Shown piece after piece: positions 1-64,000 of a stretch of 64,000 nt of DNA (positions are counted from its first letter, which is position 1; every line of letters starts with the position of its first letter). The position numbers were made by a program, and so were the translations under genes. This DNA is from Georgenia ruanii (GTDB lineage Bacteria; Actinomycetota; Actinomycetes; Actinomycetales; Actinomycetaceae). The stretch spans positions 1 through 64,000 of the forward strand of contig NZ_VUKE01000011.1 of the NCBI RefSeq assembly GCF_009193175.1, written 5' to 3'. The notes below the pieces were generated by a model. It was not told where the DNA came from, did no database searches, and worked only from the letters and a program-made list of their open reading frames with translations.

Positions 1-91
1 ATCCACCAGCAAGCTGGCTTCATCGTTCGACTTGCATGTGTTAAGCACGCCGCCAGCGTTCGTCCTGAGCCAGGATCAAACTCTCCGTAAA
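1..91 (-). rRNA. rrs: 16S ribosomal RNA, 5' end (partial)
   Basis: The reverse complement of 71-84 is AGAGTTTGATCCTG, the universal start of 16S rRNA, followed by GGCTCAGGACGAACGC and the actinobacterial GGCGGCGTGCTTAACACATG. Counting back seven bases from E. coli position 8 puts the mature 5' end near base 91. The gene runs off the left edge, so only about the first 90 bases are present. Confidence 0.97.
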
Positions 92-310
92 AAAACGCTG
101 CCAAACCCCCGAAAGAGGGCGACAAACCATACGAAGACAACCCCCGGGCAAACCCCGGACGGGCCAATCCATGGCATCACACCCCCACCCGACGAGGCAG
201 GCAGAAGGCGCGTAACCAAAACAAAACAAAACCCGCGGACACCACCACACCAGACCCTCGGCCCGGCCAGCGACGCCCACGAATCCATATGGCATCAAAA
301 ACTTGGCACA

Positions 311-331
311 CTGTTGAGTTCTCAAAGAACA
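311..331 (-). promoter_or_regulatory. rRNA leader boxA-like antitermination/processing motif
   Basis: Read on the minus strand this is TGTTCTTTGAGAACTCAACA, the conserved leader element found upstream of actinobacterial 16S genes. In the family it serves transcription antitermination and pre-rRNA folding for RNase III. It lies about 220 bases upstream of the mature 16S end. The rest of 92-560 is leader sequence with no credible gene. Confidence 0.8.
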
Positions 332-560
332 GACACACACCATCAGACGCGGGAACCACGTTCCCGACCCCTCCGGGGCAACCTTTCAAGCATATCCCAT
401 CAAAATCCCCGTGCTTACCATTCTCGGCGAGAGCTGGCTCACAGCGAATTTCTCCGGCAATCCGCCCTCGGGCGCAGTTAACCTACGAGCGATTTTGCGG
501 ATTGTTCCCGCGGGACCGGCCACCGTCTCGGTGTCCGTGCCTCCCTGGCGGGACTCCGAA

Positions 561-590
561 ATATTAGGCAGACGCCGAACCGACGGTCAA
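561..590 (-). promoter_or_regulatory. rRNA operon promoter
   Basis: On the minus strand a -35 TTGACC (590-585) is followed after 18 bases by a -10 TAATAT (566-561), a near-consensus housekeeping promoter facing the 16S gene. Transcription would start near 554, giving a leader of about 460 bases before the mature 16S end. Confidence 0.75.
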
Positions 591-613
591 ACCGCCAGGG
601 CATGGCCTGCGCC

Positions 614-645
614 ACACCCGCTCGGTGGCACCGCCGAGCGGGTGT
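614..645. terminator. Strong GC-rich hairpin, possible terminator
   Basis: ACACCCGCTCGG (614-625) and CCGAGCGGGTGT (634-645) form perfect 12-base arms around an 8-base loop. The hairpin sits between the end of the SRPBCC gene at 696 and the rRNA promoter, where it could stop read-through into the rrn operon. No T-run follows on either strand, so termination activity is inferred only. Confidence 0.45.
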
Positions 646-695
646 CGGTCATCGTTTCGTCGAGACGACCCGGCCCCTGTGGCCACCGGGCGCCG

Positions 696-2316
696 TCAGC
701 GCCACCGCACGCCGTCGAGCGTGGCCCGGAAGAAGACGCCAGGACCCGCCGACCAGCTCGCCTCGAGCGAGCGCGGCAGGAGCTGCCGACCGCCACCGCC
801 GGTCGCGACCGCCACCTCGCCCGCGAAGCTCACGGTGAAGACGTGCTCGGCGTACTCACCGCCGTCCGCATTGCCCCATCTCGGCAGCACCACGCGCCGC
901 AGCGCACCGTCGTCGTCGATCTCCACGTCGACCGGGTGGGTCCGTCCGCCCAGCGGGACCTCGGCCGTCGCGCGGTGCTCGTCCCGCGGCCGCCACACGA
1001 TGGCCGGGTCGAGGGCCGCGCCGGGCAGGAGCATCGTCTCGGCGGCGAGACGGCCGGCGGCGCTGCGGGTGACATCGGCGCTCCGGGCCGACATGACCGG
1101 CACGAGCCCGCCGAGCCGCCAGCGCATCTCGCCCTGCCCATGGGTGTACCTGTCGAAGCCGCGGACCCGCGCCGCGCCCCGGCCCGCCGTCGCCGCCCAG
1201 ACGTAACCGAAAGACGGGGGGCAGCACCTGGAGCGCGGTTAAGGGCTGCCACCGGCCGAGCAGGATCTCCCCGTGCATCGCGAGGAGTGCGGTCCGAGGC
1301 AGCGGGCTGCCGGGCGTGATCGCGTGGCGCAGCCAGCGGGCGACGGGCGTGGGCAGGTGCGCGACGTCGTCCGGCTCGAACGTGTCCGGCTCGGGCGTGG
1401 GCGCGGCGAGCGCATGCCAGTCACAGCGGACGGCGCGGGTGAGGCCGGCGGGGACGGCGGCGCCGGCGGCACGTTGGCCCGGCCGGGACCCGCGGGCCGG
1501 TCCCCAGCTCGCCGTGCGGGATGGGGTCGCACGCTCGGCGCGCTGCTTCACCCCGAGCAACATGCGCCGGTCCATGACGAAGCCGATCGGCTCGAGCAGG
1601 ACGGGACCGAACGCTCCCCGCGTGACCAGGTGCCCCGAGTTCGCGGTACGGAATCGGCTGACGAACCGGCACCTGCCGCCCGGCAGATCCTCGAGGTAGA
1701 ACAGCCAGGACACGGACGCCCATGGCTCGCCGGACGCCACCGCCTCGGCATCGGGGACCGCATGGGCCACCAGCCATCGGCCCGGCTTCACCTCGACGAC
1801 GGGCACCGGCGGTGACTTCGGGTGCAGCACGAGCCCGTCCCCTTCACGCAGCTGCCACCTCGGCTCGACGGCGTCCGCGTTGCGCACCCCGCAGCCGACG
1901 AGGTCCTCCAGCCAGGCGTAGCTGTAGAACCCGGCGCGATCCGCCCCCATCTGAGCGACCCACGGCCACACCGCCGCGGCCGGGGCGTCGATCTCGATGC
2001 CGTGGCTCCACTGCCAGCTGGGCGCCGGCACGAGGCCGTCGCCGGGATACGACCGCTCGGCGTCGGCGCCCAGGCCCCACAGGCTGCGCCGCGGCCGGTC
2101 GAATGGCGTCAGCGCTGCGGCCGCCATCCGGGCGGCGCCGCCCAGGCCTTCGGCCACGGCCCGCCACCCGAGGTCGCGGGCGCGCGGCCGCGCGCCGTCG
2201 GCAGTGGTCGGATCATGCCGGGTGCCGCCGGCCGCGGTCCGATCAGGGCGCCCACGGACCTCCGCAGGGGTCTTGGAAGGGACGGTGCTCGACACGACCT
2301 CGACGTCGTTCTCCAT
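696..2316 (-). pseudogene. SRPBCC-domain / DUF6544 protein, frameshifted
   Basis: The N-terminal half is an SRPBCC (START-like lipid/ligand-binding) domain with the typical PSWQWSHGIEIDAPAAAVWPW start and a YSYAWLEDLVGC segment. The C-terminal half is DUF6544-like: WLRHAITPGSPLPRTALL, MHGEILLGRWQPLTALQVLPP, then MRWRLGGLVPVMSARSADVT and FRATLDGVRWR. The two halves lie in different frames. Deleting one C from the six-C run (G-run 1216-1221 on the plus strand) restores the expected FGYVWAATAGRGAARVRGF continuation. This is either a true frameshift or a homopolymer sequencing error. An ATG at 2316 has GGAGG directly before it. Function is unknown. Confidence 0.75.
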
Positions 2317-2398
2317 GCCTCCAGCCTTGCCACCGCCCCGGCGCACCGCGAGGGTCGAAGGTCACCGTGGCAGCCGCCGTCGCCGCTACCCTCCGGGC

Positions 2399-2971
2399 AT
2401 GGTGAGGGTGATCTACAACGCGGCCGCGACGCTCAACGGGTTCATCGCCGACGAGCAGGACTCCCTGGGATGGCTCTTCGCCGTCGACGGCGACGGGGCC
2501 CCGGACAACTCCGGGTTCATGCACGGCATCGGGGCGCTGGCGATGGGGTCGACCACCTACGAATGGATCCTCCGCCAGGAGGGCATCCCCGAGCGGCCCG
2601 ATCGATGGCACGAGCTCGACTACATCGGGGACCGGCCGACGTTCGTCTTCACGCGCCGGGCCCTGTCCGCCCCGCCGGGTGCCGACGTCCGCTTCGTCGC
2701 CGGCGCCGTGGCGGACGCGCTGCCCGGGCTCGTCGACGCGGCCGGCGGCCGGGACGTCTGGGTCCTGGGCGGCGGCGACCTTGCCGGCCAGTTCCTCGAC
2801 GCCGGCGCGCTCGACGAGATCCAGGTCTCCCTCGCCCCCGCCACGCTGGGCGGCGGGGCCCCGCTGCTCCCCCGGCGGGTCGAGCCGGACCGGCTGGAGC
2901 TGCGAAGCGCCGAGCGGCACGGCCAGTTCGTCCACGTCGTCTATGCGGTGCGGGGCTCGGCGCGACCCTGA
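2399..2971 (+). CDS. Dihydrofolate reductase-family (RibD C-terminal-like) protein
   Basis: A 190-residue protein of the RibD_C/DHFR superfamily. It opens with VRVIYNAAATLNGFIA, has LAMGSTTYEWIL in the middle and the nucleotide-binding VWVLGGGDLAGQFLDAGALDEI followed by LGGGAPLLP near the end. Family members are NAD(P)H-dependent reductases of mostly unknown substrate; this one stands alone and is not tied to riboflavin or folate genes. It is divergent from the frameshifted SRPBCC gene, with only about 80 bases between them. The ATG at 2399 lacks a clear Shine-Dalgarno; a GTG directly after it is an alternative. Confidence 0.85.
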   Translation: MVRVIYNAAATLNGFIADEQDSLGWLFAVDGDGAPDNSGFMHGIGALAMGSTTYEWILRQEGIPERPDRWHELDYIGDRPTFVFTRRALSAPPGADVRFVAGAVADALPGLVDAAGGRDVWVLGGGDLAGQFLDAGALDEIQVSLAPATLGGGAPLLPRRVEPDRLELRSAERHGQFVHVVYAVRGSARP

Positions 2972-2989
2972 CGCGCAGCCCGTCGCCCC

Positions 2990-3850
2990 TCAGCGCACGC
3001 ACGGGCCCGACCCGAGCGCGGCGAGCCCCTCCCGGTCCCCGGGCCCGAATGTCAGCACGCCGACGTTGGTTGCGGACATGAGCTCCGCGGGGTCGTCCAC
3101 GTGATCCAGGCCGACCAGGTGGCCGAGCTCGTGCATCACGATCGCGCGCACCTGCGCGGGGCCGTCCGGCCGCTGGAGGACGGACGTGAGGTCCGGGCCG
3201 TCGAGCGCGACGCCGCCGCTGACGTAGTACGCGAGCGCGCCCGGGGTCTGCTCGGCGGTGCTGCCGCCGACGCCGGCGACGTCACCCACCAGGTCGGGCA
3301 CCTCGACCGGCGAGGCCCACGCGATCACCACCGGGCCGTGATCCCCGAGGACAGGGGTCGCGGCGAAGGGCATCTCATCCGTGGCACCCGCCGCCTCGAA
3401 CACCAGCCCCGTCGCCCGGGAGACCTCGCCTATCGCCTCGGCGAGGAGGCCCGCGCCACCGGCCGGTGCGTACGCCTCGTTCACCACGTATCTGATCGGT
3501 TCGCAGGGGCTGTAGGCCACCGGCATGCCCGGGCGCCCGAGCTGCTCCTGAGCGAAGGCGAAGGAGCCCAGCCCGGTCGGCACGTCCGGGACCGTCCCCA
3601 GCGGCGCGTTGGCCCCGAGAATCCCCAGCGGCGCCTCGTCCCCGAAGGCGGTGTACCCGACCACCGCCGCCGCGCCCGCGGCGGCGAGCACCACCCATGC
3701 CCCCGCCCCACTCCGCCGGCGAGCCCTGGCGGGCCGGGCCGCTGGCGATCGCGCGTCCGTCCGGTCTAGCTCACGGAGGAGGCGGCGCATTCGGCGCCGG
3801 CGCCGGGCCGGGCCCAGCGCCAGCCGGTCGGCCAGCTCTCCCCTCATCAC
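2990..3850 (-). CDS. Membrane-anchored matrixin-like zinc metalloprotease
   Basis: A 286-residue protein with a basic cytoplasmic N-terminus, one hydrophobic segment around residues 50-70 (WVVLAAAGAAAVVGYTAF), and an external domain ending in HELGHLVGLDH at about residues 240-250. That is the HExxHxxGxxH zinc site of metzincin/matrixin (M10) peptidases, and the following ELMSATN resembles the Met-turn. It is therefore likely a type II membrane protease acting outside the cell; the substrate is unknown. Many actinobacteria carry one such protein. The first codon is GTG at 3850, with an ATG right after it. Confidence 0.85.
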   Translation of the reverse strand: MMRGELADRLALGPARRRRRMRRLLRELDRTDARSPAARPARARRRSGAGAWVVLAAAGAAAVVGYTAFGDEAPLGILGANAPLGTVPDVPTGLGSFAFAQEQLGRPGMPVAYSPCEPIRYVVNEAYAPAGGAGLLAEAIGEVSRATGLVFEAAGATDEMPFAATPVLGDHGPVVIAWASPVEVPDLVGDVAGVGGSTAEQTPGALAYYVSGGVALDGPDLTSVLQRPDGPAQVRAIVMHELGHLVGLDHVDDPAELMSATNVGVLTFGPGDREGLAALGSGPCVR

Positions 3851-3942
3851 CGCCGCAGCATCCCAGGATCAGGACGACTTGGGGCCATTTTCACGCCACC
3901 GCAGCGCCGGCGACGCCCCCCGGTGGCACGGCCATCAAACCC

Positions 3943-3970
3943 CTTGACGGCGTACTTGCTTTTTGCAAGT
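3943..3970 (+). promoter_or_regulatory. Promoter with HxlR-type operator palindrome
   Basis: A -35-like TTGACG (3943-3948) is followed by the perfect inverted repeat ACTTGC-TTTTT-GCAAGT (3954-3970), which sits where a spacer and -10 would be. HxlR regulators usually bind short palindromes in their own promoter, and an HxlR gene is the second gene downstream. Autoregulation is therefore inferred. Confidence 0.6.
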
Positions 3971-4024
3971 GTGGTGCGTGCCCGCAGCAGCGGGCGGTGC
4001 CACACACGTCAAGGGAGACAGAGC

Positions 4025-4477
4025 ATGGCCACGGAGATCTTCGTCAATCTGCCCACCTCCGACCTGGAGCGGGCCAAGGCGTTCTACGCCGGCCTTGGCT
4101 GGCGCATCAACGAGAACTTCACCGACGAGAACGCCGCGTGCGTCATCATCGACGAGCGCCTGTACCTCATGATCCTCACGCGCGACTTCTTCGCGACCTT
4201 CACCGACAAGCCCATCGCCGACCCGCACACCTCGCTGCAGGTCGAGACCGCCTTCAGCCGCGACAGCCGCGCCGAGGTCGACGCCATCCTCGAGCGCGCC
4301 GTCGCCGCCGGCGGCACCGAGCACCGCGAGGCCCAGGACTACGGCTTCATGTACTCGCGGAACTTCGAGGACCCGGACGGCAACCTCTTCAGCGCCCTGT
4401 GGATGGACCCGGTCGCGGCGGAGAAGGGCCCGGAGGCGTTCATGGCGCAGCAGGGTCAGCAGGAGGCGGGCGCCTGA
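4025..4477 (+). CDS. VOC (glyoxalase/bleomycin-resistance) family protein
   Basis: 150 residues with a vicinal-oxygen-chelate fold: VNLPTSDLERAKAFYAGLGW at the start and YSRNFEDPDGNLFSALWMDP at the end, the usual beta-alpha-beta-beta-beta signatures. This subgroup (YdeN/PhnB-like, with NENFTDENAACVIIDERLYL) usually has no known enzyme activity. AAGGGAG lies 9 bases before the ATG. It is the first gene of a cluster with an HxlR regulator 3 bases downstream, a very common actinobacterial pair. The palindromic promoter upstream suggests control by that regulator. Confidence 0.9.
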   Translation: MATEIFVNLPTSDLERAKAFYAGLGWRINENFTDENAACVIIDERLYLMILTRDFFATFTDKPIADPHTSLQVETAFSRDSRAEVDAILERAVAAGGTEHREAQDYGFMYSRNFEDPDGNLFSALWMDPVAAEKGPEAFMAQQGQQEAGA

Positions 4478-4480
4478 CAC

Positions 4481-5146
4481 ATGAGCGCTCGGGCCTACGG
4501 GCAGTACTGCGGCGTCGTCACGGCCCTCGAGCTGGTCGGCGAACGCTGGGCGCTGCTCATCGTCCGCGACCTGCTCGTGGGCCCGCGCCGCTACACCGAC
4601 CTCAAGCGCGGTCTTCCCCGGATCCCGACGAACATCCTCAGCACCCGCCTCAAGGAGCTGCAGGCCGGCGGGGTGGTCCGCCGCGTCCCGCTCGCCCATG
4701 GCCTGGTCTACGAGCTCACCGAGTTCGGGCGCGGGCTCGAGGAGGTCGTCCTGGCGTTGGGACGGTGGGGCTTCCGGGCCATGGGCGCTCCCGAGCCGGG
4801 AGACGTCATCACCCCGGACTCCCTGACGATGGCGCTACGCACGGCCTTCCGCGCGGGGTCCGCGGCGGCCCTGCCGCCCACCGCCTACGAGGCGCACGTC
4901 GGCGACGTCGTCCTCGGGCTCGACGTCGCCGACGGCGCCCTCGCCGTCGCGCCCGGACCGCGCCCCGGCGCCGACCTCGTCTTCGCGGCCGGGCCCGCGA
5001 TCCGCTCGGTCATCGCCGGCGAGGTCGCCCCCGCCGAGGCCGTCGAGCGCGGCATCGTGCGGGTGCTCGACGGCGCCCCCGAGCTGCTCGGACGCTTCGC
5101 CGCCACGTTCCATCTCGCGTCGGAGCCCGCGCCCGCCGCGGCGTGA
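4481..5146 (+). CDS. HxlR-family winged-helix transcriptional regulator
   Basis: 221 residues. The N-terminal half is a canonical HxlR winged helix: YCGVVTALELVGERWALLIVRDLL, then GPRRYTDLKRGLPRIPTNIL and STRLKELQAGGVVRR. The C-terminal half (about residues 110-215) resembles an SCP2-like sterol-carrier domain, which is common in actinobacterial members. It starts 3 bases after the VOC gene and is almost certainly co-transcribed with it. It likely represses the promoter at 3943-3970. No effector can be read from sequence. Confidence 0.92.
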   Translation: MSARAYGQYCGVVTALELVGERWALLIVRDLLVGPRRYTDLKRGLPRIPTNILSTRLKELQAGGVVRRVPLAHGLVYELTEFGRGLEEVVLALGRWGFRAMGAPEPGDVITPDSLTMALRTAFRAGSAAALPPTAYEAHVGDVVLGLDVADGALAVAPGPRPGADLVFAAGPAIRSVIAGEVAPAEAVERGIVRVLDGAPELLGRFAATFHLASEPAPAAA

Positions 5147-5160
5147 GGAGCGTGGGTTCG

Positions 5161-5598
5161 GTGGACGACGACGCCCGCGCCCGGTTCGCCGCGGCAAGGG
5201 TGGCCCGGCTCGCCTCGCTCACGCCCGGCGGCTACCCGCACCTCGTCCCGGTGACCTTCGCGCTCGTCGACGAGGACGTGTGGTCCGCCGTCGACAGCAA
5301 ACCGAAGGCGACCCGCCGGCTGCAGCGGCTCGCCAACATCGCAGCCCACCCGGCGGTGAGCCTCCTGGTGGACCACTACGAGGACGACTGGTCGGCGCTG
5401 TGGTGGGTGCGGGCCGACGGGACGGCGCGGGTGGTCGACGCCGACGACGGCCCCGGGGTGCGCGCCGCGCTGGCCGCCCTGGCGGCGAAGTACCCGCAGT
5501 ACGCCGTGCCGCCGCCGGGGCCGCTCATCCGGATCAACGTGACCAGGTGGCGGGCGTGGGCCGCGATGCCCCCGGACCGCGGCGGGATGCCAGGGTGA
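5161..5598 (+). CDS. PPOX-class F420-dependent oxidoreductase (TIGR03668-like)
   Basis: About 145 residues with the split-barrel flavin-binding fold: ARVARLASLTPGGYPHLVPVTF, then SAVDSKPKATRRLQRLANI and HPAVSLLVDHYEDDW, typical of the TIGR03668 group of F420-binding pyridoxamine-oxidase-like proteins. Such enzymes use coenzyme F420H2 to reduce small molecules; the substrate is unknown. Three in-frame GTG codons exist (5143, 5152, 5161). The one at 5161 has GAGGAG 10 bases upstream and is preferred; starting at 5143 would overlap the HxlR stop codon. It is probably the third gene of the VOC-HxlR cluster. Confidence 0.82.
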   Translation: MDDDARARFAAARVARLASLTPGGYPHLVPVTFALVDEDVWSAVDSKPKATRRLQRLANIAAHPAVSLLVDHYEDDWSALWWVRADGTARVVDADDGPGVRAALAALAAKYPQYAVPPPGPLIRINVTRWRAWAAMPPDRGGMPG

Positions 5599-5643
5599 CG
5601 GTTCACGCGCGACCTCCGGCCCGCCGGCCCGTTGCGCCCGGCC

Positions 5644-5706
5644 GCAGGCGGCAGGCGGCAGGCGGCAGGCGCCAGGCGGCAGGCGGCAGGCGGCAGGCGG
5701 CAGGCA
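5644..5706. repeat. Nine-copy 7-bp tandem repeat
   Basis: Nine head-to-tail copies of GCAGGCG. The fifth copy starts with C and the last ends with A; the others are perfect. It lies in the short gap between the PPOX gene and the DUF1905 gene. A period of 7 is out of phase with codons, so length changes would not be tolerated in a coding region. Confidence 0.95.
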
Positions 5707-5746
5707 CCACGTTGACGCGGACTCCCGCCCGCGCCAGCATGCCTCC

Positions 5747-6058
5747 GTGCCCTACGAGTTCGATGCGCCGCTGTGGGTCTGGGACGCCCGGAAGGTCGAC
5801 ACCTGGACGTTCGTCTCCCTGCCCACGGACATCGCCGATGAGGTGGACGAGCTGACCGCGCCCTTCGCCCGCGGCTTCGGGTCGGTGCGCGTGAAGGTCA
5901 CCGTGGGCGCCACCGTGTGGCGCACGTCGATCTTCCCGAGCAAGCCGGAGCAGACCTACGTGCTGCCCATCAAGAAGGCGGTGCGGCGGGCGGAGCGGCT
6001 CGAGCCCGGCGACACCGCCCGGGTGCGGATCGAGCTGCTTGACCTCGGGCGGGCCTGA
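5747..6058 (+). CDS. DUF1905 domain protein
   Basis: 103 residues matching DUF1905: FDAPLWVWDARKVDTWTFVSLP, IADEVDELTAPFARGFGSVRVKVTVG, TSIFPSKPEQTYVLPIKKAVRRAE and GDTARVRIELLDL. The domain is a small beta-barrel of unknown biochemical role, usually standing alone or fused to a YdeI-like domain (absent here). It starts with GTG. The 7-bp repeat lies directly upstream and may affect its expression. Confidence 0.88.
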   Translation: MPYEFDAPLWVWDARKVDTWTFVSLPTDIADEVDELTAPFARGFGSVRVKVTVGATVWRTSIFPSKPEQTYVLPIKKAVRRAERLEPGDTARVRIELLDLGRA

Positions 6059-6166
6059 CGCCGGACATGGGTGCGGGCCCGGCGCCGTCGTCCGACACCA
6101 GGCCCACACCCCGGCTCTCCACTGCGACCGCGCTGCCCGGTCACCCGGTGGGGCGCGGCCTGCGGA

Positions 6167-6715
6167 TCAGGCCACCTGCTCCTCGTGCTTGCCCTCGGCG
6201 AACTCCTCGACGATCTTGGCGTTGAACGCGGGCAGGTCGTCCGGCGTGCGGCTGCTGACCAGCCCGGCGTCGACCACCACCTCCTCGTCCACCCAGTTCG
6301 CCCCGGCGTTGCGCAGGTCGGTCTTCAGGCTCGGGTACGAGGTCATCGTGCGGCCCTTGACCACGTCGGCGTCCGTGAGGATCCAGCCGCCGTGGCAAAT
6401 CACGCCGACCGGCTTGTGCTGCTCGAAGAAGCTGCGGACCAACGCGACGGCCTTCTCGTCCATGCGGGTCTTGTCGCCGTTGGCGACGCCGCCGGGCAGG
6501 ACGAGCCCGTCGAAGTCGTCCGCGTTGGCCTCGCCGGTGGGAGTGTCGACGCTCGCCTCGTGGCCGTTCTTGCCGGTGATCGTGCCGGATTCGGACGAGA
6601 CAAGAGTCGCCGTCGCGCCGGCCGAGGTCACCGCCTCCCAGGGCGAGGTCAGCTCGGAGTCCTCGAAGCCGTTGTTGGCGACGAAGGCAATGCGCTTGCC
6701 ATTGAGGTCCGTCAT
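6167..6715 (-). CDS. DJ-1/PfpI family protein (YhbO-like)
   Basis: 182 residues with the class I amidotransferase-like fold. The nucleophile elbow VICHGGW places Cys at about 107 followed by His 108, and the conserved acidic residue is near 18 (NGFEDSEL). DFDGLVLPGGVANGDKTR and SYPSLKTDLRNAGANWVDEEVV are typical of the PfpI/YhbO group. Members act on protein glycation damage or as stress proteins; protease activity is doubtful. It stands alone, with a convergent gene downstream. Confidence 0.9.
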   Translation of the reverse strand: MTDLNGKRIAFVANNGFEDSELTSPWEAVTSAGATATLVSSESGTITGKNGHEASVDTPTGEANADDFDGLVLPGGVANGDKTRMDEKAVALVRSFFEQHKPVGVICHGGWILTDADVVKGRTMTSYPSLKTDLRNAGANWVDEEVVVDAGLVSSRTPDDLPAFNAKIVEEFAEGKHEEQVA

Positions 6716-6961
6716 GCCGTGCTCCTCTCATTCCATGGGGTGGGGACTCTTCGACCGTAGGAGGCTGGCGCGGATTTCGCCTCCGGAGCGAGTCCGGCAG
6801 GGGACCCGGGGCAGTCCACCGCCATCCAGCACGCAGGTCCAGGCGAGCGCACGCACGTACGTACGTACGCGGCAGCCTGTGCACGACCGGCGGGGAACCA
6901 CCAGGGCCGCACCTGTGGAAGACGCAGACGACGGCCGCTTCGGGTCGCCATGATGTCGCCC

Positions 6962-7597
6962 ATGGCCGACTTCATGGGATTCCCGGCGTGGGCGCCGCGG
7001 TTCTACGCCGAGCTCGAGCAGCACAACACCCGTGAGTTCTGGGCGGCGCACAAGGACCGGTGGGAGCGGGAGGTGCGCGACCCGATGCGGGCGCTCGTCG
7101 CGGCCCTGGAGCCCGAGTTCGGCCCGGCGGTCGTCTTCCGGCCCTACCGGGACATCCGGTTCAGCGCCGACAAGTCGCCGTACAAGACCCACCAGGGCGC
7201 CATCGCCGGGCCGTCGCCCGGGCTGGGGTACTACGTCGCGCTCGACGCCGACGGCCTCACCGTCGGTGGCGGGTTCCGGTCCCACTCCCCCGCCCAGACC
7301 GACCGCTACCGGCGGGCGGTGGACGCCGACGACGCCGGTGAGCTGCCCCGCGTCGTCGCCACGCTGGTGAATGCGGGCTTCGTGCTCGAGGGCGCCACCG
7401 TGAAGACCCGGCCCCGCGGCTACCCGGCCGACCACCCCCGCATCGAGCTGCTGCGGCGCAAGGAGCTCATGGCCGTGACGAACGTCGGCACACCGGCGTG
7501 GCTGGCCACACCCGCGGCGCTGGATCAGGTGCGGGCCCGGTGGGAGCAGCTCCGGCCGTTGGCCGACTGGGTCATCGCGCGGTGCGCGCCGGACTAG
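6962..7597 (+). CDS. DUF2461 / TIGR02453 family protein
   Basis: 211 residues: FMGFPAWAPRFYAELEQHN, then FWAAHKDRWEREVRDPMRAL, FRPYRDIRFSADKSPYKTHQGA and YYVALDADGLTVGGGF. These are the hallmark blocks of DUF2461, widespread in actinobacteria and of unknown function. The ATG at 6962 is preferred; an upstream ATG at 6950 would add four residues. Confidence 0.9.
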   Translation: MADFMGFPAWAPRFYAELEQHNTREFWAAHKDRWEREVRDPMRALVAALEPEFGPAVVFRPYRDIRFSADKSPYKTHQGAIAGPSPGLGYYVALDADGLTVGGGFRSHSPAQTDRYRRAVDADDAGELPRVVATLVNAGFVLEGATVKTRPRGYPADHPRIELLRRKELMAVTNVGTPAWLATPAALDQVRARWEQLRPLADWVIARCAPD

Positions 7598-7658
7598 CGG
7601 GTGGGCGTGGCGGAGGACGACGCGCACCGCGCGGATCCGCCTCGTCCCGTACCGCGCC

Positions 7659-8348
7659 TCAGATGCCGACGGGGCGCGCCCGTTCGGGCGGGGCGCCGAT
7701 CTCGGCGACGTCATGGCCGGTGCAAGGGCGGCGCGTCGCGGTCGCTCGCCGGATTCGGGAGAGGTGGAACCAGCGGATGTCGTCTCGCAGCCGGCACCAT
7801 GCGACGAGGAACCATCGTCCGCCGCGCAGCGCGACGATCATCGGCTCGACCTCACGCCGCGTGTCGCCTCCCCGAGCGTCGGTGTAGTCGAGGTTGACGA
7901 TGACCTGGTCGACCAGCGCCTGCTCGATCACCGACATCACCGCTCGCGGAGCGCTGCTTTCGACGTTGACCCAGATCCGGTGGGCCAGCTCGGTCGCTCG
8001 GCGTCGCGCGAGCGGATCGAGCGTGTCGAGCACCTTGCGGGTCGCGGAACGCGCCGAGTCGGAGAACGGCGCCTCACCGACTGCGGCCATCGCGGCGCTG
8101 AGGGCGAGTGCCTGTGCGGCGGTGAAGTTCACCGGCGGAAGCGACGAACTCTGTGCCAGGCCATAACCACCTCCCGGCCCCGTCCGCCCCCAGACCGGAA
8201 GCCCACTGGCCTCCAAGGCCGCGAGGTCGCGCTTGACGGTGCGGGTGGTCACCTCGAACTCCTCGGCGAGCTGCTGCGCGGTGCGGCCACGCGGCCCCGC
8301 CCGCCGCAAGGACTCGGTGAGGGCATGGAGTCGTTCGGTGCGCTTCAC
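7659..8348 (-). CDS. HTH-WYL domain transcriptional regulator (YafY type)
   Basis: 229 residues. An N-terminal DeoR-like helix-turn-helix (RTAQQLAEEFEVTTRTVKRDL, about residues 22-42) is followed by GLPVWGRTGPGGGYGL. A C-terminal WYL domain starts near residue 140, with the signature WYL replaced by WFL in GRWFLVAWCRLRDDIRWF. WYL domains bind nucleic-acid or small ligands. It is divergently transcribed from the alpha/beta hydrolase at 8422, with 73 bases between, which suggests that it controls that gene. Confidence 0.92.
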   Translation of the reverse strand: MKRTERLHALTESLRRAGPRGRTAQQLAEEFEVTTRTVKRDLAALEASGLPVWGRTGPGGGYGLAQSSSLPPVNFTAAQALALSAAMAAVGEAPFSDSARSATRKVLDTLDPLARRRATELAHRIWVNVESSAPRAVMSVIEQALVDQVIVNLDYTDARGGDTRREVEPMIVALRGGRWFLVAWCRLRDDIRWFHLSRIRRATATRRPCTGHDVAEIGAPPERARPVGI

Positions 8349-8421
8349 GTCGCCAGGATCGCAGAGATGGTGACGGAATTAGTGACACTCCGCTGTCCAG
8401 CCCGGGCTTCACCATGAAGCC

Positions 8422-9156
8422 ATGGACACCATGAACACCAACACGCGCACACTGCCGTCGATCGTTCTCGTACCCGGCCACTGGCTCGGGGCCTGGGCAT
8501 GGGACCAGGTCGCCGACGAGCTCAGGGCCCGCGGCCACCACGTCACGGCGGTCACGCTGCCCGGACTCGACCCGGCCGATCCCGATCGTGCCTCGGCCAC
8601 GGTGGAGCAGCAGGCCGACGCCCTCAGCGCGGTCATCGGCGCCGCCGGGGGCCCGGTGGTCCTCGTCGCTCACAGCGGAGCCGGATTCCCCACCTCCATG
8701 CTTCTCGACCGCGATCCCGCTGCAGTCGCACGAGTCGTCTACGTCGACAGCGGTCCAGCCGGCGACGGCTCGGTGCTCGACGCCTCCCTCCCGCCCACGG
8801 TCGAGGAAGTGCCCTTGCCGCCGTTCGAGCAGCTGGCAGAGACCGCCAGCCTCGCGGGTCTGAGCGAGGGCGATCTGCAGCGGTTCCGTGATCGCGCGGT
8901 ACCAGAGCCCGGCCCCGTCGTGCGAGCGCGGCTACACCTCGACAACCCCGCCAGACGTGAGGTGCCCTGCACACTCATCGCCTGCTCGATCCCCACCGAG
9001 ATCCTGATCGAGATGGCTCGTCAGGGCCACCCGATGATGGCTGAGGTCGCCACCTTGCGTGACGTCGACCTCGTCGACCTGCCGACCGGGCACTGGCCGA
9101 TGTGGAGCCGCCCGTCCGACCTGGCCGCAGCGATCGCGGGAGCCGCAAGCCGCTGA
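8422..9156 (+). CDS. Alpha/beta-hydrolase
   Basis: 244 residues. SIVLVPGHWLGAWAWDQVADEL is the typical oxyanion-hole start. The nucleophile is in VAHSGAGFP, so the usual GxSxG reads AHSGA; the catalytic His is in PTGHWPMWSRP. The protein resembles the esterase/salicylate-esterase-like group rather than haloalkane dehalogenases. Its neighbour is the divergent WYL regulator. The natural substrate is unknown. Confidence 0.88.
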   Translation: MDTMNTNTRTLPSIVLVPGHWLGAWAWDQVADELRARGHHVTAVTLPGLDPADPDRASATVEQQADALSAVIGAAGGPVVLVAHSGAGFPTSMLLDRDPAAVARVVYVDSGPAGDGSVLDASLPPTVEEVPLPPFEQLAETASLAGLSEGDLQRFRDRAVPEPGPVVRARLHLDNPARREVPCTLIACSIPTEILIEMARQGHPMMAEVATLRDVDLVDLPTGHWPMWSRPSDLAAAIAGAASR

Positions 9157-9184
9157 CGCTCACAGGGTCGTCGCACGCGACGGC

Positions 9185-9207
9185 TCACCCGCCGTACGGG
9201 CGGGTGA
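9185..9207. terminator. Hairpin at the convergent gene ends
   Basis: TCACCCGCC and GGCGGGTGA form 9-base arms around GTACG. The site is between the convergent hydrolase and VOC genes and includes the VOC stop codon. No T-run is present, so it would be a bidirectional, non-classical terminator at best. Confidence 0.35.
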
Positions 9208-9562
9208 TGATCTCGAGGTTGTGTCCGTCGGGGTCGGCCCAGTAGAGCCCGCGACCGCCGTCGTTCGTGTTGATGACGTTCGGGCGCCGGTGGTACGGGT
9301 CCGCCCAGTAGTCCAGGCCGCGCTCGACGATCCGGCCGAGGACGGCGTCGAAGGCGTCCTCGCTCACCAGGAAGGCGTAGTGCTGCGAGCGGATCGGTCC
9401 GGCGTCGTCGGCGAAGTCGAGGGACACCCCGTTGGCAAGCTCGACGACGGCGAACGGGCCATACGTCGTCGGCGCCGGCAGCCCGAGGAGGTCGGCCAGG
9501 AACGCCGCGGACGCGTGCTTGTCCCGGGCGTGGACGATGGTGTGGTTGAGCTGGATCGTCAT
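9185..9562 (-). CDS. VOC family protein (glyoxalase-like)
   Basis: 125 residues: IQLNHTIVHARDKHASAAFLADLLGL at the N-terminus and GGRGLYWADPDGHNLEIITRPY at the C-terminus, with the metal-ligand positions of dioxygenase-like VOC proteins (His near 6, His in the middle, Glu in LEIIT) apparently present. The ATG at 9562 has AAGGAGG 7 bases upstream, so the longer reading from 9586 is rejected. The last codons overlap a perfect hairpin (9185-9207). Confidence 0.88.
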   Translation of the reverse strand: MTIQLNHTIVHARDKHASAAFLADLLGLPAPTTYGPFAVVELANGVSLDFADDAGPIRSQHYAFLVSEDAFDAVLGRIVERGLDYWADPYHRRPNVINTNDGGRGLYWADPDGHNLEIITRPYGG

Positions 9563-9661
9563 CGATCTGCCTCCTTGCCGCATCACCGCGGAGCTGCCCC
9601 CAGCGTAGACGCGACGCGGCCGTCTCCTGACGTGCTGCGGTCCTGAACGCCGACAGTGACG

Positions 9662-10180
9662 TCACGACCGGTCCGATGCGCTGCGCAGGATCCCTGACCC
9701 GGCGAGCCAGGAGATGTCGAGGTCCCAGTCGTGGCGGGAGCGCTCCTCGAACTGGGCCATGGCGGCGTTGTGGTCGCGGCGCGCCTGCGCCGGGCTGACG
9801 GCGTTGACGCGGGCGTAGTGGTTCAGGGTCCGCTCGAGCGTGCCCTGGGTGCCGGCGAAGCCGGGGTGCTTGGCGGCGTGGCAGTCCGGGCACAGGGCGA
9901 CCAGGCCGCGCAGGTGCTGGACGTGCCGGTCGTCGTCGTAGCCCCACACCTCGTGGCACTCCACCGGCCACCTGCGGCCGCGGCCGCCGCAGACCTCGCA
10001 CCGGTCGCCGGAGCGGCGGCGCACGAACCGCTTGCACAGCGCCCACCCGTCCGGCGGCAGCAGGTGGCGAAGGTTGAACTCCCAGCACGGACCCGGGACA
10101 AGCTCGATGGGCAGCGAGGTGACGTAGTCGGACAGGACGATCGGGTCGGACGCGGATGCGGATGCGGACACGGAGTCCAT
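9662..10180 (-). CDS. HNH endonuclease-like protein
   Basis: 172 residues with the zinc-finger HNH arrangement: CEVCGGRG, then ECHEVWGYDD and later LVALCPDCHAAKH, giving two CxxC pairs flanking the His/Asn core. This resembles the stand-alone HNH proteins found on many actinobacterial chromosomes (often with VECHEVW). It could be a nuclease from a past mobile element or a restriction enzyme, but no methylase is nearby. The N-terminus carries a short Ser-Ala repeat encoded by a hexamer repeat. Confidence 0.82.
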   Translation of the reverse strand: MDSVSASASASDPIVLSDYVTSLPIELVPGPCWEFNLRHLLPPDGWALCKRFVRRRSGDRCEVCGGRGRRWPVECHEVWGYDDDRHVQHLRGLVALCPDCHAAKHPGFAGTQGTLERTLNHYARVNAVSPAQARRDHNAAMAQFEERSRHDWDLDISWLAGSGILRSASDRS

Positions 10181-10234
10181 GATGTGCGGTCGCCGTCGGC
10201 TCTGCTTCCGTCAGACCGCTCCGGCCTGACCGGA

Positions 10235-10516
10235 CTACGCCGCCGCCACCGCCTGCAGCAGGTCCAACCGCACCGCCCGCCGCGCCGGGAATGGGACCTG
10301 GCCGGCGTCGACGGCGTCGAGGCCGACGAGGACATGCATGAGGGTGGACCTGCCGGAGTCGGAGCGGCCCATGACGACGGTGAAGCGGCCAGCAGGCAGG
10401 CGCAGGTCGGCGCCGTCGAGGGCGCGGACCTCGGTGGCTCCGCGGCCGTAGGTCTTCACGACGGCGCGGGCCTCGGCGGCCACGGCGGTCCTGGTGGGGG
10501 CGGTGAGCGTGGTCAT
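10235..10516 (-). pseudogene. Truncated ABC-transporter ATPase (MacB/LolD type)
   Basis: 93 residues matching only the N-terminus of an antimicrobial-peptide-type exporter ATPase: AVVKTYGRGATEVRALDGADL followed by a Walker A reading MGRSDSGRSTLMH. The family consensus is GPSGSGKST, so the P, G and the catalytic K have all changed. After GLDAVDAGQV the sequence diverges to a short unrelated tail; Q-loop, signature, Walker B and the permease partner are missing. It cannot be a working ATPase. It is the third gene of a tight cluster with the small ORF and the HMA-like gene. Confidence 0.8.
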
Positions 10517-10527
10517 CGGGGGGCCTC

Positions 10528-10647
10528 TCAGCGGGTGGGGCGACGGGTGGCGGGGCGGCGGCGGGCGAGCCGGCGGGTCCGGGCGGCCCGGGCCTCGCAG
10601 ATGAGGTCGCGGCTGCGGATGGTGTGCAGGTCCAGCCAGGTGGTCAT
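10528..10647 (-). CDS. Small Arg-rich protein, 39 residues
   Basis: ATG at 10647 to TGA at 10528, encoding a peptide that starts MTTWLDLHTIRSRDLICEA and ends in an Arg-rich tail. GAGG stands 5 bases before the ATG, which is 7 bases after the HMA-like stop; the ABC remnant starts 11 bases downstream. The tight spacing supports a real gene. Function is unknown; the basic tail could bind nucleic acid or membrane. Confidence 0.5.
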   Translation of the reverse strand: MTTWLDLHTIRSRDLICEARAARTRRLARRRPATRRPTR

Positions 10648-10654
10648 GGGGTCC

Positions 10655-10891
10655 TCAGCTCTCGAAGGTCGCGGCGACGGCGTCGATCGCGGCGGCGACG
10701 TCCGCCCGGTCGACGGGGAGCTCGGTGGTGACGGCGACGCAGCCCGTGGCGGGGTCGGCCTCCACCGCGGCGATGCCGGTGATCTGGGCTATCGCCGCGG
10801 TCAGCGCGTCGGCGCGGGACCGGTCGGTCATGCCGGGGACGTGGAAGGTCGTGCTGCCCACGAACGAGCGGGGCGTGTGGCGCATCATCAT
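10655..10891 (-). CDS. Heavy-metal-associated-like domain protein lacking the metal CxxC
   Basis: About 78 residues with the ferredoxin-like pattern of HMA domains: TTFHVPGMTDRSRADALTAA, ITGIAAVEADPATGCVAVTT, VDRADVAAAIDAVAATFES. Where copper chaperones have GMTCxxC, this one has GMTDRSR, so it cannot bind metal in the usual way. Several Met codons (10891, 10888, 10885) are possible starts. It heads the small cluster with the 39-residue ORF and the ABC-ATPase remnant. Confidence 0.65.
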   Translation of the reverse strand: MMMRHTPRSFVGSTTFHVPGMTDRSRADALTAAIAQITGIAAVEADPATGCVAVTTELPVDRADVAAAIDAVAATFES

Positions 10892-11111
10892 CGGGGGCTC
10901 CAGGGGCGGTTCTTGGGACACCACGAGGTTCCCGCCCGGGCCACCGGGGTCGCGCCGGGGAAATCGCCGGGTTCGTTGCCGGGTTCCCGGGGAGCGGCTG
11001 CGCCGCGACGGCCCCACCGCCACCAGACACAGACGGGGCCGCCGTGTGCTGGGCACGCGACGGCCCCGTCACCGTCGGGATGGGGCGAGCGCCGCACCAA
11101 CGATGGGCCTG

Positions 11112-11528
11112 CTACCCGACGCGGTCGCCGGTCAGCTCGGGATCGGCGAACTGGCTGAGCATGTTCACGTCCACCAGGAAGGACTCCGAGCCGTCCTCGT
11201 TCAGGAACGCCGGCGCGCCGTCGGCCATCATGATCTGGACGACTTCCTCCTCGAAGAAGAGGGGACGGTGCACGGCGCCGTCGGGCTCGATGACATAGGC
11301 GCCGGTCTTGAAGTCGCCCGCCTGCTCGTGACGACCTGCTCCCTTGATGATGGAGATCTGGGACATGCCGATGTGCCGGTGCGGCGGCAGCACCGAACCC
11401 TTCTCGGAGCGAATCCTGATCGTCCAGGCACCGCTCTCACGGTCCAGCCGGAGCACCTTGACCCCCACGCCGGGCGCGAGCTCGCGCCACGGCATGCCGT
11501 CCGTGTCGATGGCGATGCTGCCGGGCAC
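11112..11528 (-). CDS. Cupin-domain protein (ChrR-like)
   Basis: 138 residues: GVGVKVLRLDRESGAWTIRI, then the cupin metal motif VLPPHRHIGMSQISIIKGAG and GAYVIEPDGAVHRPLFFEEE. The two-His motif and the C-terminal His are consistent with a mononuclear metal site as in ChrR-type cupins and 2,4'-dihydroxyacetophenone dioxygenase. It lies downstream of xdhC on the same strand with a 136-base gap, so it may be part of the mocA-xdhC unit and of the catabolic island. Confidence 0.82.
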   Translation of the reverse strand: MPGSIAIDTDGMPWRELAPGVGVKVLRLDRESGAWTIRIRSEKGSVLPPHRHIGMSQISIIKGAGRHEQAGDFKTGAYVIEPDGAVHRPLFFEEEVVQIMMADGAPAFLNEDGSESFLVDVNMLSQFADPELTGDRVG

Positions 11529-11664
11529 CGCCCCCTTGCGACACCGGTGCAGCAGCGGTGGCGACGGGCGGAAGACTTACCCTCTGCGCGTTCCCGACCT
11601 CCTCCCCCTCGACGGGCGGTGGCGGGGGTGCGGCCGCGTCGCCTCGCCCTCCCACCTGCGATGC

Positions 11665-12783
11665 TCAGGCACGGAGCGCCACCGTCGGCTGCTCCCGGTG
11701 GATCGGGGTGTCCACGTCGCTCAGGCGCCGTCCGGTGCCGCCCCACCGCAGGGCGATGATCTCCCCGGCGATGGACACCGCCGTCTCCTCGGGGGTGTGG
11801 GCACCGAGGTCCAGTCCGATGGGCGAGGAGAGCCGGGCGAGCTGCTCCTCGGTGATGCCCCGCTCGAGTAGCTGCGCGTTGCGCTCGACGTGGGTGCGCC
11901 GGCTGCCCATCACCCCGATGTATGCGGCCGGCCCGTTCAGGGCCTCCACCAGCAGCGGGATGTCGAACTTCGGGTCGTGGGTGAGCACGCACAGCACCGT
12001 GCGCTCGTCGACGGCGACCGAGCGCAGGTACTCGTGCGGCCACTGCACCACGATCTCGTCCACGTCAGGGAACCGCGCGCGCGTGGCGAAGACCGGACGG
12101 GCGTCGCAGACGGTGACGTGGTAGCCGAGAAAGGAGCCCATCCGCGCCACCGCGGCGGCGAAGTCGATGGCTCCGAAGACGATCATGCGCGGTGCCGGGG
12201 CGAAAGACTCCACGAACACCGACAGCTCGTCCATCCGCCGCTCACCGTGGGAGCCCAGGTGGACCATCTGGTTGCGGCCGTGCTCGAGCAGACCGGCGGC
12301 GGCGTCGACGAGCGCCGCGTCGAGCCGCTCGTCGCCCGTGCCGCCGCGGGCCACGCCGTCGACGAGGAGGAGATGACGTCCCACGAGGTTCCCGTCCTGG
12401 GCGTCGACGATCGTCGCCAGCGCCGCGGGGCGCTCGGCGTCGACGGCGGGGAGCAGGTCCGCCAGGTGGTCCGGCGCGGCAGGGTCCACGCGCTGCACGA
12501 ACAGCTCGATGGTGCCCCCGCACGTCAAGCCCACCTCGAAGGCGTCGTTGTCACTGACCCCGTAGCGGACGACCTGGGGCCGGCCGGCTTCCAGCACCTC
12601 CCCGCAGACCTCGTAGACGGCACCCTCGACGCACCCGCCCGAGACGCTGCCGACGGCCTCGCCCGCGGCGTTGACAGCCATCGAGGCACCCGGCCCCCGG
12701 GGAGAGGACTTCCAGGTGCGGACCACGGTCGCGACGGCGAACGGCTCGGTCCAGGAGCGGATGCTCTCGAGAATGTCACGCAC
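11665..12783 (-). CDS. XdhC/CoxI family molybdenum-hydroxylase maturation protein
   Basis: 372 residues. The N-terminal XdhC domain has VRTWKSSPRGPGASMAV and SVSGGCVEGAVYEVCGEVL; the C-terminal Rossmann domain has MIVFGAIDFAAAVARMGSFLGY and GPAAYIGVMGSRRTHVER. XdhC proteins bind molybdopterin cofactor and insert its sulfurated form into xanthine-dehydrogenase-family enzymes, matching the CoxL-type enzyme encoded at 30022. The GTG start at 12783 has AAGGAG 9 bases upstream. It overlaps the end of the mocA-like gene by 8 bases. Confidence 0.93.
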   Translation of the reverse strand: MRDILESIRSWTEPFAVATVVRTWKSSPRGPGASMAVNAAGEAVGSVSGGCVEGAVYEVCGEVLEAGRPQVVRYGVSDNDAFEVGLTCGGTIELFVQRVDPAAPDHLADLLPAVDAERPAALATIVDAQDGNLVGRHLLLVDGVARGGTGDERLDAALVDAAAGLLEHGRNQMVHLGSHGERRMDELSVFVESFAPAPRMIVFGAIDFAAAVARMGSFLGYHVTVCDARPVFATRARFPDVDEIVVQWPHEYLRSVAVDERTVLCVLTHDPKFDIPLLVEALNGPAAYIGVMGSRRTHVERNAQLLERGITEEQLARLSSPIGLDLGAHTPEETAVSIAGEIIALRWGGTGRRLSDVDTPIHREQPTVALRA

Positions 12784-13384
12784 GGCGTTCGTCTCCTTCG
12801 ACGTCGGACTGAGCCACGGCGGTGGCGTCGTGGGGCCGGTGAACGGCGCCCACTGGAGGGATGTCGATGTCCCGGCCGGAGGCCAGGTCGCCACACTCCA
12901 CAGCGAGATAGGCGTGTTCGCGCAGGTACGGACCCGCGCCGTCGACGTCCGTCAGGGCGGCCAGCAGCGGGGCGAGGTAGAGGCGCGGCAGGACGACGGG
13001 ATGCCCGGGGCGGGTGTCGAACACGGCGCGGGCGAGGCGGTCCCCGGCGACCGTGAGGACGCGGTCCACCACCTCGGGGCCGACGTCCGGGCAGTCGACC
13101 ACGTGCACCACCACGCGGGCCGCACCGTCGCCGACGGCGGTGAGCCCGGCGCGCAGCGATGCACCGATGCCCCGCTCCCAGCCCGCACAGTGGATCACGT
13201 CCACCCCCGCCAGGTGTGGTGGGCGGGCCGCGCCGGTGACGACCCCGACGGCGGAGCAGCCGCCCTCGCGCAGGGCACCGACCGCGCGGGCGAGCCACCC
13301 GGGCACGAGGATCTTGGGCATGCCGTAGCGGCTGCCGGCGCCCGCGGCAAGGACGAGGCCGACGGTCTCGGCGACGACGACGAT
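12776..13384 (-). CDS. mocA: MocA-like molybdenum cofactor cytidylyltransferase
   Basis: About 202 residues of the NTP-transferase fold: VGLVLAAGAGSRYGMPKIL is the nucleotide-binding loop, and HVVDCPDVGPEVVDRVL plus FDTRPGHPVVLPRLYL are typical of MocA, which makes molybdopterin cytosine dinucleotide for CoxL-type hydroxylases. The start is odd. The only in-frame ATG (13468) lies upstream of the predicted transcription start, while AGGAGG stands 4 bases before an ATC codon at 13384 directly ahead of the conserved domain. An ATC start is proposed. It is first in a unit with xdhC and perhaps the cupin at 11112. Confidence 0.85.
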   Translation of the reverse strand: MVVVAETVGLVLAAGAGSRYGMPKILVPGWLARAVGALREGGCSAVGVVTGAARPPHLAGVDVIHCAGWERGIGASLRAGLTAVGDGAARVVVHVVDCPDVGPEVVDRVLTVAGDRLARAVFDTRPGHPVVLPRLYLAPLLAALTDVDGAGPYLREHAYLAVECGDLASGRDIDIPPVGAVHRPHDATAVAQSDVEGDERRA

Positions 13385-13461
13385 GGTCCCTCCTGCGGAG
13401 CTGGTCGAGGGTGGGCGTGACCCGAGGGCCGGGCTACGATGACTGGATTCTTGGGATGATT

Positions 13462-13475
13462 TGATCACATGTCAA
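13462..13475 (-). promoter_or_regulatory. Island operator (exact core) overlapping the mocA promoter
   Basis: Minus-strand TTGACATGTGATCA, an exact copy of the island core. TTGACA (13475-13470) is a perfect -35 and is followed after 17 bases by AAGAAT (13452-13447), so a repressor here would block RNA polymerase for mocA-xdhC. The same site lies about 25 bases upstream of the moaA start on the other strand and could control both directions. Confidence 0.75.
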
Positions 13476-13500
13476 CCAACTGTGGCGGAACGGAGCTCCC

Positions 13501-14553
13501 ATGACAGTGCCGCTGGGCTTGCCCTCCCGCCTGCCCCCCGACCGCCTCGGGCGCCCGTTGCGGGACCTGCGGATCTCGGTGACCGACCGGTGCAACTTCC
13601 GGTGCGTCTACTGCATGCCGAAGGAGGTCTTCGGCCGCGACTACGCGTTCCTGCCGAAGAGCCAGATCCTCACCTTCGACGAGATCACGCGGGTCGCCCG
13701 GGTGGCCGTCGCCCACGGCGTGGAGAAGATTCGGCTCACCGGTGGGGAGCCCCTGCTGCGGCGCGGGATCGAGGTGCTCGTCGCCGCGCTCGCCGAGCTG
13801 CGCACCCCGGAGGGGCGCCCGGTCGACCTCGCCCTGACCACCAACGCCTCCACGCTCGCGGTCAAGGCGCGCGCCCTGAAGGACGCGGGGCTGACCCGGG
13901 TGAGCGTCTCCCTCGACTCCCTCGACCCGGAGCGGTTCGCCGCGATGAACGACGTCGACTTCCCGGTCGCCAAGGTCCTGCGCGGCATCGACGCCGCGCG
14001 GGAGGCCGGCCTCGGCCCGGTCAAGGTCAACATGGTGGTCAAGCGGGGCACCAACGACGCCGACGTCCTCCCCATGGCCCGGCACTTCAAGGGCACGGGC
14101 GTGATCGTGCGGTTCATCGAGTTCATGGACGTCGGCTCGACCAACGGCTGGCGGATGGACGAGGTCCTGCCCTCGGCGGAGATCGTCGCCCGCATCGACG
14201 CCGAGCTTCCCCTCGAACCGGCCGCCCCGAGCTACCGCGGCGAGACCGCGGCGCGGTGGCGCTACCGCGACGGCGGGGGCGAGATCGGCGTCATCTCCTC
14301 CGTCACCGCGGCCTTCTGCGGGACGTGCACCCGCGCCCGCCTCTCCACCGACGGCAAGCTCTTCACCTGCCTGTTCGCCGCGCGCGGTCAGGATCTTCGG
14401 GCCGTGCTCCGCGACCCCTCGCAGACGGACGCCGACCTCGCCACGGCCCTCGGTGCGATCTGGGCCGCGCGGGACGACCAGTACTCCGAACGACGCGCCA
14501 CCGTGAAGGAGCGGCCCGCCGGACGGATCGAGATGTCGTACATCGGTGGCTGA
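13501..14553 (+). CDS. moaA: GTP 3',8-cyclase MoaA
   Basis: 350 residues. The radical-SAM cluster motif is CNFRCVYC near residue 31, with the usual RISVTDR before it and [10 protein letters not shown] after it. The second cluster is formed by [19 protein letters not shown] near the C-terminus, and the protein ends in the conserved Gly-Gly. It performs the first step of molybdopterin synthesis from GTP. It is divergent from mocA-xdhC and shares their operator region. MoaC and the other moa/moe genes are not in this window and must lie elsewhere. Confidence 0.96.
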
Positions 14554-14570
14554 CCCGCGGCGGCCGACCG

Positions 14571-14657
14571 GGCGACCGGACCGGCGCGCGTCCGGCGGCT
14601 GATACGGCGACCGAACCGGCGCGCGTCCGGCGGCTGATACGGCGACCGGACCGGCGC
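14571..14657. repeat. 35-bp tandem repeat, about 2.5 copies
   Basis: Copy 1 is 14571-14605, copy 2 is 14606-14640 with one substitution (GGACC to GAACC near the start), and 14641-14657 is a partial third copy. The array lies between the convergent moaA and FAD-oxidoreductase genes. Each full copy carries CCGGCGCGCGTCCGG, which can pair with itself. Confidence 0.9.
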
Positions 14658-14667
14658 TGGCGCACCC

Positions 14668-16362
14668 TCAGCGCCGGGCGGGGCCAGGCCGGACCCGACC
14701 GCCCGCCGAGCGAGCCAGGCTCGTCGCGCCGGCCAGCGCCCGCCCGCCCAGGCCCGCCGCCGCGGCCCGCGCACGGCCGCCGAGCGTCGTCGGGCGGAGG
14801 AGCAGCTCGGCGCACAGGTATCCGGACAGGGCGTTGGTGCCCGCGCCCGGCCACGTCGCGGCCCCCACCTGGTACAGCCCCGGCACTCCGGTGACATACC
14901 CGGAGGCCCCCAGCCACGGCCGGAAGAGAAAGTTCTGGGCCACGTGGTGGCTGCCGGCCACGCTGTCCCCGCCGACGAGGTTCGGGTTCGACCGCTCCAG
15001 GTCCAGCGGCGAGAGCACGGTCCGCGCCCGCACCAGGGCGCCGAAGCCGGGCGCGTACGCCTCGATCTTGGCGACCACCCGGTCGGCCACCGCCTCCTTG
15101 GCGGCGTCCCAGTCATCGGCGGTGATCTCGCCGGCAGCGTCGCCGCGGATGGTCGAGGGCAGGCTGCGGACCTGGATCCAGACCACCTGCCGGCCGTCGG
15201 GGCTGCGGCTGGGGTCCACCTGGCTGGTCTGGCCGACCACCAGCAGGGGGCTGTCGGGGATCAGGCCCGCGAGCGACTGGGTGTACGTGCGGGCCAGGTC
15301 GTCGACGTAGGGCCCGACGTGGACGTAGGCGAACGAGGCCAGGTCCGGGTGGGCGGACCACGGGATCGGCCCGTCCAGTGCGAGGTGCACCATCATCGTG
15401 CCCGGGCCGTAGCTGAAGCGCCGGGCCTGCTCGCGCTCGGCGGCCGGGACGCCCGGAGCGCCGTCGAGAAGGTCGCCGAACAGGTGCACCGGCGCGGTGC
15501 CCGCGACGACGGCGCGGCGGGCCGCGATGGGTTCGCCGCCGACCACCACCCCGCGGGCGCGGCCGCCGTCCACCACGACGCGCTCCACCCGGGCGCCGGT
15601 GCGCACCTCGCCGCCCGCCTCCTCGACGAGGGCCGCCAGCGCGCGAGGCAGGCTGGAGACGCCGCCCTCGGCGATGGCGATGCCGGCCTCCATGTCCCCG
15701 AACGTCTCGACGAAGGGAAACATGGCGCCGAAGGAGACGTCGGGACCGTAGTCCAGGTGCATCCCCCAGGCGGCCAGCAACGACCGTGCCTCCGCCGTGG
15801 CGAACCATCGCTCGCCCAGCTCGCGGGTCGAGCAGGCCAGCAGCTGGGCGAAGGACGCCAGGCGGCGCACGCCGGCCCGCCGGACCGCTCCGGCCAGGTG
15901 CTGCAGCGCCGCACCGCTGGGCAGCCGCATGCCGTACAGCGGCATGAGGGTGGTCATGAACTCGTGCTGGAGCTCCCGCAGCCGGCGCCAGCCGGCCAGG
16001 TCCGCCTCGCTGTGGGCCCCGAGCTCCCGCTCCGTGCGCGCGGCGTCCTGGTAGACGCGCAGGCTCCTTCCGCCCGGGAAGACGCTGGCGTACGGCCGCT
16101 CGGAGACGACGGGCCGGAACCCGGTGCGGGCGAGGTCCTCGCGCAGCTCGGCGTAGACGGGGCTGGCCAGAAAGAGGTTGAGGTTCGTCGCGTACAGGTC
16201 GTGGACCAGCCCGGGCTCGGTCACCTCGCCGCTGCGGGTGGCGCCCCCCACGTCGTCGTTGCCCTCCAGGACGAGGACGTCCCAGCCGGCCCGGGCGAGG
16301 TACAGGGCGGTGACCAGGCCGTTGTGGCCGGCCCCGATGACGACGGCGTCGCAGGTGCGCAC
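14668..16362 (-). CDS. Phytoene-desaturase-like FAD-dependent oxidoreductase (COG1233), copy 1
   Basis: 564 residues. The N-terminal dinucleotide site is VVIGAGHNGLVTALYLARAG followed by a VLEGNDDVGGATRSGE segment; AEGGVSSLPRALAALVEEAGGEV is the mid-protein FAD contact; the C-terminus has PGLYQVGAATWPGAGTNALSG. The family includes carotenoid desaturases and amine/alcohol oxidoreductases; no carotenoid genes are nearby, so a catabolic dehydrogenation is likelier. The GTG at 16362 has GGAGG upstream. It is last in the ldh2-tautomerase-styA-crtI unit. A second family member is at 26158. Confidence 0.88.
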   Translation of the reverse strand: MRTCDAVVIGAGHNGLVTALYLARAGWDVLVLEGNDDVGGATRSGEVTEPGLVHDLYATNLNLFLASPVYAELREDLARTGFRPVVSERPYASVFPGGRSLRVYQDAARTERELGAHSEADLAGWRRLRELQHEFMTTLMPLYGMRLPSGAALQHLAGAVRRAGVRRLASFAQLLACSTRELGERWFATAEARSLLAAWGMHLDYGPDVSFGAMFPFVETFGDMEAGIAIAEGGVSSLPRALAALVEEAGGEVRTGARVERVVVDGGRARGVVVGGEPIAARRAVVAGTAPVHLFGDLLDGAPGVPAAEREQARRFSYGPGTMMVHLALDGPIPWSAHPDLASFAYVHVGPYVDDLARTYTQSLAGLIPDSPLLVVGQTSQVDPSRSPDGRQVVWIQVRSLPSTIRGDAAGEITADDWDAAKEAVADRVVAKIEAYAPGFGALVRARTVLSPLDLERSNPNLVGGDSVAGSHHVAQNFLFRPWLGASGYVTGVPGLYQVGAATWPGAGTNALSGYLCAELLLRPTTLGGRARAAAAGLGGRALAGATSLARSAGGRVRPGPARR

Positions 16363-16391
16363 GGATGATCCTCCGGATGGGGTAGCAGGGG

Positions 16392-18116
16392 TCAGCTCTC
16401 GGGCCGCGGACGGGTGACGTGGAACCTGCCGTCGTGGAACAGCAGCGGCTCGCCGCCGGCCCAGGAGTACCGCTCGACCTGGCCGACGTGGATGTCGTGG
16501 TCGCCGGCGTCGTGGACGGCCACGCGCCGGCACTCGAAGGAGGCGAGGGCGCCGGCGAGGACCGGCGCGCCGCCGAGCCCGTCCGTGTACTCCACGCCCG
16601 CGAACTTCTCCGGCGAGCCGGACACGGAGAACTGGCGTGAGAGGTGGTGCTGAGCGTCGGCGAGGATGTTGACGGCGAAGTGCTCCGCGCCGGCGAAGGC
16701 GGGCAGGCTGGTGGCTCGCTTCGAGGGGCACCACAGGATCAGCGGGGGGTCGATCGAGACGGACGTGAAGGAGTTCGCCGTCATGCCGTGGCACACGCCG
16801 TCGGCGTCCCTGGTCGTGACCACCGCGACACCCGTCGCGTACTGGCCGAGGGCGGCCCGGAAGTCGCGCGGGTCCACCGGGCCGCGTGCCTCCGCGGCGC
16901 TGCGGGAGATCAGCTCGGCGGCGTCGGCCGCCTCGAACCACCAGCGGTAGGCGGTGCGGGGGTCCTCGAGGCTGTTCGCCACCGCCTGGGCGACGCCGGG
17001 TACCGTCCCGGCCGCGGTGAGCAGCGTGCGCTGGTGCGCGGTGAGGTCCTCGAGGACGGAGTTCGTCCACAGGACCGCCCACTTGGCCCATCCCCGCCAG
17101 AACGCCTCGAACGTGCGCCGCTGCCACCCGGCGTCGAACTCCCTCTCGCCCCGGCGGAGGATGGCGTCGAGGTAGAAGTCCGCTGCGAGCGTGGCGTTGT
17201 TGGAGGGCTGCGAGGCGATGGGATCGGTGGCCACGACGGCGGTGCCCAGCCCGAGCACGGTGCGCCCGGACGGCAGTGTGCCCACCGGCTGGCGGACCAC
17301 GGGCGTGACCCGGCCGCGGGCGACGGACGTCTCGTCCAGGAGGCGCGCGCCCGCGAACCGCCCCGCCTGGGAGGGGAAGTGGTCGCCGAGCAGCTCGAGG
17401 GTGGTGGCGAGGTGGTCGTCGGCATCGGTGATGGCCTCGAGGCGGCGAGCCAGGTCCGTGCCGGCCCGCCCCTCGAACATCATGACCTGGGCGATCCCCC
17501 GCTCGGTGAGCATGGGATAGCTGAGGAACTCCCCCACGGCGGGATCGACGGCCAGGTGCAGGGCGGCGCCGGCCTGGTCCGGGGCGGCGCCGGTCACGAG
17601 GGCGACGGCGAGCGTCCGCTGCGGCGTGGTGAAGGCGGTGCGGGAGTGGTCGGTGGGGAACAGGGAACCCACCTCGCCCTTGCCGGTGGCCACGATGGTG
17701 AGGTCGTGGGTGGCCGCCAGCTCCTCGGTGGCGGCCACCGTCATGGACTCGATCCGCAAGGTCCCCCCACGGGACTGGAACAGGTCGAGCCAGGCGCTGT
17801 ACTTCAGGCGCAGGTCAACGGAGCGCGCCGGCGAGTCGAATGCGGTGCGCCAGTGCACCGGCTGGGGGCCGGTGAGGGTGAAGTCGAGGTCGCCGATCGT
17901 CGGCGCCTCCGCCTCCCAGGTGGGCAGGTCGGCGTTGTCCTCCACCTCCAGCGCGGGCGCGAACAGGCACGAGGTCGCCATGACCGCGCCCGCGCGGATC
18001 GACGCCGGGGCACGGTCGGTGACCAGGGACACCTGGTGGCCGTGGTGCTGGAGGCCGAGGGCGAGCTGGATGCCCGCCTGCCCGGCCCCCACGATCGCGA
18101 TGCGCCGCCCCGTCAC
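16392..18116 (-). CDS. Fused styrene/indole monooxygenase and flavin reductase (StyA2B type)
   Basis: 574 residues in two parts. Residues 1 to about 400 are a StyA-like FAD monooxygenase (RIAIVGAGQAGIQLALGLQ, then LRLKYSAWLDLF). From about 415 on is a StyB/HpaC-like flavin reductase (PRDFRAALGQYATGVAVVTT, MTANSFTSVSIDPPLILWC, HFAVNILADAQHHLSRQF). In the family StyA epoxidises styrene or indole with FADH2 from StyB; fused forms have been described in Rhodococcus. The GTG at 18116 is chosen because AGGAGGAGG precedes it by 6 bases; an ATG at 18137 has no good ribosome site. The true substrate here is unknown. Confidence 0.88.
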   Translation of the reverse strand: MTGRRIAIVGAGQAGIQLALGLQHHGHQVSLVTDRAPASIRAGAVMATSCLFAPALEVEDNADLPTWEAEAPTIGDLDFTLTGPQPVHWRTAFDSPARSVDLRLKYSAWLDLFQSRGGTLRIESMTVAATEELAATHDLTIVATGKGEVGSLFPTDHSRTAFTTPQRTLAVALVTGAAPDQAGAALHLAVDPAVGEFLSYPMLTERGIAQVMMFEGRAGTDLARRLEAITDADDHLATTLELLGDHFPSQAGRFAGARLLDETSVARGRVTPVVRQPVGTLPSGRTVLGLGTAVVATDPIASQPSNNATLAADFYLDAILRRGEREFDAGWQRRTFEAFWRGWAKWAVLWTNSVLEDLTAHQRTLLTAAGTVPGVAQAVANSLEDPRTAYRWWFEAADAAELISRSAAEARGPVDPRDFRAALGQYATGVAVVTTRDADGVCHGMTANSFTSVSIDPPLILWCPSKRATSLPAFAGAEHFAVNILADAQHHLSRQFSVSGSPEKFAGVEYTDGLGGAPVLAGALASFECRRVAVHDAGDHDIHVGQVERYSWAGGEPLLFHDGRFHVTRPRPES

Positions 18117-18144
18117 GACCGGCCTCCTCCTGTGCATCGGGCCG

Positions 18145-18351
18145 TCAGTGACGCTGCCCGGTGGCCTGCCGTTCGGCGAGGGTCTCCCCCGCGATCATGA
18201 GCTCCGCGGCGGGCACCTCGACGATCCAGGCGCGCACTGCCGACAGCGGGGTCCCGGTGCTCTCCTGCGCCGCGCGGGTGACGGCAGCGAGAAGCTCGCG
18301 CTTCTCCTCGTCGCTGCGGCCGGAGCCCATGGTGATCTGGATGAGGGGCAT
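18145..18351 (-). CDS. 4-oxalocrotonate tautomerase-family protein
   Basis: 68 residues beginning Met-Pro-Leu-Ile-Gln, so the catalytic Pro1 is available after Met removal. SDEEKRELLAAVTRAAQEST and AWIVEVPAAELMIAGETLAE fit the short tautomerase family. Such enzymes isomerise dienols formed after ring cleavage. GGAGG is 5 bases before the ATG. It lies between the LDH2 and styA-type genes in the same unit. Confidence 0.88.
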   Translation of the reverse strand: MPLIQITMGSGRSDEEKRELLAAVTRAAQESTGTPLSAVRAWIVEVPAAELMIAGETLAERQATGQRH

Positions 18352-18420
18352 GTCGTCCTCCTGGTGGTGTCGGTCGCCCGGCGGTGCCGGGCGGGGAACG
18401 TCAACGGCGAGGGGTGACCC

Positions 18421-19491
18421 TCAGCCGGCGTGGGTCGTCTCGAGCGGGCCGGCGGGCAGCTGCGCCCCGACCCGCTCCGCGACGCGCAGGATCCCGTCCA
18501 TCACGGTGGCGTCGATCTCGATCCCCTCGGTCTCGGCGCGGTGGCGCCGTTCGGCCTCCGGCTGGCCGGGCAGCATGATGCGCTCGACGCCGGGGCGGGC
18601 GCGCGAGCCCGTGACCTCGGCGGCCAGCGCGGCGACGCGCTCGTCGAAGCCCGGGCCGAACAGGGCGGGATCGATGGCCAGGAAGAAGTGCGCGCAGTCG
18701 TAGGGAACCGTCGCGTCCTTGTAGAGCGGTTGGACGCCGGCGCCGAACGCGCCGCCGGAAAGCACGCCCGAGAGGACGTCAATGACCAGCGCCAGCCCGA
18801 AGCCCTTGGGGCCGCCGGTGGGCAGGAGCATGCCCGCGATCGCAGCCGTCGGGTCGGTGGTCAGCTCGCCGTCCGCGTCGGTCGCCCAGGTGTCGGGGAT
18901 GGGGCGCCCTTCCGCCTCGGCGATGCGGATCTTGCCCATCGCGGCCTCGGAGAGCGCCATGTCCAAGGACATGACGGGCCCGCCGTTGCCGGGGATCGCG
19001 ATGGCCAGGGGGTTGTTGCCTACCACCGGCTGTGCGCCCCCGACGGCGGGCATGAGGGGCCTGGTGTTGGAGGTGGCGAGCCCGATGCAGCCTCGCTCGG
19101 CGGCCATCTCCGTATAGTTGGCAGCGCGCCCGAAGTGGAAGGCGTGGCGGACGGCGACGGCGCCGAGCCCGTAACGGTGCGCCTTGTCGAGCGCCAGCCC
19201 CATCGCCTGGTGCCCGGTGAGCTGGCCCAGGGCGTGCCGGCCGTCGAGGACGGCGACCGCACCGAAGTCCTCGACCACCTCGCCCTGCTCGTGGGTCGAG
19301 ACCGACCCGCCGAGCAGGCGGTCGACGTACATCGGGAGCAGCATGCTCCCGTGCGACGGCACGCCGGACATGTCCGCCTCGACGAGGCTCTCGGCGACGA
19401 GGCCGGCGGCGTGGTCCGAGAAGCCGACGGACCGGAACACGGAGCTCAGGGCCCCGCGCAGCCACTCCGCGCTGACGTGGTGGGCGCTCAT
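18421..19491 (-). CDS. LDH2-family (malate/L-lactate dehydrogenase-like) oxidoreductase, copy 1
   Basis: 356 residues of the NAD(P)H-dependent LDH2/MDHG2 family: LVEADMSGVPSHGSMLLPMYVDRL near the start, VRHAFHFGRAANYTEMAAERG with the catalytic His, NTRPLMPAVGGAQPVVGNNPLA and PTGGPKGFGLALVIDVLSGVLSGG. Members reduce 2-oxo acids, delta-1-piperideine-2-carboxylate or ureidoglycolate. It is first in the 19.5-14.7 kb unit, preceded by a degenerate island operator. The gene at 41874 is a same-length paralogue. Confidence 0.9.
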   Translation of the reverse strand: MSAHHVSAEWLRGALSSVFRSVGFSDHAAGLVAESLVEADMSGVPSHGSMLLPMYVDRLLGGSVSTHEQGEVVEDFGAVAVLDGRHALGQLTGHQAMGLALDKAHRYGLGAVAVRHAFHFGRAANYTEMAAERGCIGLATSNTRPLMPAVGGAQPVVGNNPLAIAIPGNGGPVMSLDMALSEAAMGKIRIAEAEGRPIPDTWATDADGELTTDPTAAIAGMLLPTGGPKGFGLALVIDVLSGVLSGGAFGAGVQPLYKDATVPYDCAHFFLAIDPALFGPGFDERVAALAAEVTGSRARPGVERIMLPGQPEAERRHRAETEGIEIDATVMDGILRVAERVGAQLPAGPLETTHAG

Positions 19492-19508
19492 GCGCGTCCC
19501 CCTCTATG

Positions 19509-19535
19509 TTGTGATCTGTGATATCTGATTGTCAT
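19509..19535 (-). promoter_or_regulatory. Degenerate island operator upstream of ldh2 copy 1
   Basis: Plus-strand TTGTGATCTGTGATATCTGATTGTCAT. It keeps the GTGATC half, the GATATC spacing seen at 24521 and the terminal TGTCA half. It lies 18 bases before the LDH2 start codon. This is weaker than the exact sites, so control by the same regulators is only inferred. Confidence 0.4.
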
Positions 19536-19685
19536 CATGTCATGCGGCGGGCGCCCGCGGAAAGGCGACACTCTGGGCAGGCGGAGCGCCGGACCGCGTG
19601 TCCTGCCGGCTTCGCGCCCCCTGCTCGCGCGACGGGTGCGGTGGCCGGCCGGGGCCGCCGGCCGGGGCCGCCGGCCTGACCCGGC

Positions 19686-20873
19686 TCAGGCCGGGACGTC
19701 GTCGGTGCGGCCGCCCCGTGCGGCACCTTCCAGGGGCGCGTCGGCGGCGGTGTCCGGCGCCGACGGCGTCCCGGGGGGCACCGACTCCGGGCGCCCGGCG
19801 CGCGCGCTCCCCCGCGCGGCGAACCGGTCCCACGGCCGGCGCAGGGCGAACTCTCGCCCGCCGGTGATGCCCTCGGGGCGCAGGAGCAGCACGAGCACGA
19901 GGACGGCACCGAGGACGATGAGCCGTGCCCCCTCGGGGACCGTGACGATCACGGGCCCGAGGACGACGCCGCCCTGGAAGAGCTGGAGCGCGGAGTCGAG
20001 GACGGAGTACGTGATGGTCCCGACCACGGCGCCCCACAGGCTCTGACGGCCGCCGAGGACCAGCATGGCGATAAGGGTGAAGGTGAACCCGATCCCGAGC
20101 TGGGAGGCCTGCACGACCCGGTTCGTCTCGGCCCACAGGGCCCCGCCGAGGCCGGCGACCGCCCCGGAGAGCACGAAGGCGACGATCCGGTGCCCGGTGA
20201 CGTTCACGCCCGACGCCGGCGCGGCGATCAGCGACTCCCGGCTCGCGCGGAGCAGGCGGGCGCTGCGGGTCTGCTGGTACAGCCACGAGACCGCGATGGT
20301 CCCGAGGGCGAAGAAGAGCAGCTGCTGCAGCCCGAGGACGTTCGGGATGCCGACCATGGACTGCCCGCTGGGCGGGGCGATCTTCGTCCAGTAGGTCAGC
20401 ACCTGCCCCACCATCAGCAGCAGGGCGAAGGTGGCGATGCCGGCCTGGAGGCCGTTGGCACGCATGAGGAACGGTGCGACCACCGCGGCGAAGACGCCGC
20501 CGCCGACCAGCGCCAGGACGACTGCCGTGCCGAGCGGGAGCTGAGTGTCGATGAGGACCGGGAAGGCGTTGGAGAGGAGGTTGGCCTTGAGCACCGGGTC
20601 GATGACCATGAGGCCGAAGACCCAGGCCCCGACGGCGACGAACGCCACGTGCCCGAAGGAGAGCACCCCGGAGTTGCCGATGAAGATCTGCAGGCCGACC
20701 ACGATGACGAGGTTGACGAGGGCGTACTCGGCCTGGACCGGCAGGGCGCCGCCCATGAGGCTCGCCAGGAGGATCCAGATGTAGACGACCACGAGCGGGC
20801 CGGCGAGGGTGACGAGCCGGGCCCCGAGGCCGGGCCGGGCGGGAGCGTGCCCGCCGGAGGTGTCGGTGTTCAT
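19686..20873 (-). CDS. livM: Branched-chain amino acid-type ABC transporter permease LivM
   Basis: 395 residues, eight or more membrane segments, with GNSGVLSFGHVAFVAVGAWVFGL near the N-terminus and RESLIAAPASGVNVTGHRIVAFVLSGAVAGLGGALWA, the LivM cytoplasmic loop that contacts the ATPase. The C-terminus is extended by about 60 polar residues. It is the last gene of livKGFHM, with an ATGA-type overlap with livH. In aromatic-catabolic clusters such HAAT transporters import aromatic acids. Confidence 0.92.
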   Translation of the reverse strand: MNTDTSGGHAPARPGLGARLVTLAGPLVVVYIWILLASLMGGALPVQAEYALVNLVIVVGLQIFIGNSGVLSFGHVAFVAVGAWVFGLMVIDPVLKANLLSNAFPVLIDTQLPLGTAVVLALVGGGVFAAVVAPFLMRANGLQAGIATFALLLMVGQVLTYWTKIAPPSGQSMVGIPNVLGLQQLLFFALGTIAVSWLYQQTRSARLLRASRESLIAAPASGVNVTGHRIVAFVLSGAVAGLGGALWAETNRVVQASQLGIGFTFTLIAMLVLGGRQSLWGAVVGTITYSVLDSALQLFQGGVVLGPVIVTVPEGARLIVLGAVLVLVLLLRPEGITGGREFALRRPWDRFAARGSARAGRPESVPPGTPSAPDTAADAPLEGAARGGRTDDVPA

Positions 20874-21751
20874 GCGCGCTCCAGGACTGGGCCGCGGACC
20901 AGCAGGCCGGACGGCTTGAGGATGAGGATCACCATGACGACGGCGAAGACGAAGGCGTTCCGGAAGTTCACCGCCTCGCTCGGCAGGTAGGTGGTCAGGG
21001 CCGAGCTGGCGAAGCCGACCAGGAAGCCGCCCACCAGGGCGGTCCCGAGCTTGTCGATCCCGCCGATGACGGCGCCGATGAGAGCGAGCACCGTGACGTT
21101 CACGCCGAAGGTGGGGGCGACCGCGCCGGTCTGCACCGTGAGGACGAATGCGACAACGGCGGCCAGCGCCCCGCTGATGCCGAATGTCAGCGCGATGACC
21201 TTGTTCGCCCGGACTCCGAGCAGCCGTGCGGTGGCGAAGTCGGCCGACGCCGCCTGGACCTGCAGGCCCAGGCTCGAGCGGTTGAGGAACTGGTGCAGGG
21301 CGAGGAGCAGGATCGCCGCCGCGAGGATCGTCACGAGGGAGAGCATCTGCACCCGCATCCCGGCGATCTCGACCGAGCGCGCCAGCGCCGGCGCCACCGG
21401 AGCGGTGCGGACGTTGTTGCCGAAGGCGATCTCGTAGACGCGCTGGAGCAGGAAGCTCAGCCCGAAGCTGGCGATGAGCAGGGTCGCGGGGTTGGCGCGG
21501 CGCATCCGCCGGAAGACGGCGAACTCCAGCAGCAGGGCGAGCACGACGGAGGCGAGGAGCGCCAGCGGGAGGGCGACCCAGGGCCCCAGGTGCCAGGTGA
21601 GCACCAGGCTGTACGCGGCGATCGTGATGAGCTCGCCGTGCGCGAAGTTGGCCAGGCGCATGACGCCGAAGACGAGGCCGATGCCCAGCGCGGCGAGCCC
21701 GTAGAGGGCGCCGTTGGAGATGGCGTCGATGAGTGCTTGGACGTTGGTCAT
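20870..21751 (-). CDS. livH: Branched-chain amino acid-type ABC transporter permease LivH
   Basis: 293 residues: ALIDAISNGALYGLAALGIGLVFG at the start, RLANFAHGELITIAAY, and ATARLLGVRANKVIALTFGISGALAAVVAF, the LivH coupling loop. Multiple membrane segments run throughout. It overlaps livF upstream and livM downstream by four bases each, so the genes are probably translationally coupled. Confidence 0.94.
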   Translation of the reverse strand: MTNVQALIDAISNGALYGLAALGIGLVFGVMRLANFAHGELITIAAYSLVLTWHLGPWVALPLALLASVVLALLLEFAVFRRMRRANPATLLIASFGLSFLLQRVYEIAFGNNVRTAPVAPALARSVEIAGMRVQMLSLVTILAAAILLLALHQFLNRSSLGLQVQAASADFATARLLGVRANKVIALTFGISGALAAVVAFVLTVQTGAVAPTFGVNVTVLALIGAVIGGIDKLGTALVGGFLVGFASSALTTYLPSEAVNFRNAFVFAVVMVILILKPSGLLVRGPVLERA

Positions 21752-22473
21752 GATCCGAAGTAGGCCTTCGTGAGGAGGGCTTCGTCGTCGGCGGCCTCGG
21801 GCGTGAGCTCGAGGGTGATCTCGCCGTCGTGCAGCACATAGGTGCGGTCGGCGAAGGCGATGGTGAACTCGGCGCGTTGCTCGACGACGAGCACGGCGGT
21901 GCCCTGGGCGCGCACGGCCTCGAGGGCCTCGAAGACCGTGTCGACCGCGGTGGGCGAGAGGCCGAGGGACGGCTCGTCGAGCATGAGGACGTCGGGCCGG
22001 GCCAGGAGCGCCCGGCCGATCGCCAGCTGCTGCTGCTGACCGCCGGAGAGCAGCCCGGCCGCCCGGTCCGCGAACTCCCGCAGGACCGGGAAGAGCTCCA
22101 GGACGGCCTCGAGGTCCTCGGCGGAGCCGGCGCGGTCCCGGCGGCCGACCAGCCCCAGGCGCAGGTTGTTGCGCACGGAGAGGTCCCCGAAGATGTGCCG
22201 CCCCTCCGGCACCAGGGCCAGACCCCGGCGGATCACGGTCTCCGGGGGCAGCCCGGTGATGTCCGCGCCGCCGAGGCGCACGTCGCCGGTGCAGCGGACG
22301 GCTCCCATCAGCGCCTGGAGCGTGGAGGACTTCCCGGCGCCGTTGGGCCCGATGAGGCCCACCGTCTCGCCGCGCCCCACGGTGAAGGAGATGCCCTTCA
22401 CCGCGGGGACGCCACTGTAGCGGACCTCCAGGCGGTACACCTCGAGGGCGGGGTCAGGCGGCGTCGTGGACAC
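21748..22473 (-). CDS. livF: Branched-chain amino acid-type ABC transporter ATPase LivF
   Basis: 241 residues: Walker A GPNGAGKSSTL, signature LLSGGQQQQLAIGRAL, Walker B VLMLDEPSLGLSP, and the LivF hallmark GLALVPEGRHIFGDLSVRNNL. The GTG start overlaps the livG end by 20 bases. It supplies energy for the LivHM channel together with LivG. Confidence 0.95.
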   Translation of the reverse strand: MSTTPPDPALEVYRLEVRYSGVPAVKGISFTVGRGETVGLIGPNGAGKSSTLQALMGAVRCTGDVRLGGADITGLPPETVIRRGLALVPEGRHIFGDLSVRNNLRLGLVGRRDRAGSAEDLEAVLELFPVLREFADRAAGLLSGGQQQQLAIGRALLARPDVLMLDEPSLGLSPTAVDTVFEALEAVRAQGTAVLVVEQRAEFTIAFADRTYVLHDGEITLELTPEAADDEALLTKAYFGS

Positions 22474-23209
22474 GTCCGCTCCTTCCCAGGTAGGCCTCGG
22501 CCAGGGCCTCGCTGCCCTGGACCTCCGCGGGCGTGCCCTCGAGGAAGCTCTTCCCCTGGACGACGACGTGGATCAGGTCGCAGACGGCCATGATGAGGCG
22601 GATGTTGTGGTCGATGAGCAGCACGCCGGTCCCGGCGGCCGCGATGGAGCGCACCACCTCGCCGAACTCCCCGATCTCGCCCTCGTTGAGGCCGGCCGCG
22701 GGCTCGTCGAGCAGGAGGTAGCGCGGTTCCACCGCGAGCGCCCGGGCGACGCCCAGGCGCCGTTCCGTGCCGTGCGGGAGGGTGGCGGCCATCTGGTTGG
22801 CGCGGTCGGCGATGCCGAGCCGCTCCATCAGCTCCTCCGCCCGGCGGCGGGCCTCCGCCCGCCGCCGGCCGGTGCCGAGGGCAGCCACCTCGATGTTCTC
22901 GCGCACCGACAGCCCGTGGTAGGTGTGCCCGTGCTGGAAGGTGCGGGCCAGCCCCGACCGCGCCTTGGTGCGCGCGTCGGTGCGGGTCACGTCCGTGCCG
23001 TCCATCGTGACGGTCCCCGTGTCGGGGCGGTCGTAGCCGCTGATGATGTTCACCAGGGTCGACTTCCCCGCCCCGTTCGGGCCGATGAGGCCCAGCACGG
23101 CCCCCCGGGTCACCGCGAGGTCGACGCCGGAGAGCGCCTTGACCCCGCGGAAGGACCGGGTGATGCCGGTGGCCGCGAGCGTGTCGGTCATGGCTGCCTG
23201 CTCGCTCAT
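22454..23209 (-). CDS. livG: Branched-chain amino acid-type ABC transporter ATPase LivG
   Basis: 251 residues: Walker A GPNGAGKSTLVNIISG, the LivG-specific RTFQHGHTYHGLSVRENIEVA, Walker B YLLLDEPAAGLNEGE and LLIDHNIRLIMAVCD. The signature motif reads LPHGTERRLGVARAL rather than LSxGxQ, a common variation in LivG where LPYG is typical. It overlaps livK by four bases. Confidence 0.95.
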   Translation of the reverse strand: MSEQAAMTDTLAATGITRSFRGVKALSGVDLAVTRGAVLGLIGPNGAGKSTLVNIISGYDRPDTGTVTMDGTDVTRTDARTKARSGLARTFQHGHTYHGLSVRENIEVAALGTGRRRAEARRRAEELMERLGIADRANQMAATLPHGTERRLGVARALAVEPRYLLLDEPAAGLNEGEIGEFGEVVRSIAAAGTGVLLIDHNIRLIMAVCDLIHVVVQGKSFLEGTPAEVQGSEALAEAYLGRSGRVHDAA

Positions 23210-24429
23210 CCGGCGAAGGTCACCTTCTCGGGGGCGCGCTCCTCCACGAAGGCGAGCTTGCCGTCCTTGACGACCAGCACCCGCATGGGCCGCTCGACCG
23301 AGATGTGCAGGTCCTTCGAGAACTCGGTGGGGCCGGCGAGCAGGTCCAGCGGGCCCATGGTCTCCAGCGCGGCGGTGAGCTTGTCGCCGTCCCAGCTGCC
23401 GGCCTTCTCGTAGGCCGCCTTGATGGCCTGGAGGGTCGAGGCGCCCGCGACGAAGGCACCGACCGAGGGCCGCTCGCCGTACGCCTTCTCGTAGGCGTCG
23501 GCCGCCTCGTTCACGGCGGGCACGGGGTCGTCGCCGTTCTTCGCGGCGTAGGTGACCACGTAGTAGTCGCTCAGGCCGGGGATGCCCCCGGTCCAGAAGT
23601 CGCCGTCCATGCCGAAGCCGGAGATGATCGGGGCGGTCACGCCGCCGTCGCGCATCTCCTTGGCGACCGTCGCGCCGCCCGGGGAGTAGCCGCAGTTGGC
23701 GATGACGGCGGGCGCCTCGCCCGCGGCCACGGACGAGACGGTCTCGCGGACCGAGTCGCCCTGCTGGTAGTCGTACTTGGCGATGATCGTGCCGCCGAGC
23801 TCGGTGAACCGCTTCTCGAAGATCTCGCACTGGTTCTGCGTGTACTTCAGCGTGGTGTCGGTCAGCAGGACGGCGCTGGTCCAGCCCTGCTCGTAGGCGA
23901 ACTCGGCCTGGATGGTCGCCTCCCCCGGCGTCCCGCTCCCCATCGAGAAGCCGTTCTTCAGGCCACCGGCCGGACCGTAGATCGGGTCGCCGATGCACGG
24001 GGCGACGCTCAGGACGTTCTCGGACTCGGCCACGAGGGCGGCGGGCGAGGAGACGTCGTAGTCGCAGGTGACCACGAGCGCCTTCGCGCCGCCACCGAGG
24101 AGCTCCGTGGCGGCGGAGGCGTACCGGTCGAGGTTCGTGCCGGTGTCGATGACCTTCAGCTCGACCTCCTGGCCGCCGATGCCGCCGTCGGCGTTGAGCC
24201 GGTCCACCTCGAGCTTCATGGCGTTGAGCGGCGGGGTGTCGATCGGACCCATGAAGCCAGAGCTGGCCATGACCACGCCGATGGTGACCTTGCCGCCGGC
24301 GGAGGTCGAGGTCGAGGCGCCGTCGGTGGCCGCGTCCCCGCCCGTGGGGGCGCTGGAGACGCAGCCGGACAGGAGCAGGGCCGCCCCGGCGAGGCCGGCG
24401 AGCGGGACGGAGAGGCGAGGGAGGGACAT
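23206..24429 (-). CDS. livK: Branched-chain amino acid-type ABC transporter substrate-binding lipoprotein LivK
   Basis: 407 residues. A signal peptide ends in the lipobox LLSGCVSS, followed by a Thr/Ser-rich linker and a type I periplasmic-binding fold starting VTIGVVMASSGFMGPID. GGIGGQEVELKVIDTGTNLDRY and CDYDVSSPAALVAE are typical. It is first of livKGFHM and would define the imported compound; the ligand cannot be read from sequence. A degenerate operator lies about 90 bases upstream. Confidence 0.93.
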   Translation of the reverse strand: MSLPRLSVPLAGLAGAALLLSGCVSSAPTGGDAATDGASTSTSAGGKVTIGVVMASSGFMGPIDTPPLNAMKLEVDRLNADGGIGGQEVELKVIDTGTNLDRYASAATELLGGGAKALVVTCDYDVSSPAALVAESENVLSVAPCIGDPIYGPAGGLKNGFSMGSGTPGEATIQAEFAYEQGWTSAVLLTDTTLKYTQNQCEIFEKRFTELGGTIIAKYDYQQGDSVRETVSSVAAGEAPAVIANCGYSPGGATVAKEMRDGGVTAPIISGFGMDGDFWTGGIPGLSDYYVVTYAAKNGDDPVPAVNEAADAYEKAYGERPSVGAFVAGASTLQAIKAAYEKAGSWDGDKLTAALETMGPLDLLAGPTEFSKDLHISVERPMRVLVVKDGKLAFVEERAPEKVTFAG

Positions 24430-24520
24430 GTCACCACCGAGTTTCGGTTGGGGGTCGAAGGACCCTGGGAGGGACAGGGACGGCGCTTCTATGCGCGGTC
24501 GTGATGGCTGATCTTGCCAC

Positions 24521-24539
24521 TGTGATCACAGATATGACA
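24521..24539 (-). promoter_or_regulatory. Degenerate island operator upstream of livKGFHM
   Basis: Plus-strand TGTGATCACAGATATGACA: a perfect TGTGATCACA palindrome followed by a shifted TGACA half. On the minus strand TGTCAT, 17 bases and CAAGAT form a weak promoter-like pair across the site. It lies about 90 bases before livK. Confidence 0.5.
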
Positions 24540-24574
24540 GGGGTTGAGGTCACGGAATGGTTAAGGATTCCTCC

Positions 24575-26161
24575 TCAGGCGCGGCTCAGCGCCGGCGCGC
24601 CGACCACGGCCGTGTACCGGGCGGTGATCTCCCCCGCCCGGTCGAGCGGCAGGATCGCCGCCACGTGGGCGTCGGGGCGCAGGAGCACCACGGCGTCCCC
24701 CGCCAGCCCGAAGCGGCGGCGCAGCCGGTCTGCGGGGTCGAACAGCGCCCGGTCGCGCAGGCCGGAGTCGTGCGGCGCGTCCCACCGGCTGACGACGTAG
24801 TGGCGCAGGCCCGGCACGGTCGGGCGCGGGATGGCAGGCTGGCGCCGGGCGTCGGCGAAGTGCAGGGCCACGAAGGAGTCCGCGCACAGGTCGTGGAGGT
24901 GGACAAGGCCCTCGGGCCCGAAGACGGGCAGGTCGGGCGCCCGGTCCCCCGTCACGACCGGCAGCGGCGCGTCGCCGGCCTTGACCATCGACCAGTCGCC
25001 GTCGCCCCCGACGTCGAGGCGGACGCCGAGCAGGGCCCGGGTGAAGGCGTTGCCCCAGTTCCCCTCCCCCATCGCGGAGACGTCAGCGGCGCGGCGGCCC
25101 ATGTTCGCCCGCGCCGCCTCGGCCAGCGCGCCGGACCCCTGGATCGCCACGGGCGCCTGCTCCTGCTCGTACCCGCCCAGCACGGTCTCGTCGGCCCAGC
25201 CGCGGAAGAGCCACGCGAGACGCCAGGGCAGGTTGGAGGCGTCGAGGACGCCGGTGTTCAGGCCCAGCGCCCACATGGGCGTGATGAGGTGCGCGGCGTC
25301 CCCCATGAGGAAGACCCGGCCCACGTTCCACGTCTCGGCCACCCGGTGGTGGACGCTGTAGATGTTGGTGCCCAGGATCTCCATGCTGTCGGTCTCGCCG
25401 ATGAAGCGGGCGACCTTCTCGGCGAACTCCTCCCGGCTCGGTTCCGGGCGGCCGGGCGGGAGCGGGAAGAGGAAGCGCCAGCAGTGGGGCTGGCGCACCA
25501 GCACCATCCACTCCTCCGGATCACCGAAGTACGCCAGGTACGGGTAGTCGCGCGGGTTGGCCAGGTCGAGGTCGACCTTCAGGTCGACGAGGGTGTACCG
25601 CTCCTCGAGGGTCTTGCCCTCGACCGTGATGCCGAGCTGCTCGCGGATGGTCGAACGGCCCCCGTCGCAGCCGAGCACATAGCTGACCTCCTCGCGTACC
25701 TCCCCCGCCGGGCCGTCGAGGACCAGCTCGACGCCGTCGCCGTCGTCGGCGAACTCGCGCAGCCGGTGGCCCATGCGCAGCGCGCCGGGAGCCTTGCGCT
25801 CGAGCGCGTCCCGCAGGAGCGGCTCGAGCTCGTGCTGGGGGATGTTGATGACGAACGGGTAGCGGGTGTCCTCGGTGAGGTCGCCGGTGCGTACGGAGAG
25901 CGTGGAGGCGTTCGTGGCCCGGTCCAGCTCGCCGATCTCGTCGACCCGCACGGCGGCGCGCAGCACGTCGTCCAGCGCCCCGTAGCGGTGGAGCACCTCG
26001 AGGGTGCGGGTGAGGATCGTGCCCGCCTTGGTGTCCAGCGAGAGGCGGTCGTCCTCCTCGAAGACGACGACGGGCACCCCGTAGTGGGCCAGGCCGATGG
26101 CGGTCACGAGCCCGACCGGGCCGCCGCCGACGACGGCCACGGGGCGTTCGAGGTTGGTCAC
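24575..26161 (-). CDS. FAD-dependent aromatic hydroxylase (MhpA/PheA-like), copy 1
   Basis: 528 residues of the class A flavoprotein monooxygenases. The FAD site is VAVVGGGPVGLVTAIGLAHYG; the DG motif is GCDGGRSTIREQLG (about 165); the GD motif is GRVFLMGDAAHLITPMWALG (about 290); the C-terminal 130 residues look like the thioredoxin-fold domain of phenol hydroxylases. It hydroxylates an aromatic ring using NAD(P)H and O2. The GTG start overlaps the stop of the upstream gene, with AAGGAGGAG before it. It is last in the cox-LLM unit; the gene at 39461 is a close paralogue. Confidence 0.9.
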   Translation of the reverse strand: MTNLERPVAVVGGGPVGLVTAIGLAHYGVPVVVFEEDDRLSLDTKAGTILTRTLEVLHRYGALDDVLRAAVRVDEIGELDRATNASTLSVRTGDLTEDTRYPFVINIPQHELEPLLRDALERKAPGALRMGHRLREFADDGDGVELVLDGPAGEVREEVSYVLGCDGGRSTIREQLGITVEGKTLEERYTLVDLKVDLDLANPRDYPYLAYFGDPEEWMVLVRQPHCWRFLFPLPPGRPEPSREEFAEKVARFIGETDSMEILGTNIYSVHHRVAETWNVGRVFLMGDAAHLITPMWALGLNTGVLDASNLPWRLAWLFRGWADETVLGGYEQEQAPVAIQGSGALAEAARANMGRRAADVSAMGEGNWGNAFTRALLGVRLDVGGDGDWSMVKAGDAPLPVVTGDRAPDLPVFGPEGLVHLHDLCADSFVALHFADARRQPAIPRPTVPGLRHYVVSRWDAPHDSGLRDRALFDPADRLRRRFGLAGDAVVLLRPDAHVAAILPLDRAGEITARYTAVVGAPALSRA

Positions 26162-27810
26162 TTCTCCTCCTTGCGGGGGCCCCGCGGGGCGGGGCCGGGA
26201 CGGGGGCCGGGGCGACGGACGGCCGGCCGGTCGGTGCGCCGGACGAGCCGGGTGGCGGCCCGGTAGCCGGAGCCGGCGCCCAGGCCCGGCCCGGGGTGGA
26301 CGGCGGCGCCGATGTGCAGCAGGGCGTCGACGCCGGTGCGGCCCGCCCCGTCGGGGAAGGGCCGCCACCACAGGTTCTGGTCGAGCTCGGCGGATCCGCC
26401 GTAGGGGTCACCCGCCACCGCGTTGGGGTTGCGCGCGAGCAGGTCGGGCGGGGTGGTGACGCGCACGTGGCGGATCGCGGCGTCGAGGTTCGGCGCGTGG
26501 GCGGCCACCCGCTGGAGGACACGTTCGGCGTAGGCGTGCGCCAGCGCCGCGGTCCAGCCCCCGTCGGTGCGCAGCTCACCGGCGGCGTCGCCGACCGGCG
26601 CGAAGGGCACCTCCTGCAGCTGCAGCCACAGCGCGCCGGCGCCGGGCGGCACCCGGGAGTGGTCGAGCAGGTGCTGACGGCCCACGACGACGGTGGGCCT
26701 CCTCGGCAGCAGGCCCGCCTCCGCCTCGGCGCAGGCGATGCCTGTCGAGGCCGAGCCGTCGCTGACGTGCACGAGGGGGACATCGGCCAGCCGCTCGTCG
26801 GTCCAGGCCAGCGGCCGGTCGAGGGTGACGTGGACGTGCATCGCCGCCCGGCCGGGTCGGTAGGACGCCGCTGCCGCGCGGTGGCGGGGGGATGCGGCTG
26901 GCCCGAGCAGCTGGCCGTAGAGGGCCTGCGGGGACACGGACGCCAGGACCGCCCGGCGGGCCGGGATACGCCGGCCGCCGGCTGACACGCCCACGGCCCG
27001 CCCGCCCCGCACGAGGATCTGCTCGACGGACGTGCCGGTCACCACCCGCACGCCGAGCTCGGCGAGCAGCCCCTCGAACGCGGCGACGAAGTTGCCGGCG
27101 CCGCCCTCCACCACCGGCAGGCCGGCCAGGTGGGTCGAGGCGGCGAAGACCGGGAGCATGAACCCGCCCGAGGCGCTGTCCGGGGACAGACCGGCGTGCA
27201 GCAGCCACGGCACCCACAGATGGTCGACCTCGCGGCCGCGGAAGGTCCGGGCCGCCCAGGACCGGCCCGAGGCGAGCAGGTCCCGGGCGAGGTGCTCCGT
27301 CCCGCGCAGGCCGAGCCGGCCGCCGAGGCCGAGGGCCGCCCGGACGCCGCCCAGGGAGCGCAGGTCCGCGCCCATGAGCGCGCCGATGTGGCCGGCGCGA
27401 CCGGCGAAGCCCTCCACCATGGCCAGGTACGCGCTCCGGTCGGCCCGGTCGGCGAGGGCGCGGGCGGTGGTCTCGGGGTCCCGGTGGGCGACGGTGACGC
27501 GCCCGTCATCGCCCACGCTGGCCGTGACCGCGCCGTCGGTGTTGCGGTAGCTCAGGCCGTGCCGGGCCAGGTCCGGGCCCAGCTCGGCGAAGGCCGGGGA
27601 GGTGACGAAGAGCGGGTGCCAGGAGGAGTACAGGTCGTCGACGTACCCCGGCGTGGTGGCCTCGCCGGAGGCGATGAAGCCGCCGATCCGCTCGTTGCGG
27701 TCGACCAGCACCACGTCCCAGCCCGCGCGGGCCAGCACGGCCGCCGCGACCATGCCGTTGACACCGGCACCGACGACGACGGCGTCGGGCGACACGGTCG
27801 GCGTGCTCAC
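26158..27810 (-). CDS. Phytoene-desaturase-like FAD-dependent oxidoreductase (COG1233), copy 2
   Basis: 550 residues: VVVGAGVNGMVAAAVLARAGW and DVVLVDRNERIGGF form the N-terminal FAD site; VVEGGAGNFVAAFEGLLAEL is the mid contact; the C-terminal flavin motif is LLHIGAAVHPGPGLGAGSGY, followed by a Pro/Arg-rich tail. It is a relative of copy 1 at 14668. It overlaps both neighbours by four bases, so it is co-expressed with the FMN reductase and the ring hydroxylase. Role inferred: oxidation of a pathway intermediate, not carotenoid synthesis. Confidence 0.88.
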   Translation of the reverse strand: MSTPTVSPDAVVVGAGVNGMVAAAVLARAGWDVVLVDRNERIGGFIASGEATTPGYVDDLYSSWHPLFVTSPAFAELGPDLARHGLSYRNTDGAVTASVGDDGRVTVAHRDPETTARALADRADRSAYLAMVEGFAGRAGHIGALMGADLRSLGGVRAALGLGGRLGLRGTEHLARDLLASGRSWAARTFRGREVDHLWVPWLLHAGLSPDSASGGFMLPVFAASTHLAGLPVVEGGAGNFVAAFEGLLAELGVRVVTGTSVEQILVRGGRAVGVSAGGRRIPARRAVLASVSPQALYGQLLGPAASPRHRAAAASYRPGRAAMHVHVTLDRPLAWTDERLADVPLVHVSDGSASTGIACAEAEAGLLPRRPTVVVGRQHLLDHSRVPPGAGALWLQLQEVPFAPVGDAAGELRTDGGWTAALAHAYAERVLQRVAAHAPNLDAAIRHVRVTTPPDLLARNPNAVAGDPYGGSAELDQNLWWRPFPDGAGRTGVDALLHIGAAVHPGPGLGAGSGYRAATRLVRRTDRPAVRRPGPRPGPAPRGPRKEEK

Positions 27811-28319
27811 GCGGCCCGCCGGGCGGCGAGGCCGGGGCGCAGCACGGGCAGGTGCGTGGCGCACCATGCCTCGAGGGCGGCGTCGGGGTCGGCCAGGTCG
27901 GACTCGAGCACGAACACCCCGCGGGTGGGCATGCTCGCGCCGATCTCCACGAGCACCGGGCGCAGGGAGGTCTCGACGGCGAGGGCGTGGTGCGGGGCAC
28001 CGGCCACCATGAGCGGCACGGTGGGGATGCCGAGCAGCGCGTCGGCGCCGAACCGGTCGAGGAACGCCTTGAGCAGGCCGGTATAGGCGGCCTTGTACGT
28101 GGGCGAGGCGACGACGAGGGCGGCCGCCCCGCGCACCGCCTCCACGGCCGCCGCGACCCGGGCCGAGGCAGGGTCGAAGAGCTCCCCGGCGAGGTCTGCG
28201 AGCTCGACGACGCGGACCTCGCCGTCGCCGGCCACCCGCCGGCCCAGCGCGGTCGCCACCGCGGCGGTGCGCGAGCCGGGCCGGGGGTTCCCCACGACCA
28301 CGACGACGGGACGGCTCAT
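27807..28319 (-). CDS. NADPH-dependent FMN reductase
   Basis: 170 residues with the flavodoxin-like fold: VVVVVGNPRPGSRTAAVATAL binds the flavin phosphate and ALVVASPTYKAAYTGLLKAFLDRF is the SsuE/MsuE-type loop. It would supply FMNH2 to the LLM monooxygenase encoded directly upstream, whose stop codon overlaps its start. Confidence 0.92.
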   Translation of the reverse strand: MSRPVVVVVGNPRPGSRTAAVATALGRRVAGDGEVRVVELADLAGELFDPASARVAAAVEAVRGAAALVVASPTYKAAYTGLLKAFLDRFGADALLGIPTVPLMVAGAPHHALAVETSLRPVLVEIGASMPTRGVFVLESDLADPDAALEAWCATHLPVLRPGLAARRAA

Positions 28320-29443
28320 CGGGGCTTCCGCACGCCCTTGCGCTCCAGGCGCGGGAGGACCTCCTGCGCGAAGTACTCCAGCTCGGAGACATAGTCGACG
28401 AACGCGAGGGTCAGGCCGGAGAAACCGGCCCGGTAGTAGCGCTCGAGCTCGTCGGCGACGTCGTCGGGCGTGCCGTACAGCGGGACGGAGCCGTGCCCGG
28501 CGGCGAAGCGCGACCGGTAGGTGGCCAGCATCTCCGGGGTGAAGGACTTGGCGTGCAGGTTCTGCAGGCGCATGAGGTTGTCGACGGCGGACCAGTCGGC
28601 GTTCTCCTCGGCGTAGTAGCGCAGGAAGTCCTCGGCCTCCCCGCGGGTGGGCCGGCAGACCACGTGGCTGGGCGTGAACACGCCGAACTTGCGGCCGTAG
28701 GCCTCGCGGGCGTGGCTGGTGAGCTTCTCGACCACTCCGGCGCCGTCGTCGGGCCCGAAGACGTTGGTGAAGACGTAGTCGGCGTTGCGGGCGCCGAACT
28801 CCCGCCCCTGCCCGGAGGAGCCAGCATTGAGGATGGGCATGCGACCCGCGAACGGCTTGGGGTTGCCGTAGATGTGCTTGCCCTGGAAGAACCGGCCCTG
28901 GTGGTCGAACGGCTCGTCCTCGCTCCAGATGCGCTCGATGAGGTCGAACCACTCCTGGGCCAGCGCGTAGCGGTCGTCGTGCTCGGTGGGCAGGTCCACC
29001 CCGAAGATCTCGTACTCGGGCTGGTTCCAGCCGGCGACCACGTTCAGCCCGGCGCGGCCGTGGCTGAGCTGGTCGATGGTGGCCAGCTGCTTGGCGACGA
29101 CGATCGGGTGGTTGAAGGCGGTGTGGACGGTGGAGAAGATGGTGATGTTCTTGGTCTTGGCGAGCAGCCCGGCCGCCCACGTGATGGTCTCGAGGACACC
29201 GCCGTGGAAGTTCGTCTCACCGCCGTAGCCGATCCACCGGGCGATCGGCAGCAGGAAGTCGATGCCCACCTCGTCGGCGAGGACCGCCATGCGCTCGTTG
29301 TCGTCCCAGCTGGCGCTCCAGCGCTCCTCGATCTTGGTCACGGCAAACCCGCCGGAGCAGTTCGCGCTGAACAGGCCGAGCTTCAGGCCGGTGTCGGTGA
29401 GCATGGGGCGCTGCACGCCGGTCGCGGTCGTCTGGGTCATCAT
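28316..29443 (-). CDS. LLM-class flavin-dependent monooxygenase (RutA/SfnG-like)
   Basis: 375 residues of the luciferase-like fold. LKLGLFSANCSGGFAVTK, ATIDQLSHGRAGLNVVAGWN and MPILNAGSSGQGREFGARNADYVF match the RutA/SfnG group. RutA opens the uracil ring; SfnG and relatives cleave C-S bonds. An AGGAG precedes the ATG at 29443. The partner FMN reductase follows with a four-base overlap. The cluster context (molybdenum hydroxylase upstream) favours oxidative cleavage of a lactam-type ring, but the sequence alone does not prove it. Confidence 0.88.
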   Translation of the reverse strand: MMTQTTATGVQRPMLTDTGLKLGLFSANCSGGFAVTKIEERWSASWDDNERMAVLADEVGIDFLLPIARWIGYGGETNFHGGVLETITWAAGLLAKTKNITIFSTVHTAFNHPIVVAKQLATIDQLSHGRAGLNVVAGWNQPEYEIFGVDLPTEHDDRYALAQEWFDLIERIWSEDEPFDHQGRFFQGKHIYGNPKPFAGRMPILNAGSSGQGREFGARNADYVFTNVFGPDDGAGVVEKLTSHAREAYGRKFGVFTPSHVVCRPTRGEAEDFLRYYAEENADWSAVDNLMRLQNLHAKSFTPEMLATYRSRFAAGHGSVPLYGTPDDVADELERYYRAGFSGLTLAFVDYVSELEYFAQEVLPRLERKGVRKPR

Positions 29444-29590
29444 GGGTCTCCTGGTAAGGCTGGAACAGGCAGATCGGTGGGTGGGCACGCCGGGGGGCGG
29501 CGGCCGCAGTGCGCGGCCGCCGCGGGCGGGCGAGGATCGGTGGACCGGCGCCGGCGTGGGTCGAACGCGCCGGCGCGGGCCCGGCTCGGC

Positions 29591-30025
29591 TCAGCCGCGT
29601 GCGCTGGCGGCCGCGGCCGCCTGGAGCACGTCCCCGATGGCTCGGGTGACGATCTCGGCGCCCACGCGCTGACCCACGCTGGCCGCGGTGCCGCCGAGGA
29701 GGACGTCGGCCTCCCAGCGCACCGTCGAGCCGCCGTCAGCGGGGTCGAAGCTGAGCAGGAGGTCGGCGTCGACGAGGTTGCTCCCCCGGGTGGCGCGCAC
29801 GGCGACCGCGGCGGAGGAGTCGGTGACCCGCCCGGGGGTGATGGTCGTCGTGAACCGGATCGGGCCGAGGGAGATGACGGGGTAGTACTCCACGCGGAGC
29901 GAGCCGTCCTCCGCGACCTCGACGTCCCGGAAGGCCGGGACGCCGGCGAGCACCTCGGGCGAGGCGGCCAGCGACCGCAGCGCGTCGGGAGCGGCGGGGG
30001 TGTCGAACGTGCCGGCGAGCTTCAT
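29591..30025 (-). CDS. coxG: CoxG-like SRPBCC protein
   Basis: 144 residues: LAGTFDTPAAPDALRSLAASPEVLAGVPAF is the START-like opening of CO-dehydrogenase subunit G proteins. It is shorter than CoxG of carboxydotrophs and has no C-terminal membrane segment. It overlaps the coxL stop by four bases. Likely role: docking or maturation of the molybdenum hydroxylase. Symbol used by family resemblance only. Confidence 0.82.
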   Translation of the reverse strand: MKLAGTFDTPAAPDALRSLAASPEVLAGVPAFRDVEVAEDGSLRVEYYPVISLGPIRFTTTITPGRVTDSSAAVAVRATRGSNLVDADLLLSFDPADGGSTVRWEADVLLGGTAASVGQRVGAEIVTRAIGDVLQAAAAASARG

Positions 30026-32469
30026 CGGATCACCTTGACCTTGGCGGAGTTGGCCCCGGCGAGGAGGTCGAGGACCACCTCGGAGGGGACGTGGCTGTCG
30101 AGGACCATGCCCGTGTCGCCCAGCGCGTCCTGCACCGCGGCGCCCAGGGTGTGCTGGGGGGCGCCGCCGCCCTCGCCCATTCCCTTGGCGCCGGTGGGCG
30201 TGAACGGCGAGGGGCTGACGACGTTGTCGTAGCGCAGCGTCGGCATGTCGTATGCGGTGGCGGCGTGGTAGTCGTAGAAGTTCGCGCCGAGCAGCTGCCC
30301 GTCCGGCGTGTAGTGGAAGTTCTCGAAGAGCGCCGCGGACAGACCGTGGGCCGTGGCGCCGTGCACCTGGCCCTGGATGAGCATCGGGTTGATGGGGTTG
30401 CCGCAGTCGTCGACCATCCCGTACCGCAGCACCGTCACCTGGCCGGTGTCCTCGTCGATCTCCACGACGGCCGCGTGGACCTGCGTGGAGTACGTGAGGG
30501 TGAGGTTGCCCTTCTTCGTCTCGATGTCCGGCACGGTGAACGGGGCGTTGTACACGCCACGGCCGACCAGGGTGACGGTCTCGGCCAGCTCGCGGGGCAG
30601 CTCCGCCGGCGACATGTGGACCAGCCAGCCCACCGCCTGGATGGGCATCTGCCGGTCCGGGTCGCCGGCGACCTTGACCATCCCGTCCTCGAGGACGAGC
30701 TCCTCGGCGGTCGCGCCCAGCTGGGAGCCGGCCACGAGCTTGATCTCCCGGATGAGCTTGTTGGTCGCATCGATGAGCGCCCCGATGCCGGTGACGACGA
30801 ACTGGGAGGCGTACGAGCCGGAGAACCCGGTCTGCGCGCCCAGCAGCGAGTCCCCGCCGCGGTGGGTGATGAGGTCCTCCGGCCGCAGGCCCAGCATGTC
30901 CGCGACGACCTGCGCCATCGTGGTCTCGTGCCCCTGGCCGTAGGCGACGCCGCCGGTGACGACGTAGACGGAGCCGTCCGAGCCCATGCGCACCAGCCCG
31001 GCCTCGGTGTTGCCGCTCATCCCGGAGTTGGGGTTGATGTAGCGCGACTGGCCGAAGTTGTTGGTGCCGGAGTCAAGGGTGGACCCGATGCCGATGCCGA
31101 TCCGCTTGCCGGTGCCCACGGCGGCGACCTGGAGCCGCTTGGCGTCCTCGTAGTCGATGAGCTCGAGCACCTTGCGCAGGCTCTCGGGCAGGTTGCCCGA
31201 GTCGTACACGCACTCGTTGACCGTCGTGTAGGGGTACTGCTCCGGCTGGATGTAGTTCTTGAGCCGGAACTCCACGGGGTCGAAGCCGAGCTTGGTGGCG
31301 GCGATGTCGAAGAGGCGCTCCATCGCCCACAGGTGCTGCATGCGGGAGTAGCCGCGCACGGGCAGGGTCGGGCCCTTGTTGGTGTAGACCGACTTCCAGT
31401 TCACGCGCAGGTGCTTGATCTGGTAGCAGGCGTTGGCCACCTGGGACCAGATCGGGGCGCCGAGCGGCTCGTAGCGGGTGTAGGCGCCGTGGTCGTCGAG
31501 GGCGTCGTAGGTGACGCCGAGGACGGTGCCGTCGTTCTGCACGGCGATCTTGAGGTTGGTGAAGGTGCGCTCGTTGGAGTGGCCGCCCTCCATGTGCGCC
31601 TCGGAGCGGGTCTGGGTCCAGCGCACGGGCCGGCGGAACTTCCGCGCCATGAGCGCCAGCGCGACCATGGGGATGAACATCCCCACCTTGACGCCGAAGG
31701 AGCCGCCGATGTCCTTGCTCAGCAGCCGGATCTTCTCCACGGGGTGACGCAGCGCCTTGGAGATCATCAGCAGCGTCAGCTGTGGCTGGGCGCAGCCGCT
31801 CTGGATCGTGAAGGTGTCCATGCCCGCGTCGTAGTCGACCGAGACGACGAAGGTCTCCAGCGGTGTCGGGGAGAAGCGGTGGAAGTGCAGCTCGTCGACC
31901 TCGATGACGTGGTCGGCGTTCTCCAGGGCGAAGTCGATGTCGCCGAAGTCGAAGTCGCCCTGCCAGGAGACGTTCGAGCCGATGCCCTCGTGCAGCACCG
32001 GCGCCTCGGGCCGCACCGCGTCGCGAGCGTCGACGACGACGGGCAGGGGCTCGTACTCCACCACGACGGCCGCGGCGGCGTCGCGGGCCGCCTCGCGGGA
32101 GTCGGCGGCGACGGCGACCACGGGCTCGCCGACGTACCGGACCTTGCCGCCGCTGGCCAGGGGGCGGTCGACCTCGGCGGCGCCGGGGCCGGCCTGGTAC
32201 TCGATGAAGGGGTCGCTGAGCTCCTCGACGTCCTGCGGGGTCAGCGTCCCGACGAAGCCCTCGACCAGTGCGGCGCCGGAGACGTCGATCTTGGTGATGC
32301 GGGCGTGGGCGTAGGGGGACCGGACGAACTGGACGTAGGCGAGACGGTAGGTGGGGGTGTCGTCGGCGAACTCGCCCTCGGCACGCAGGAGGCGGTCGTC
32401 CTCGCGGCGGAGGACCGCCTGTCCCTCGTACTTCTGCTTGGCCATCGCCGTCGTGGAGGTGGTGGTCAT
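30022..32469 (-). CDS. Molybdenum hydroxylase large subunit (xanthine dehydrogenase/CoxL family)
   Basis: 815 residues. QAVLRREDDRLLRAEGEFADD starts the a/b hammerhead domain; DIGGSFGVK and LPVRGYSRMQ line the cofactor pocket; the catalytic Glu is in AKGMGEGGGAPQ near 765. The loop reading PVRGYSR differs from the VAYRCSFR loop of true (form I) CO dehydrogenase and from the AYRGAGR of form II enzymes. A carbocyclic or N-heterocyclic hydroxylase is therefore more likely than CODH. It lies between coxS and coxG with four-base overlaps and needs MCD cofactor from the moaA/mocA/xdhC genes. Confidence 0.93.
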   Translation of the reverse strand: MTTTSTTAMAKQKYEGQAVLRREDDRLLRAEGEFADDTPTYRLAYVQFVRSPYAHARITKIDVSGAALVEGFVGTLTPQDVEELSDPFIEYQAGPGAAEVDRPLASGGKVRYVGEPVVAVAADSREAARDAAAAVVVEYEPLPVVVDARDAVRPEAPVLHEGIGSNVSWQGDFDFGDIDFALENADHVIEVDELHFHRFSPTPLETFVVSVDYDAGMDTFTIQSGCAQPQLTLLMISKALRHPVEKIRLLSKDIGGSFGVKVGMFIPMVALALMARKFRRPVRWTQTRSEAHMEGGHSNERTFTNLKIAVQNDGTVLGVTYDALDDHGAYTRYEPLGAPIWSQVANACYQIKHLRVNWKSVYTNKGPTLPVRGYSRMQHLWAMERLFDIAATKLGFDPVEFRLKNYIQPEQYPYTTVNECVYDSGNLPESLRKVLELIDYEDAKRLQVAAVGTGKRIGIGIGSTLDSGTNNFGQSRYINPNSGMSGNTEAGLVRMGSDGSVYVVTGGVAYGQGHETTMAQVVADMLGLRPEDLITHRGGDSLLGAQTGFSGSYASQFVVTGIGALIDATNKLIREIKLVAGSQLGATAEELVLEDGMVKVAGDPDRQMPIQAVGWLVHMSPAELPRELAETVTLVGRGVYNAPFTVPDIETKKGNLTLTYSTQVHAAVVEIDEDTGQVTVLRYGMVDDCGNPINPMLIQGQVHGATAHGLSAALFENFHYTPDGQLLGANFYDYHAATAYDMPTLRYDNVVSPSPFTPTGAKGMGEGGGAPQHTLGAAVQDALGDTGMVLDSHVPSEVVLDLLAGANSAKVKVIR

Positions 32470-33020
32470 GCCCGCGCCTCCTCGGCCTCGGTGTGGCGGC
32501 CGTGCGGCAGCGGGGCGTCGGCCCCGCCGGCGGCGCAGACGGCGTTGACGATGTTCTCGTAGCCGGTGCAGCGGCAGATGTTGCCCTTCAGGGCCCGGCG
32601 CACCGACTCGTTGGTGACCTCTTCACCCGACTCGAGGAAGTCGGTGGCGGTCATGAGGAACCCGGAGGTGCAGTAGCCGCACTGGAGTGCGTGGTGCTCC
32701 TTGAACTTCTGCTGCAGGTCGTTCAGCGTGCCGTCCTCCGCGGCGAGCGACGCGGCGGTCTCGACCTCGGAGCCGTCGGCCTGCACGGCCAGGATCATGC
32801 AGGACTTGGCGAGCTTGCCGTCCCAGCGGACGGTGCAGGCGCCGCAGTTGCCCGTGTCGCAGCCGATCTTCGGGCCACGTCGGTCGAGGTCGTCGCGCAG
32901 CCAGTGGACGAGCAGCTTGCGCGAGGGGACGACGCCCGTGCGCGTCTCGCCGTCGACGGTGACGGTGATGGCGTGGAGATCCGGACCTGTGAGCAGGTCC
33001 GCGGTGGTCTGCTGGCTCAT
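32466..33020 (-). CDS. Molybdenum hydroxylase 2Fe-2S subunit (CoxS-like)
   Basis: 184 residues. The plant-type 2Fe-2S site is CDTGNCGACTV plus a later Cys in AKSCM; the second cluster is CGYCTSGF and ICRCTGY. It passes electrons from the molybdenum site to FAD in the CoxM-type subunit. The ATG at 33020 overlaps the coxM stop. The C-terminal tail is about 25 residues longer than usual and acidic. Confidence 0.95.
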   Translation of the reverse strand: MSQQTTADLLTGPDLHAITVTVDGETRTGVVPSRKLLVHWLRDDLDRRGPKIGCDTGNCGACTVRWDGKLAKSCMILAVQADGSEVETAASLAAEDGTLNDLQQKFKEHHALQCGYCTSGFLMTATDFLESGEEVTNESVRRALKGNICRCTGYENIVNAVCAAGGADAPLPHGRHTEAEEARA

Positions 33021-33883
33021 GCCTGCTCCTTCTCGATGAGGTCGACCAGGGCCCGGCGCAGCTGCACCTTGGCCATCGCGCGCCGGTACTGGGCGCTGCC
33101 GTGGGTGTCGGAGATGGTCTCGAACGGCTCGGTGTCGAAGGCCTTCAGCGCCGCCGTGACCGCCTCGGGGGCGGCCGGGCGCCCGGCGAGCGCGGCCTCC
33201 ACCGCGGACAGGCGCAGCGGGGAGCCGGGCACCGCGCCGAGGAAGACGCGCGGGTCGGCGAGCGTGCCGCCGCTGACGCCGGCTCGCACCACCACCCGGG
33301 CCAGCGCCCACGAGTCCCGGGCGAGCTGCATGTGGCGGTGGACCAGGCGGTCCGCCACCGGCAGCCCGGGGACGTGCACGGCGAGGAGCAGCCCGCCGCC
33401 GGTCACCGCGGTACACAGGGCGCCGCGGAAGAAGTCCGCCGCGGGCAGGGTGACGGTGGCGCCGTCGACGATGACCTCGAAGGTGGCGCCCAGCGCCGAG
33501 AGCAGCGGCGGGAAGTTGTTCGTGGGGTCGTTCAGCGAGACGTTCCCGCCGATGGTGCCCCGGTTGCGGACCTGGCGGTCCACCAGGCCGGCGGCCATCT
33601 CGGCCACGGCCGGGACCACCTCGTTGACGAGGGGATCGGAGGCCAGCTCGGCGTACGTCGTCGCCGCGCCGATCCGGAGGCCGTCGGCGGAGCGCGCGAC
33701 GCCGCGCAGCTCGTCGAGGGCGTGCACGTCGATCAGCGCCGACGGCGAGACCAGGTCCAGCTTGAGGGCGTTGATCAGCGTCTGGCCACCGGCCAGCACG
33801 GCCGAGCCCGGTACCTCGCGCAGGAGGGTGGCGGCATGCCCGGCGCTCTGCGGCCGGACGTACCGGAAGGGCGGAAGAATCAT
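33017..33883 (-). CDS. Molybdenum hydroxylase FAD subunit (CoxM-like)
   Basis: 288 residues: FRYVRPQSAGHAATLLRE, the FAD loop AVLAGGQTLINALKLDL and the second FAD motif RNRGTIGGNVSLNDPTNNFPP. It is the first gene of a minus-strand unit that continues through coxS, coxL, coxG, LLM, FMN reductase, FAD oxidoreductase and ring hydroxylase. The exact island operator lies about 75 bases upstream. Confidence 0.94.
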   Translation of the reverse strand: MILPPFRYVRPQSAGHAATLLREVPGSAVLAGGQTLINALKLDLVSPSALIDVHALDELRGVARSADGLRIGAATTYAELASDPLVNEVVPAVAEMAAGLVDRQVRNRGTIGGNVSLNDPTNNFPPLLSALGATFEVIVDGATVTLPAADFFRGALCTAVTGGGLLLAVHVPGLPVADRLVHRHMQLARDSWALARVVVRAGVSGGTLADPRVFLGAVPGSPLRLSAVEAALAGRPAAPEAVTAALKAFDTEPFETISDTHGSAQYRRAMAKVQLRRALVDLIEKEQA

Positions 33884-33959
33884 GAAGGGGACCTTCCTCT
33901 CGAGCCCGGGGGCTCGTTCGTCGTCGTCGACTCGAATGGCGGGAAGCATCGCGAATCTG

Positions 33960-33973
33960 TGATCACATGTCAA
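33960..33973 (-). promoter_or_regulatory. Island operator (exact core) upstream of coxM
   Basis: Minus-strand TTGACATGTGATCA, extended to TTGACATGTGATCACA. TTGACA would serve as the -35; 17 bases on stands GATGCT, a poor -10. It is identical in its 14-base core to the sites at 13462, 46491 and 48146. Confidence 0.75.
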
Positions 33974-34124
33974 GAGGATCAGATACGCACGTCGCGGCCC
34001 ATCCTGCCCCGCCCTCACCGTGCGGATGCGCCTTCTTGGCCGGGCACCCTCGTGGCGCTCGACGGGGAGGGCATCCGGCCCGCCGTGATCAGGCCGTGGT
34101 CGGCCAACCGCGCCGCCGCAGCCC

Positions 34125-34134
34125 GTGATCACAA
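34125..34134 (+). promoter_or_regulatory. Operator-like half site upstream of gntR copy 1
   Basis: GTGATCACAA keeps the central palindrome of the island operator without the flanking TGACA. It lies 67 bases before the gntR start, with TAGACT (34141-34146) a possible -10 just after it, so autoregulation is plausible. Confidence 0.4.
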
Positions 34135-34200
34135 CCTCGGTAGACTGGGCACACGCCCGGTAACCCGGGGTCCGTCCGGCGCGAAGGTATCCGACAGACC

Positions 34201-34896
34201 ATGACGTCCACCGACCACGACCTCTTCGAGCTTTCCCCCGACGGCCCGGCCGGGATCCACCGGACGATGGCGGACCGCGTCACGGTCGAGATCCACCGGC
34301 TCATCATCATGGGCGACCTCGAGCCCGGGTCCGCCCTGCCCATTCGGGACCTGGCCGACCGCTTCGGCACCAGCTCCATGCCGGTCCGGGAGGCGCTGCG
34401 CCGCCTCGGCGGCCTCGGCCTGGTCGAGATCACCCCGCACCGCGGGGCGCGGGTCGCCGAGACCTCGGTGGAGGACCTCGAGGACACCTACCGGGTACGG
34501 CTCCTTCTCGAGCCGCTCGCCGTCGCCGCCGCCGCCGAGTCCGTCGACGACGCCCACCTCGACCGGGCGGCCGACGCCCTCGCCCGGCACAACGCCGCGA
34601 TCGACGCCGGGGACCTCGACCGGGCCCGCACCGCCCACACGGAGTTCCACTTCCTGCTCTACCAGGGGGCCGCTTCCCGGTGGCTCCAGCGGGCGATCGA
34701 GCCCGTCTGGCAGAACAGCGACCGCTACCGCTTCGCCGCCTCCGGCCGGGAGAAGGACCGCAGCCGCGCCGAGCATACCGAGATCCTCGAGGCGTGCCGG
34801 GCGCACGACGCCACCGCCGCGGAGGCGGCCATGCGCCGCCATCTCGAGGGGGCGCGCGATCGCATCAGGGCCGCCATGCTCGCCCGCCGCGGCTGA
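34201..34896 (+). CDS. GntR-family (FCD) transcriptional regulator, copy 1
   Basis: 231 residues. The winged helix spans about residues 20-90 (DRVTVEIHRLIIMGDLEPGS, then TSSMPVREALRRLGGLGLVEI and PHRGARV); the all-helical FCD effector domain follows (EDLEDTYRVRLLLEPLAV, HTEFHFLLYQGA, PVWQNSDRYRF). Such regulators sense carboxylic-acid intermediates and usually repress. It lies divergent from coxM in the middle of the island. Its recognition segment matches those of copies 2 and 3. Confidence 0.93.
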   Translation: MTSTDHDLFELSPDGPAGIHRTMADRVTVEIHRLIIMGDLEPGSALPIRDLADRFGTSSMPVREALRRLGGLGLVEITPHRGARVAETSVEDLEDTYRVRLLLEPLAVAAAAESVDDAHLDRAADALARHNAAIDAGDLDRARTAHTEFHFLLYQGAASRWLQRAIEPVWQNSDRYRFAASGREKDRSRAEHTEILEACRAHDATAAEAAMRRHLEGARDRIRAAMLARRG

Positions 34897-35051
34897 CCGC
34901 CGGGCCGCGCGAGGCGGTGCGCCCTGGCCCTGACGCGCCCCTCTCCCGTCCGTGCTCCCGGGATGAGCTCCCCGGGCGTGACACCCAGCGCCGCCCGGCC
35001 GGCTGGCGCCGGAGCGGCCCGACACGGGCGCGTTCCGATGGCCAACCGTCA

Positions 35052-35067
35052 TGACATGTGATCACAT
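35052..35067 (+). promoter_or_regulatory. Island operator upstream of gntR copy 2
   Basis: TGACATGTGATCACAT, 16 of the 20 bases of the full palindrome TGACATGTGATCACATGTCA. It is in plus orientation relative to the exact cores, about 60 bases before the gntR start. An ATG lies inside the site, but translation from there is unlikely. Confidence 0.7.
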
Positions 35068-35128
35068 ACTCCCCAGGGCCGCGTGGCGCAGCGACGGCGC
35101 CCGCCGCCAAACTGACGAGAGGGAACCG

Positions 35129-35827
35129 GTGACCACTGCCTTCGAGCTCGTCCCGGACCGGACGGGCGGGCTGCACGACACCCTGTCGGACCGGGTGACC
35201 GCCGAGCTGCACCGCCTGATCCTGACCGGCGAGCTACCCGCGGGGTCAGCCCTGCCGATCCAGGAGCTGGCCGAGCGGTTCACCACGAGCGCCATGCCCG
35301 TCCGCGAGGCCCTGCGGCGCCTTGCCGGTCTCGGCGTGGTGGAGATCGTGGCGCACCGGGGCGCACGGGTGCGCGAGCTGACCGAGGAGGACCTCGCCGA
35401 CACGTACCGCATGCGGCTCACGCTCGAGCCGCTGGCCGTCTCGCTGGCCGCCGAGCGCAGCGACGAGGCGGTCGCCCGCAAGGCCCTGGAGGCGCTCGAG
35501 CGCCACGAACGGCACCGCGAGGCCGGCGACCTCGAGCGCGCGCGGCGCGCACACACCGACTTCCACTTCGGCCTGTACCGCGCCTCCGGCTCACGCTGGC
35601 TGCTACGGGCCATCGAGCCGGTCTGGCAGAACAGCGAGCGCTACCGCTTCAGCGCCCGGCGCGGGACCGGCGAGACGCCCGGGAGCGCCGCCGACGCCCG
35701 GCGCAGCCATGAGGAGCACATCCATATCCTCGACGCCTACCGGGCCGGTGACGCCGCGGCCGCCGAGCGGGCCATGCGCGAGCACCTCGAGGGCGCCATG
35801 ACGCGCATGCAGGCCGCGATCGGCTGA
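35129..35827 (+). CDS. GntR-family (FCD) transcriptional regulator, copy 2
   Basis: 232 residues: DRVTAELHRLILTGELPAGS, TSAMPVREALRRLAGLGVVEI and AHRGARV form the winged helix; the FCD domain has DTYRMRLTLEPLAVSLAAE, HTDFHFGLYRASGSRWLL and EPVWQNSERYRF. The GTG at 35129 follows AGAGGGAA; an upstream ATG at 35051 would place the start inside the operator. It is tandem with copy 1, separated by a 230-base gap that contains the operator. Confidence 0.92.
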   Translation: MTTAFELVPDRTGGLHDTLSDRVTAELHRLILTGELPAGSALPIQELAERFTTSAMPVREALRRLAGLGVVEIVAHRGARVRELTEEDLADTYRMRLTLEPLAVSLAAERSDEAVARKALEALERHERHREAGDLERARRAHTDFHFGLYRASGSRWLLRAIEPVWQNSERYRFSARRGTGETPGSAADARRSHEEHIHILDAYRAGDAAAAERAMREHLEGAMTRMQAAIG

Positions 35828-35898
35828 CGCGGGCGGAACACAGCTGGCTACGTCGACGGACCGCGACCGGTTCCGCTCAGGTCGGAAGCGTCAGGGCG

Positions 35899-36858
35899 TC
35901 AGGCCTCCTCCCGTCCGGCGGCAGCGCCGAGGAACGCGGCCGCGTTGTCCGCGGCCACCCGGTCGGCGACCCCCGGGCCGCGGTGCGCCAGCAGCGCCAG
36001 CGGGTCGTCGGTTCCCATGGGGAAGGGCCAGTCGCTGCCCACCAGGAGGTGCTCCTCGCCGACGACGTCGACGGCGAGGTCGAGCGCTCCGGCGTCGTGG
36101 GCGAGGCAGTCGACCCACAGCCGGGCCGCCTCACCCCGCAGGTCCGCGTCCCGCCGGGGGACGCCGGGGCGGTCGGTGTCCAGGCCGCGCTGGTAGCGGC
36201 CGAGCACCGCCGGCAGCACCCCGCCGCAGTGCACGAGGGCGACGCGCAGGCGGGGGTGGCGCTCGAGGACCCCGCCGAGGAGGAGCTGGGCCGCGGCGAG
36301 GCCCGTCTCGACGGGGTTGCCGAGGAGGTTGCCGAGGTAGAGCTCCTCGAGCCGCTCGTCCGGGGACGCGCCGGGGTGCAGGACCAGCGGCGCGTCGAGG
36401 GCGACGAGGCCGTCCCACAGCGGGGCGAGCCGGTCATCGGCCAGGCTCACCGAGCGGCCGCCGGCCGAGGCGGTGAACCCGACCGACGTCTCCCCGAGCC
36501 GACCGAGCTCGGCGAGGGCGAGGTCGGGGTGCTCCAGCGGCAGGTAGGCCAGCGGCACGAGGGCCTGGTGGGCGCGGGTGAGCTCGCGCAGCCCGTCGTT
36601 GAGGGCCCGCACCCACCGTTCGGCCTGCTCCCGCGCCAGGTGCTGGCGGTACAGCGGCGGCGGCACCGAGACGAGGGCGCGTTCGAGGCCGGCGCGGGCG
36701 AGCCACTCGACCAGCCGCTCGGGGGCGTACAGGCTGGGCGGGCCGATGATGTGCTCGCCGGCGGCCAGCCGGCCGCCGGCGGCCCGCAGCCCGGCGGCTG
36801 CGAGGACGTCGGCGGCCGGGACCGGCACCAGGTGCGTGTGGATGTCCGTCCGGGTCAT
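35899..36858 (-). CDS. Amidohydrolase-family (ACMSD-like) protein
   Basis: 319 residues of the amidohydrolase-2 TIM barrel: the N-terminal metal site DIHTHLVP, mid-barrel LVLHPGASP, VALVHCGGVLPAVLGRY and the C-terminal catalytic Asp in GSDWPFPMG. The family holds decarboxylases such as ACMSD and hydroxybenzoate decarboxylases, and lactone hydrolases. It is last in the 46.3-35.9 kb unit; its ATG overlaps the FAH stop. A decarboxylation or hydrolysis late in the pathway is inferred. Confidence 0.85.
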   Translation of the reverse strand: MTRTDIHTHLVPVPAADVLAAAGLRAAGGRLAAGEHIIGPPSLYAPERLVEWLARAGLERALVSVPPPLYRQHLAREQAERWVRALNDGLRELTRAHQALVPLAYLPLEHPDLALAELGRLGETSVGFTASAGGRSVSLADDRLAPLWDGLVALDAPLVLHPGASPDERLEELYLGNLLGNPVETGLAAAQLLLGGVLERHPRLRVALVHCGGVLPAVLGRYQRGLDTDRPGVPRRDADLRGEAARLWVDCLAHDAGALDLAVDVVGEEHLLVGSDWPFPMGTDDPLALLAHRGPGVADRVAADNAAAFLGAAAGREEA

Positions 36859-37751
36859 CCCACCACCTGGTAGGCGGAGAGGGAGCTCGCCCTGACGGTG
36901 TTGCGCAGCTCGCCGAGCCCCGTGACGCGCGTGACCAGCTCGTCCCCGGCGCCGAGGAAGATCTGCGGCTCGCGGGCGTTGCCGATCCCGCTCGGGGTGC
37001 CCGTGAGGATCACGTCGCCCGGCAACAGGGTCATGCCCCAGCTCAGCTCGGCGATGATCTGGCCGATCGTGAAGGCCATCTGCCGCGTGCTCGCCGCCTG
37101 CAGCTCGCGCCCGTTGAGCTCGAACGTGATCCGCAGGTCGGCGACGTCGACCTCGTCCGGCGTGGTGATCCAGGGACCGATGGGCATCGAGGAGTCGATG
37201 CTCTTGCCCTTGAGCCACTGGCCGCCGTGGGCGCGCTGGAGGTCGCGCTGGGAGACGTCGTTGGCCACGAGCAGGCCCGCGACGTGCTCCATCGCCCGGT
37301 CCTCCGGGATCGAGCGGCCGCCGCGGCCGATGACCACGGCGACCTCCGCCTCGTAGTCCCACTTCGCCGAGAGGTCGGGGTCCCACGCGATGGGGTCGCG
37401 CGGGCCGATGACGCTCAGCGGGCCCTTGGTGAAGAAGGTCGGGTGCTCCGGCCGGCTCTCCGGGTCCTGCCCCTCACGCTTGCCCTTGGACTCCTCGAAG
37501 TGGTCCCAGTAGTTCCAGCCGGTGCACAGCACGTCCCGGTTGAACCGGGTCAGCGGCGCGAGCAGGTCCAGGTCGGCGGCCGCCACCCGCTCCCCGCCGG
37601 CGGCCGCCGCTGCGGCGGCCGCCGCCCGGGCCGCCGGGTCTCGGACGATGTCGTCCGGGGTGGGGGCGCCCGCCGGCAGGACGAGCGCCTCCTCCCCCTC
37701 GACGAGGAACGTGCGCCGCTCCCCCGCGTGCCTCGCGGCTCCGTAGCGCAT
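36855..37751 (-). CDS. Fumarylacetoacetate hydrolase-family protein
   Basis: 298 residues: VLCTGWNYWDHFEESKGK, YEAEVAVVIGRGGRSIP with the metal Glu residues, LLVANDVSQRDLQ, GKSIDSSMPIGPWI and PGDVILTGTPSGIGN are the family blocks. Members hydrolyse C-C bonds or isomerise or decarboxylate products of ring cleavage (for example fumarylpyruvate, 2-oxo-hepta-diene-dioate). The ATG overlaps the RidA stop. The N-terminal 70 residues contain an Ala-rich stretch. Confidence 0.92.
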   Translation of the reverse strand: MRYGAARHAGERRTFLVEGEEALVLPAGAPTPDDIVRDPAARAAAAAAAAAGGERVAAADLDLLAPLTRFNRDVLCTGWNYWDHFEESKGKREGQDPESRPEHPTFFTKGPLSVIGPRDPIAWDPDLSAKWDYEAEVAVVIGRGGRSIPEDRAMEHVAGLLVANDVSQRDLQRAHGGQWLKGKSIDSSMPIGPWITTPDEVDVADLRITFELNGRELQAASTRQMAFTIGQIIAELSWGMTLLPGDVILTGTPSGIGNAREPQIFLGAGDELVTRVTGLGELRNTVRASSLSAYQVVG

Positions 37752-38158
37752 CAGTCGGCCTCGGGCAGGACGGCGATGGCGTTGATCTCGATGAGGTAGT
37801 CCTTGTTGACGAACTTCGAGACCTCCACCATCGTCGAGGCCGGCGCGATGCCCGTGAAGTACTGGCTGCGGACGGCGTGGATCGCCTGGAAGTCCTCCAT
37901 GTTCCGCACGTACACGTCCACGCGGACGATGTCGTCCAGGGTGCCGCCGGCGGCCTCGACCGCCGCCTGGAGGTTCTGGCACACCTGGTGGGTCTGGGCG
38001 CTGACGTCGCCGACACCGGTGACCCCGCCCTCGGCGTTGCGGGCCGTCATGCCGGAGATGAACACCAGCGTGCCCTGGGCCTTGATGGCCGTGGCCTGGG
38101 CGAAGTGGCCGTTCGGCACGGCCAGCTTGTCGCTGCGGATCTCGGTCTTGGCTGCCAT
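37751..38158 (-). CDS. RidA-family protein, copy 1
   Basis: 135 residues: VPNGHFAQATAIKAQGTLVFISGMTA, TLDDIVRVDVYVRNMEDFQAIH and YFTGIAPASTMVEVSKFV. The Arg of the RidA imine-hydrolysis site (usually near the VRxxVYxxD block) appears present in IVRVDVYV. RidA proteins hydrolyse reactive enamine/imine intermediates; family members act in aminomuconate and uracil (RutC) pathways. AAAGGAAAG precedes the ATG. Confidence 0.9.
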   Translation of the reverse strand: MAAKTEIRSDKLAVPNGHFAQATAIKAQGTLVFISGMTARNAEGGVTGVGDVSAQTHQVCQNLQAAVEAAGGTLDDIVRVDVYVRNMEDFQAIHAVRSQYFTGIAPASTMVEVSKFVNKDYLIEINAIAVLPEAD

Positions 38159-38235
38159 GTGGTCTTTCCTTTCGGTGGAAGGGTTCTGGCCCCGTGGCGG
38201 GTGGGATCGTCGTGCCCGGGACCGGTGCGGGTGGG

Positions 38236-38781
38236 TCAGCGGGCGTCGGCGGGGTCGGAGTACCAGCTGGGCTGGGTCGGGTAGTGGGGGCCGTCGTAGA
38301 TCTCCAGCAGCACGGTCTCCTCCTCGGCCAGGGTCGGGCCGTGCATGCTCCCGCGCGGGTTCCAGTAGAAGGACCCGGCGGTGAGCGTGACGTCGGTGGG
38401 CACGTAGGTGTAGCGACCCGAGAGGCAGAACATGAACTGGTTGGAGGCGTGGGAGTGCCGGCTCGGGATGCCCGAGCCCTTCTCGAACTTCACGAGCGTG
38501 ATCGATGCACCGGTGTCCTCGTTGCGCCACAGGGTCTTGTGGCTCAGCCCGGCGAGGGTCTTCGCCACCCACTGCAGGTCACCGCTCTGCACGAGGATCT
38601 CCCGGAACCGGTAGGTCGCCTCGCCGTCGAGCACGGGGCCGAGCTGCTCGCGGGAGCGGTCGGGCGCCTCGCCGCCGTAGCGGGCGGGCTCGGAGAGGTT
38701 CTCGGCCCACTCGTGGGCGTCGACGGCCTCCGGTCGCGGGGGCGTGGGGACGATGGGCAGGGGCGTGTGGGTCTCGGTCAT
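38236..38781 (-). CDS. Cupin-domain protein (dihydroxyacetophenone-dioxygenase-like)
   Basis: 181 residues: YRFREILVQSGDLQWVAK, then SGIPSRHSHASNQFMFCLSGRY with the two cupin His residues, and GSFYWNPRGSMHGPTL with the third His. The pattern resembles ChrR/2,4'-dihydroxyacetophenone dioxygenase cupins. The ATG at 38781 overlaps the bicupin stop. It may be a non-heme-iron dioxygenase cleaving a ring or side chain; this is inference. Confidence 0.83.
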   Translation of the reverse strand: MTETHTPLPIVPTPPRPEAVDAHEWAENLSEPARYGGEAPDRSREQLGPVLDGEATYRFREILVQSGDLQWVAKTLAGLSHKTLWRNEDTGASITLVKFEKGSGIPSRHSHASNQFMFCLSGRYTYVPTDVTLTAGSFYWNPRGSMHGPTLAEEETVLLEIYDGPHYPTQPSWYSDPADAR

Positions 38782-39464
38782 GCTCGGTCCTTCCCGATGC
38801 CGTGCGCCAGGTAGTCCAGCGCGACGACAAAGAACGTGCGGTCGTGGTCGGTCTCGTTGTCGAGCTTGCAGGTCCCGCCCTCGTGGTAGGCGACGGAGGC
38901 GGCTAGCGCGTCGTCCTCGAGGTCGGCGTCGAGCTCGGCGACGACGTGGCCGACGTCGTCGAGCTCGAGGGCGAGGCGGGTGCGGGTGGGCACGGTGGCC
39001 GTCCAGACCCGGACGTAGTCGGTGCCGATGACGGGCACGCGCCCGTCCGCGGGGCGGGGCAGGCCGGGCACCGCTCCCTCGACGCTGCGGGCGCCCGCGC
39101 CGACGTCCAGGACGCCCTCGGCCCGGTTCTCGCCGAGGTCCTTGAGCTCCAGGAGCCGGTTGCGGTAGCGGGTGCCGCCGGTGTTGGTCAGGCGGTGGAT
39201 CGGGGAGACGGGGCGAAAGACGGCGCCGCCGGAGTACTCCGAGACATGGCGGGGCTCGGTGCCGTCCAGCCAGTCCATGCGGCCCGAAGAGCCGGCCACC
39301 GACAGCACCACGTAGGGGTTGTGGTGCTGGTGCCAGGGGTGGGTGCCCCCGGGGGGCAGGACGACGTCCCACACCCGCACGACCGGGGTGTCGAGGATGA
39401 CGCTCGTCCCCACCCCGACCAGGGTGATCTCGGTGCCGTCCGGCGCGGTGACGACGTGGCTCAC
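38778..39464 (-). CDS. Two-part cupin protein
   Basis: 228 residues. The first half has VRVWDVVLPPGGTHPWHQHHNPYVVLSV written as a cupin motif with a His cluster, then HVSEYSGGAVFRPVSPIHRLTN. The second half (about 130-228) has a weaker beta-barrel pattern, with YHEGGTCKLDNETDHDRTFF. GTG start with GAGGAGG upstream, overlapping the hydroxylase stop. Function is unknown; ring-cleaving dioxygenase or binding partner of the cupin at 38236. Confidence 0.75.
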   Translation of the reverse strand: MSHVVTAPDGTEITLVGVGTSVILDTPVVRVWDVVLPPGGTHPWHQHHNPYVVLSVAGSSGRMDWLDGTEPRHVSEYSGGAVFRPVSPIHRLTNTGGTRYRNRLLELKDLGENRAEGVLDVGAGARSVEGAVPGLPRPADGRVPVIGTDYVRVWTATVPTRTRLALELDDVGHVVAELDADLEDDALAASVAYHEGGTCKLDNETDHDRTFFVVALDYLAHGIGKDRA

Positions 39465-41143
39465 GCGAGGACCTCCTCGGGCTGGGGGGCCGCGGCGGCC
39501 CCGTCGGAACCGGCGCCCGCGTCTGCGGCGCCGGTGAGCTCGGCCGAGCCCGGGCGAACGATGCGGGCGTAGATCTCCTCGGCCACCTGGGAGCCGGTGT
39601 CCCAGGCGGCGATGGCCGCGACGTGGCCGTCGGGGCGCACGAGCACGACGGTGCCGTCCTCCAGCCCGAGGCGCCGGCGCAGCCGTTCGCCAGGGTCGAA
39701 GCAGGACCGCTCGCGCAGGCCGGAGTCGTGGGGGGCGTCCCAGCGGCTGACCAGCAGGTGGGTCAGGCCGGGCGTGCCCCCGGCGGGGAGCACGGGCCTG
39801 CGCCGGGCGTCGGCGAAGTGCAGCGCGACGAAGCTGTCGGCGGCCAGCCGGTGGAGGTGGGCCTCCTCGCCGTCGGGGCCGTACACGGCCACGTCGGGCA
39901 CCCGGTCCCCGACCCGCACGGGCTGGGGCTCCTGACCCGCCCGGACCATCGACCACTCCCCCGTGCCGGCGACATCGAGGCGGACGCCGAGCAGCGAGCG
40001 GGTCATCGCCCAGCCCCAGCCGCCCTGGCCGCCGCTCTCGACGCGGCCGGCGCCGCCCATGGCCAGGCGGGCGCTCTCGGCCATCTCGCCCGAGCCGCGG
40101 ATCGCGACGGAGGACTGCTCGGCCTCGTACCCGTCCAGCAGGGCCGGGTCGGCCCAGCCGCGCAGCACCCAGGCCAGGCGCCAGGGCAGGTTGGAGGCGT
40201 CGAGGACGCCGGTGTTCAGGCCCAGCGCCCACATCGGGGTGATCAGGTGGGCGGCGTCGCCCATGAGGAAGACCCGGCCCTCGCCCCAGCGGTCCGCCAC
40301 GCGCTGGTGCACGGTGTAGACGTTCGTGCCGAGCAGCTCGACGGCGTCCACCTCCCCGATGAACCGCAGCGCCTTGTCGCGCAGCTCCTCCGGTCCCGGC
40401 TGCGGCGCGTCGGGCCGCAGCGGGAAGAGGAACCGCCAGCAGTGCGGCTGGCGCACGAGGATCATCCACTCGGCCGGGTCGGCGAAGTAGGCCAGGTAGG
40501 GGTAGTCGCGCGGGTTGCCGACATCGAGGTCGACCTTGAGGTCGACGAGCATGTACCGCTCCTCGAGGGTCTTGCCCTCGACGGTGATGCCGAGCTGGTC
40601 GCGGATGCCGGACCGGCCGCCGTCGCAGGCGAGGACGTACCGGGCGTCGAGCTCGTGCGCGCCGTCGGGACCCTCGACGGTCAGGGTGACGTGGTCGGCA
40701 TGCTGGACGAGGCCGGTGACCCGGTGGCGCAGCCGCAGCACCTCGGGGTCGCGTCCGCGCAGCACCTCCTCCAGGACGGCCTCGAGGCTGTTCTGGGGAA
40801 TGTTGACGACGAACGGGAAGCGGGTGTCGCCGGCCAGGACGTCGGTCTTCACGCTCGGCGCGGCGGCGTTGGTGGCACGGTCGACCTCACCGATCTCGTC
40901 CATCCGCAGCGCGGCGCGCAGCACCGGGGCGGCGGCGCCGTAGCGGTCGAGGACCTCGATCGTCCGGGTCAGGACGGTGCCGGCCTTGGTGTCCAGCGAG
41001 AGCCGCTCGTCCTCCTCCAGGACGACGACGGGGACGCCGTAGTGCTTCAGGCCGAGGGCGGTGATGAGGCCGACGGGCCCGGCGCCGACGACCACGACGG
41101 GCAGCTCGCCGGTGGGGGCGCCGGAAGCGGCGGTGGGTGCCAT
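39461..41143 (-). CDS. FAD-dependent aromatic hydroxylase (MhpA/PheA-like), copy 2
   Basis: 560 residues. FAD site VVVVGAGPVGLITALGLKHYG; DG motif ACDGGRSGIRDQLG; GD motif GRVFLMGDAAHLITPMWALG; thioredoxin-fold C-terminus with ADSFVALHFADARRRP. Long stretches are identical to copy 1 (for example LGITVEGKTLEERY and RDYPYLAYF). The two copies sit in different operons of the same regulon, so they likely act on consecutive or related substrates. AAGGAG lies 8 bases before the ATG. Confidence 0.92.
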   Translation of the reverse strand: MAPTAASGAPTGELPVVVVGAGPVGLITALGLKHYGVPVVVLEEDERLSLDTKAGTVLTRTIEVLDRYGAAAPVLRAALRMDEIGEVDRATNAAAPSVKTDVLAGDTRFPFVVNIPQNSLEAVLEEVLRGRDPEVLRLRHRVTGLVQHADHVTLTVEGPDGAHELDARYVLACDGGRSGIRDQLGITVEGKTLEERYMLVDLKVDLDVGNPRDYPYLAYFADPAEWMILVRQPHCWRFLFPLRPDAPQPGPEELRDKALRFIGEVDAVELLGTNVYTVHQRVADRWGEGRVFLMGDAAHLITPMWALGLNTGVLDASNLPWRLAWVLRGWADPALLDGYEAEQSSVAIRGSGEMAESARLAMGGAGRVESGGQGGWGWAMTRSLLGVRLDVAGTGEWSMVRAGQEPQPVRVGDRVPDVAVYGPDGEEAHLHRLAADSFVALHFADARRRPVLPAGGTPGLTHLLVSRWDAPHDSGLRERSCFDPGERLRRRLGLEDGTVVLVRPDGHVAAIAAWDTGSQVAEEIYARIVRPGSAELTGAADAGAGSDGAAAAPQPEEVLA

Positions 41144-41148
41144 GCGGG

Positions 41149-41877
41149 TCACTCCTTGGGGTAGGAACGGTCGCGGCTCAGCGTCGAGCCGGTCATCGTG
41201 GCGGCGTCGGAGAGCAGGAACAACAGTGGCCCGACGACGTCCTCGGGCGTGCCGATGCCGGTGGTGCGGGCCCAGTGCTCGCGCTCCGCGCCGGCGGGGT
41301 TGGCGGCGCGGAACTGCGGGGTGTCGACCACACCGGGGGCCAGGACGTTGACGCGCACCCGGTGCTCGGCCACCTCGGCGGCGAGGGACTTCGCGAACGG
41401 GATGAGCGCCCCCTTGCTCGCGGCGTAGGCGGAGGCCTCGGCCCGGCCCATGTGCGCCAGGCCGGAGGTGAACAGCACGATCGAGCCGCCCCGGCGCGCG
41501 ATCATGGACGGCAGCACCGCCTGGCAGGCCCACACGACGCCGTCGAGGTTGACGCCGAGCACCTTGCGCCACTCGTCGGGATCCATGTCGGCGACGGCGG
41601 TGCGCGGTTGGATCGCGGCGCCCGCCACCAGGCCGGTCACGTACCCGTGCTGGGCGACCACGGCGTCCACGGCGCCGTGGACGGCGTCGCGGTCGGCGAC
41701 GTCCACGCGCAGCTGGCTGACGCCCGGGGCGCCCTCGAGGGCGTCGGAGTGGGCGACGTCGAGGACGACGGCCTGCCCGCCCGCGGCGCCGACGGCCCGC
41801 GCGAGGGCGGCGCCGATGCCGTTGGCACCGCCGGTGACGAGGACGACGTCCCCTGTCGAGTCGAAGCTGGTCTTCAC
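41149..41877 (-). CDS. Short-chain dehydrogenase/reductase
   Basis: 242 residues: cofactor motif VTGGANGIGAALARAVG, a later LVAGAAIQPR in place of the usual NNAG, and catalytic Ser with YAASKGALIPFAKSL. Asp at the end of beta-2 (VVLDVAHSD) points to NAD rather than NADP. It overlaps the upstream LDH2 gene by four bases and ends 5 bases before the ring hydroxylase. It probably oxidises an alcohol or dihydrodiol intermediate. Confidence 0.92.
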   Translation of the reverse strand: MKTSFDSTGDVVLVTGGANGIGAALARAVGAAGGQAVVLDVAHSDALEGAPGVSQLRVDVADRDAVHGAVDAVVAQHGYVTGLVAGAAIQPRTAVADMDPDEWRKVLGVNLDGVVWACQAVLPSMIARRGGSIVLFTSGLAHMGRAEASAYAASKGALIPFAKSLAAEVAEHRVRVNVLAPGVVDTPQFRAANPAGAEREHWARTTGIGTPEDVVGPLLFLLSDAATMTGSTLSRDRSYPKE

Positions 41878-42944
41878 CTGATGGCCTCCATGTCGGTTCG
41901 GGGAAGGTGCACGCCGACGGCCGCGGCCGCCCGCTGCAGGCCCTCGAGGGTGCTCGGGTCCATGACGATGCCCTCGGCGGCGGCCCTGGCTGCGAGGGCG
42001 GCGCCGCGCTGGCCGGGCAGGACGACCGGGTCGGCGCCCGGGCGGGGCCGCGAGCCGAGGACGCCCGCGGCGAGCTGCGCCATGCCGGCGGCGAAGGCCT
42101 CGCGGCCCACGAAGTGCTCGACATCGATGGCGAGGAAGAAGTGCGCGCAGTCGTTGGGGACCGCGGTGTCCTGGTACAGCGGCGCCACCGCGGTGCCGAA
42201 GGCCCCGCCGGAGAGCACGCCCGCGAGGACGTCGACGACCAGGGCCAGGCCAAAGCCCTTGGCGCCGCCGGCGGGCAGGAGCATGCCCTCCAGAGCGGCC
42301 GCGGGATCCTCGGTGGGCACGCCGTCGGCGTCGGTCGCCCAGGTCTCGGGGATGGGCCGCCCCTCCGCGGCGGCGATGCGGATCTTGCCCAGCGCGGCCT
42401 CGGACAGGGCCATGTCCACGCCGAGGCCGGGGTCGCCGGGGGCGGCGACGGCCACCGGGTTGTTGCCTACGACCGGCTCGGCGCCGCCAGGCGCGGGCAT
42501 GAGCGGGCGGGTGTTGGCCATGGCCACCCCGATGCAGCCCTGGGCCGCGGCGAGCTGGGCGAAGGGCAGGGCGCGACCGAAGTGGAATGCCCCGCGCACG
42601 GCGACCGCGCCGACGCCGAGTCGCTTGGCCTTCTCGACAGCCAGGCCCATGGCCTGCACGGCGGTGAGCTGGCCCAGCGCGTGGCCGGCGTCGAGGACGG
42701 CGGCGGCTCCGCCGTCGTCCCGGACGACGTGGGCGGTGGCGGCAGTACTGACGGAGCCGGCCCGCAGGCGCTCGACGTACATCGGCACGAGCATCACCCC
42801 GTGCGAGGCGACCCCGTGGGCGTCGGCGTCGACGAGGCTGTCGGCGAGGGCGCGCGCCGGCTCGGGGGCGAGCCCGGCGCCCTCGAGGACGGTCGCCGTC
42901 GCGGCGATGAGCCAGGCGGGGCTCACGGTCGGTGGTGTGGTCAA
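41874..42944 (-). CDS. LDH2-family oxidoreductase, copy 2
   Basis: 356 residues, the same length as copy 1. LVDADAHGVASHGVMLVPMYVERL, VRGAFHFGRALPFAQLAAAQG, PGGAEPVVGNNPVAVAAPG and PAGGAKGFGLALVVDVLAG match block for block. A TTG start at 42944 with AGAGGGAAG upstream gives an N-terminus equivalent to copy 1; a GTG at 42926 is the alternative. It lies in the long ssu-to-amidohydrolase unit. Confidence 0.88.
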   Translation of the reverse strand: MTTPPTVSPAWLIAATATVLEGAGLAPEPARALADSLVDADAHGVASHGVMLVPMYVERLRAGSVSTAATAHVVRDDGGAAAVLDAGHALGQLTAVQAMGLAVEKAKRLGVGAVAVRGAFHFGRALPFAQLAAAQGCIGVAMANTRPLMPAPGGAEPVVGNNPVAVAAPGDPGLGVDMALSEAALGKIRIAAAEGRPIPETWATDADGVPTEDPAAALEGMLLPAGGAKGFGLALVVDVLAGVLSGGAFGTAVAPLYQDTAVPNDCAHFFLAIDVEHFVGREAFAAGMAQLAAGVLGSRPRPGADPVVLPGQRGAALAARAAAEGIVMDPSTLEGLQRAAAAVGVHLPRTDMEAIR

Positions 42945-43000
42945 CGGTTCTTCCCTCTCTCGGGCGCGGGCGCGGGCGACGGTGCGGGCTAGGGGGCGGA

Positions 43001-43690
43001 TCAGACGGTCATCGCGCGGCGCATGCGCTCCTTGGCGCCGGTGAGGTGGCGCCGCATCGCCCGTGCGGCAGCACCGGCGTCGTGGTCCAGGCAGGCCTGG
43101 AGGATCTCCGTGTGCTCGGTGTGGCTGCGGGCGAGCGCCTCGGCGTCGCCCGGGGAGGCGAAACGGTACCGCTCGCTGTTCTGCCACACCGGCTCGATCG
43201 CCCGGAGCATCCAGCGCGAGCCGGAGGCCCGGTACAGGAGGAAGTGGAACTCGGTGTGGGCGGCGCGCGCGGCGTCCACCTCCCCGCCGTGGAGCAGACG
43301 CTCGTGGCGCTCGAGCGCCACGCCGGCCTCGCCGCCCTGCTCCGGGGTGAACTGACGGGCGGCGGCCGCAACGATCACGGGCTCGAGGGCGAGCCGGGTG
43401 GCGTACGTGTCCTCGAGGTCGACCACTGACAGCTCGGCGACCCGGGCGCCGCGGTGGGGCACCACCTCGACGAGCCCGAGCGCGCCGAGGCGCCGCAGCG
43501 CCTCACGCACCGGCATGGCGCTGGTCTCGTACTGCTCGGCGAGCTCCTGGATCCGCAGCCAGGACCCGGCCTCGAAGTCCCCGCCGAGGATGGCCCGGTG
43601 GAGCTCGACGGCGACGCGGTCGGCGAGGGTGCGCTGGAAGCCGGAGCCGTCGCCCGGGGAGAGCTCGAAGAGCTGGCTGGTGCTGCTCAC
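43001..43690 (-). CDS. GntR-family (FCD) transcriptional regulator, copy 3
   Basis: 229 residues: DRVAVELHRAILGGDFEAGS, TSAMPVREALRRLGALGLVEV, PHRGARV; FCD domain with DLEDTYATRLALEPVIV, HTEFHFLLYRASGSRWML and PVWQNSERYRF. Unlike copies 1 and 2 it is embedded in an operon: its GTG overlaps the ssuC-type stop, and the LDH2 gene follows. Placement inside the unit it probably controls suggests feedback. Confidence 0.92.
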   Translation of the reverse strand: MSSTSQLFELSPGDGSGFQRTLADRVAVELHRAILGGDFEAGSWLRIQELAEQYETSAMPVREALRRLGALGLVEVVPHRGARVAELSVVDLEDTYATRLALEPVIVAAAARQFTPEQGGEAGVALERHERLLHGGEVDAARAAHTEFHFLLYRASGSRWMLRAIEPVWQNSERYRFASPGDAEALARSHTEHTEILQACLDHDAGAAARAMRRHLTGAKERMRRAMTV

Positions 43691-44520
43691 CGATGCTCCT
43701 CCGCCCAGGGCAGCAGCGTCTTCTCGAGCCAGGCCAGCAGGTAGAACAGCACGATGCTCATCAGCGCCAGCAGGACGATCGCGGCGAAGGCGAGCGCGGT
43801 GTCGGCGCTGGCGCCGGACTGGACGATGACGAACCCCAGGCCCGAGGACGCGCCGACGAACTCGGCGATGACCGCGCCGATGACGGCCAGGGAGATGGCG
43901 TTCTTCAGCCCGACGAAGACCTGTGGCAGGGCCCAGCGGAAGCGGATCTTGGCGAACTCCTGCATCTCGGAGGCGTCCAGGGAGCGGGAGAGCTCCACGA
44001 GCTCGGCCGGGGTCGAGCGCAGGCCCGAGACGGTGGAGAGCACGATCGGGAAGAAGCACAGCAGGATGACCATGACGATCTTGGGCGTCTGCCCGAAGCC
44101 CATCCACACCACGAGGATCGGGGCGATGGCTACCTTGGGCACCGAGTTCACCGCGAGGAGCAGCGGGTAGAGCATCAGCTCCACCACCCGGAACCGGGAG
44201 ATGGCCATGGCGACCGGGATGCCGATGAGGATCGACAGCGCGAAGCCGAGGAGCGTCTCCCCCAGAGTGACCCAAGTCTGCGCGAGCAGGTAGGGCCCGA
44301 GCTCGACGAGCGTGCCGGCCACCACCTGGGGCCCGGGCACGAGGTACTCGGGGATCTCGAACAGGACGGTGGCCAGCCACCACAGCGCCGCGATGAGCAC
44401 GACGGCCAGGACCGGCAGGCCCACGGTGGCCAGGGACGGCGCGCTGCGCCCACGGCGCCCAGCGGGCACGGCGCGGGTCGCCGGGGCGGTGCCGTTGTTC
44501 GGGGCGGTCACGGCGGTCAT
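43687..44520 (-). CDS. ABC transporter permease (SsuC/TauC type)
   Basis: 277 residues with about six membrane segments. VPGPQVVAGTLVELGPYL, TLGETLLGFALSILIGIPVAMA and the coupling loop ELSRSLDASEMQEFAKIRFRWALP are typical of sulfonate/nitrate/taurine-type permeases. Co-encoded with the ATPase and binding lipoprotein. In catabolic clusters such importers often carry aromatic or heterocyclic acids instead of sulfonates. Confidence 0.92.
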   Translation of the reverse strand: MTAVTAPNNGTAPATRAVPAGRRGRSAPSLATVGLPVLAVVLIAALWWLATVLFEIPEYLVPGPQVVAGTLVELGPYLLAQTWVTLGETLLGFALSILIGIPVAMAISRFRVVELMLYPLLLAVNSVPKVAIAPILVVWMGFGQTPKIVMVILLCFFPIVLSTVSGLRSTPAELVELSRSLDASEMQEFAKIRFRWALPQVFVGLKNAISLAVIGAVIAEFVGASSGLGFVIVQSGASADTALAFAAIVLLALMSIVLFYLLAWLEKTLLPWAEEHR

Positions 44521-45287
44521 GCGGCTGCTCCTTCGGGCTCGGGCATCAGCAGGTCGTGCAGCCTGGCGCTGACCCGCGCGACCTCTTCGGCGTGGGCGTT
44601 CTGCCCCAGGGTGCGGGGCCGCGGGATGGCGACCTCGACGACCTCGCGCAGCCGTCCGGGCCGCGGGCTGAGGACGACGACGCGGTCGGCCAGCAGCACG
44701 GCCTCGTCGATGGAGTGGGTGACGAACACGATCGTGGTGTTCTCCTCGGCGACCACGCGCTGGAGCTCGACGGACAGCTCGGCCCGGGTCAAGGCGTCCA
44801 GGGCGGAGAAGGGCTCGTCCATGAGGAGGACCTTCGGACGCTGGATCAACGAGCGGCACAGGGACACCCGCTGCTGCATGCCGCCGGAGAGCTCGTGCGG
44901 GAGCTTGTCCTCGAAGCCCTTCAGGCCGGCCAGCTCGAGGAGCTGGTGCGCCCGCTCCCGGTGCGCGTTCCGGTCGAGCCGCAGGACCTCCACCGGCAGC
45001 ATGAGGTTGTCCAGGACCGACCGCCAGGGCAGCAGCGCCGGACGCTGGAACATCACGCTGACGTCCCGGCGGGGCCGGCGCACCGGCTCGCCCGCCACCT
45101 TGACCGTGCCGGCGGTGGGGGTGATGAGCCCGGCGATCACTCGCAGGAGCGTGGACTTCCCGCAACCGGAGCGGCCCACGAGGGTGACGAACTCGTTGGT
45201 GGCGACCTCGAGGTTGATGTCCTCCAGCGCGTGGACGGTGCCGGTTTTCGTGGTGAAGACCTGGGAGACGTTGTCGATGGAGATCAC
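44517..45287 (-). CDS. ABC transporter ATPase (SsuB/TauB type)
   Basis: 256 residues from the GTG at 45287. Walker A GRSGCGKSTLLRVIAG, MFQRPALLPWRSVLDNL, signature LSGGMQQRVSLCRSL, Walker B VLLMDEPFSALDAL and FVTHSIDEAVLLADRVVVL. The frame stays open upstream to a TTG at 45326 with GGAGG 3 bases before it, which would overlap the binding-protein gene; both starts are possible. Confidence 0.92.
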   Translation of the reverse strand: MISIDNVSQVFTTKTGTVHALEDINLEVATNEFVTLVGRSGCGKSTLLRVIAGLITPTAGTVKVAGEPVRRPRRDVSVMFQRPALLPWRSVLDNLMLPVEVLRLDRNAHRERAHQLLELAGLKGFEDKLPHELSGGMQQRVSLCRSLIQRPKVLLMDEPFSALDALTRAELSVELQRVVAEENTTIVFVTHSIDEAVLLADRVVVLSPRPGRLREVVEVAIPRPRTLGQNAHAEEVARVSARLHDLLMPEPEGAAA

Positions 45288-45294
45288 GGACTGC

Positions 45295-46329
45295 TCACTT
45301 CCCGGGCGCGAGGTCGAAGTCGACAACGTCCTCCGGCGTCACCGGGTTCTTCAGGGCCGGGCCCATGATGTCGATGGTCGACCGGACCCGCCCGGCGTCG
45401 ATCGCGCCGACCTTCGTGCCGTCCACCTCGACGTAGGGCGCCATCAGCTTGACCTCGGCGGTTGCGACGTCCTGGTTCTGGGTGGGCTGGTACTTGCGGA
45501 GGATCTCCCCGGTCTCCTCGGGGTTCGCCACCGAGTACTCCAAGCCCTTGAGCAGCGCCTCGGTGAACCGGCTCACCAGCTCGGGGTCGGCCTCGGCGAG
45601 CTTGTCGGAGGTGAACAGGACGTTGCCGTACAGGTCCGGCAGCACGTCGCCGTAGGGCAGGACGACGACGTCCTTGCCCTGCGCCGCCGCGGCGATGAGC
45701 GGCTCGCCCACGACGAACTGGCCGATCGCGTCGACCTGGCCGCTGACGAGCAGCTGGGGCAGGGCCGGGGGCGCGGCGGGGACGAACTCCACCGAAGCCG
45801 GGTCGAGGCCGGCGGCCTTGGCGTAGGTGGGGAAGATGACCTGGTTGGTCGAGCCGGGCTGGTCGCCGATCTTCTTGCCGGCGAGGTCGGCCGGCTCGGC
45901 GATGCCGCGATCGCCGAGGGTGACGACGGCGGCGAGGGACTTCTGGTGGATGACGCCGACGGTGGTCACCGGCAGCTGCTCGTTCGCGACGGTGACGACG
46001 ACGGTGGAGAAGTCCCCGGTGCCGAAGTCCGCGCTGCCGGAGGCGACCAGCTTCATGACGTCGACCGTCCCGGAGCCGGGCTCGATGGTGACGTCGATGC
46101 CCGCCTCGTCGAAGAAGCCCTTCTCCTCGGCGACGTAGGCGTAGGCGTCGCGGCCGAAGGTGTTGAACGACGTGAGGTACGTGACCTTGGCGGTCTCGCC
46201 CGCCGCGGAAGAGGACTCTCCGCCGGCGCTCGGGGCCGCCCCGGCGTCGCCGCTGGCGCCGGCGCAGGCGGCGAGGGTGAGGACGCCGACAAGGGCGGCG
46301 GCGGCGCTGAGGGTGCGTCGTGTCTGCAT
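45295..46329 (-). CDS. ABC transporter substrate-binding lipoprotein (SsuA/NMT1 type)
   Basis: 344 residues. Signal peptide with lipobox TLAACAGAS, a Ser/Gly/Ala linker, then the NMT1/THI5-like fold: FGRDAYAYVAEEKGFFDEAGIDVTI, MKLVASGSADFGTGD, DLAGKKIGDQPGSTNQVIFP. First gene of the long unit 46.3-35.9 kb, about 160 bases downstream of the exact operator. The imported compound is unknown. Confidence 0.92.
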   Translation of the reverse strand: MQTRRTLSAAAALVGVLTLAACAGASGDAGAAPSAGGESSSAAGETAKVTYLTSFNTFGRDAYAYVAEEKGFFDEAGIDVTIEPGSGTVDVMKLVASGSADFGTGDFSTVVVTVANEQLPVTTVGVIHQKSLAAVVTLGDRGIAEPADLAGKKIGDQPGSTNQVIFPTYAKAAGLDPASVEFVPAAPPALPQLLVSGQVDAIGQFVVGEPLIAAAAQGKDVVVLPYGDVLPDLYGNVLFTSDKLAEADPELVSRFTEALLKGLEYSVANPEETGEILRKYQPTQNQDVATAEVKLMAPYVEVDGTKVGAIDAGRVRSTIDIMGPALKNPVTPEDVVDFDLAPGK

Positions 46330-46440
46330 GGATGTTCCTGTCGCTTGGTGCTCGGCGGGCGTCTTCGCTCGCCGGAGGGGGTGGCACCGCGTACTCCGGG
46401 GTGCTGGAGCTCGCTGCGGTTGCTTGGGGGCTTGTTGCGT

Positions 46441-46469
46441 CAGGCGATGTGATCTTCGTTGATCGCCTG
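46441..46469. promoter_or_regulatory. Inverted repeat at the expected transcription start of the ssuABC-type unit
   Basis: CAGGCGAT (46441-46448) and ATCGCCTG (46462-46469) are perfect 8-base arms around 13 bases that include TGTGATC. It lies just downstream of the predicted promoter, so it could be a second operator or a 5'-UTR hairpin. Confidence 0.5.
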
Positions 46470-46490
46470 GCCAGAGCCTGCCCGAGGATT

Positions 46491-46504
46491 TGATCACATG
46501 TCAA
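46491..46504 (-). promoter_or_regulatory. Island operator (exact core) upstream of the ssuABC-type unit
   Basis: Minus-strand TTGACATGTGATCA, continuing AA. TTGACA serves as -35; a CAGGCT at 18-base spacing is the best -10 candidate. Identical core to three other sites. Confidence 0.75.
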
Positions 46505-46636
46505 GTTGCCGAATCGGTGCGTATCGGTCAGCGCCGCACGGCGGCGTGGAACGGCCGGCCCCGCCGGGCCGCGCGCGCCCCGGAGAGCACGATCGAGGTC
46601 CCCCCCCCGGTCTCGGGGACGGCGCTCGGCGCTCCG

Positions 46637-48007
46637 TCATGGACGGCGCCCAGCGCTTCCGCGCGCCCGACGTGGAGGCGCGGTCAGCGCCTCCCGGCTT
46701 CCGCCGGAAACGACCGGGTCCGCCCCGACGAACCGTGCCCGGCCGGCGAAGCAGCCGAGCACCAGCTGGGCCAGCGCGACGGCGACGATGAACACGATCG
46801 CCGGCGCCCAGCAGCCGGTCCAGTCGCGGATCGCCGCCATGACCAGCGGACCGGCGGCAGCCATGAGGTAGCCCACCGTGTGGGCCATCGCCGAGAGACC
46901 GGGCACGTCGGCGGCCGTCCGGCTTCGCAGCACGATGAGGGAGAGCGCGAGGGGGAAGGTGCCGCCCTCACCGATGCCGAGCAGCACGGCCCACAGCCAC
47001 GGCGCGGCGGCCGGCGCGAGGGCGAGCCCGGCGAGCCCGACGAGGATGAAGAGGACCATCCCGGCCGCCGCGGCCCGCTGGTCCCGGGCCCGGGAGCTGA
47101 GCACCGGAACAAGCAGACCTGAGCCCGCACCGACGAGGATCGACATCGAGAGCAGCACTCCCGCATTTGTGGCCGTCATCCCGGACTCGCGTGCGATGCT
47201 CGGCAACCAGGCGACCACGCAGTAGAAGCCCACCGACTGCGTGCCGAGGTAGGCCGAGACCTGCCAGGCGAGCGGGTGGCGCCACAGCCGCCGGGTCATG
47301 GTCGAGCCGAGGTCCGCCGTCGCGCCGCCCCGGCCCCTGGGCGCCCAGAGCACCAGGGCCACGACGGCGAGCAGGGCCCAGGAGGCGAGGCCCCAGCGCC
47401 AGCCGCCCAGCCAGTCCGCGATCGGCACGGTGACCCCCGCCGCGACCGTGGCGCCGAGGGCGAGCGTGAGGGAGTACGCGCCCATCACGGCCATGGCCCG
47501 GCTGGGCAGCTCTCGGCGGATCAGCGCCGGCACCAGCACGTTCGCGACCGCGATGGCCCCGGCAGCGACGGCCGTGCCCACAAGGAGCAACGAGAACCCT
47601 CCCCAGGGGCGGACCGCCAGGGCCAGCGCCACGACGGCTAGGACGGCCAGGACCGTCCGCTCGAGGCCGAACCGCCGGGCGAGGCGGGGCGCGAGCGGCG
47701 CGCCCAGGGCGAAGAACAGCAGCGGCGCGGTCGTGAGCACCCCGGCCTGGGTCACGCCGAGGCCGAGCCCGAGGTCTTCGCGGCGGATCTCGGGCAGGAG
47801 CGGACCCACACTCGTCAAGGCGGGCCGGAGGTTCACGGCGACGGCGAGGAGGCTGAGGACGAACACCGCCACGCCACCCCGCGTGAGGCCTCCGCGCCGG
47901 CCCACCGGCGTCGAGTCGTCGCCCTCCCCCGTGAGGGTGGATCCGTCCTGCGCCTCCGGCGGGCGTGGCGCGACGCGCCGCGCCTCACCCTCTTTCCCAT
48001 TGCGCAT
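46637..48007 (-). CDS. MFS transporter (CynX/NimT-like)
   Basis: 456 residues, twelve predicted membrane segments. VAVFVLSLLAVAVNLRPALTSVGPLLPEI is the hallmark first helix of the CynX/NimT (cyanate/2-nitroimidazole) group, and YLGTQSVGFYCVVAWLPSIARE begins the second half. The ATG at 48007 is used (GGGGAGG about 11 bases upstream); longer starts are possible. It has its own exact island operator upstream and may import or export the substrate or a toxic intermediate. Confidence 0.88.
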   Translation of the reverse strand: MRNGKEGEARRVAPRPPEAQDGSTLTGEGDDSTPVGRRGGLTRGGVAVFVLSLLAVAVNLRPALTSVGPLLPEIRREDLGLGLGVTQAGVLTTAPLLFFALGAPLAPRLARRFGLERTVLAVLAVVALALAVRPWGGFSLLLVGTAVAAGAIAVANVLVPALIRRELPSRAMAVMGAYSLTLALGATVAAGVTVPIADWLGGWRWGLASWALLAVVALVLWAPRGRGGATADLGSTMTRRLWRHPLAWQVSAYLGTQSVGFYCVVAWLPSIARESGMTATNAGVLLSMSILVGAGSGLLVPVLSSRARDQRAAAAGMVLFILVGLAGLALAPAAAPWLWAVLLGIGEGGTFPLALSLIVLRSRTAADVPGLSAMAHTVGYLMAAAGPLVMAAIRDWTGCWAPAIVFIVAVALAQLVLGCFAGRARFVGADPVVSGGSREALTAPPRRARGSAGRRP

Positions 48008-48145
48008 GGCTGAGGCGCCTCCCCGTGTCGTGTCGCTGAGCCTGCCGGCCCGGGCCACACCTTGGGCGGCCCGGCGGTCGAGCGGAGCCCGTCAAGGGAC
48101 GACGGCGGCGCTCGCCGGGCGGCGTCGGGATTCTTCAGCCTGATG

Positions 48146-48159
48146 TGATCACATGTCAA
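48146..48159 (-). promoter_or_regulatory. Island operator (exact core) upstream of the MFS gene
   Basis: Minus-strand TTGACATGTGATCA, extended to TTGACATGTGATCACATC, the closest to a complete palindrome. TTGACA followed by 18 bases and AAGAAT forms a good promoter for the MFS gene. A partial copy (TGTTCACATGTC, 48182-48193) lies nearby, upstream of the RidA gene on the other strand. Confidence 0.75.
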
Positions 48160-48211
48160 CGCGCGCTCACCCCTGGCCACTTGTTCACATGTCTGTTCGA
48201 AGAAGCTCGGC

Positions 48212-48613
48212 ATGTCGACGTCGACCCGCGAGCTGATCAACCCGCCGGCACTCCACCCGGCGCCCGGATTCAGCCACATCTCCATCGCCCCGCCCGATCG
48301 CGTGACCTACATCGCGGGGCAGGTCGCCCTCGCGCCGGACTTCAGCGTCATCGGGGGCGACGACCTCGGCGAGCAGACGCGCGCGGCCATGGAGAACGTG
48401 AAGGTGGCGCTCGAAGCGATCGGGGCCGGCTGGGGCGACGTGGTGCGCCGCACCATCTATACGCTGCGGCCCACGCAGTACGAGGTGATCACGGCCGCCA
48501 TCGAAGACGTCCAGGGCTCCGACCGGCACCCCGCCCAGACGATCGTCGGCGTCACCGGTCTCGCCGTCGAGGGGCTGCTCATCGAGATCGAGGTCACCGT
48601 CCACCTGCCGTGA
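48212..48613 (+). CDS. RidA-family protein, copy 2
   Basis: 133 residues: LHPAPGFSHISIAPPDRVTYIAGQVAL, EQTRAAMENVKVALEAIGAGWGDVVRRTIYTL and HPAQTIVGVTGLAVEGLLIEIEV. Distinct from copy 1 in sequence. It is divergent from the MFS gene and shares its operator region, placing it at the right edge of the regulon. Probable hydrolysis of an enamine or imine intermediate. Confidence 0.9.
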   Translation: MSTSTRELINPPALHPAPGFSHISIAPPDRVTYIAGQVALAPDFSVIGGDDLGEQTRAAMENVKVALEAIGAGWGDVVRRTIYTLRPTQYEVITAAIEDVQGSDRHPAQTIVGVTGLAVEGLLIEIEVTVHLP

Positions 48614-48708
48614 GGCCGACGGCGGACCCGCGAGCTGGCGGGCCGACCGCCCCGCCTCGGCGCCCCCTCAACGGCCCCTCGCCGCGGTGGGGGCCCTGCC
48701 GGTGCCGG

Positions 48709-49323
48709 TCAGCCAGGCCGGCGGGCCACCGCGAGGAACACCGAGTAGGTGACGCCCTCGCGGTCGAAGTCGGTGCAGTCCCGGACCGCGACGTCGACCA
48801 GGCCCGCGTCCGTCAGCTGCGCGGCCAGCTCGTCGCGGTCGAAGCCGTGGTGGCCGTCGAAGTCGTGCCCGTGGAAGCCGCCGTCCTCCCGGTCCAGGTC
48901 GGCGATGCACAGGTAGCCGCCGGGTTCCAGCAGCTCGGCGAAGCGGGACAGCACCCGGTCCAGGGCGTGGACGTGGTGCAACACCATGGAGGTGACGATG
49001 AGGTCGAACCGCTCGTCCGGCGCCGGCTGGGTGTCCAGGTCCAGGTCCCACACCCGAGCGCCCTCGGGGAGCGCGCCGACGGTGATCTTGTCGCGGATGA
49101 CGCCGCGCATCCCTGTTGAGTTGTCCGCCAGGGTCGCGGCGCCGACCTGCCCGTCGAGCGCCTGCGTCACCAGGCCCGTCCCGGCGCCGTAGTCGAGCAG
49201 CCGCGTGCGCGGGCTCAACGGCACCGCGGCCGCCACCGCCCGCGCGACCTGCCGCGCCCGGATGACCTTCTGCTCGTCGCGGTCCCAGTCGGCCGCCGTC
49301 GCGTCGAAGTGCTCGGTTCCCAT
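48709..49323 (-). CDS. Class I SAM-dependent methyltransferase
   Basis: 204 residues. SAM-binding motif LLDYGAGTGLVTQAL, acidic loop near WDLDLD, and FDLIVTSMVLHHVHALDRVL with LLEPGGYLCIADLD, as in UbiE/YcgJ-type methyltransferases. Substrate unknown. It lies at the boundary between the catabolic island and the amino-sugar module and has no island operator. Confidence 0.9.
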   Translation of the reverse strand: MGTEHFDATAADWDRDEQKVIRARQVARAVAAAVPLSPRTRLLDYGAGTGLVTQALDGQVGAATLADNSTGMRGVIRDKITVGALPEGARVWDLDLDTQPAPDERFDLIVTSMVLHHVHALDRVLSRFAELLEPGGYLCIADLDREDGGFHGHDFDGHHGFDRDELAAQLTDAGLVDVAVRDCTDFDREGVTYSVFLAVARRPG

Positions 49324-49403
49324 CGCCCCACCTTGGCAGCACCGTGACCCCCGAGGAAGGCGGGGCCACCTGGCGGCGCCCGCGTGACGGGTCCCGGCGC
49401 CAC

Positions 49404-50336
49404 CTACACCGGCACCACCCGGGCGAACGCGAGCGCCGCGCCCACCGGCGCCGTCGCCAGTTCCGCGGGCACGAGCCGCAGCCGGTCGGCGATCGCCATG
49501 TGCGCCAGGAACTGGGACTCGGCCTCCCAGCCGCGGATCACCGCCGTCACGGCGTCGAGCAGGGGCGCGCCCACCTCAGTGACTCCCCCGCCGAGGAGCA
49601 CGTGCTCGACGTCGCAGGTCAGCGCCACGATCCGCACCGCGGCCGCCACCGCCGCCACGAACTCGTCCCGCACGCGCACCGCGTCGGGATCGCCCTGCGC
49701 GGCGGCGTCGAACACGGCCACCGACGCCGGTCGGCCGTTGGGGGACGGCCAGCGCGCCGCGAGCGCCGCGCCCGAGGCGTACAGCTCCAGGCAGCCGCGC
49801 TGACCGCAGTGGCACGCCGCCCCGTCGGTCACGTACGTGATGTGCCCGATCTCGCCGGCGCCGCCCCGGAAGCCGCGGCGCAGCTCCCCGTGCAGCATGA
49901 GCCCGGCGGCCAGCCCCGTCCCGAGGGAGAGCAGGGCGACGTCGTCGCCCGCCTCCAGCAGGTGCGCCGCGCCGATGGTGGCCACGGAGAGGTCGTTCTC
50001 GATGACCACCGGCGTCCCGCCGAGCCGTGCCGAGAGCAGCGGGGCCAGCGGCACGTCCGCCTCCGCGATGCCCATGTTCACGGCGTGGGACACCAGCCCG
50101 GCCGCGGTGTCCACCACGCCGGGCAGCCCGGCCCCCACGCCGGCGAGATCCGTCACCGCGATGCCCACCTGCCGGCACAGCACCTCCACCAGGTCGGCCG
50201 CGGAGCTGAGCACCCCCTCGATCCCACGTGCGGTGGCGCGTCGCGCCGTCCCGGCGACCCGCCCGCCGGCGAGGACGCAGCCGTGGATCTTCGTGCCGCC
50301 GATGTCCAGGCCGACGACCGGCCCCGCCCCGCTCAT
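49404..50336 (-). CDS. ROK-family sugar kinase
   Basis: 310 residues: VVGLDIGGTKIHGCVLAGG (phosphate loop), VIENDLSVATIGAAHL, LLSLGTGLAAGLMLHGEL and the zinc-binding CHCGQRGCLELYASG. Family members phosphorylate glucose, N-acetylglucosamine or N-acetylmannosamine. It overlaps the second permease gene by four bases, so it probably acts on the sugar brought in by that transporter. Confidence 0.92.
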   Translation of the reverse strand: MSGAGPVVGLDIGGTKIHGCVLAGGRVAGTARRATARGIEGVLSSAADLVEVLCRQVGIAVTDLAGVGAGLPGVVDTAAGLVSHAVNMGIAEADVPLAPLLSARLGGTPVVIENDLSVATIGAAHLLEAGDDVALLSLGTGLAAGLMLHGELRRGFRGGAGEIGHITYVTDGAACHCGQRGCLELYASGAALAARWPSPNGRPASVAVFDAAAQGDPDAVRVRDEFVAAVAAAVRIVALTCDVEHVLLGGGVTEVGAPLLDAVTAVIRGWEAESQFLAHMAIADRLRLVPAELATAPVGAALAFARVVPV

Positions 50337-51271
50337 CCCTTGACCGCCCCCGAGACCAGGCCGGAGGTCATCCGCCCCTGCACGACCATGAAGAAGACGA
50401 TCACCGGGATCGCGATGACGGTGGACGCCGCCATCACCTGGGCCCAGTCGACCCCGCGGTTGACCGAGGCGTTGAGGAACCCGCGCAGCCAGAGCGGCAG
50501 GGTCTGGGCGGACTCGGCGGGCAGGGTCACCAGCGCCACGGTGAACTCGTTCCACGCCTGCAGGAAGGCGTACACGCCGGACGCCACCAGCCCCGGGGCC
50601 AGCAGCGGCAGCGTGATGCGCACGAACGCGCCGGCGCGGGAGAGCCCGTCCACCATCCCGGCCTCCTCGAGGTCCGCCGGCACTCCGGTCACGAACCCGC
50701 GCAGCATCCACACGGTGAACGGGATGATCGCCGCGCAGTAGAGCGTGCTGACGCCGAGCACGGAGTTCAGGCCGACGCCGGGCACCGTCGCTCCGACGGC
50801 GGAGAGCATCTTGTACTGCGCGATGAACAGGCCCTCGGCCGGCAGCATCTGGATGAACAGCACGGCCAGCACGAAGGACGTGCGCCCCCGGAAGCGGAAC
50901 CGGCTGATCGCGAGCGCCGCCAGGAAGGCGAAGGCCAGCACGACGACGACGGTCACCAGCGTCAGGGACAGGCTCATGCGCAGCGAGCTCGCGAACCCGG
51001 AGGACCCGACCACGGCGGCGAAGCCGGACCAGGTGACATCGGTGGGCAGGAACCGTGGCGGGACCTGCCGCAGGAGCGCGTTCGGGGTGAACGCGGACAG
51101 GACCATCCAGTACACGGGGAACAGCCACGCGAGCGCGGCGACGACGGCGAGAAGCGACAGCACGACGCGGCGCGCGACCGCGCGCGGGTGCGACGCCGGG
51201 CCCCGCCGGGACGCCGTGCTGCGCCGCGACGCGACGTCCCGCGCGGCGGCCGGCACCGAGGTGGCGGTCAC
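50333..51271 (-). CDS. Carbohydrate ABC transporter permease (MalG/DasC type)
   Basis: 312 residues with six membrane segments: VVAALAWLFPVYWMVLSAFTP, FVLAVLFIQMLPAEGLFIAQY and the EAA loop DLEEAGMVDGLSRAGAFVRITLPLLAPG. GTG start overlapping the first permease gene. Part of a binding protein-two permease-kinase unit. Confidence 0.93.
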   Translation of the reverse strand: MTATSVPAAARDVASRRSTASRRGPASHPRAVARRVVLSLLAVVAALAWLFPVYWMVLSAFTPNALLRQVPPRFLPTDVTWSGFAAVVGSSGFASSLRMSLSLTLVTVVVVLAFAFLAALAISRFRFRGRTSFVLAVLFIQMLPAEGLFIAQYKMLSAVGATVPGVGLNSVLGVSTLYCAAIIPFTVWMLRGFVTGVPADLEEAGMVDGLSRAGAFVRITLPLLAPGLVASGVYAFLQAWNEFTVALVTLPAESAQTLPLWLRGFLNASVNRGVDWAQVMAASTVIAIPVIVFFMVVQGRMTSGLVSGAVKG

Positions 51272-52260
51272 GAGTCCTCCTTCATGAGCGAGCGCACGTA
51301 GGGCCAGCTCAGCAGCGCGGTCAGGGCGAGCACGAACAGGGAGACGGCGGCGGCGCCGCCGAAGTCCTGCCTACCGACCCCGAGCTCGTAGATGAGGTTG
51401 CCGAGCAGGTTGGTCTCGGACACCGGCGCACCGGCGTCCTGCAGCAGGCGGATCTGCGCGAAGACCCGCAGATCCCAGATGACCTGCAGCAACAGCACGA
51501 TGGACAGCACCGGGCGCACCAGGGGGACCAGGATGCTGGTGACGATCTGGCGGGGACTGGCGCCGTCGATCCGGGCGGCCTCGATGACCTCCTCGGACAC
51601 CTGGACCAGTCCGGCGTACACGGACAGCGCCACGAACGGCACCGACATCCAGACGATGACGACCGAGGCGACGAAGAAGAAGGACAGGGGCTGCGACAAC
51701 CACGCGTACCCCTGGAACCCGGTGAGCCCGACCTGGGTGAGCAGCCAGTTGATGACGCCGGTGCGGTAGTCGAACAACCACCGGAAGACGACGACGGCGG
51801 CCACCATCGGCATGGCCCAGGCGAGGAGCATGGCCACCTGCAGCACGAGCCGGAGCGCGGTGGGCACGGCCCGCATGAGCAGGGCGAACAGCAGCCCGAC
51901 GAGCACGGTGACGAAGGCGTTGACCAGGCAGAAGACGATCGAGCGAACGACGACGGCCCACAGCGCGTCGTCGGCGAAGATGCGGGCGTAGTTGTCCAGT
52001 CCCACGAACGTCGGGGGTTGCCCGAACTGCTGGGCGAGGCCGTACTCCTGCAGGGACGTGACCACCTGCCAGTACACGGGGTAGCCGAGGCCGGCCAGGA
52101 GCACGAGGACGGCGGGGGTCAGCAGCAGGTAGGGCGCGTACCGCCGGCGGCGCCGGGGCCGGGCGGCCCCGCCGCGCGCTGATCTGGCGGTCTCGTCACG
52201 GGGTGCCCGCGCTGCGCCGTCGAGCATCGCCGCCGGCGACGACGTCGCGTGAGTGGTCAT
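51268..52260 (-). CDS. Carbohydrate ABC transporter permease (MalF/DasB type)
   Basis: 330 residues: APYLLLTPAVLVLLAGLGYPVYW, AMLLAWAMPMVAAVVVFRWLFDY and the EAA loop EEVIEAARIDGASPRQIVTSILVPLVRPV. An Arg-rich cytoplasmic N-terminus of about 40 residues precedes the first helix. GGAGG is 5 bases before the ATG. No ATPase is encoded here; a shared MsiK-like ATPase elsewhere is usual in actinobacteria. Confidence 0.93.
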   Translation of the reverse strand: MTTHATSSPAAMLDGAARAPRDETARSARGGAARPRRRRRYAPYLLLTPAVLVLLAGLGYPVYWQVVTSLQEYGLAQQFGQPPTFVGLDNYARIFADDALWAVVVRSIVFCLVNAFVTVLVGLLFALLMRAVPTALRLVLQVAMLLAWAMPMVAAVVVFRWLFDYRTGVINWLLTQVGLTGFQGYAWLSQPLSFFFVASVVIVWMSVPFVALSVYAGLVQVSEEVIEAARIDGASPRQIVTSILVPLVRPVLSIVLLLQVIWDLRVFAQIRLLQDAGAPVSETNLLGNLIYELGVGRQDFGGAAAVSLFVLALTALLSWPYVRSLMKEDS

Positions 52261-52487
52261 CGGTGCCTCCGGGCGGGTCACGGGAGGGGCGCCGCCCGCC
52301 CGGGACGCGAATCCGGGCAGGGCGGGGCAGGGCGGGGCTCGCCCCGGCGGTGGGGCGCACCCACAGCGGGGCTCGCGCTTTCGGCGGAGGCCCACCGGGG
52401 CTCGCTCGGGCGGGACCGCGCCCCCAGCGGGCATCTCCCGGCGGGGCGTCGGCCGGTCCCCGGTGCGACGGCCCCGCCGGGCGGCGC

Positions 52488-53804
52488 TCAGGCCCCGTTG
52501 AGCATCGGCGTGAGCTTGGCGTCGTACTCGGCGGCGAGCGTCGCGACGTCGCCGCCGTCGGCGATCTTCTGGAACAGCTCCTCGTACACGAACGCGCCCT
52601 CGACGGCGGCCCAGCCGGGAGCCGCGGGGGTGAGCTTCGAGGCCGCCGCGGTCTCGATCATCGTCGTGGCGAACTTGTCGCTCCCCAGCGCGCTGAAGTA
52701 GTCCGAGTTCGCCGGCCCCAGGCCGTTCTCGCCCAGCATCTTCTGGTACTCGGGCGAGAAGATGATGCGCAGCAGGTTCTCGGCCAGCTCGGGGTTCTGG
52801 CTCTTCGCCGAGACCGCGATGTTGGAACCGCCCGCGAACACCGGCGCCACGCCGCCGTCCACGCCGGGCAGGGCGAAGATGTCGAACTTCGACGCGTCGG
52901 CCATGCCGTCGCGCGCCTCCTCACCGTCCTTGGTCACCAGGTCGCCGAGCGACCACCGCGCCCACCCGGGCGCCATGATCGTGGCGGCCGCCGGGGCGGC
53001 GCCGTCGGTCCCGTCGTTGAGGAAGTCCCAGTAGGCGACGTCCCGCTCGGTGGTGGGGAGGTTGGACGCCCCCCGGGCGACGTCCTGCCACATGGTCAGG
53101 CCCGCGATCGTCTTCGGGTCCGTGAGGGTGGAGGTCCAGGTGGTGCCGTCGACGGTGGCGAGCTCGCCCCCGTTGGCGAACACCCACGAGATGCCGTTGC
53201 GCCAGTCCTGGCCGCCCATGGCGAACCCGGACATCCCGTCGGTGCGCAGCGCCTTGACCGCCGTCGTGAACTCGGCCAGCGTGGTGGGGACCTCGACGCC
53301 GGCCGCGGACCAGAGGTCCGGCCGGTAGAACATGTAGCGCGAGCCGAAGTAGTACGGCAGCGCGTAGACGTGGTCGTCCACCGTGCCGACGTCCACGAAC
53401 GAGGGCAGCAGCTTGTCCCCGCCGAGCTCGTCGTACAGCGGGCTGAGGTCGCGGAACGCCCCCACGGTGGTGAACGTGGGCGCCTGCGTGTTGCCCACCT
53501 CGACGACGTCCGGGGTGTTCGCGGCGTCGGGCAGGGCGGTGGTGAGCTTGGCGATGAGGTCGCCCCAGTCCTGCTCCTCGATGACGAGGGTGGCGCCCTC
53601 GTTCTCGGCCTCGAACGTGGTCTTCAGGTAGTCCCGCAGCTCCTGCGGGGTGTCGGCGCCGGCGAGCCAGAGGGTGAGGGTGCGGCCCTCGCCCGTGGCG
53701 GCGTCGTCGGTGGTCTTGTCGTCGGTGGTGCCCCCGCTGCTGCTGCAGGCCGCCAGCAGTGATGCGGCCAGGAGAGCGATCGCACCGTTGCGAATCTGTC
53801 TCAT
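52488..53804 (-). CDS. Extracellular sugar-binding lipoprotein
   Basis: 438 residues. Lipobox SLLAACSSSG after a short signal peptide, then the type I/II sugar-binding fold: RTLTLWLAGADTPQELRDYL, NTPDVVEVGNTQAPTFTTVGAF and WRNGISWVFANGGELA. First gene of the transporter unit; 228 bases separate it from the first permease. With the GH20 enzyme nearby, amino sugars such as chitobiose or GlcNAc are the likely ligand. Confidence 0.92.
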   Translation of the reverse strand: MRQIRNGAIALLAASLLAACSSSGGTTDDKTTDDAATGEGRTLTLWLAGADTPQELRDYLKTTFEAENEGATLVIEEQDWGDLIAKLTTALPDAANTPDVVEVGNTQAPTFTTVGAFRDLSPLYDELGGDKLLPSFVDVGTVDDHVYALPYYFGSRYMFYRPDLWSAAGVEVPTTLAEFTTAVKALRTDGMSGFAMGGQDWRNGISWVFANGGELATVDGTTWTSTLTDPKTIAGLTMWQDVARGASNLPTTERDVAYWDFLNDGTDGAAPAAATIMAPGWARWSLGDLVTKDGEEARDGMADASKFDIFALPGVDGGVAPVFAGGSNIAVSAKSQNPELAENLLRIIFSPEYQKMLGENGLGPANSDYFSALGSDKFATTMIETAAASKLTPAAPGWAAVEGAFVYEELFQKIADGGDVATLAAEYDAKLTPMLNGA

Positions 53805-53860
53805 CGTTCTTCCCTTGTTGAGGTGGTGGCGCCGTGCGCCGCGGGGTTCGCCGGCCGGGG

Positions 53861-55006
53861 TCAGGAGACCCCGAGCCGACCGGACAGCACGAGGACGGCG
53901 GCGCCGGCAAGGGCCCCGTCCTCGCCGAGGGTCGTCATCCGCAGCTGCAGATCACGACTGACATACGGGAGGGTTCGCTCCCGGATGGTCGATAACGTGG
54001 CGTCGAGCAGCGGGCCACCCAGGAGATCGGCCGGTCCGCTCAGGACGATCTCGGTGAGGTTCACCATGCTGACCACCGGCGCCAGGACGAGACCGAGCCG
54101 GTGGCCGACCGCGGCCAGCGCCGCCTCGGCCGCCCGGGGGTCCAGGCCCGCGATGCGTCGACGCAGGGCGGGGACCGACAGGATGGTCTCGAGGCACCCG
54201 AGGCGCCCGCAGGCGCACCGCTCGGGTGTGCCCAGCATGGCGTCCGGGACGTCGTCGTCGATGACGGTGACGTGGCCGAGCTCGCCGACGGCCCCCTGCC
54301 CGAGCAGGAGGGCGCCGTCGAGGATGAGACCCGCGCCGACGCCGTCGCCCACCGAGATCGTCAGGAGCCCCGAGCCGGTGGCGCCGCCGAAGGTGAACTC
54401 CCCGAGGGCGGCGGCGTTGGCGTCGTTGGCCACCTGGGCGGGGACGCCGAGCTCCGCGGTGAGGATCTCGGCGAGGGGCAGGTCGTACCACTCCCGGTTG
54501 GGCGCCTGGAGCACCGTGCCCGCCTCGTCGATGACACCGGGCGAGGTGATCCCGATGCCGAGCACGGGGTGGGTGGCGAGCGCGAGGAGCTCGGCGCACA
54601 GCGCCACGAGGGCGCGGACGCCGGCGTCGCCGGTGGGCATCTCGGGGACGCCGCGGCGCTCGACGACGGCGCCGGTCAGGTCGAGGACCGCGCCGTGGGC
54701 CGCGACGTCAAGGAGGTCGATGCCGACGATCTGGAAGGAGTCGGTGCGCAGGCCGACGAGGGTGGCCGGCTTGCCGACCTTGTTGTCGGGCCGTGGCTGC
54801 TGGCCGAGCTCCTCCACGAGGCCCGCCTGCAGGAGGGCGGCGACCAGGTCGGAGACCGTCACGCGGGTCAGCCCCGTCGCCCGGGCGAGGTCGGCCCGGG
54901 AGCACGGGCCGGCGTGGAACAGGTGCTGGAGGATCATCGACCGGTTCTGGGCGCGCCCGTGCCGGGGCAAGACCTTGCCCGTAGCGCGGAGAGCCCGTAC
55001 CGTCAT
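53861..55006 (-). CDS. ROK-family transcriptional repressor (NagC/XylR type)
   Basis: 381 residues. An N-terminal winged helix (QNRSMILQHLFHAGPCSRADLARATGL, then TRVTVSDLVAALLQAGLVEE) is fused to a ROK domain with GIGITSPGVID, QVANDANAAALGEF and the Cys cluster ERCACGRLGCLETI. It is divergent from the GH20 gene and lies upstream of the sugar transporter. It likely represses both and is released by an amino sugar or its phosphate. Confidence 0.92.
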   Translation of the reverse strand: MTVRALRATGKVLPRHGRAQNRSMILQHLFHAGPCSRADLARATGLTRVTVSDLVAALLQAGLVEELGQQPRPDNKVGKPATLVGLRTDSFQIVGIDLLDVAAHGAVLDLTGAVVERRGVPEMPTGDAGVRALVALCAELLALATHPVLGIGITSPGVIDEAGTVLQAPNREWYDLPLAEILTAELGVPAQVANDANAAALGEFTFGGATGSGLLTISVGDGVGAGLILDGALLLGQGAVGELGHVTVIDDDVPDAMLGTPERCACGRLGCLETILSVPALRRRIAGLDPRAAEAALAAVGHRLGLVLAPVVSMVNLTEIVLSGPADLLGGPLLDATLSTIRERTLPYVSRDLQLRMTTLGEDGALAGAAVLVLSGRLGVS

Positions 55007-55011
55007 GTTTG

Positions 55012-55032
55012 TTAGTACAACTTACTTACTAA
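55012..55032. promoter_or_regulatory. ROK-type operator between the repressor and GH20 genes
   Basis: TTAGTA (55012-55017) and TACTAA (55027-55032) form an inverted repeat around 9 bases, 6 bases upstream of the repressor start. TTAGT-type AT-rich palindromes are typical of ROK repressors and stand out in this GC-rich DNA. Binding is inferred. Confidence 0.65.
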
Positions 55033-55109
55033 TCGGCGTCAAGGGGTTCCGCGTCGTTTGTTCCTGCGTTCCCCGCCCGCCGCACCGCTCCCGATGGAAT
55101 GGACCACCG

Positions 55110-56675
55110 ATGGCGCTCTTCGACCAGGAGGAACCGGCGCTGCAGGACATCACGCTGGTACCGCGACCGCGGCACGTCCGCGCGGCCGGATCCGGCACCC
55201 TGGACCTGTCGCCCGGGATCGCGCTGCGCCACCCCGCCGCCCTCGCCGGCCCGGCCGGCCTGCTGCGTGAGCTGCTCGCCGACCTCGGCGTGGGCGCCGG
55301 TCCGGTGCCCCTGCTGCTGGCCGTGGACGAGTCGGCATCGACGGCCGGCGAGGCGTACCGCCTGGAAGTCACCGCGGACCAGGTCACGCTCACGGCCGCG
55401 CGGGAAGCGGCCATCCTCGCGGGGATCTCGACCCTCACGCAGCTGACGGCCCTCGCCGTGACCGCGCCGGCGGCGCCCGGCCCCTCCTCATCCGCCCCCT
55501 CCCGTCCCGTCCTTTCTGCCGTGACGATCGAGGACGCACCGCGGTTCGCCTGGCGCGGGCTCTCCCTCGACGTCGCAAGGCACTTCTTCACCGTCGAGGA
55601 GGTGACGGAGGTCCTCGGGCTGATGTTCGACCTGCGCCTGAACGTGCTGCACCTTCACCTCACCGACGACCAGGGCTGGCGCCTGGACCTGCCGTCGCGG
55701 CCGGAGCTGGCCGAGCGCTCGTCGGGCTCGGCCGTGGGCGGCGGGCGGGGCGGGTACTTCACCGCGCGCGACTACGCCCAGATCCAGCAGGCGGCGGCAC
55801 GGCGGGGCATCACGGTGGTGCCGGAGATCGACGTCCCCGGGCACACCAACGCCGCCCTCCACGCCGTGCCGGCGCTGAACCGGTCCGGCGTCGCGCCCGA
55901 GGCGTACACCGGGATCGAGGTGGGGTTCTCGTCGCTCGACGCCGCCCTGCCGGCCACCGCGACGTTCCTCCGCGACGTGTTCACGGACGTGGGCGCGATG
56001 ACGGCGGGTCCGTGGGTCCACATCGGCGGCGACGAGCCGCCGGAGATGGACCGGGCCGAGTACGCCGGGCTGATGGAGGCGGCCGCGGGCGAGGTGGTGG
56101 CGGCGGGCAAGGCCGTGGTGGCGTGGCAAGAGGCCGCGCGGGCGAGCCTGCCGCCCGGTTCGGTGGTGCAGTTCTGGCAGGAGGACGAGCCCACCGAGGA
56201 CGTGGTGGCGGCGATCGGGGCCGGCGCCCGCCTGCTGCTCTCCCCCGCCACCCGGGCGTACCTGGACATGAAGTACCACCCGGGGTTCGACCTGGGCCTC
56301 GAGTGGGCCGGGCACACGGAGCTGCAGGACGCCTACGAGTGGGACCCCGCGGGCGTGGTGCCCGGGGTGCGCGAGGAGGACATCGTCGGGGTCGAGGCCG
56401 CCGTGTTCACCGAGACGCTGACCACCCGGGAGGAGCTGTTGGTGATGCTGCTGCCCCGGCTGGCGGCCGTCGCCGAGGTGGCGTGGAGCCAGCAGTCGGG
56501 GCGCGACTGGTCGGGGTTCGCCACGCGGGTCGGTGCGCTGGGCCGGGTCTGGGGGCGAGGCGGGCTGGTGTGGCACCGCTCGCCCGGGGTCGCGTGGGAC
56601 CGGGCGGCCGAGGTCGACGAACCTGCACACACGGGCCGCGAGGCTGAGAGCGGTCCGCCGTCGAGAACCGCTTAG
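55110..56675 (+). CDS. Beta-N-acetylhexosaminidase (GH20)
   Basis: 521 residues. N-terminal GH20b domain (about 1-120), then the catalytic barrel: WRGLSLDVARHFF, LHLHLTDDQGWRLDLPS, VVPEIDVPGHTNAALH and the catalytic Asp-Glu pair in HIGGDEPP. It releases terminal GlcNAc from chitooligosaccharides. No signal peptide is visible, so it is probably cytoplasmic and acts on imported oligomers. It faces away from the ROK repressor and shares the operator with it. Confidence 0.93.
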   Translation: MALFDQEEPALQDITLVPRPRHVRAAGSGTLDLSPGIALRHPAALAGPAGLLRELLADLGVGAGPVPLLLAVDESASTAGEAYRLEVTADQVTLTAAREAAILAGISTLTQLTALAVTAPAAPGPSSSAPSRPVLSAVTIEDAPRFAWRGLSLDVARHFFTVEEVTEVLGLMFDLRLNVLHLHLTDDQGWRLDLPSRPELAERSSGSAVGGGRGGYFTARDYAQIQQAAARRGITVVPEIDVPGHTNAALHAVPALNRSGVAPEAYTGIEVGFSSLDAALPATATFLRDVFTDVGAMTAGPWVHIGGDEPPEMDRAEYAGLMEAAAGEVVAAGKAVVAWQEAARASLPPGSVVQFWQEDEPTEDVVAAIGAGARLLLSPATRAYLDMKYHPGFDLGLEWAGHTELQDAYEWDPAGVVPGVREEDIVGVEAAVFTETLTTREELLVMLLPRLAAVAEVAWSQQSGRDWSGFATRVGALGRVWGRGGLVWHRSPGVAWDRAAEVDEPAHTGREAESGPPSRTA

Positions 56676-57399
56676 CCGTCCTGCTGGCTGTCGGTTGCCA
56701 GCCGACGCGAGAGTCAACCATCGCTGGACCTGCGGCTATGCCCCTCCAGAGGGGAGTGAGGCCGTGCTCCTCGCCAGTGGGTGTGAGAGCGTGCGCCCGC
56801 ATGACACATGCACCGACCTTGGTCGAAGGCTCTTGCGATCTGACTGGCTCGGATGTCGCGCTACTTGCAACGTAATGCGTGTTGGACCATGGGCAGACAA
56901 TTTTGCTTAACGTCTATGGTGTCACCGACCTGCTCCGATCCGCGCTCGTGGGGCGGATCCGCGTGGTTGGGGAAAGAACGCGCCGAATCTCTCGAGGTTC
57001 TTGGTTACGCTCTGCGCCAACCCGCTGCCTCGGGGTCGAGGCCGCAAGGGCGAGCGTGTAGCAAGCGCTGCGATTCGGCACCGCATGCTCGTCCGCGTTG
57101 ACCGTGTGGGTCGGCTTGCCGATAGCGGGAGCAGTCGCTGAATCAGCTGCTCTATACGAATCGGGACGCCAACCGAGACTGGCCGGAATACTGCCGCCGG
57201 AAAGCAACCCGCGCATGTGCGGCTACGAGGATCACAGGCGGCAGCCACCGGCCCCCAATAGGCGGTCCTCATGTCTCGGCGCCTCCTCGCGTCGCTCGTC
57301 GCACCACTCACGGTCCTGGCGGCAGCTGTTGTCATGCGGCGCAGTGGTGATAGCCCTAGGGCGCCACTTCGGCACTCTGGAACCTAGCGGCCATCGGTG
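56676..57399. other. 724-base gap without a recognisable gene
   Basis: The sequence is visibly less GC-rich than the genes to its left and has stop codons in all frames at short intervals. Short open frames (such as 56922-57335 minus) lack family features or codon bias. No tRNA, repeat array or convincing promoter was seen. It marks the start of the accessory region. Confidence 0.6.
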
Positions 57400-57744
57400 T
57401 CAGAGTGCGCGGAAGAGGTAATGCGCGTGCGTCAGACCCTTGACGATGGCGTTGTTCCCGATGGAGGCGTTGGCGGCGGTCTGCGCCCAGACATGGTCGA
57501 GGTGTTCCAGCCGCCAACCGAGGGCCTCGATCGCGTCTAGGAGCGCTGAGGGGTCCCAGCGCTTCAGTGTCGTGGTGCGCTTGGCGCCAAGGCCGAGTCC
57601 CCCGCCCTCGGTGTAGGCGACGATCACCGCGCAGGTGAAGATTCGGGCGCCGCGCTGCTTGGCGTCGACGGCGGCCTGATACACCGGCTGGCCTTCGCTC
57701 TCGGGGACGGGCTCGATGGACGGCGACGCAGCGGTCTTTGCCAT
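57400..57744 (-). CDS. Hypothetical protein, 114 residues
   Basis: An ATG at 57744 starts a frame with a Pro/Glu-rich opening, then VYQAAVDAKQRGARIFTCAVIVAYTEGGGLG and a later KRWDPSALLDAIEALGWRLEHLDHVW. The amphipathic helix around DALEALGWRLEHLDHVW-like residues suggests a folded domain. I do not recognise the family. It lies 62 bases to the left of the IS element and could be a passenger or a neighbour. Confidence 0.6.
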   Translation of the reverse strand: MAKTAASPSIEPVPESEGQPVYQAAVDAKQRGARIFTCAVIVAYTEGGGLGLGAKRTTTLKRWDPSALLDAIEALGWRLEHLDHVWAQTAANASIGNNAIVKGLTHAHYLFRAL

Positions 57745-57817
57745 GGCCTCATGGTGGCGGAATGGAGGCGTTCCGGTCGAGTTGTGTCCGTGGCTGACGT
57801 GACCGACCTGAGTTCGG

Positions 57818-59488
57818 TCATTCGCTTAGTGCCTGAGATTTCCCGGTCGTGAGGGTGTCGATGATGGCTCGTCGGTCGGGGTCGATCTGGGGCGGGATGG
57901 TCTGGGTGGCGCCGTTGGCGGTGATGGTCGCCGAGCGCAGCGGCCGGAGCTGGCGGATGACGTTGCGGATCGCGAGCCCGGAGCGGGCCTGGACCTCGCG
58001 GGAGACGGCCAGGGCGGTGAACACGATGGTCAGGTGGGCCTCGATCGCGTCCCGGGTCCGCACGAACATCGGCCGGGCGGCCAGGTCGGTCTTGGACATC
58101 CGGAACGACTGCTCGACGTGCCAGAGCTCGTGGTAGGAGCCGATGACCTCGCCGGCCGGCATGAGCCGGGCGGGGATGTTGGTGACGTAGCCCTTCAGGC
58201 CGACCAGGCGCCGGGCGCGGGCCAGGGCGGCCTCGTCCAGGCTGCGCGCGTCACCGGTGGTCTTGACGAACCGCGGGGTGCGGGTGGCCTTCTCCCCGGC
58301 GATGACCGCGCGGGCCCGGTTCTCCTGGAGCGTCAACGTCTTGACGTCCCGGGCCGCCCGCTTGGCCGAGTACGCCCAGACCGCCCGCCACGACCCGGGA
58401 TGCTGCTGGGGGTCCCAGACCGGCTCAGCCCGGACCGCTTCGTTGTTCTCGCTGCGGTGCCGCCCGGTCCTGGGGGTGATGGTGTCGATGACCTGCCCGT
58501 CGGTGAACGCATCCCCGTGCCAGCGGAAGTGCGAGGCCAGGTCCAGCGGCGCCTTCGTCACCCGGGAGCCGACGATGAAGCGCAGGTTCGCCTCCTCCAA
58601 GGCGGCCAGGTTGGCCGCCGAGAGCATGCCGGCGTCCGCGACGACGACCATGTCCTCGATGCCGTGCCGGTCCTGGAACTGCTTGACGATCGGCACGATC
58701 GTCGCCGTCTCGGCCTGATTGCCCTCGTAGCAGCCGATCTCGAGGGGGAACCCGTGCCGGTCAACGAGCAGACCGACGACGATCTGGGGGTCGACGCGGC
58801 GTTCCTTGGAGTAGCCGACCTTGCGCAGGTCGTCCTCCTTCTCCGCCTCGAAGTACAACGTCGTCACGTCATACAAGCACAGCGAGACATCACCGCTGGC
58901 CACCGCGTGGGTGAAGCACAACGCGGCAACCTTGTCCCGGTAGGCGCCCGGTCCCTCGCCGGCCGCGGCCCGGGCCAGGGTGCGGCGCATCGTCTTCTAA
59001 CTCGCCGGCCGAACCCCCAGGTCGGTCAGCACCCGGGCGGTGTCCAGGATCGAGGTCGGCTCCACGATCCGGGCGATCACCAAGTCCCGGAACACCCCGT
59101 CATCGAGCGCGTCGAACCCCAGATCGGTGAACACCGCGGCCAGCGCGTCGTAGAGCACCCGCGAGGACGTTCCCACCACCCGCGGCGGGGCCACCGGCCC
59201 CCGCTCACCCACCGCCGTGCCCGGCTCGCCGAAGAGGGCGGGCACCCCGGGCCGGCCAATCAGCGGCCTCCGGGGCGCTGCGGGCGCCAGGCCCAGGTCG
59301 AGCGCGCCCTGGCCCGGGTCGTCCAGCAACTCCCGCGCCCGCTCGAGCAACAGCCCGAGCTCGGCCTCGGTATGCGCCGACCCGACATGGGCGACGATCC
59401 GCCGACGGCCGTTGACGGACTCAGCGATCTGCACGGCCGTCGCTCCCGAGGCCGTCCGCACGCGCCGAATCCACGCCACGAACCCCAC
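57818..59488 (-). pseudogene. IS1634-family transposase, interrupted by an in-frame amber stop
   Basis: A 557-codon frame. The first 163 residues (GFVAWIRRVRTASGATAVQIAES to LGVRPAS) end at a TAG at 58999-58997, and the same frame continues KTMRRTLARAAAGEGPG for a further 390 residues. The rest has DVTTLYFEAEKEDDLRKVGYSKERR, VVVADAGMLSAANLAAL and the late Glu region HELWHVEQSFRMSKTDLAARP (DDE positions). A TAC or TAT to TAG change would explain it. The distal part could still start at 58990, but it would lack the N-terminal domain. Probably inactive. Confidence 0.85.
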
Positions 59489-59553
59489 GGTAGAGCACCA
59501 ATTAGTGCCTCAAAACCACCGCCCACGCACCCATCACCGCAGGTCAGCGAGGT

Positions 59554-59572
59554 GCGCGATCCTGGATCGCGC
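59554..59572. repeat. Perfect palindrome just inside the right IS end
   Basis: GCGCGATCC-T-GGATCGCGC, 9-base arms with one unpaired base, adjoining the right terminal repeat. Such hairpins near IS ends can block outside transcription from entering the transposase gene. Confidence 0.6.
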
Positions 59573-59591
59573 AGCGGTGACCAAACTCAGG

Positions 59592-59936
59592 CGGAAGTAG
59601 GCCGCAGCCGAAATGTCCTCTCCCCACTACTGATTGGGCATATCAGGGTCGCTGCGAGGGCGCCGAGTTCCGCCGTGTCACCGTGCAGGTCCGTACCCGC
59701 GGATGGAAAGGGTCAGGTCGTAGCGCCCCCTACTGCCCGAAGTGGAGGAGGCCGTACCCTGCGCGGCGGATCTCGTCGCTTGCATCCGTATAGTCGATGT
59801 CGGTCACCGCCCACAGCAGCAATGAGCCACGATTCGTGGTGAACGGCCTGCTATGGCAAACCGTTCACCACGAGTAACGGAGACCGTTGCACACAGCAGC
59901 CACGGAGGCCGGTCCAGGGACAGCCCAGAGAAAGAA
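59592..59936. other. 345-base gap between the IS and the next gene
   Basis: No complete gene. A short minus-strand frame ending at 59730 has a protein-like tail (DIDYTDASDEIRRAGYG) but no adequate start, and may be a gene remnant. The gap also holds the inverted repeat at 59834-59873. Confidence 0.5.
59834..59873. repeat. 13-bp inverted repeat
   Basis: TCGTGGTGAACGG (59834-59846) and CCGTTCACCACGA (59861-59873) are perfect arms around a 14-base loop. It lies about 60 bases beyond the 3' end of the next gene (minus strand), fitting a terminator stem or recombination site, but there is no T-run. Confidence 0.7.
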
Positions 59937-60902
59937 CTAGCTATCGAAGCCCAGCCGGACCCTCAAGACGTCGTCCCGCAGTCCGGCAGCTGCAGCCCAG
60001 ACCGCACGAACTTGGTCGGGAAGCCTGTCGGGAATTCGCTGGCCCGCAACCCCAAAGAACGTCTGGGCGGCCACGACCGCTTCGACGCAAACGAGGATCG
60101 CTGGAAATGCCTGCACAGCCGCCTGGGCACCAGCATGCGGACCTGGAGCGATGCCTTCCATTCCGAGAGCGAAGCGAATCATCGATCGCTCCTGTATATG
60201 AGCAACCGAAGAAAGGTAGCGCCATGGCTGCTCACCCCACGGACCAAGTAGTGCGTGTATTGCTTCGTTGTGTGCGAGTCTCGGTTCAACGGCCCAGTCT
60301 GGCTCGCCCCGCTTGGTGACCGCCTGAGTACATCCGCCCTGGATTGCCAGGGCCATCAGTTGCTCGCGTTGGCGCACGAGTCTCTGGCGCGTGGATTCCC
60401 CACCCGGCGGGTGCGGATCCATAATCTCCTCCCGGATTGCTCTCAACTTGAGGTTGACCACCCGGGACTTGCGGAGCAAGTCGGTGATCTCCGCATCCAT
60501 CAGAAGGCGAGCATGGGCTGCGGCGTCCAAGAGCACTCTGCACAGCGCAAGGATGGGCCGAAAAGGAGCGCCGGATTCTGCGAGGAGTGCCAGAGCCTCA
60601 AGGTGGTCACGCACTGCTGTGGCGTACTCGTTGACGGTATTTAAAACTAGTTTATCGAGGTCCGACATGTTCGCCGACTCACCGACAGAGCCCGGCTGGG
60701 GGCCGAGCGGGCGTTCGTCGAGGCGCGACCGGCGCGGACCGCCCCAGACTGCTGAGACGTAGGCAGCATGAAGTGCATGAAGCGCCTTCCCTAGATCAGT
60801 CCAACTCGGACGTGCCGCAGCGAGTCGTCGTCCCCGTTCTGCGCCGCGGCGGAGGTATGCAACTACCGCCTCCGGGTCCTCCATGGATGGCACCGCTTCC
60901 AT
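59937..60902 (-). CDS. Hypothetical protein, 321 residues, mostly helical
   Basis: An ATG at 60902. The middle reads HLEALALLAESGAPFRPILALCRVLLDAAAHARLLMDAEI, resembling the helical bundle of DUF5677/AbiV-like proteins, where a RxxxE-type core is common, but the match is weak. EAVVAAQTFFGVAGQR near the end may be membrane-facing. No signal peptide. Neighbours are also unrecognised. Function is not assigned; a defence or island role is only a guess from context. Confidence 0.72.
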   Translation of the reverse strand: MEAVPSMEDPEAVVAYLRRGAERGRRLAAARPSWTDLGKALHALHAAYVSAVWGGPRRSRLDERPLGPQPGSVGESANMSDLDKLVLNTVNEYATAVRDHLEALALLAESGAPFRPILALCRVLLDAAAHARLLMDAEITDLLRKSRVVNLKLRAIREEIMDPHPPGGESTRQRLVRQREQLMALAIQGGCTQAVTKRGEPDWAVEPRLAHNEAIHALLGPWGEQPWRYLSSVAHIQERSMIRFALGMEGIAPGPHAGAQAAVQAFPAILVCVEAVVAAQTFFGVAGQRIPDRLPDQVRAVWAAAAGLRDDVLRVRLGFDS

Positions 60903-61166
60903 TGTCCGATAATAGGGCGCTCGTCCCCTCCCATGGATTTGCCCCGCTCAAACAGTCGAATCGATAGCAGGCGTCCGCAGCTGTCGACACCAGCCTGCAG
61001 CGTTGCCGGTGGAAGCCGAAGTTCTCCACGTAGGTCACTCCGCCGTCGGCTAGCTCGGGATTTGCAGGTCCGGCGCCGCCGTCGCGGATGAGCCCGCAGC
61101 GGCGCGCAACCGGCGAAGCACGCGAACAGGCTTGGTCGGTCCGTGCCAAAACCCGAGACTGAGTCC

Positions 61167-62540
61167 ATGAAGCGAACGCGCCTCAACGACCGCCAACTTG
61201 CCGTCCTTGCGTGGCTCGGACAGGGCTGCCCACCACGCGACTGGCCCGACTACAGCTACAGGACCTCCGCGCTGGCGCTACAGGCCCGTGGGCTCGCAAC
61301 CGTGAACCGACGCCGGGGGGCCTGGTCCGCGACGATAACCGAGACCGGCCGGCGGGTCTTAGAGGCCGGTGGAACGTTGCCGCCCGAGGACCGACCGGCG
61401 CATCGATCCCCGGGCGGCCGGCAAGGCACGGCGATGCGCCCGGCTCCTAAGAGCCCAGCGATCGAGAACCTGATTCAGCAGGTTCAAGACGCAGGCGGCA
61501 CACTGCGAGTAAGCGACCCCGACGCGACTGTGCGAGCGGCCTTCCGCCGGGCGATTAGCCTGGCCCTCACCTCAGGAGCAGTCCCGGATGGCTTCGCCCT
61601 TAAGCACACCGGCCGCGACCGGGGCGATCTGGTCATCCGCCTCATCCCGCTGCGTGACCTGCCCACCGCACGGCCACGGCCCGAGCCCATCCCCGTCCCC
61701 GACGACATGCGGGAAGTTGGTGCGACCGTCCGGAACCTGGTCCGCGACCACAGACCGGCCATTTCCGACGCGGCACTGCCCCGAGCGGCCCGGATCCTGG
61801 AGGGCGTGTCGCGCGAATGCGCGCGGCGCGGATATGTGTTCGGCCCGCCCGTAGGCGACAGCGGTCACTTCCGCATTTCAATCGGCGAGGACGCGGCTGC
61901 CTTCGCCATGAGTGAGGAGGACGCGACCGTGGAGACGTACCCCGACGAGGAAGTCGCGAGCAAGAAGTACCCCTGGCAACGCGTAAGCCTGACCAAGGTC
62001 ACCGTCGCCTCGGGCAGGCTCTCGATCCGCGCCCTCGGCGCGGCCTACCCGCCAGTGAGTTGGGCGGACCGGAAGCGCTGGTCCCTCGAGGACAAGCTAC
62101 TCGACCTCTTCACCTATGTAGAAGGTGAGGCTGCCGCTGCGCGTGCAAACCGCGACCGCGCGGCACGTGAACGACGAGAACGGCGGCTGCTGTGGGAACG
62201 GGCCGTGCCGCAGGCCCGTCGACGATTCCTCGAGCACCTCAACGCCGAGCGCGCCTCACAGCAGGCAGCGTCATGGCAGGAGGCGAAGAAGCTCCGCGAG
62301 TACGCCGCCGCGGTGCGCAACGTGGCCTCTCAAGCCGAGCACCGGCCGCTCACTCGTCGCTTGTCGGCTTGGGCAGGCTGGGTAGAGCGGGAGGCGGCAC
62401 AGATCGACCCGCTCACCCAACTCGAGGCGGTCGGCTTTGAGGTGCCCGAGGCGATCACCCCCTATGACATGGATAAGTACATGCCACGAGGGATGACGGT
62501 CCGCCATCCCCCCGGTGACGAACCGGGGGGATGGGACTGA
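61167..62540 (+). CDS. Hypothetical protein, about 457 residues, HTH-like N-terminus and coiled-coil C-terminus
   Basis: The N-terminal 60 residues (LNDRQLAVLAWLGQGCPP, then TSALALQARGLATVNRRRG) look like a small winged-helix. A middle part follows (MRPAPKSPAIENLIQQVQDAGG, VPVPDDMREVGATVRNLV). The C-terminal 130 residues are charged and probably coiled-coil (EAAAARANRDRAARERRERR, LRAYAAAVRNVA-like). Similar multi-part proteins occur in actinobacterial integrated elements. The ATG at 61167 is preferred; a GTG at 61143 is the alternative. It is convergent with the next gene, with the two stop codons adjacent. Confidence 0.75.
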   Translation: MKRTRLNDRQLAVLAWLGQGCPPRDWPDYSYRTSALALQARGLATVNRRRGAWSATITETGRRVLEAGGTLPPEDRPAHRSPGGRQGTAMRPAPKSPAIENLIQQVQDAGGTLRVSDPDATVRAAFRRAISLALTSGAVPDGFALKHTGRDRGDLVIRLIPLRDLPTARPRPEPIPVPDDMREVGATVRNLVRDHRPAISDAALPRAARILEGVSRECARRGYVFGPPVGDSGHFRISIGEDAAAFAMSEEDATVETYPDEEVASKKYPWQRVSLTKVTVASGRLSIRALGAAYPPVSWADRKRWSLEDKLLDLFTYVEGEAAAARANRDRAARERRERRLLWERAVPQARRRFLEHLNAERASQQAASWQEAKKLREYAAAVRNVASQAEHRPLTRRLSAWAGWVEREAAQIDPLTQLEAVGFEVPEAITPYDMDKYMPRGMTVRHPPGDEPGGWD

Positions 62541-63467
62541 TCACCGCCGGCGCAGCTCCTCGACCGTGACTCCCACAGCCCGCTCGATCCGCCGAGCCTC
62601 CCGATCATCGCCGGCCCGCCTCAGCGCGGCTGTGGCGGCGAGAACGAGATCACTTAGTCGCGCCACTTCCTTACGCAGCTCCTTCAGTTCGTCGCGTCGC
62701 TCGACGGCCTGCTGACCGCACCACGACCGCAAAACCTCCCGATACGGCCGCCCGAAATGGCTCTCGTCCTGCTCCTGGTAGTACTCCGGCTCGAGAAGTC
62801 TCGTACGGCCGTCCTGGCCGACGTAGTGCTTGCCGTAGAGCTTGTTGCGGGTTGCCTCGGCCTCGTCCGCGTCAACGTGCGAGAGGATGGGCTGCGGGTC
62901 GCGGGCCGCAGCGGTCCGGGCGATCAGCTCCGTCACACTCCAGGGCACCACGTAGCCGTTATCGTCCTTGAACGCGAGCGACGAGCCCGTGAGATCTTGC
63001 GGCTCCAGTGCCAGAAACTGTGCGAGCTTCTCGAGGTCGTGAATGACCGACACGCCCTCGGTGGCTGACCTGTGCTCAAGGCTGACGAGCTCATGGTTGA
63101 TCAGCATGTCGAAAACCGTGGAAGCGGCGAGCTCCTCTGGTGTGTCACGGCGATCCAATTCACTCGCTACTGCCTTCCAGCGCGCTTCGCGCGCCTCGTA
63201 GGCCGACACCTGGCTCCAGGGCACCTTGAGTCGGGCGGGCGGCACCCACTCCTCGCGTGCTTCGAACTGCTCAGCCACGAAACGGACCCTCACCCGCGCA
63301 GGGCGGGTCGTGCCGAGCTTCTCGACGACGACCTCGGTCAGCGGATCCACCGCCCTTGCACGGTAGGCCCAGCGCTCGCCCACCTGAGTTTCCGGACCCG
63401 ATGCTGGCACCTGCCGCCCCTCCAAGTCTCTTGCGACTCCACGATCAGCGCATTTAGCCGCCGGCAC
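62541..63467 (-). CDS. Hypothetical protein, 308 residues
   Basis: GTG start. GERWAYRARAVDPLTEVVVEKLG and RVRVRFVAEQFEAREEWVPPARLKVPW form an N-terminal beta-rich part that resembles proteins from actinobacterial accessory islands. The C-terminus is charged, with RDELKELRKEVARLSDLVLAA as a likely coiled coil. No catalytic motif is evident. It abuts the gene at 61167 tail-to-tail without a gap, suggesting that the two travel together. Confidence 0.72.
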   Translation of the reverse strand: MPAAKCADRGVARDLEGRQVPASGPETQVGERWAYRARAVDPLTEVVVEKLGTTRPARVRVRFVAEQFEAREEWVPPARLKVPWSQVSAYEAREARWKAVASELDRRDTPEELAASTVFDMLINHELVSLEHRSATEGVSVIHDLEKLAQFLALEPQDLTGSSLAFKDDNGYVVPWSVTELIARTAAARDPQPILSHVDADEAEATRNKLYGKHYVGQDGRTRLLEPEYYQEQDESHFGRPYREVLRSWCGQQAVERRDELKELRKEVARLSDLVLAATAALRRAGDDREARRIERAVGVTVEELRRR

Positions 63468-63662
63468 AAGCTCTCACCGATTCTGTGCGACTGCATCTTC
63501 GGTCAGAGGCCGCTGTAGTGGGAATCGGCGGGCCTTCTGCCGCGGAACGCCTGGACTGCTCGTCGGTAGGGCCGACAACTGGAGCGGTGGCGCTACGAAA
63601 TTCGGACGCGGCCGCCCCGCTGCAGCTGTCGAAACCGCCCTGCTGCTCACATTCCGCATCCC

Positions 63663-64000
63663 CTAGTCGAGCCGAATGCGTCCCTCTAAAAGGTCTGTTG
63701 GAAAGTCCTCAATGATGTTCTCGAGCCCGCGCGGCCTCATCATGAACGCACGTCGTAGCCTGCGCGAGATTAGCCATCGCGAAACGCTTGAAGTAACTCG
63801 ATGCCAGCGGCGCGTGAGCGTCACGAGCGACTCCCACTCCTCGCTGAACTCATCACGAATCACGAGCGCGAAGGTACCGCGCGCCTCGTACGACGAGTAG
63901 CGCCACTCACCTTGAAGAACGGTGAGGGCTCGTCGGAGAGCCAACTCGATCTGCTTTCCACTTCTGGGTGGCAGGTACAGGGCCCACAAGTCGATGCTGC
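63663..64000 (-). CDS. Hypothetical protein, 3' part only
   Basis: An open frame that enters from the right edge and ends at a TAG at 63663: SIDLWALYLPPRSGKQIEL, then LQGEWRYSSYEARGTFALVI and a basic SRWLISRRLRRAFMMRP. The true start is outside the window. The basic segment could bind nucleic acid. No family recognised. Confidence 0.55.
   Translation of the reverse strand, partial: SIDLWALYLPPRSGKQIELALRRALTVLQGEWRYSSYEARGTFALVIRDEFSEEWESLVTLTRRWHRVTSSVSRWLISRRLRRAFMMRPRGLENIIEDFPTDLLEGRIRLD

Follow-up and report, generated by a model that had tools for sequence, protein, structure and literature searches.

Organization of the Locus

The 64,000-nucleotide stretch of Georgenia ruanii DNA analyzed here (contig NZ_VUKE01000011.1, positions 1 to 64,000; the window) carries a solitary StyA2B/ImoA2B-type fusion gene in about 32 kb of mostly co-directional genes, closely after those of a 4-oxalocrotonate-tautomerase-like (4-OT) protein and an Ldh_2-family dehydrogenase (Table 1). 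Translation of the window shows the fusion frame open on the minus strand, a strand that the earlier note had not given, from its start to the stop at 16392-16394, and an in-frame ATG at 18137 offers an alternative fusion of 581 aa; the plus-strand reading of 16392-18116 contains an internal stop. Both Pfam domains, Smoa_sbd on residues 145-253 (E 2.2e-25) and Flavin_Reduct (E 5.5e-40), lie in this single frame, which bears out the earlier proposal that StyA- and StyB-like parts are joined in one polypeptide. A frameshift separating two genes, the outcome that was to refute that proposal, was looked for and is absent; a frameshift artefact or chance is ruled out because the fused frame is continuous here and intact in three further Georgenia genomes, at 73-96% identity.

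Table 1. Features of the fusion gene and of the surrounding cluster, in coordinates of the window
Feature	Position	Strand	Remark
StyA2B/ImoA2B-type solitary fusion	16392-18116	minus	574 aa from GTG at 18116
Oxygenase (A2) half, StyA/IndA-like, residues ~1-405	16902-18116	minus	Pfam and structure
Codons of residues 47-51, Ala-Thr-Ser-Cys-Leu, replacing Ser-Ser-Gln-Cys-Met (IMO fingerprint region)	17964-17978	minus	alignment
Codon of Thr292, replacing GD-motif Asp	17241-17243	minus	Asp in 143/143 non-Georgenia rows
Codons of Ser302-Gln303-Pro304, replacing Gly-Gln-Gly of flavin-contact loop	17205-17213	minus	alignment
Flavin reductase (B) half, residues ~415-574	16395-16874	minus	Flavin_Reduct on residues 424-567
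CrtI/CrtO-like FAD oxidoreductase CrtO1	14668-16362	minus	29 bp downstream of fusion
4-OT-like protein	18145-18351	minus	Pro1, Arg11, Arg39 present
Ldh_2-family dehydrogenase, copy a	18421-19491	minus	
Five-gene branched-chain-amino-acid-type (LIV) ABC transporter	19686-24429	minus	permease 20870-21751 by Pfam, four named from sequence
FAD_binding_3 monooxygenase FADMOa	24575-26161	minus	
CrtO2, amine-oxidase/phytoene-desaturase-like FAD oxidoreductase	26158-27810	minus	
NADPH-dependent FMN reductase	27807-28319	minus	
SfnG/RutA-like luciferase-family monooxygenase LLM	28316-29443	minus	
CoxG and three-subunit Mo-hydroxylase CoxL/S/M	29591-33949	minus	S named from sequence
Two GntR/FCD-type regulators	34201-35827	plus	first scanned with Pfam; second assigned from sequence
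Lower module (copy b): ACMSD-like amidohydrolase, FAH, RidA, cupin A, "cupin B", FADMOb, SDR, Ldh_2	35899-42926	minus	"cupin B" without Pfam match, named by eye
Copy-b GntR regulator and NMT1-type ABC transporter	43001-46329	minus	45295-46329 by Pfam, others named from sequence

The predicted model of the fusion (mean pLDDT 87, pTM 0.71; final ~15 residues poorly modelled) has indole monooxygenases (IMOs) as its best structural matches; among solved structures, its oxygenase half is closest to VpIndA1 of Variovorax paradoxus EPS, and the remainder to several flavin reductases. With a sequence match of E 3.7e-96, 40% identity, and a TM score of 0.96 (by target length), the oxygenase half is predicted to have kept the VpIndA1 fold; in both sequence and predicted fold, it is nearest to VpIndA1 and the Acinetobacter baumannii IMO (9lrq), ahead of the styrene monooxygenases (SMOs).

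A Conserved Cluster with an Interchangeable Front End

The tautomerase, LDH2 enzyme, and desaturase-like oxidoreductase already mentioned in the earlier note are all real neighbors on the minus strand, and we take Pro1, Arg11, and Arg39 of the 4-OT-like protein to be its catalytic residues. That note did not mention the larger cluster, the missing partner, or the lost active-site residues. The L subunit of the Mo-hydroxylase is closest to CODH CoxL and quinoline 2-oxidoreductase, and the amidohydrolase matches solved ACMSD with E 8.9e-29. Pathway assignment rests on family membership, as eight of the ten neighbors scanned with NCBIfam had hits and all those listed were under the curated cut-offs.

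A compact version of the cluster is found in the Georgenia genomes G104 and G109, in the order CoxM-S-L-G, amidohydrolase, LLM, FMN reductase (G109 only), CrtO2, SDR, FADMO, LIV transporter, LDH2, cupins, RidA, FAH, 4-OT, fusion, and CrtO1. The same core enzymes surround a StyA1/StyA2B pair in Nocardioides immobilis (L036) and Streptomyces sp. Ru71 (L037), where StyA2B shares its cluster with the Mo-hydroxylase, FADMO, SDR, CrtO2, LDH2, cupins, and amidohydrolase (RidA and FAH are seen in L036 only, the L037 stretch ending before them), and a StyA1-type oxygenase with a separate StyB in Thermocrispum agreste (L096). These last three clusters are without LLM, 4-OT, and CrtO1 in the stretches read, and carry in addition an SDR and a regulator; the latter is of AraC type by Pfam in L036 and looks similar in L037 and L096. 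L036 and L037 keep StyA1, its SDR, and the flavin-contact residues; in G104 and G109 the StyA1-associated SDR sits near a second LLM, followed in G109 by an FMO-type enzyme and an AraC regulator. Taken by family membership, these genes form a conserved actinobacterial catabolic cluster for a probably N-containing ring compound. No known pathway for the cluster or its substrate was matched among the cluster enzymes in the PDB and NCBIfam, the rhizobial plasmid clusters, or the literature; riboflavin/lumichrome catabolism, which according to PMC12746152 uses P450, Rieske, and TPP enzymes, does not fit.

The distribution of these genes separates an upper from a lower part. Of the nine Georgenia genomes, four have both the fusion (E <= 1e-60) and CoxL (E <= 1e-150), and five have neither. 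One of the genomes without them, G107, has the lower module alone, composed of the amidohydrolase, FAH, RidA, both cupins, FADMO, SDR, LDH2, GntR, and ABC transporter; most of this module also lies beside a Rieske dioxygenase on an Agrobacterium plasmid and beside Mo-hydroxylases on a Mesorhizobium plasmid; the 27 records matching the fusion include neither plasmid. Because G107 and the two rhizobial plasmids carry the lower module, wholly or mostly, without the fusion, the latter belongs, as judged from gene content, to the interchangeable front end of the pathway.

Lineage of the Fusion and Absence of Its Partner

Scores against the NCBIfam equivalogs are well under the cut-offs for both StyA (195 bits, cut-off 550) and StyB (104 bits, cut-off 200), and the alignment of the Georgenia fusion lacks the SMO fingerprint N46-V48-H50-Y73-H76-S96, as given in PMC13101512. 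On both grounds a styrene-pathway reading was rejected, and the placement outside a recognizable styrene cluster stands; the styrene-oxide isomerase model NF045734 had no match in the window's genome, nor in 14 control genomes. The label "styrene/indole monooxygenase" can be kept in so far as the protein is a true StyA-StyB fusion, but not as the name of a styrene/indole generalist, since by sequence placement it is a member of the IMO lineage (E2, StyA2B/IndA2B), outside the styrene branch.

In a maximum-likelihood tree of 50 chosen oxygenase rows, the Georgenia oxygenase halves fall inside the actinobacterial A2B clade with support of 100/99, a placement that holds when the tree is repeated without four long-branch rows; one unfused long-branch row (L020) also fell within this clade in the 50-row tree. 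Grouping of the FAD part with unrelated flavoproteins, the second outcome named beforehand as refuting, was not seen; the oxygenase half is placed among group E IMOs. Descent from StyA1 was rejected, the union of Georgenia with actinobacterial StyA1s giving p-AU 1.25e-5, and a single origin of all solitary fusions (Georgenia and Nocardioidaceae) gave p-AU 0.386. Fused IMOs are already known, and the statement that they occur mainly in a few actinobacteria does not hold, since Variovorax and Acidobacteriota carry them too; their fusions fall with the StyA1s in the second large clade, apart from the actinobacterial A2B clade, which for Variovorax agrees with the convergent origin suggested in PMC6165268. 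Over the best segment, the window's fusion shares 44-47% identity with those of Variovorax strains other than EPS.

The fusion was found in 4 of 213 genomes of the family (E <= 1e-60), with one match each, all in Georgenia and including Georgenia sp. SYP-B2076 (L035) and G. thermotolerans (L038). A StyA1 query from N. immobilis finds only the fusion in all four carrier genomes, of which that of the window is 97% complete, so the companion IndA1/StyA1 found alongside IndA1/IndA2B (E2) fusions is missing in Georgenia. According to a 2018 review (PMC6165268), the fusion usually clusters with StyA1. A search that gave 75 loci, 64 of them with an unbroken fused frame (broken, split, unfused, or fragment loci, e.g., L050, L092, L095, L102, L093, L096, L097, L103, L106, L107, and L109, were not counted as fusions), found a second StyA within the fetched stretch in 53 of the 64; the other 11 are two from Georgenia, eight from Nocardioidaceae, and L043. 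In the case of L043, StyA1-like genes lie on other contigs of the genome, and a StyA1 fragment stands at the start of the fusion's contig. The Nocardioidaceae fusions (L072, L077, L080, L081, L082, L085, L087, and L104), with a second StyA in 0/8 stretches and elsewhere in 0/5 genomes searched, belong like those of Georgenia to the A2B clade; they differ in context (in L072 and L077 the fusion follows a BD-FAE hydrolase gene), and keep the GD Asp and QG Gly, with the fingerprint SSQ[IV]T. The prototype IndA1/IndA2B of Rhodococcus opacus 1CP shares with Georgenia the domain order, the actinobacterial host, and the location outside a styrene cluster (PMC4460183, PMC6165268, PMC13101518); by its description in these sources, that fusion cooperates with an IndA1 encoded in its gene cluster and is by itself a weak epoxidase, whereas no IndA1 was found in Georgenia. 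The Georgenia fusion may be self-sufficient, as the earlier note proposed.

Replaced Active-Site Residues and Selection

The residue counts cover 149 rows with a minimum length of 380 aa, 143 from outside Georgenia and six from four Georgenia genomes (L005/L038 and L006/L035 each coming from one genome), a set enriched for fusions and their StyA1s by the manner of collection. The GD-motif Asp and the QG Gly, invariant in the 143 other rows and present in solved VpIndA1, A. baumannii IMO, and Pseudomonas StyA, are Thr and Pro (Pro304), respectively, in 6/6 Georgenia rows; the first Gly of GQG is Ser302 in all Georgenia rows, Ser being found there in 9/143 others. The IMO fingerprint S46-Q48-M50-V/I73-I76-A96 (as given in PMC13101512) appears in Georgenia as A46-S/Q48-L50-I73-L76-A96: S46 (141/143 other rows) is replaced by Ala and M50 (131/143) by Leu, Q48 is retained only in G109 and lost in the other three genomes, I73 and A96 are kept, and Leu76 is not Georgenia-specific (26/143 other rows). 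VpIndA1 itself keeps GLAD, GQG, and SSQCM, unlike Georgenia. Two further positions, VpIndA1 Phe191 and Phe201, which are those varied in PDB entries 7z97 and 7zca, correspond in the window's fusion to Leu188 (F in 108/143, Leu in two other rows) and Leu198 (F in 140/143). In total, 12 of 74 near-invariant columns, with one residue in at least 97% of the other rows, are replaced in 6/6 Georgenia rows.

In class A monooxygenases, the FxxGD aspartate (286 in PHBH) is placed on the ribityl O3', and the re-face loop sets Pro293 and Leu299-Asn300 against the flavin ring, as described in PMC3546652. The group E motif GLAD/GLGD...DP..GQG.N has the spacing of the class A loop (+7 to Pro, +14 to Asn), which suggests that the GD/GQG motif corresponds to the class A FxxGD and loop. 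Devoid of the GD Asp and QG Gly, the oxygenase half could bind FAD poorly or fail to oxygenate.

These losses weigh against the reading of the fusion as an ordinary indole/skatole monooxygenase, in which the residue changes would be neutral and the protein alone would epoxidize indole-type substrates, the anthranilate-like products passing to the lower module. Its IMO-lineage fold and ancestry, the retained A96 and I73, and the aminomuconate-type families of the cluster (RidA, FAH, ACMSD-like amidohydrolase, and 4-OT) are in agreement with such an activity; nevertheless, S46, M50, Q48 in three of four genomes, the GD Asp, and the QG Gly have gone, and neither the window's genome (best E 3.1e-32, 36%) nor G108 has a close ortholog of the SDR that relatives carry along with StyA1; we regard this reading as quite improbable. 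Simple indole-to-indigo chemistry, in particular, is doubtful because of the larger cluster, the absent partner, and the lost active-site residues, while the other part of the earlier suggestion, an N-heteroaromatic or enamine-like substrate, remains plausible.

Within Georgenia, dN/dS (NG86) is 0.15-0.43 for the A half and 0.03-0.40 for the B half, ratios that would be inflated by a dS probably depressed at 72% G+C, and both halves are by this measure under purifying selection; a decaying pseudo-domain is unsupported. A non-oxygenase domain, acting as a substrate or flavin sensor or as an electron-transfer unit in a fusion that functions outside monooxygenation, would account for invariant flavin-contact positions being replaced while selection is maintained, but the oxygenase half retains GAGQAG (dinucleotide), GKGE, DPI..Q..NN, and Smoa_sbd, and this alternative seems very improbable.

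In the oxygenase half, the stem leading to Georgenia amounts to about 1.0-1.2 changes per site (1.13 versus 0.72 for the reductase half), which is very long. An acceleration confined to the oxygenase half was considered and dropped, as the reductase half is likewise long-stemmed, and the whole protein has therefore changed quickly. The window's fusion is 52% identical to that of N. immobilis, whereas the latter and that of Streptomyces sp. Ru71 are 69% identical, the largest excess divergence in Georgenia among the 10 proteins (the fusion and nine cluster enzymes), of 12 compared, that are comparable across the window, L036, and L037, the L036 Ldh_2 being incomplete because it is cut by the stretch end. 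Seven of the nine other enzymes differ by 1-7 points (e.g., FADMOa 74/77, CoxS 73/75, and cupin A 73/74), with CoxL (69/80) and the amidohydrolase (55/65) in between; for the copy-b amidohydrolase, SDR, RidA, FAH, and cupin A, which in the window are nearer to those of G107 than to those of G104/G109, the comparison may be between paralogs.

Proposed Role of the Fusion

Characterized fusions act mainly as reductases for StyA1/IndA1, as described in PMC6017014 and PMC6165268, and the Georgenia protein might accordingly be a reductase donor, its B half supplying reduced flavin to LLM or another cluster oxygenase and its oxygenase half being a scaffold or regulatory remnant. Because the flavin-contact residues are lost, this alternative, although on the whole unlikely, is given real weight as the main rival of the preferred reading. 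It also agrees with the SfnG/RutA-like nature of LLM, with a match of the B half to the RutF model (E 2.8e-23, which falls short of the model's cut-off, with five other reductase models matching better), with the FMN reductase adjoining LLM having no match in a 60-kb stretch of G104 (best E 0.47), and with the three genomes that have a StyA1-type oxygenase in the cluster, two of which show no LLM match (E <= 1e-40) and one a match of 39%. On the other hand, an FMN reductase lies next to LLM in the window and in G109, purifying selection acts on both halves of the fusion, and the oxygenase half is predicted to keep its fold.

The reading that we prefer, to which we would grant nearly an even chance, is that of an oxygenase that is self-sufficient and has become adapted to a substrate other than indole, a former A2B protein that lost its partner and now works as the front end of a probably N-heteroaromatic catabolism. 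By its ancestry it goes back to the A2B protein of an IndA1/IndA2B (StyA1/StyA2B) pair of actinobacteria; the IndA1 partner would have been lost in Georgenia, and the surviving fusion rebuilt and kept as the cluster's front-end oxygenase. By analogy with characterized relatives, the reductase half would use NADH to form FADH2, most likely handed to the oxygenase half of the same polypeptide, which would form a (hydro)peroxyflavin and oxygenate a C=C/enamine or sulfide-type position of the substrate, probably not indole. The product may then pass through the Mo-hydroxylase and flavin-enzyme steps to the FADMO/cupin/amidohydrolase/RidA/FAH lower module. The amidohydrolase, RidA, FAH, and 4-OT families fit an aminomuconate-like or hydroxy-N-heteroaromatic intermediate.

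A bolder form of this proposal, which we offer as possible but less likely than not, is that the former helper (A2B), having survived the loss of its partner, was remodelled into a group E one-component flavoprotein that lacks the GD Asp, the QG Gly, and the IMO fingerprint and performs a new kind of oxygenation, or provides reduced flavin in trans to the luciferase-type oxygenase, as the front end of an uncharacterized N-heteroaromatic pathway. If true, a group E enzyme would here be working with a flavin site that differs from those of all members compared.

Significance for Fused Indole Monooxygenases

The open-licence literature, a scope outside which most subscription papers fall, yielded no description of the Georgenia fusion, of a StyA1-less fusion, or of such residue losses. 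Whether fused A2B proteins are one-component oxygenases or chiefly reductases for IndA1 is discussed in print (PMC6165268, PMC6017014), and Georgenia offers a natural test of that question, with no partner to confuse the answer. One conserved cluster is found in three states, with A1 and A2B (L036 and L037), with an A1-type oxygenase and a separate B (L096), and with A2B alone (Georgenia), and it is common to several actinobacteria, most of its lower part being shared with two rhizobial plasmids. The rewritten flavin loop, in turn, raises the question of whether a group E fold can oxygenate without the GD Asp and QG Gly.

The Lower Module and the LLM Paralog apart from the Fusion

Most of the lower module of the catabolic cluster (cupin, Ldh_2, RidA, FAH, FADMO, and amidohydrolase genes) is borne by rhizobial plasmids, where the front-end oxygenases differ, being of the Rieske or Mo-hydroxylase type. 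In the Georgenia genome G107, the module stands alone with its own ABC transporter, and no Mo-hydroxylase, luciferase-family monooxygenase (LLM), or fusion was found within the 40 kb read around it. The second cluster of G109, a Georgenia genome carrying the fusion, comprises an LLM paralog, an ortholog of the SDR that accompanies StyA1 in relatives, an FMO-like monooxygenase, an AraC regulator, and one Pfam-unmatched protein.

Separately, two neighbouring frames in the window (57818-59434, minus strand) resemble by eye one transposase and may represent its split halves.

Loci compared with the Georgenia cluster
Feature	Locus	Coordinates	Genome
StyA1-type oxygenase, then separate flavin reductase	L096	9998-11772	Thermocrispum agreste
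StyA1-type oxygenase, then separate flavin reductase	L097	10004-11816	Streptomyces humicola
Solitary StyA2B fusion	L072	10001-11713	Nocardioidaceae
Solitary StyA2B fusion	L077	9977-11743	Nocardioidaceae
Most of lower module	L126		Agrobacterium plasmid pQ15_94_2
Most of lower module	L127		Mesorhizobium loti pML2037
Lower module alone, own ABC transporter	L128-L129	C3:838648-849065	Georgenia G107
Second cluster with LLM paralog	L034	5605-11812	Georgenia G109

Arrangements of StyA1 and StyA2B

A survey as of 2017 had detected fusions in Actinobacteria and Variovorax only (PMC6017014). StyA2B fusions also occur in Acidobacteriota MAGs (L059, L074, L075, L076, L078, L079, and L083), with StyA1 on the opposite strand. 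Solitary fusions form a Nocardioidaceae clade (L072, L077, L080, L081, L082, L085, L087, and L104) with the fingerprint SSQ[IV]T; StyA1 was absent from the five genomes searched, which represent part of these eight loci. At two of them, L072 and L077, the fusion immediately follows the gene for a BD-FAE alpha/beta hydrolase, the rest of the stretch being housekeeping-like. In L096 and L097 (gene calls were made for the former only), the A2 domain is missing between the StyA1-type oxygenase and the flavin reductase, an arrangement that is the reciprocal of the Georgenia state.
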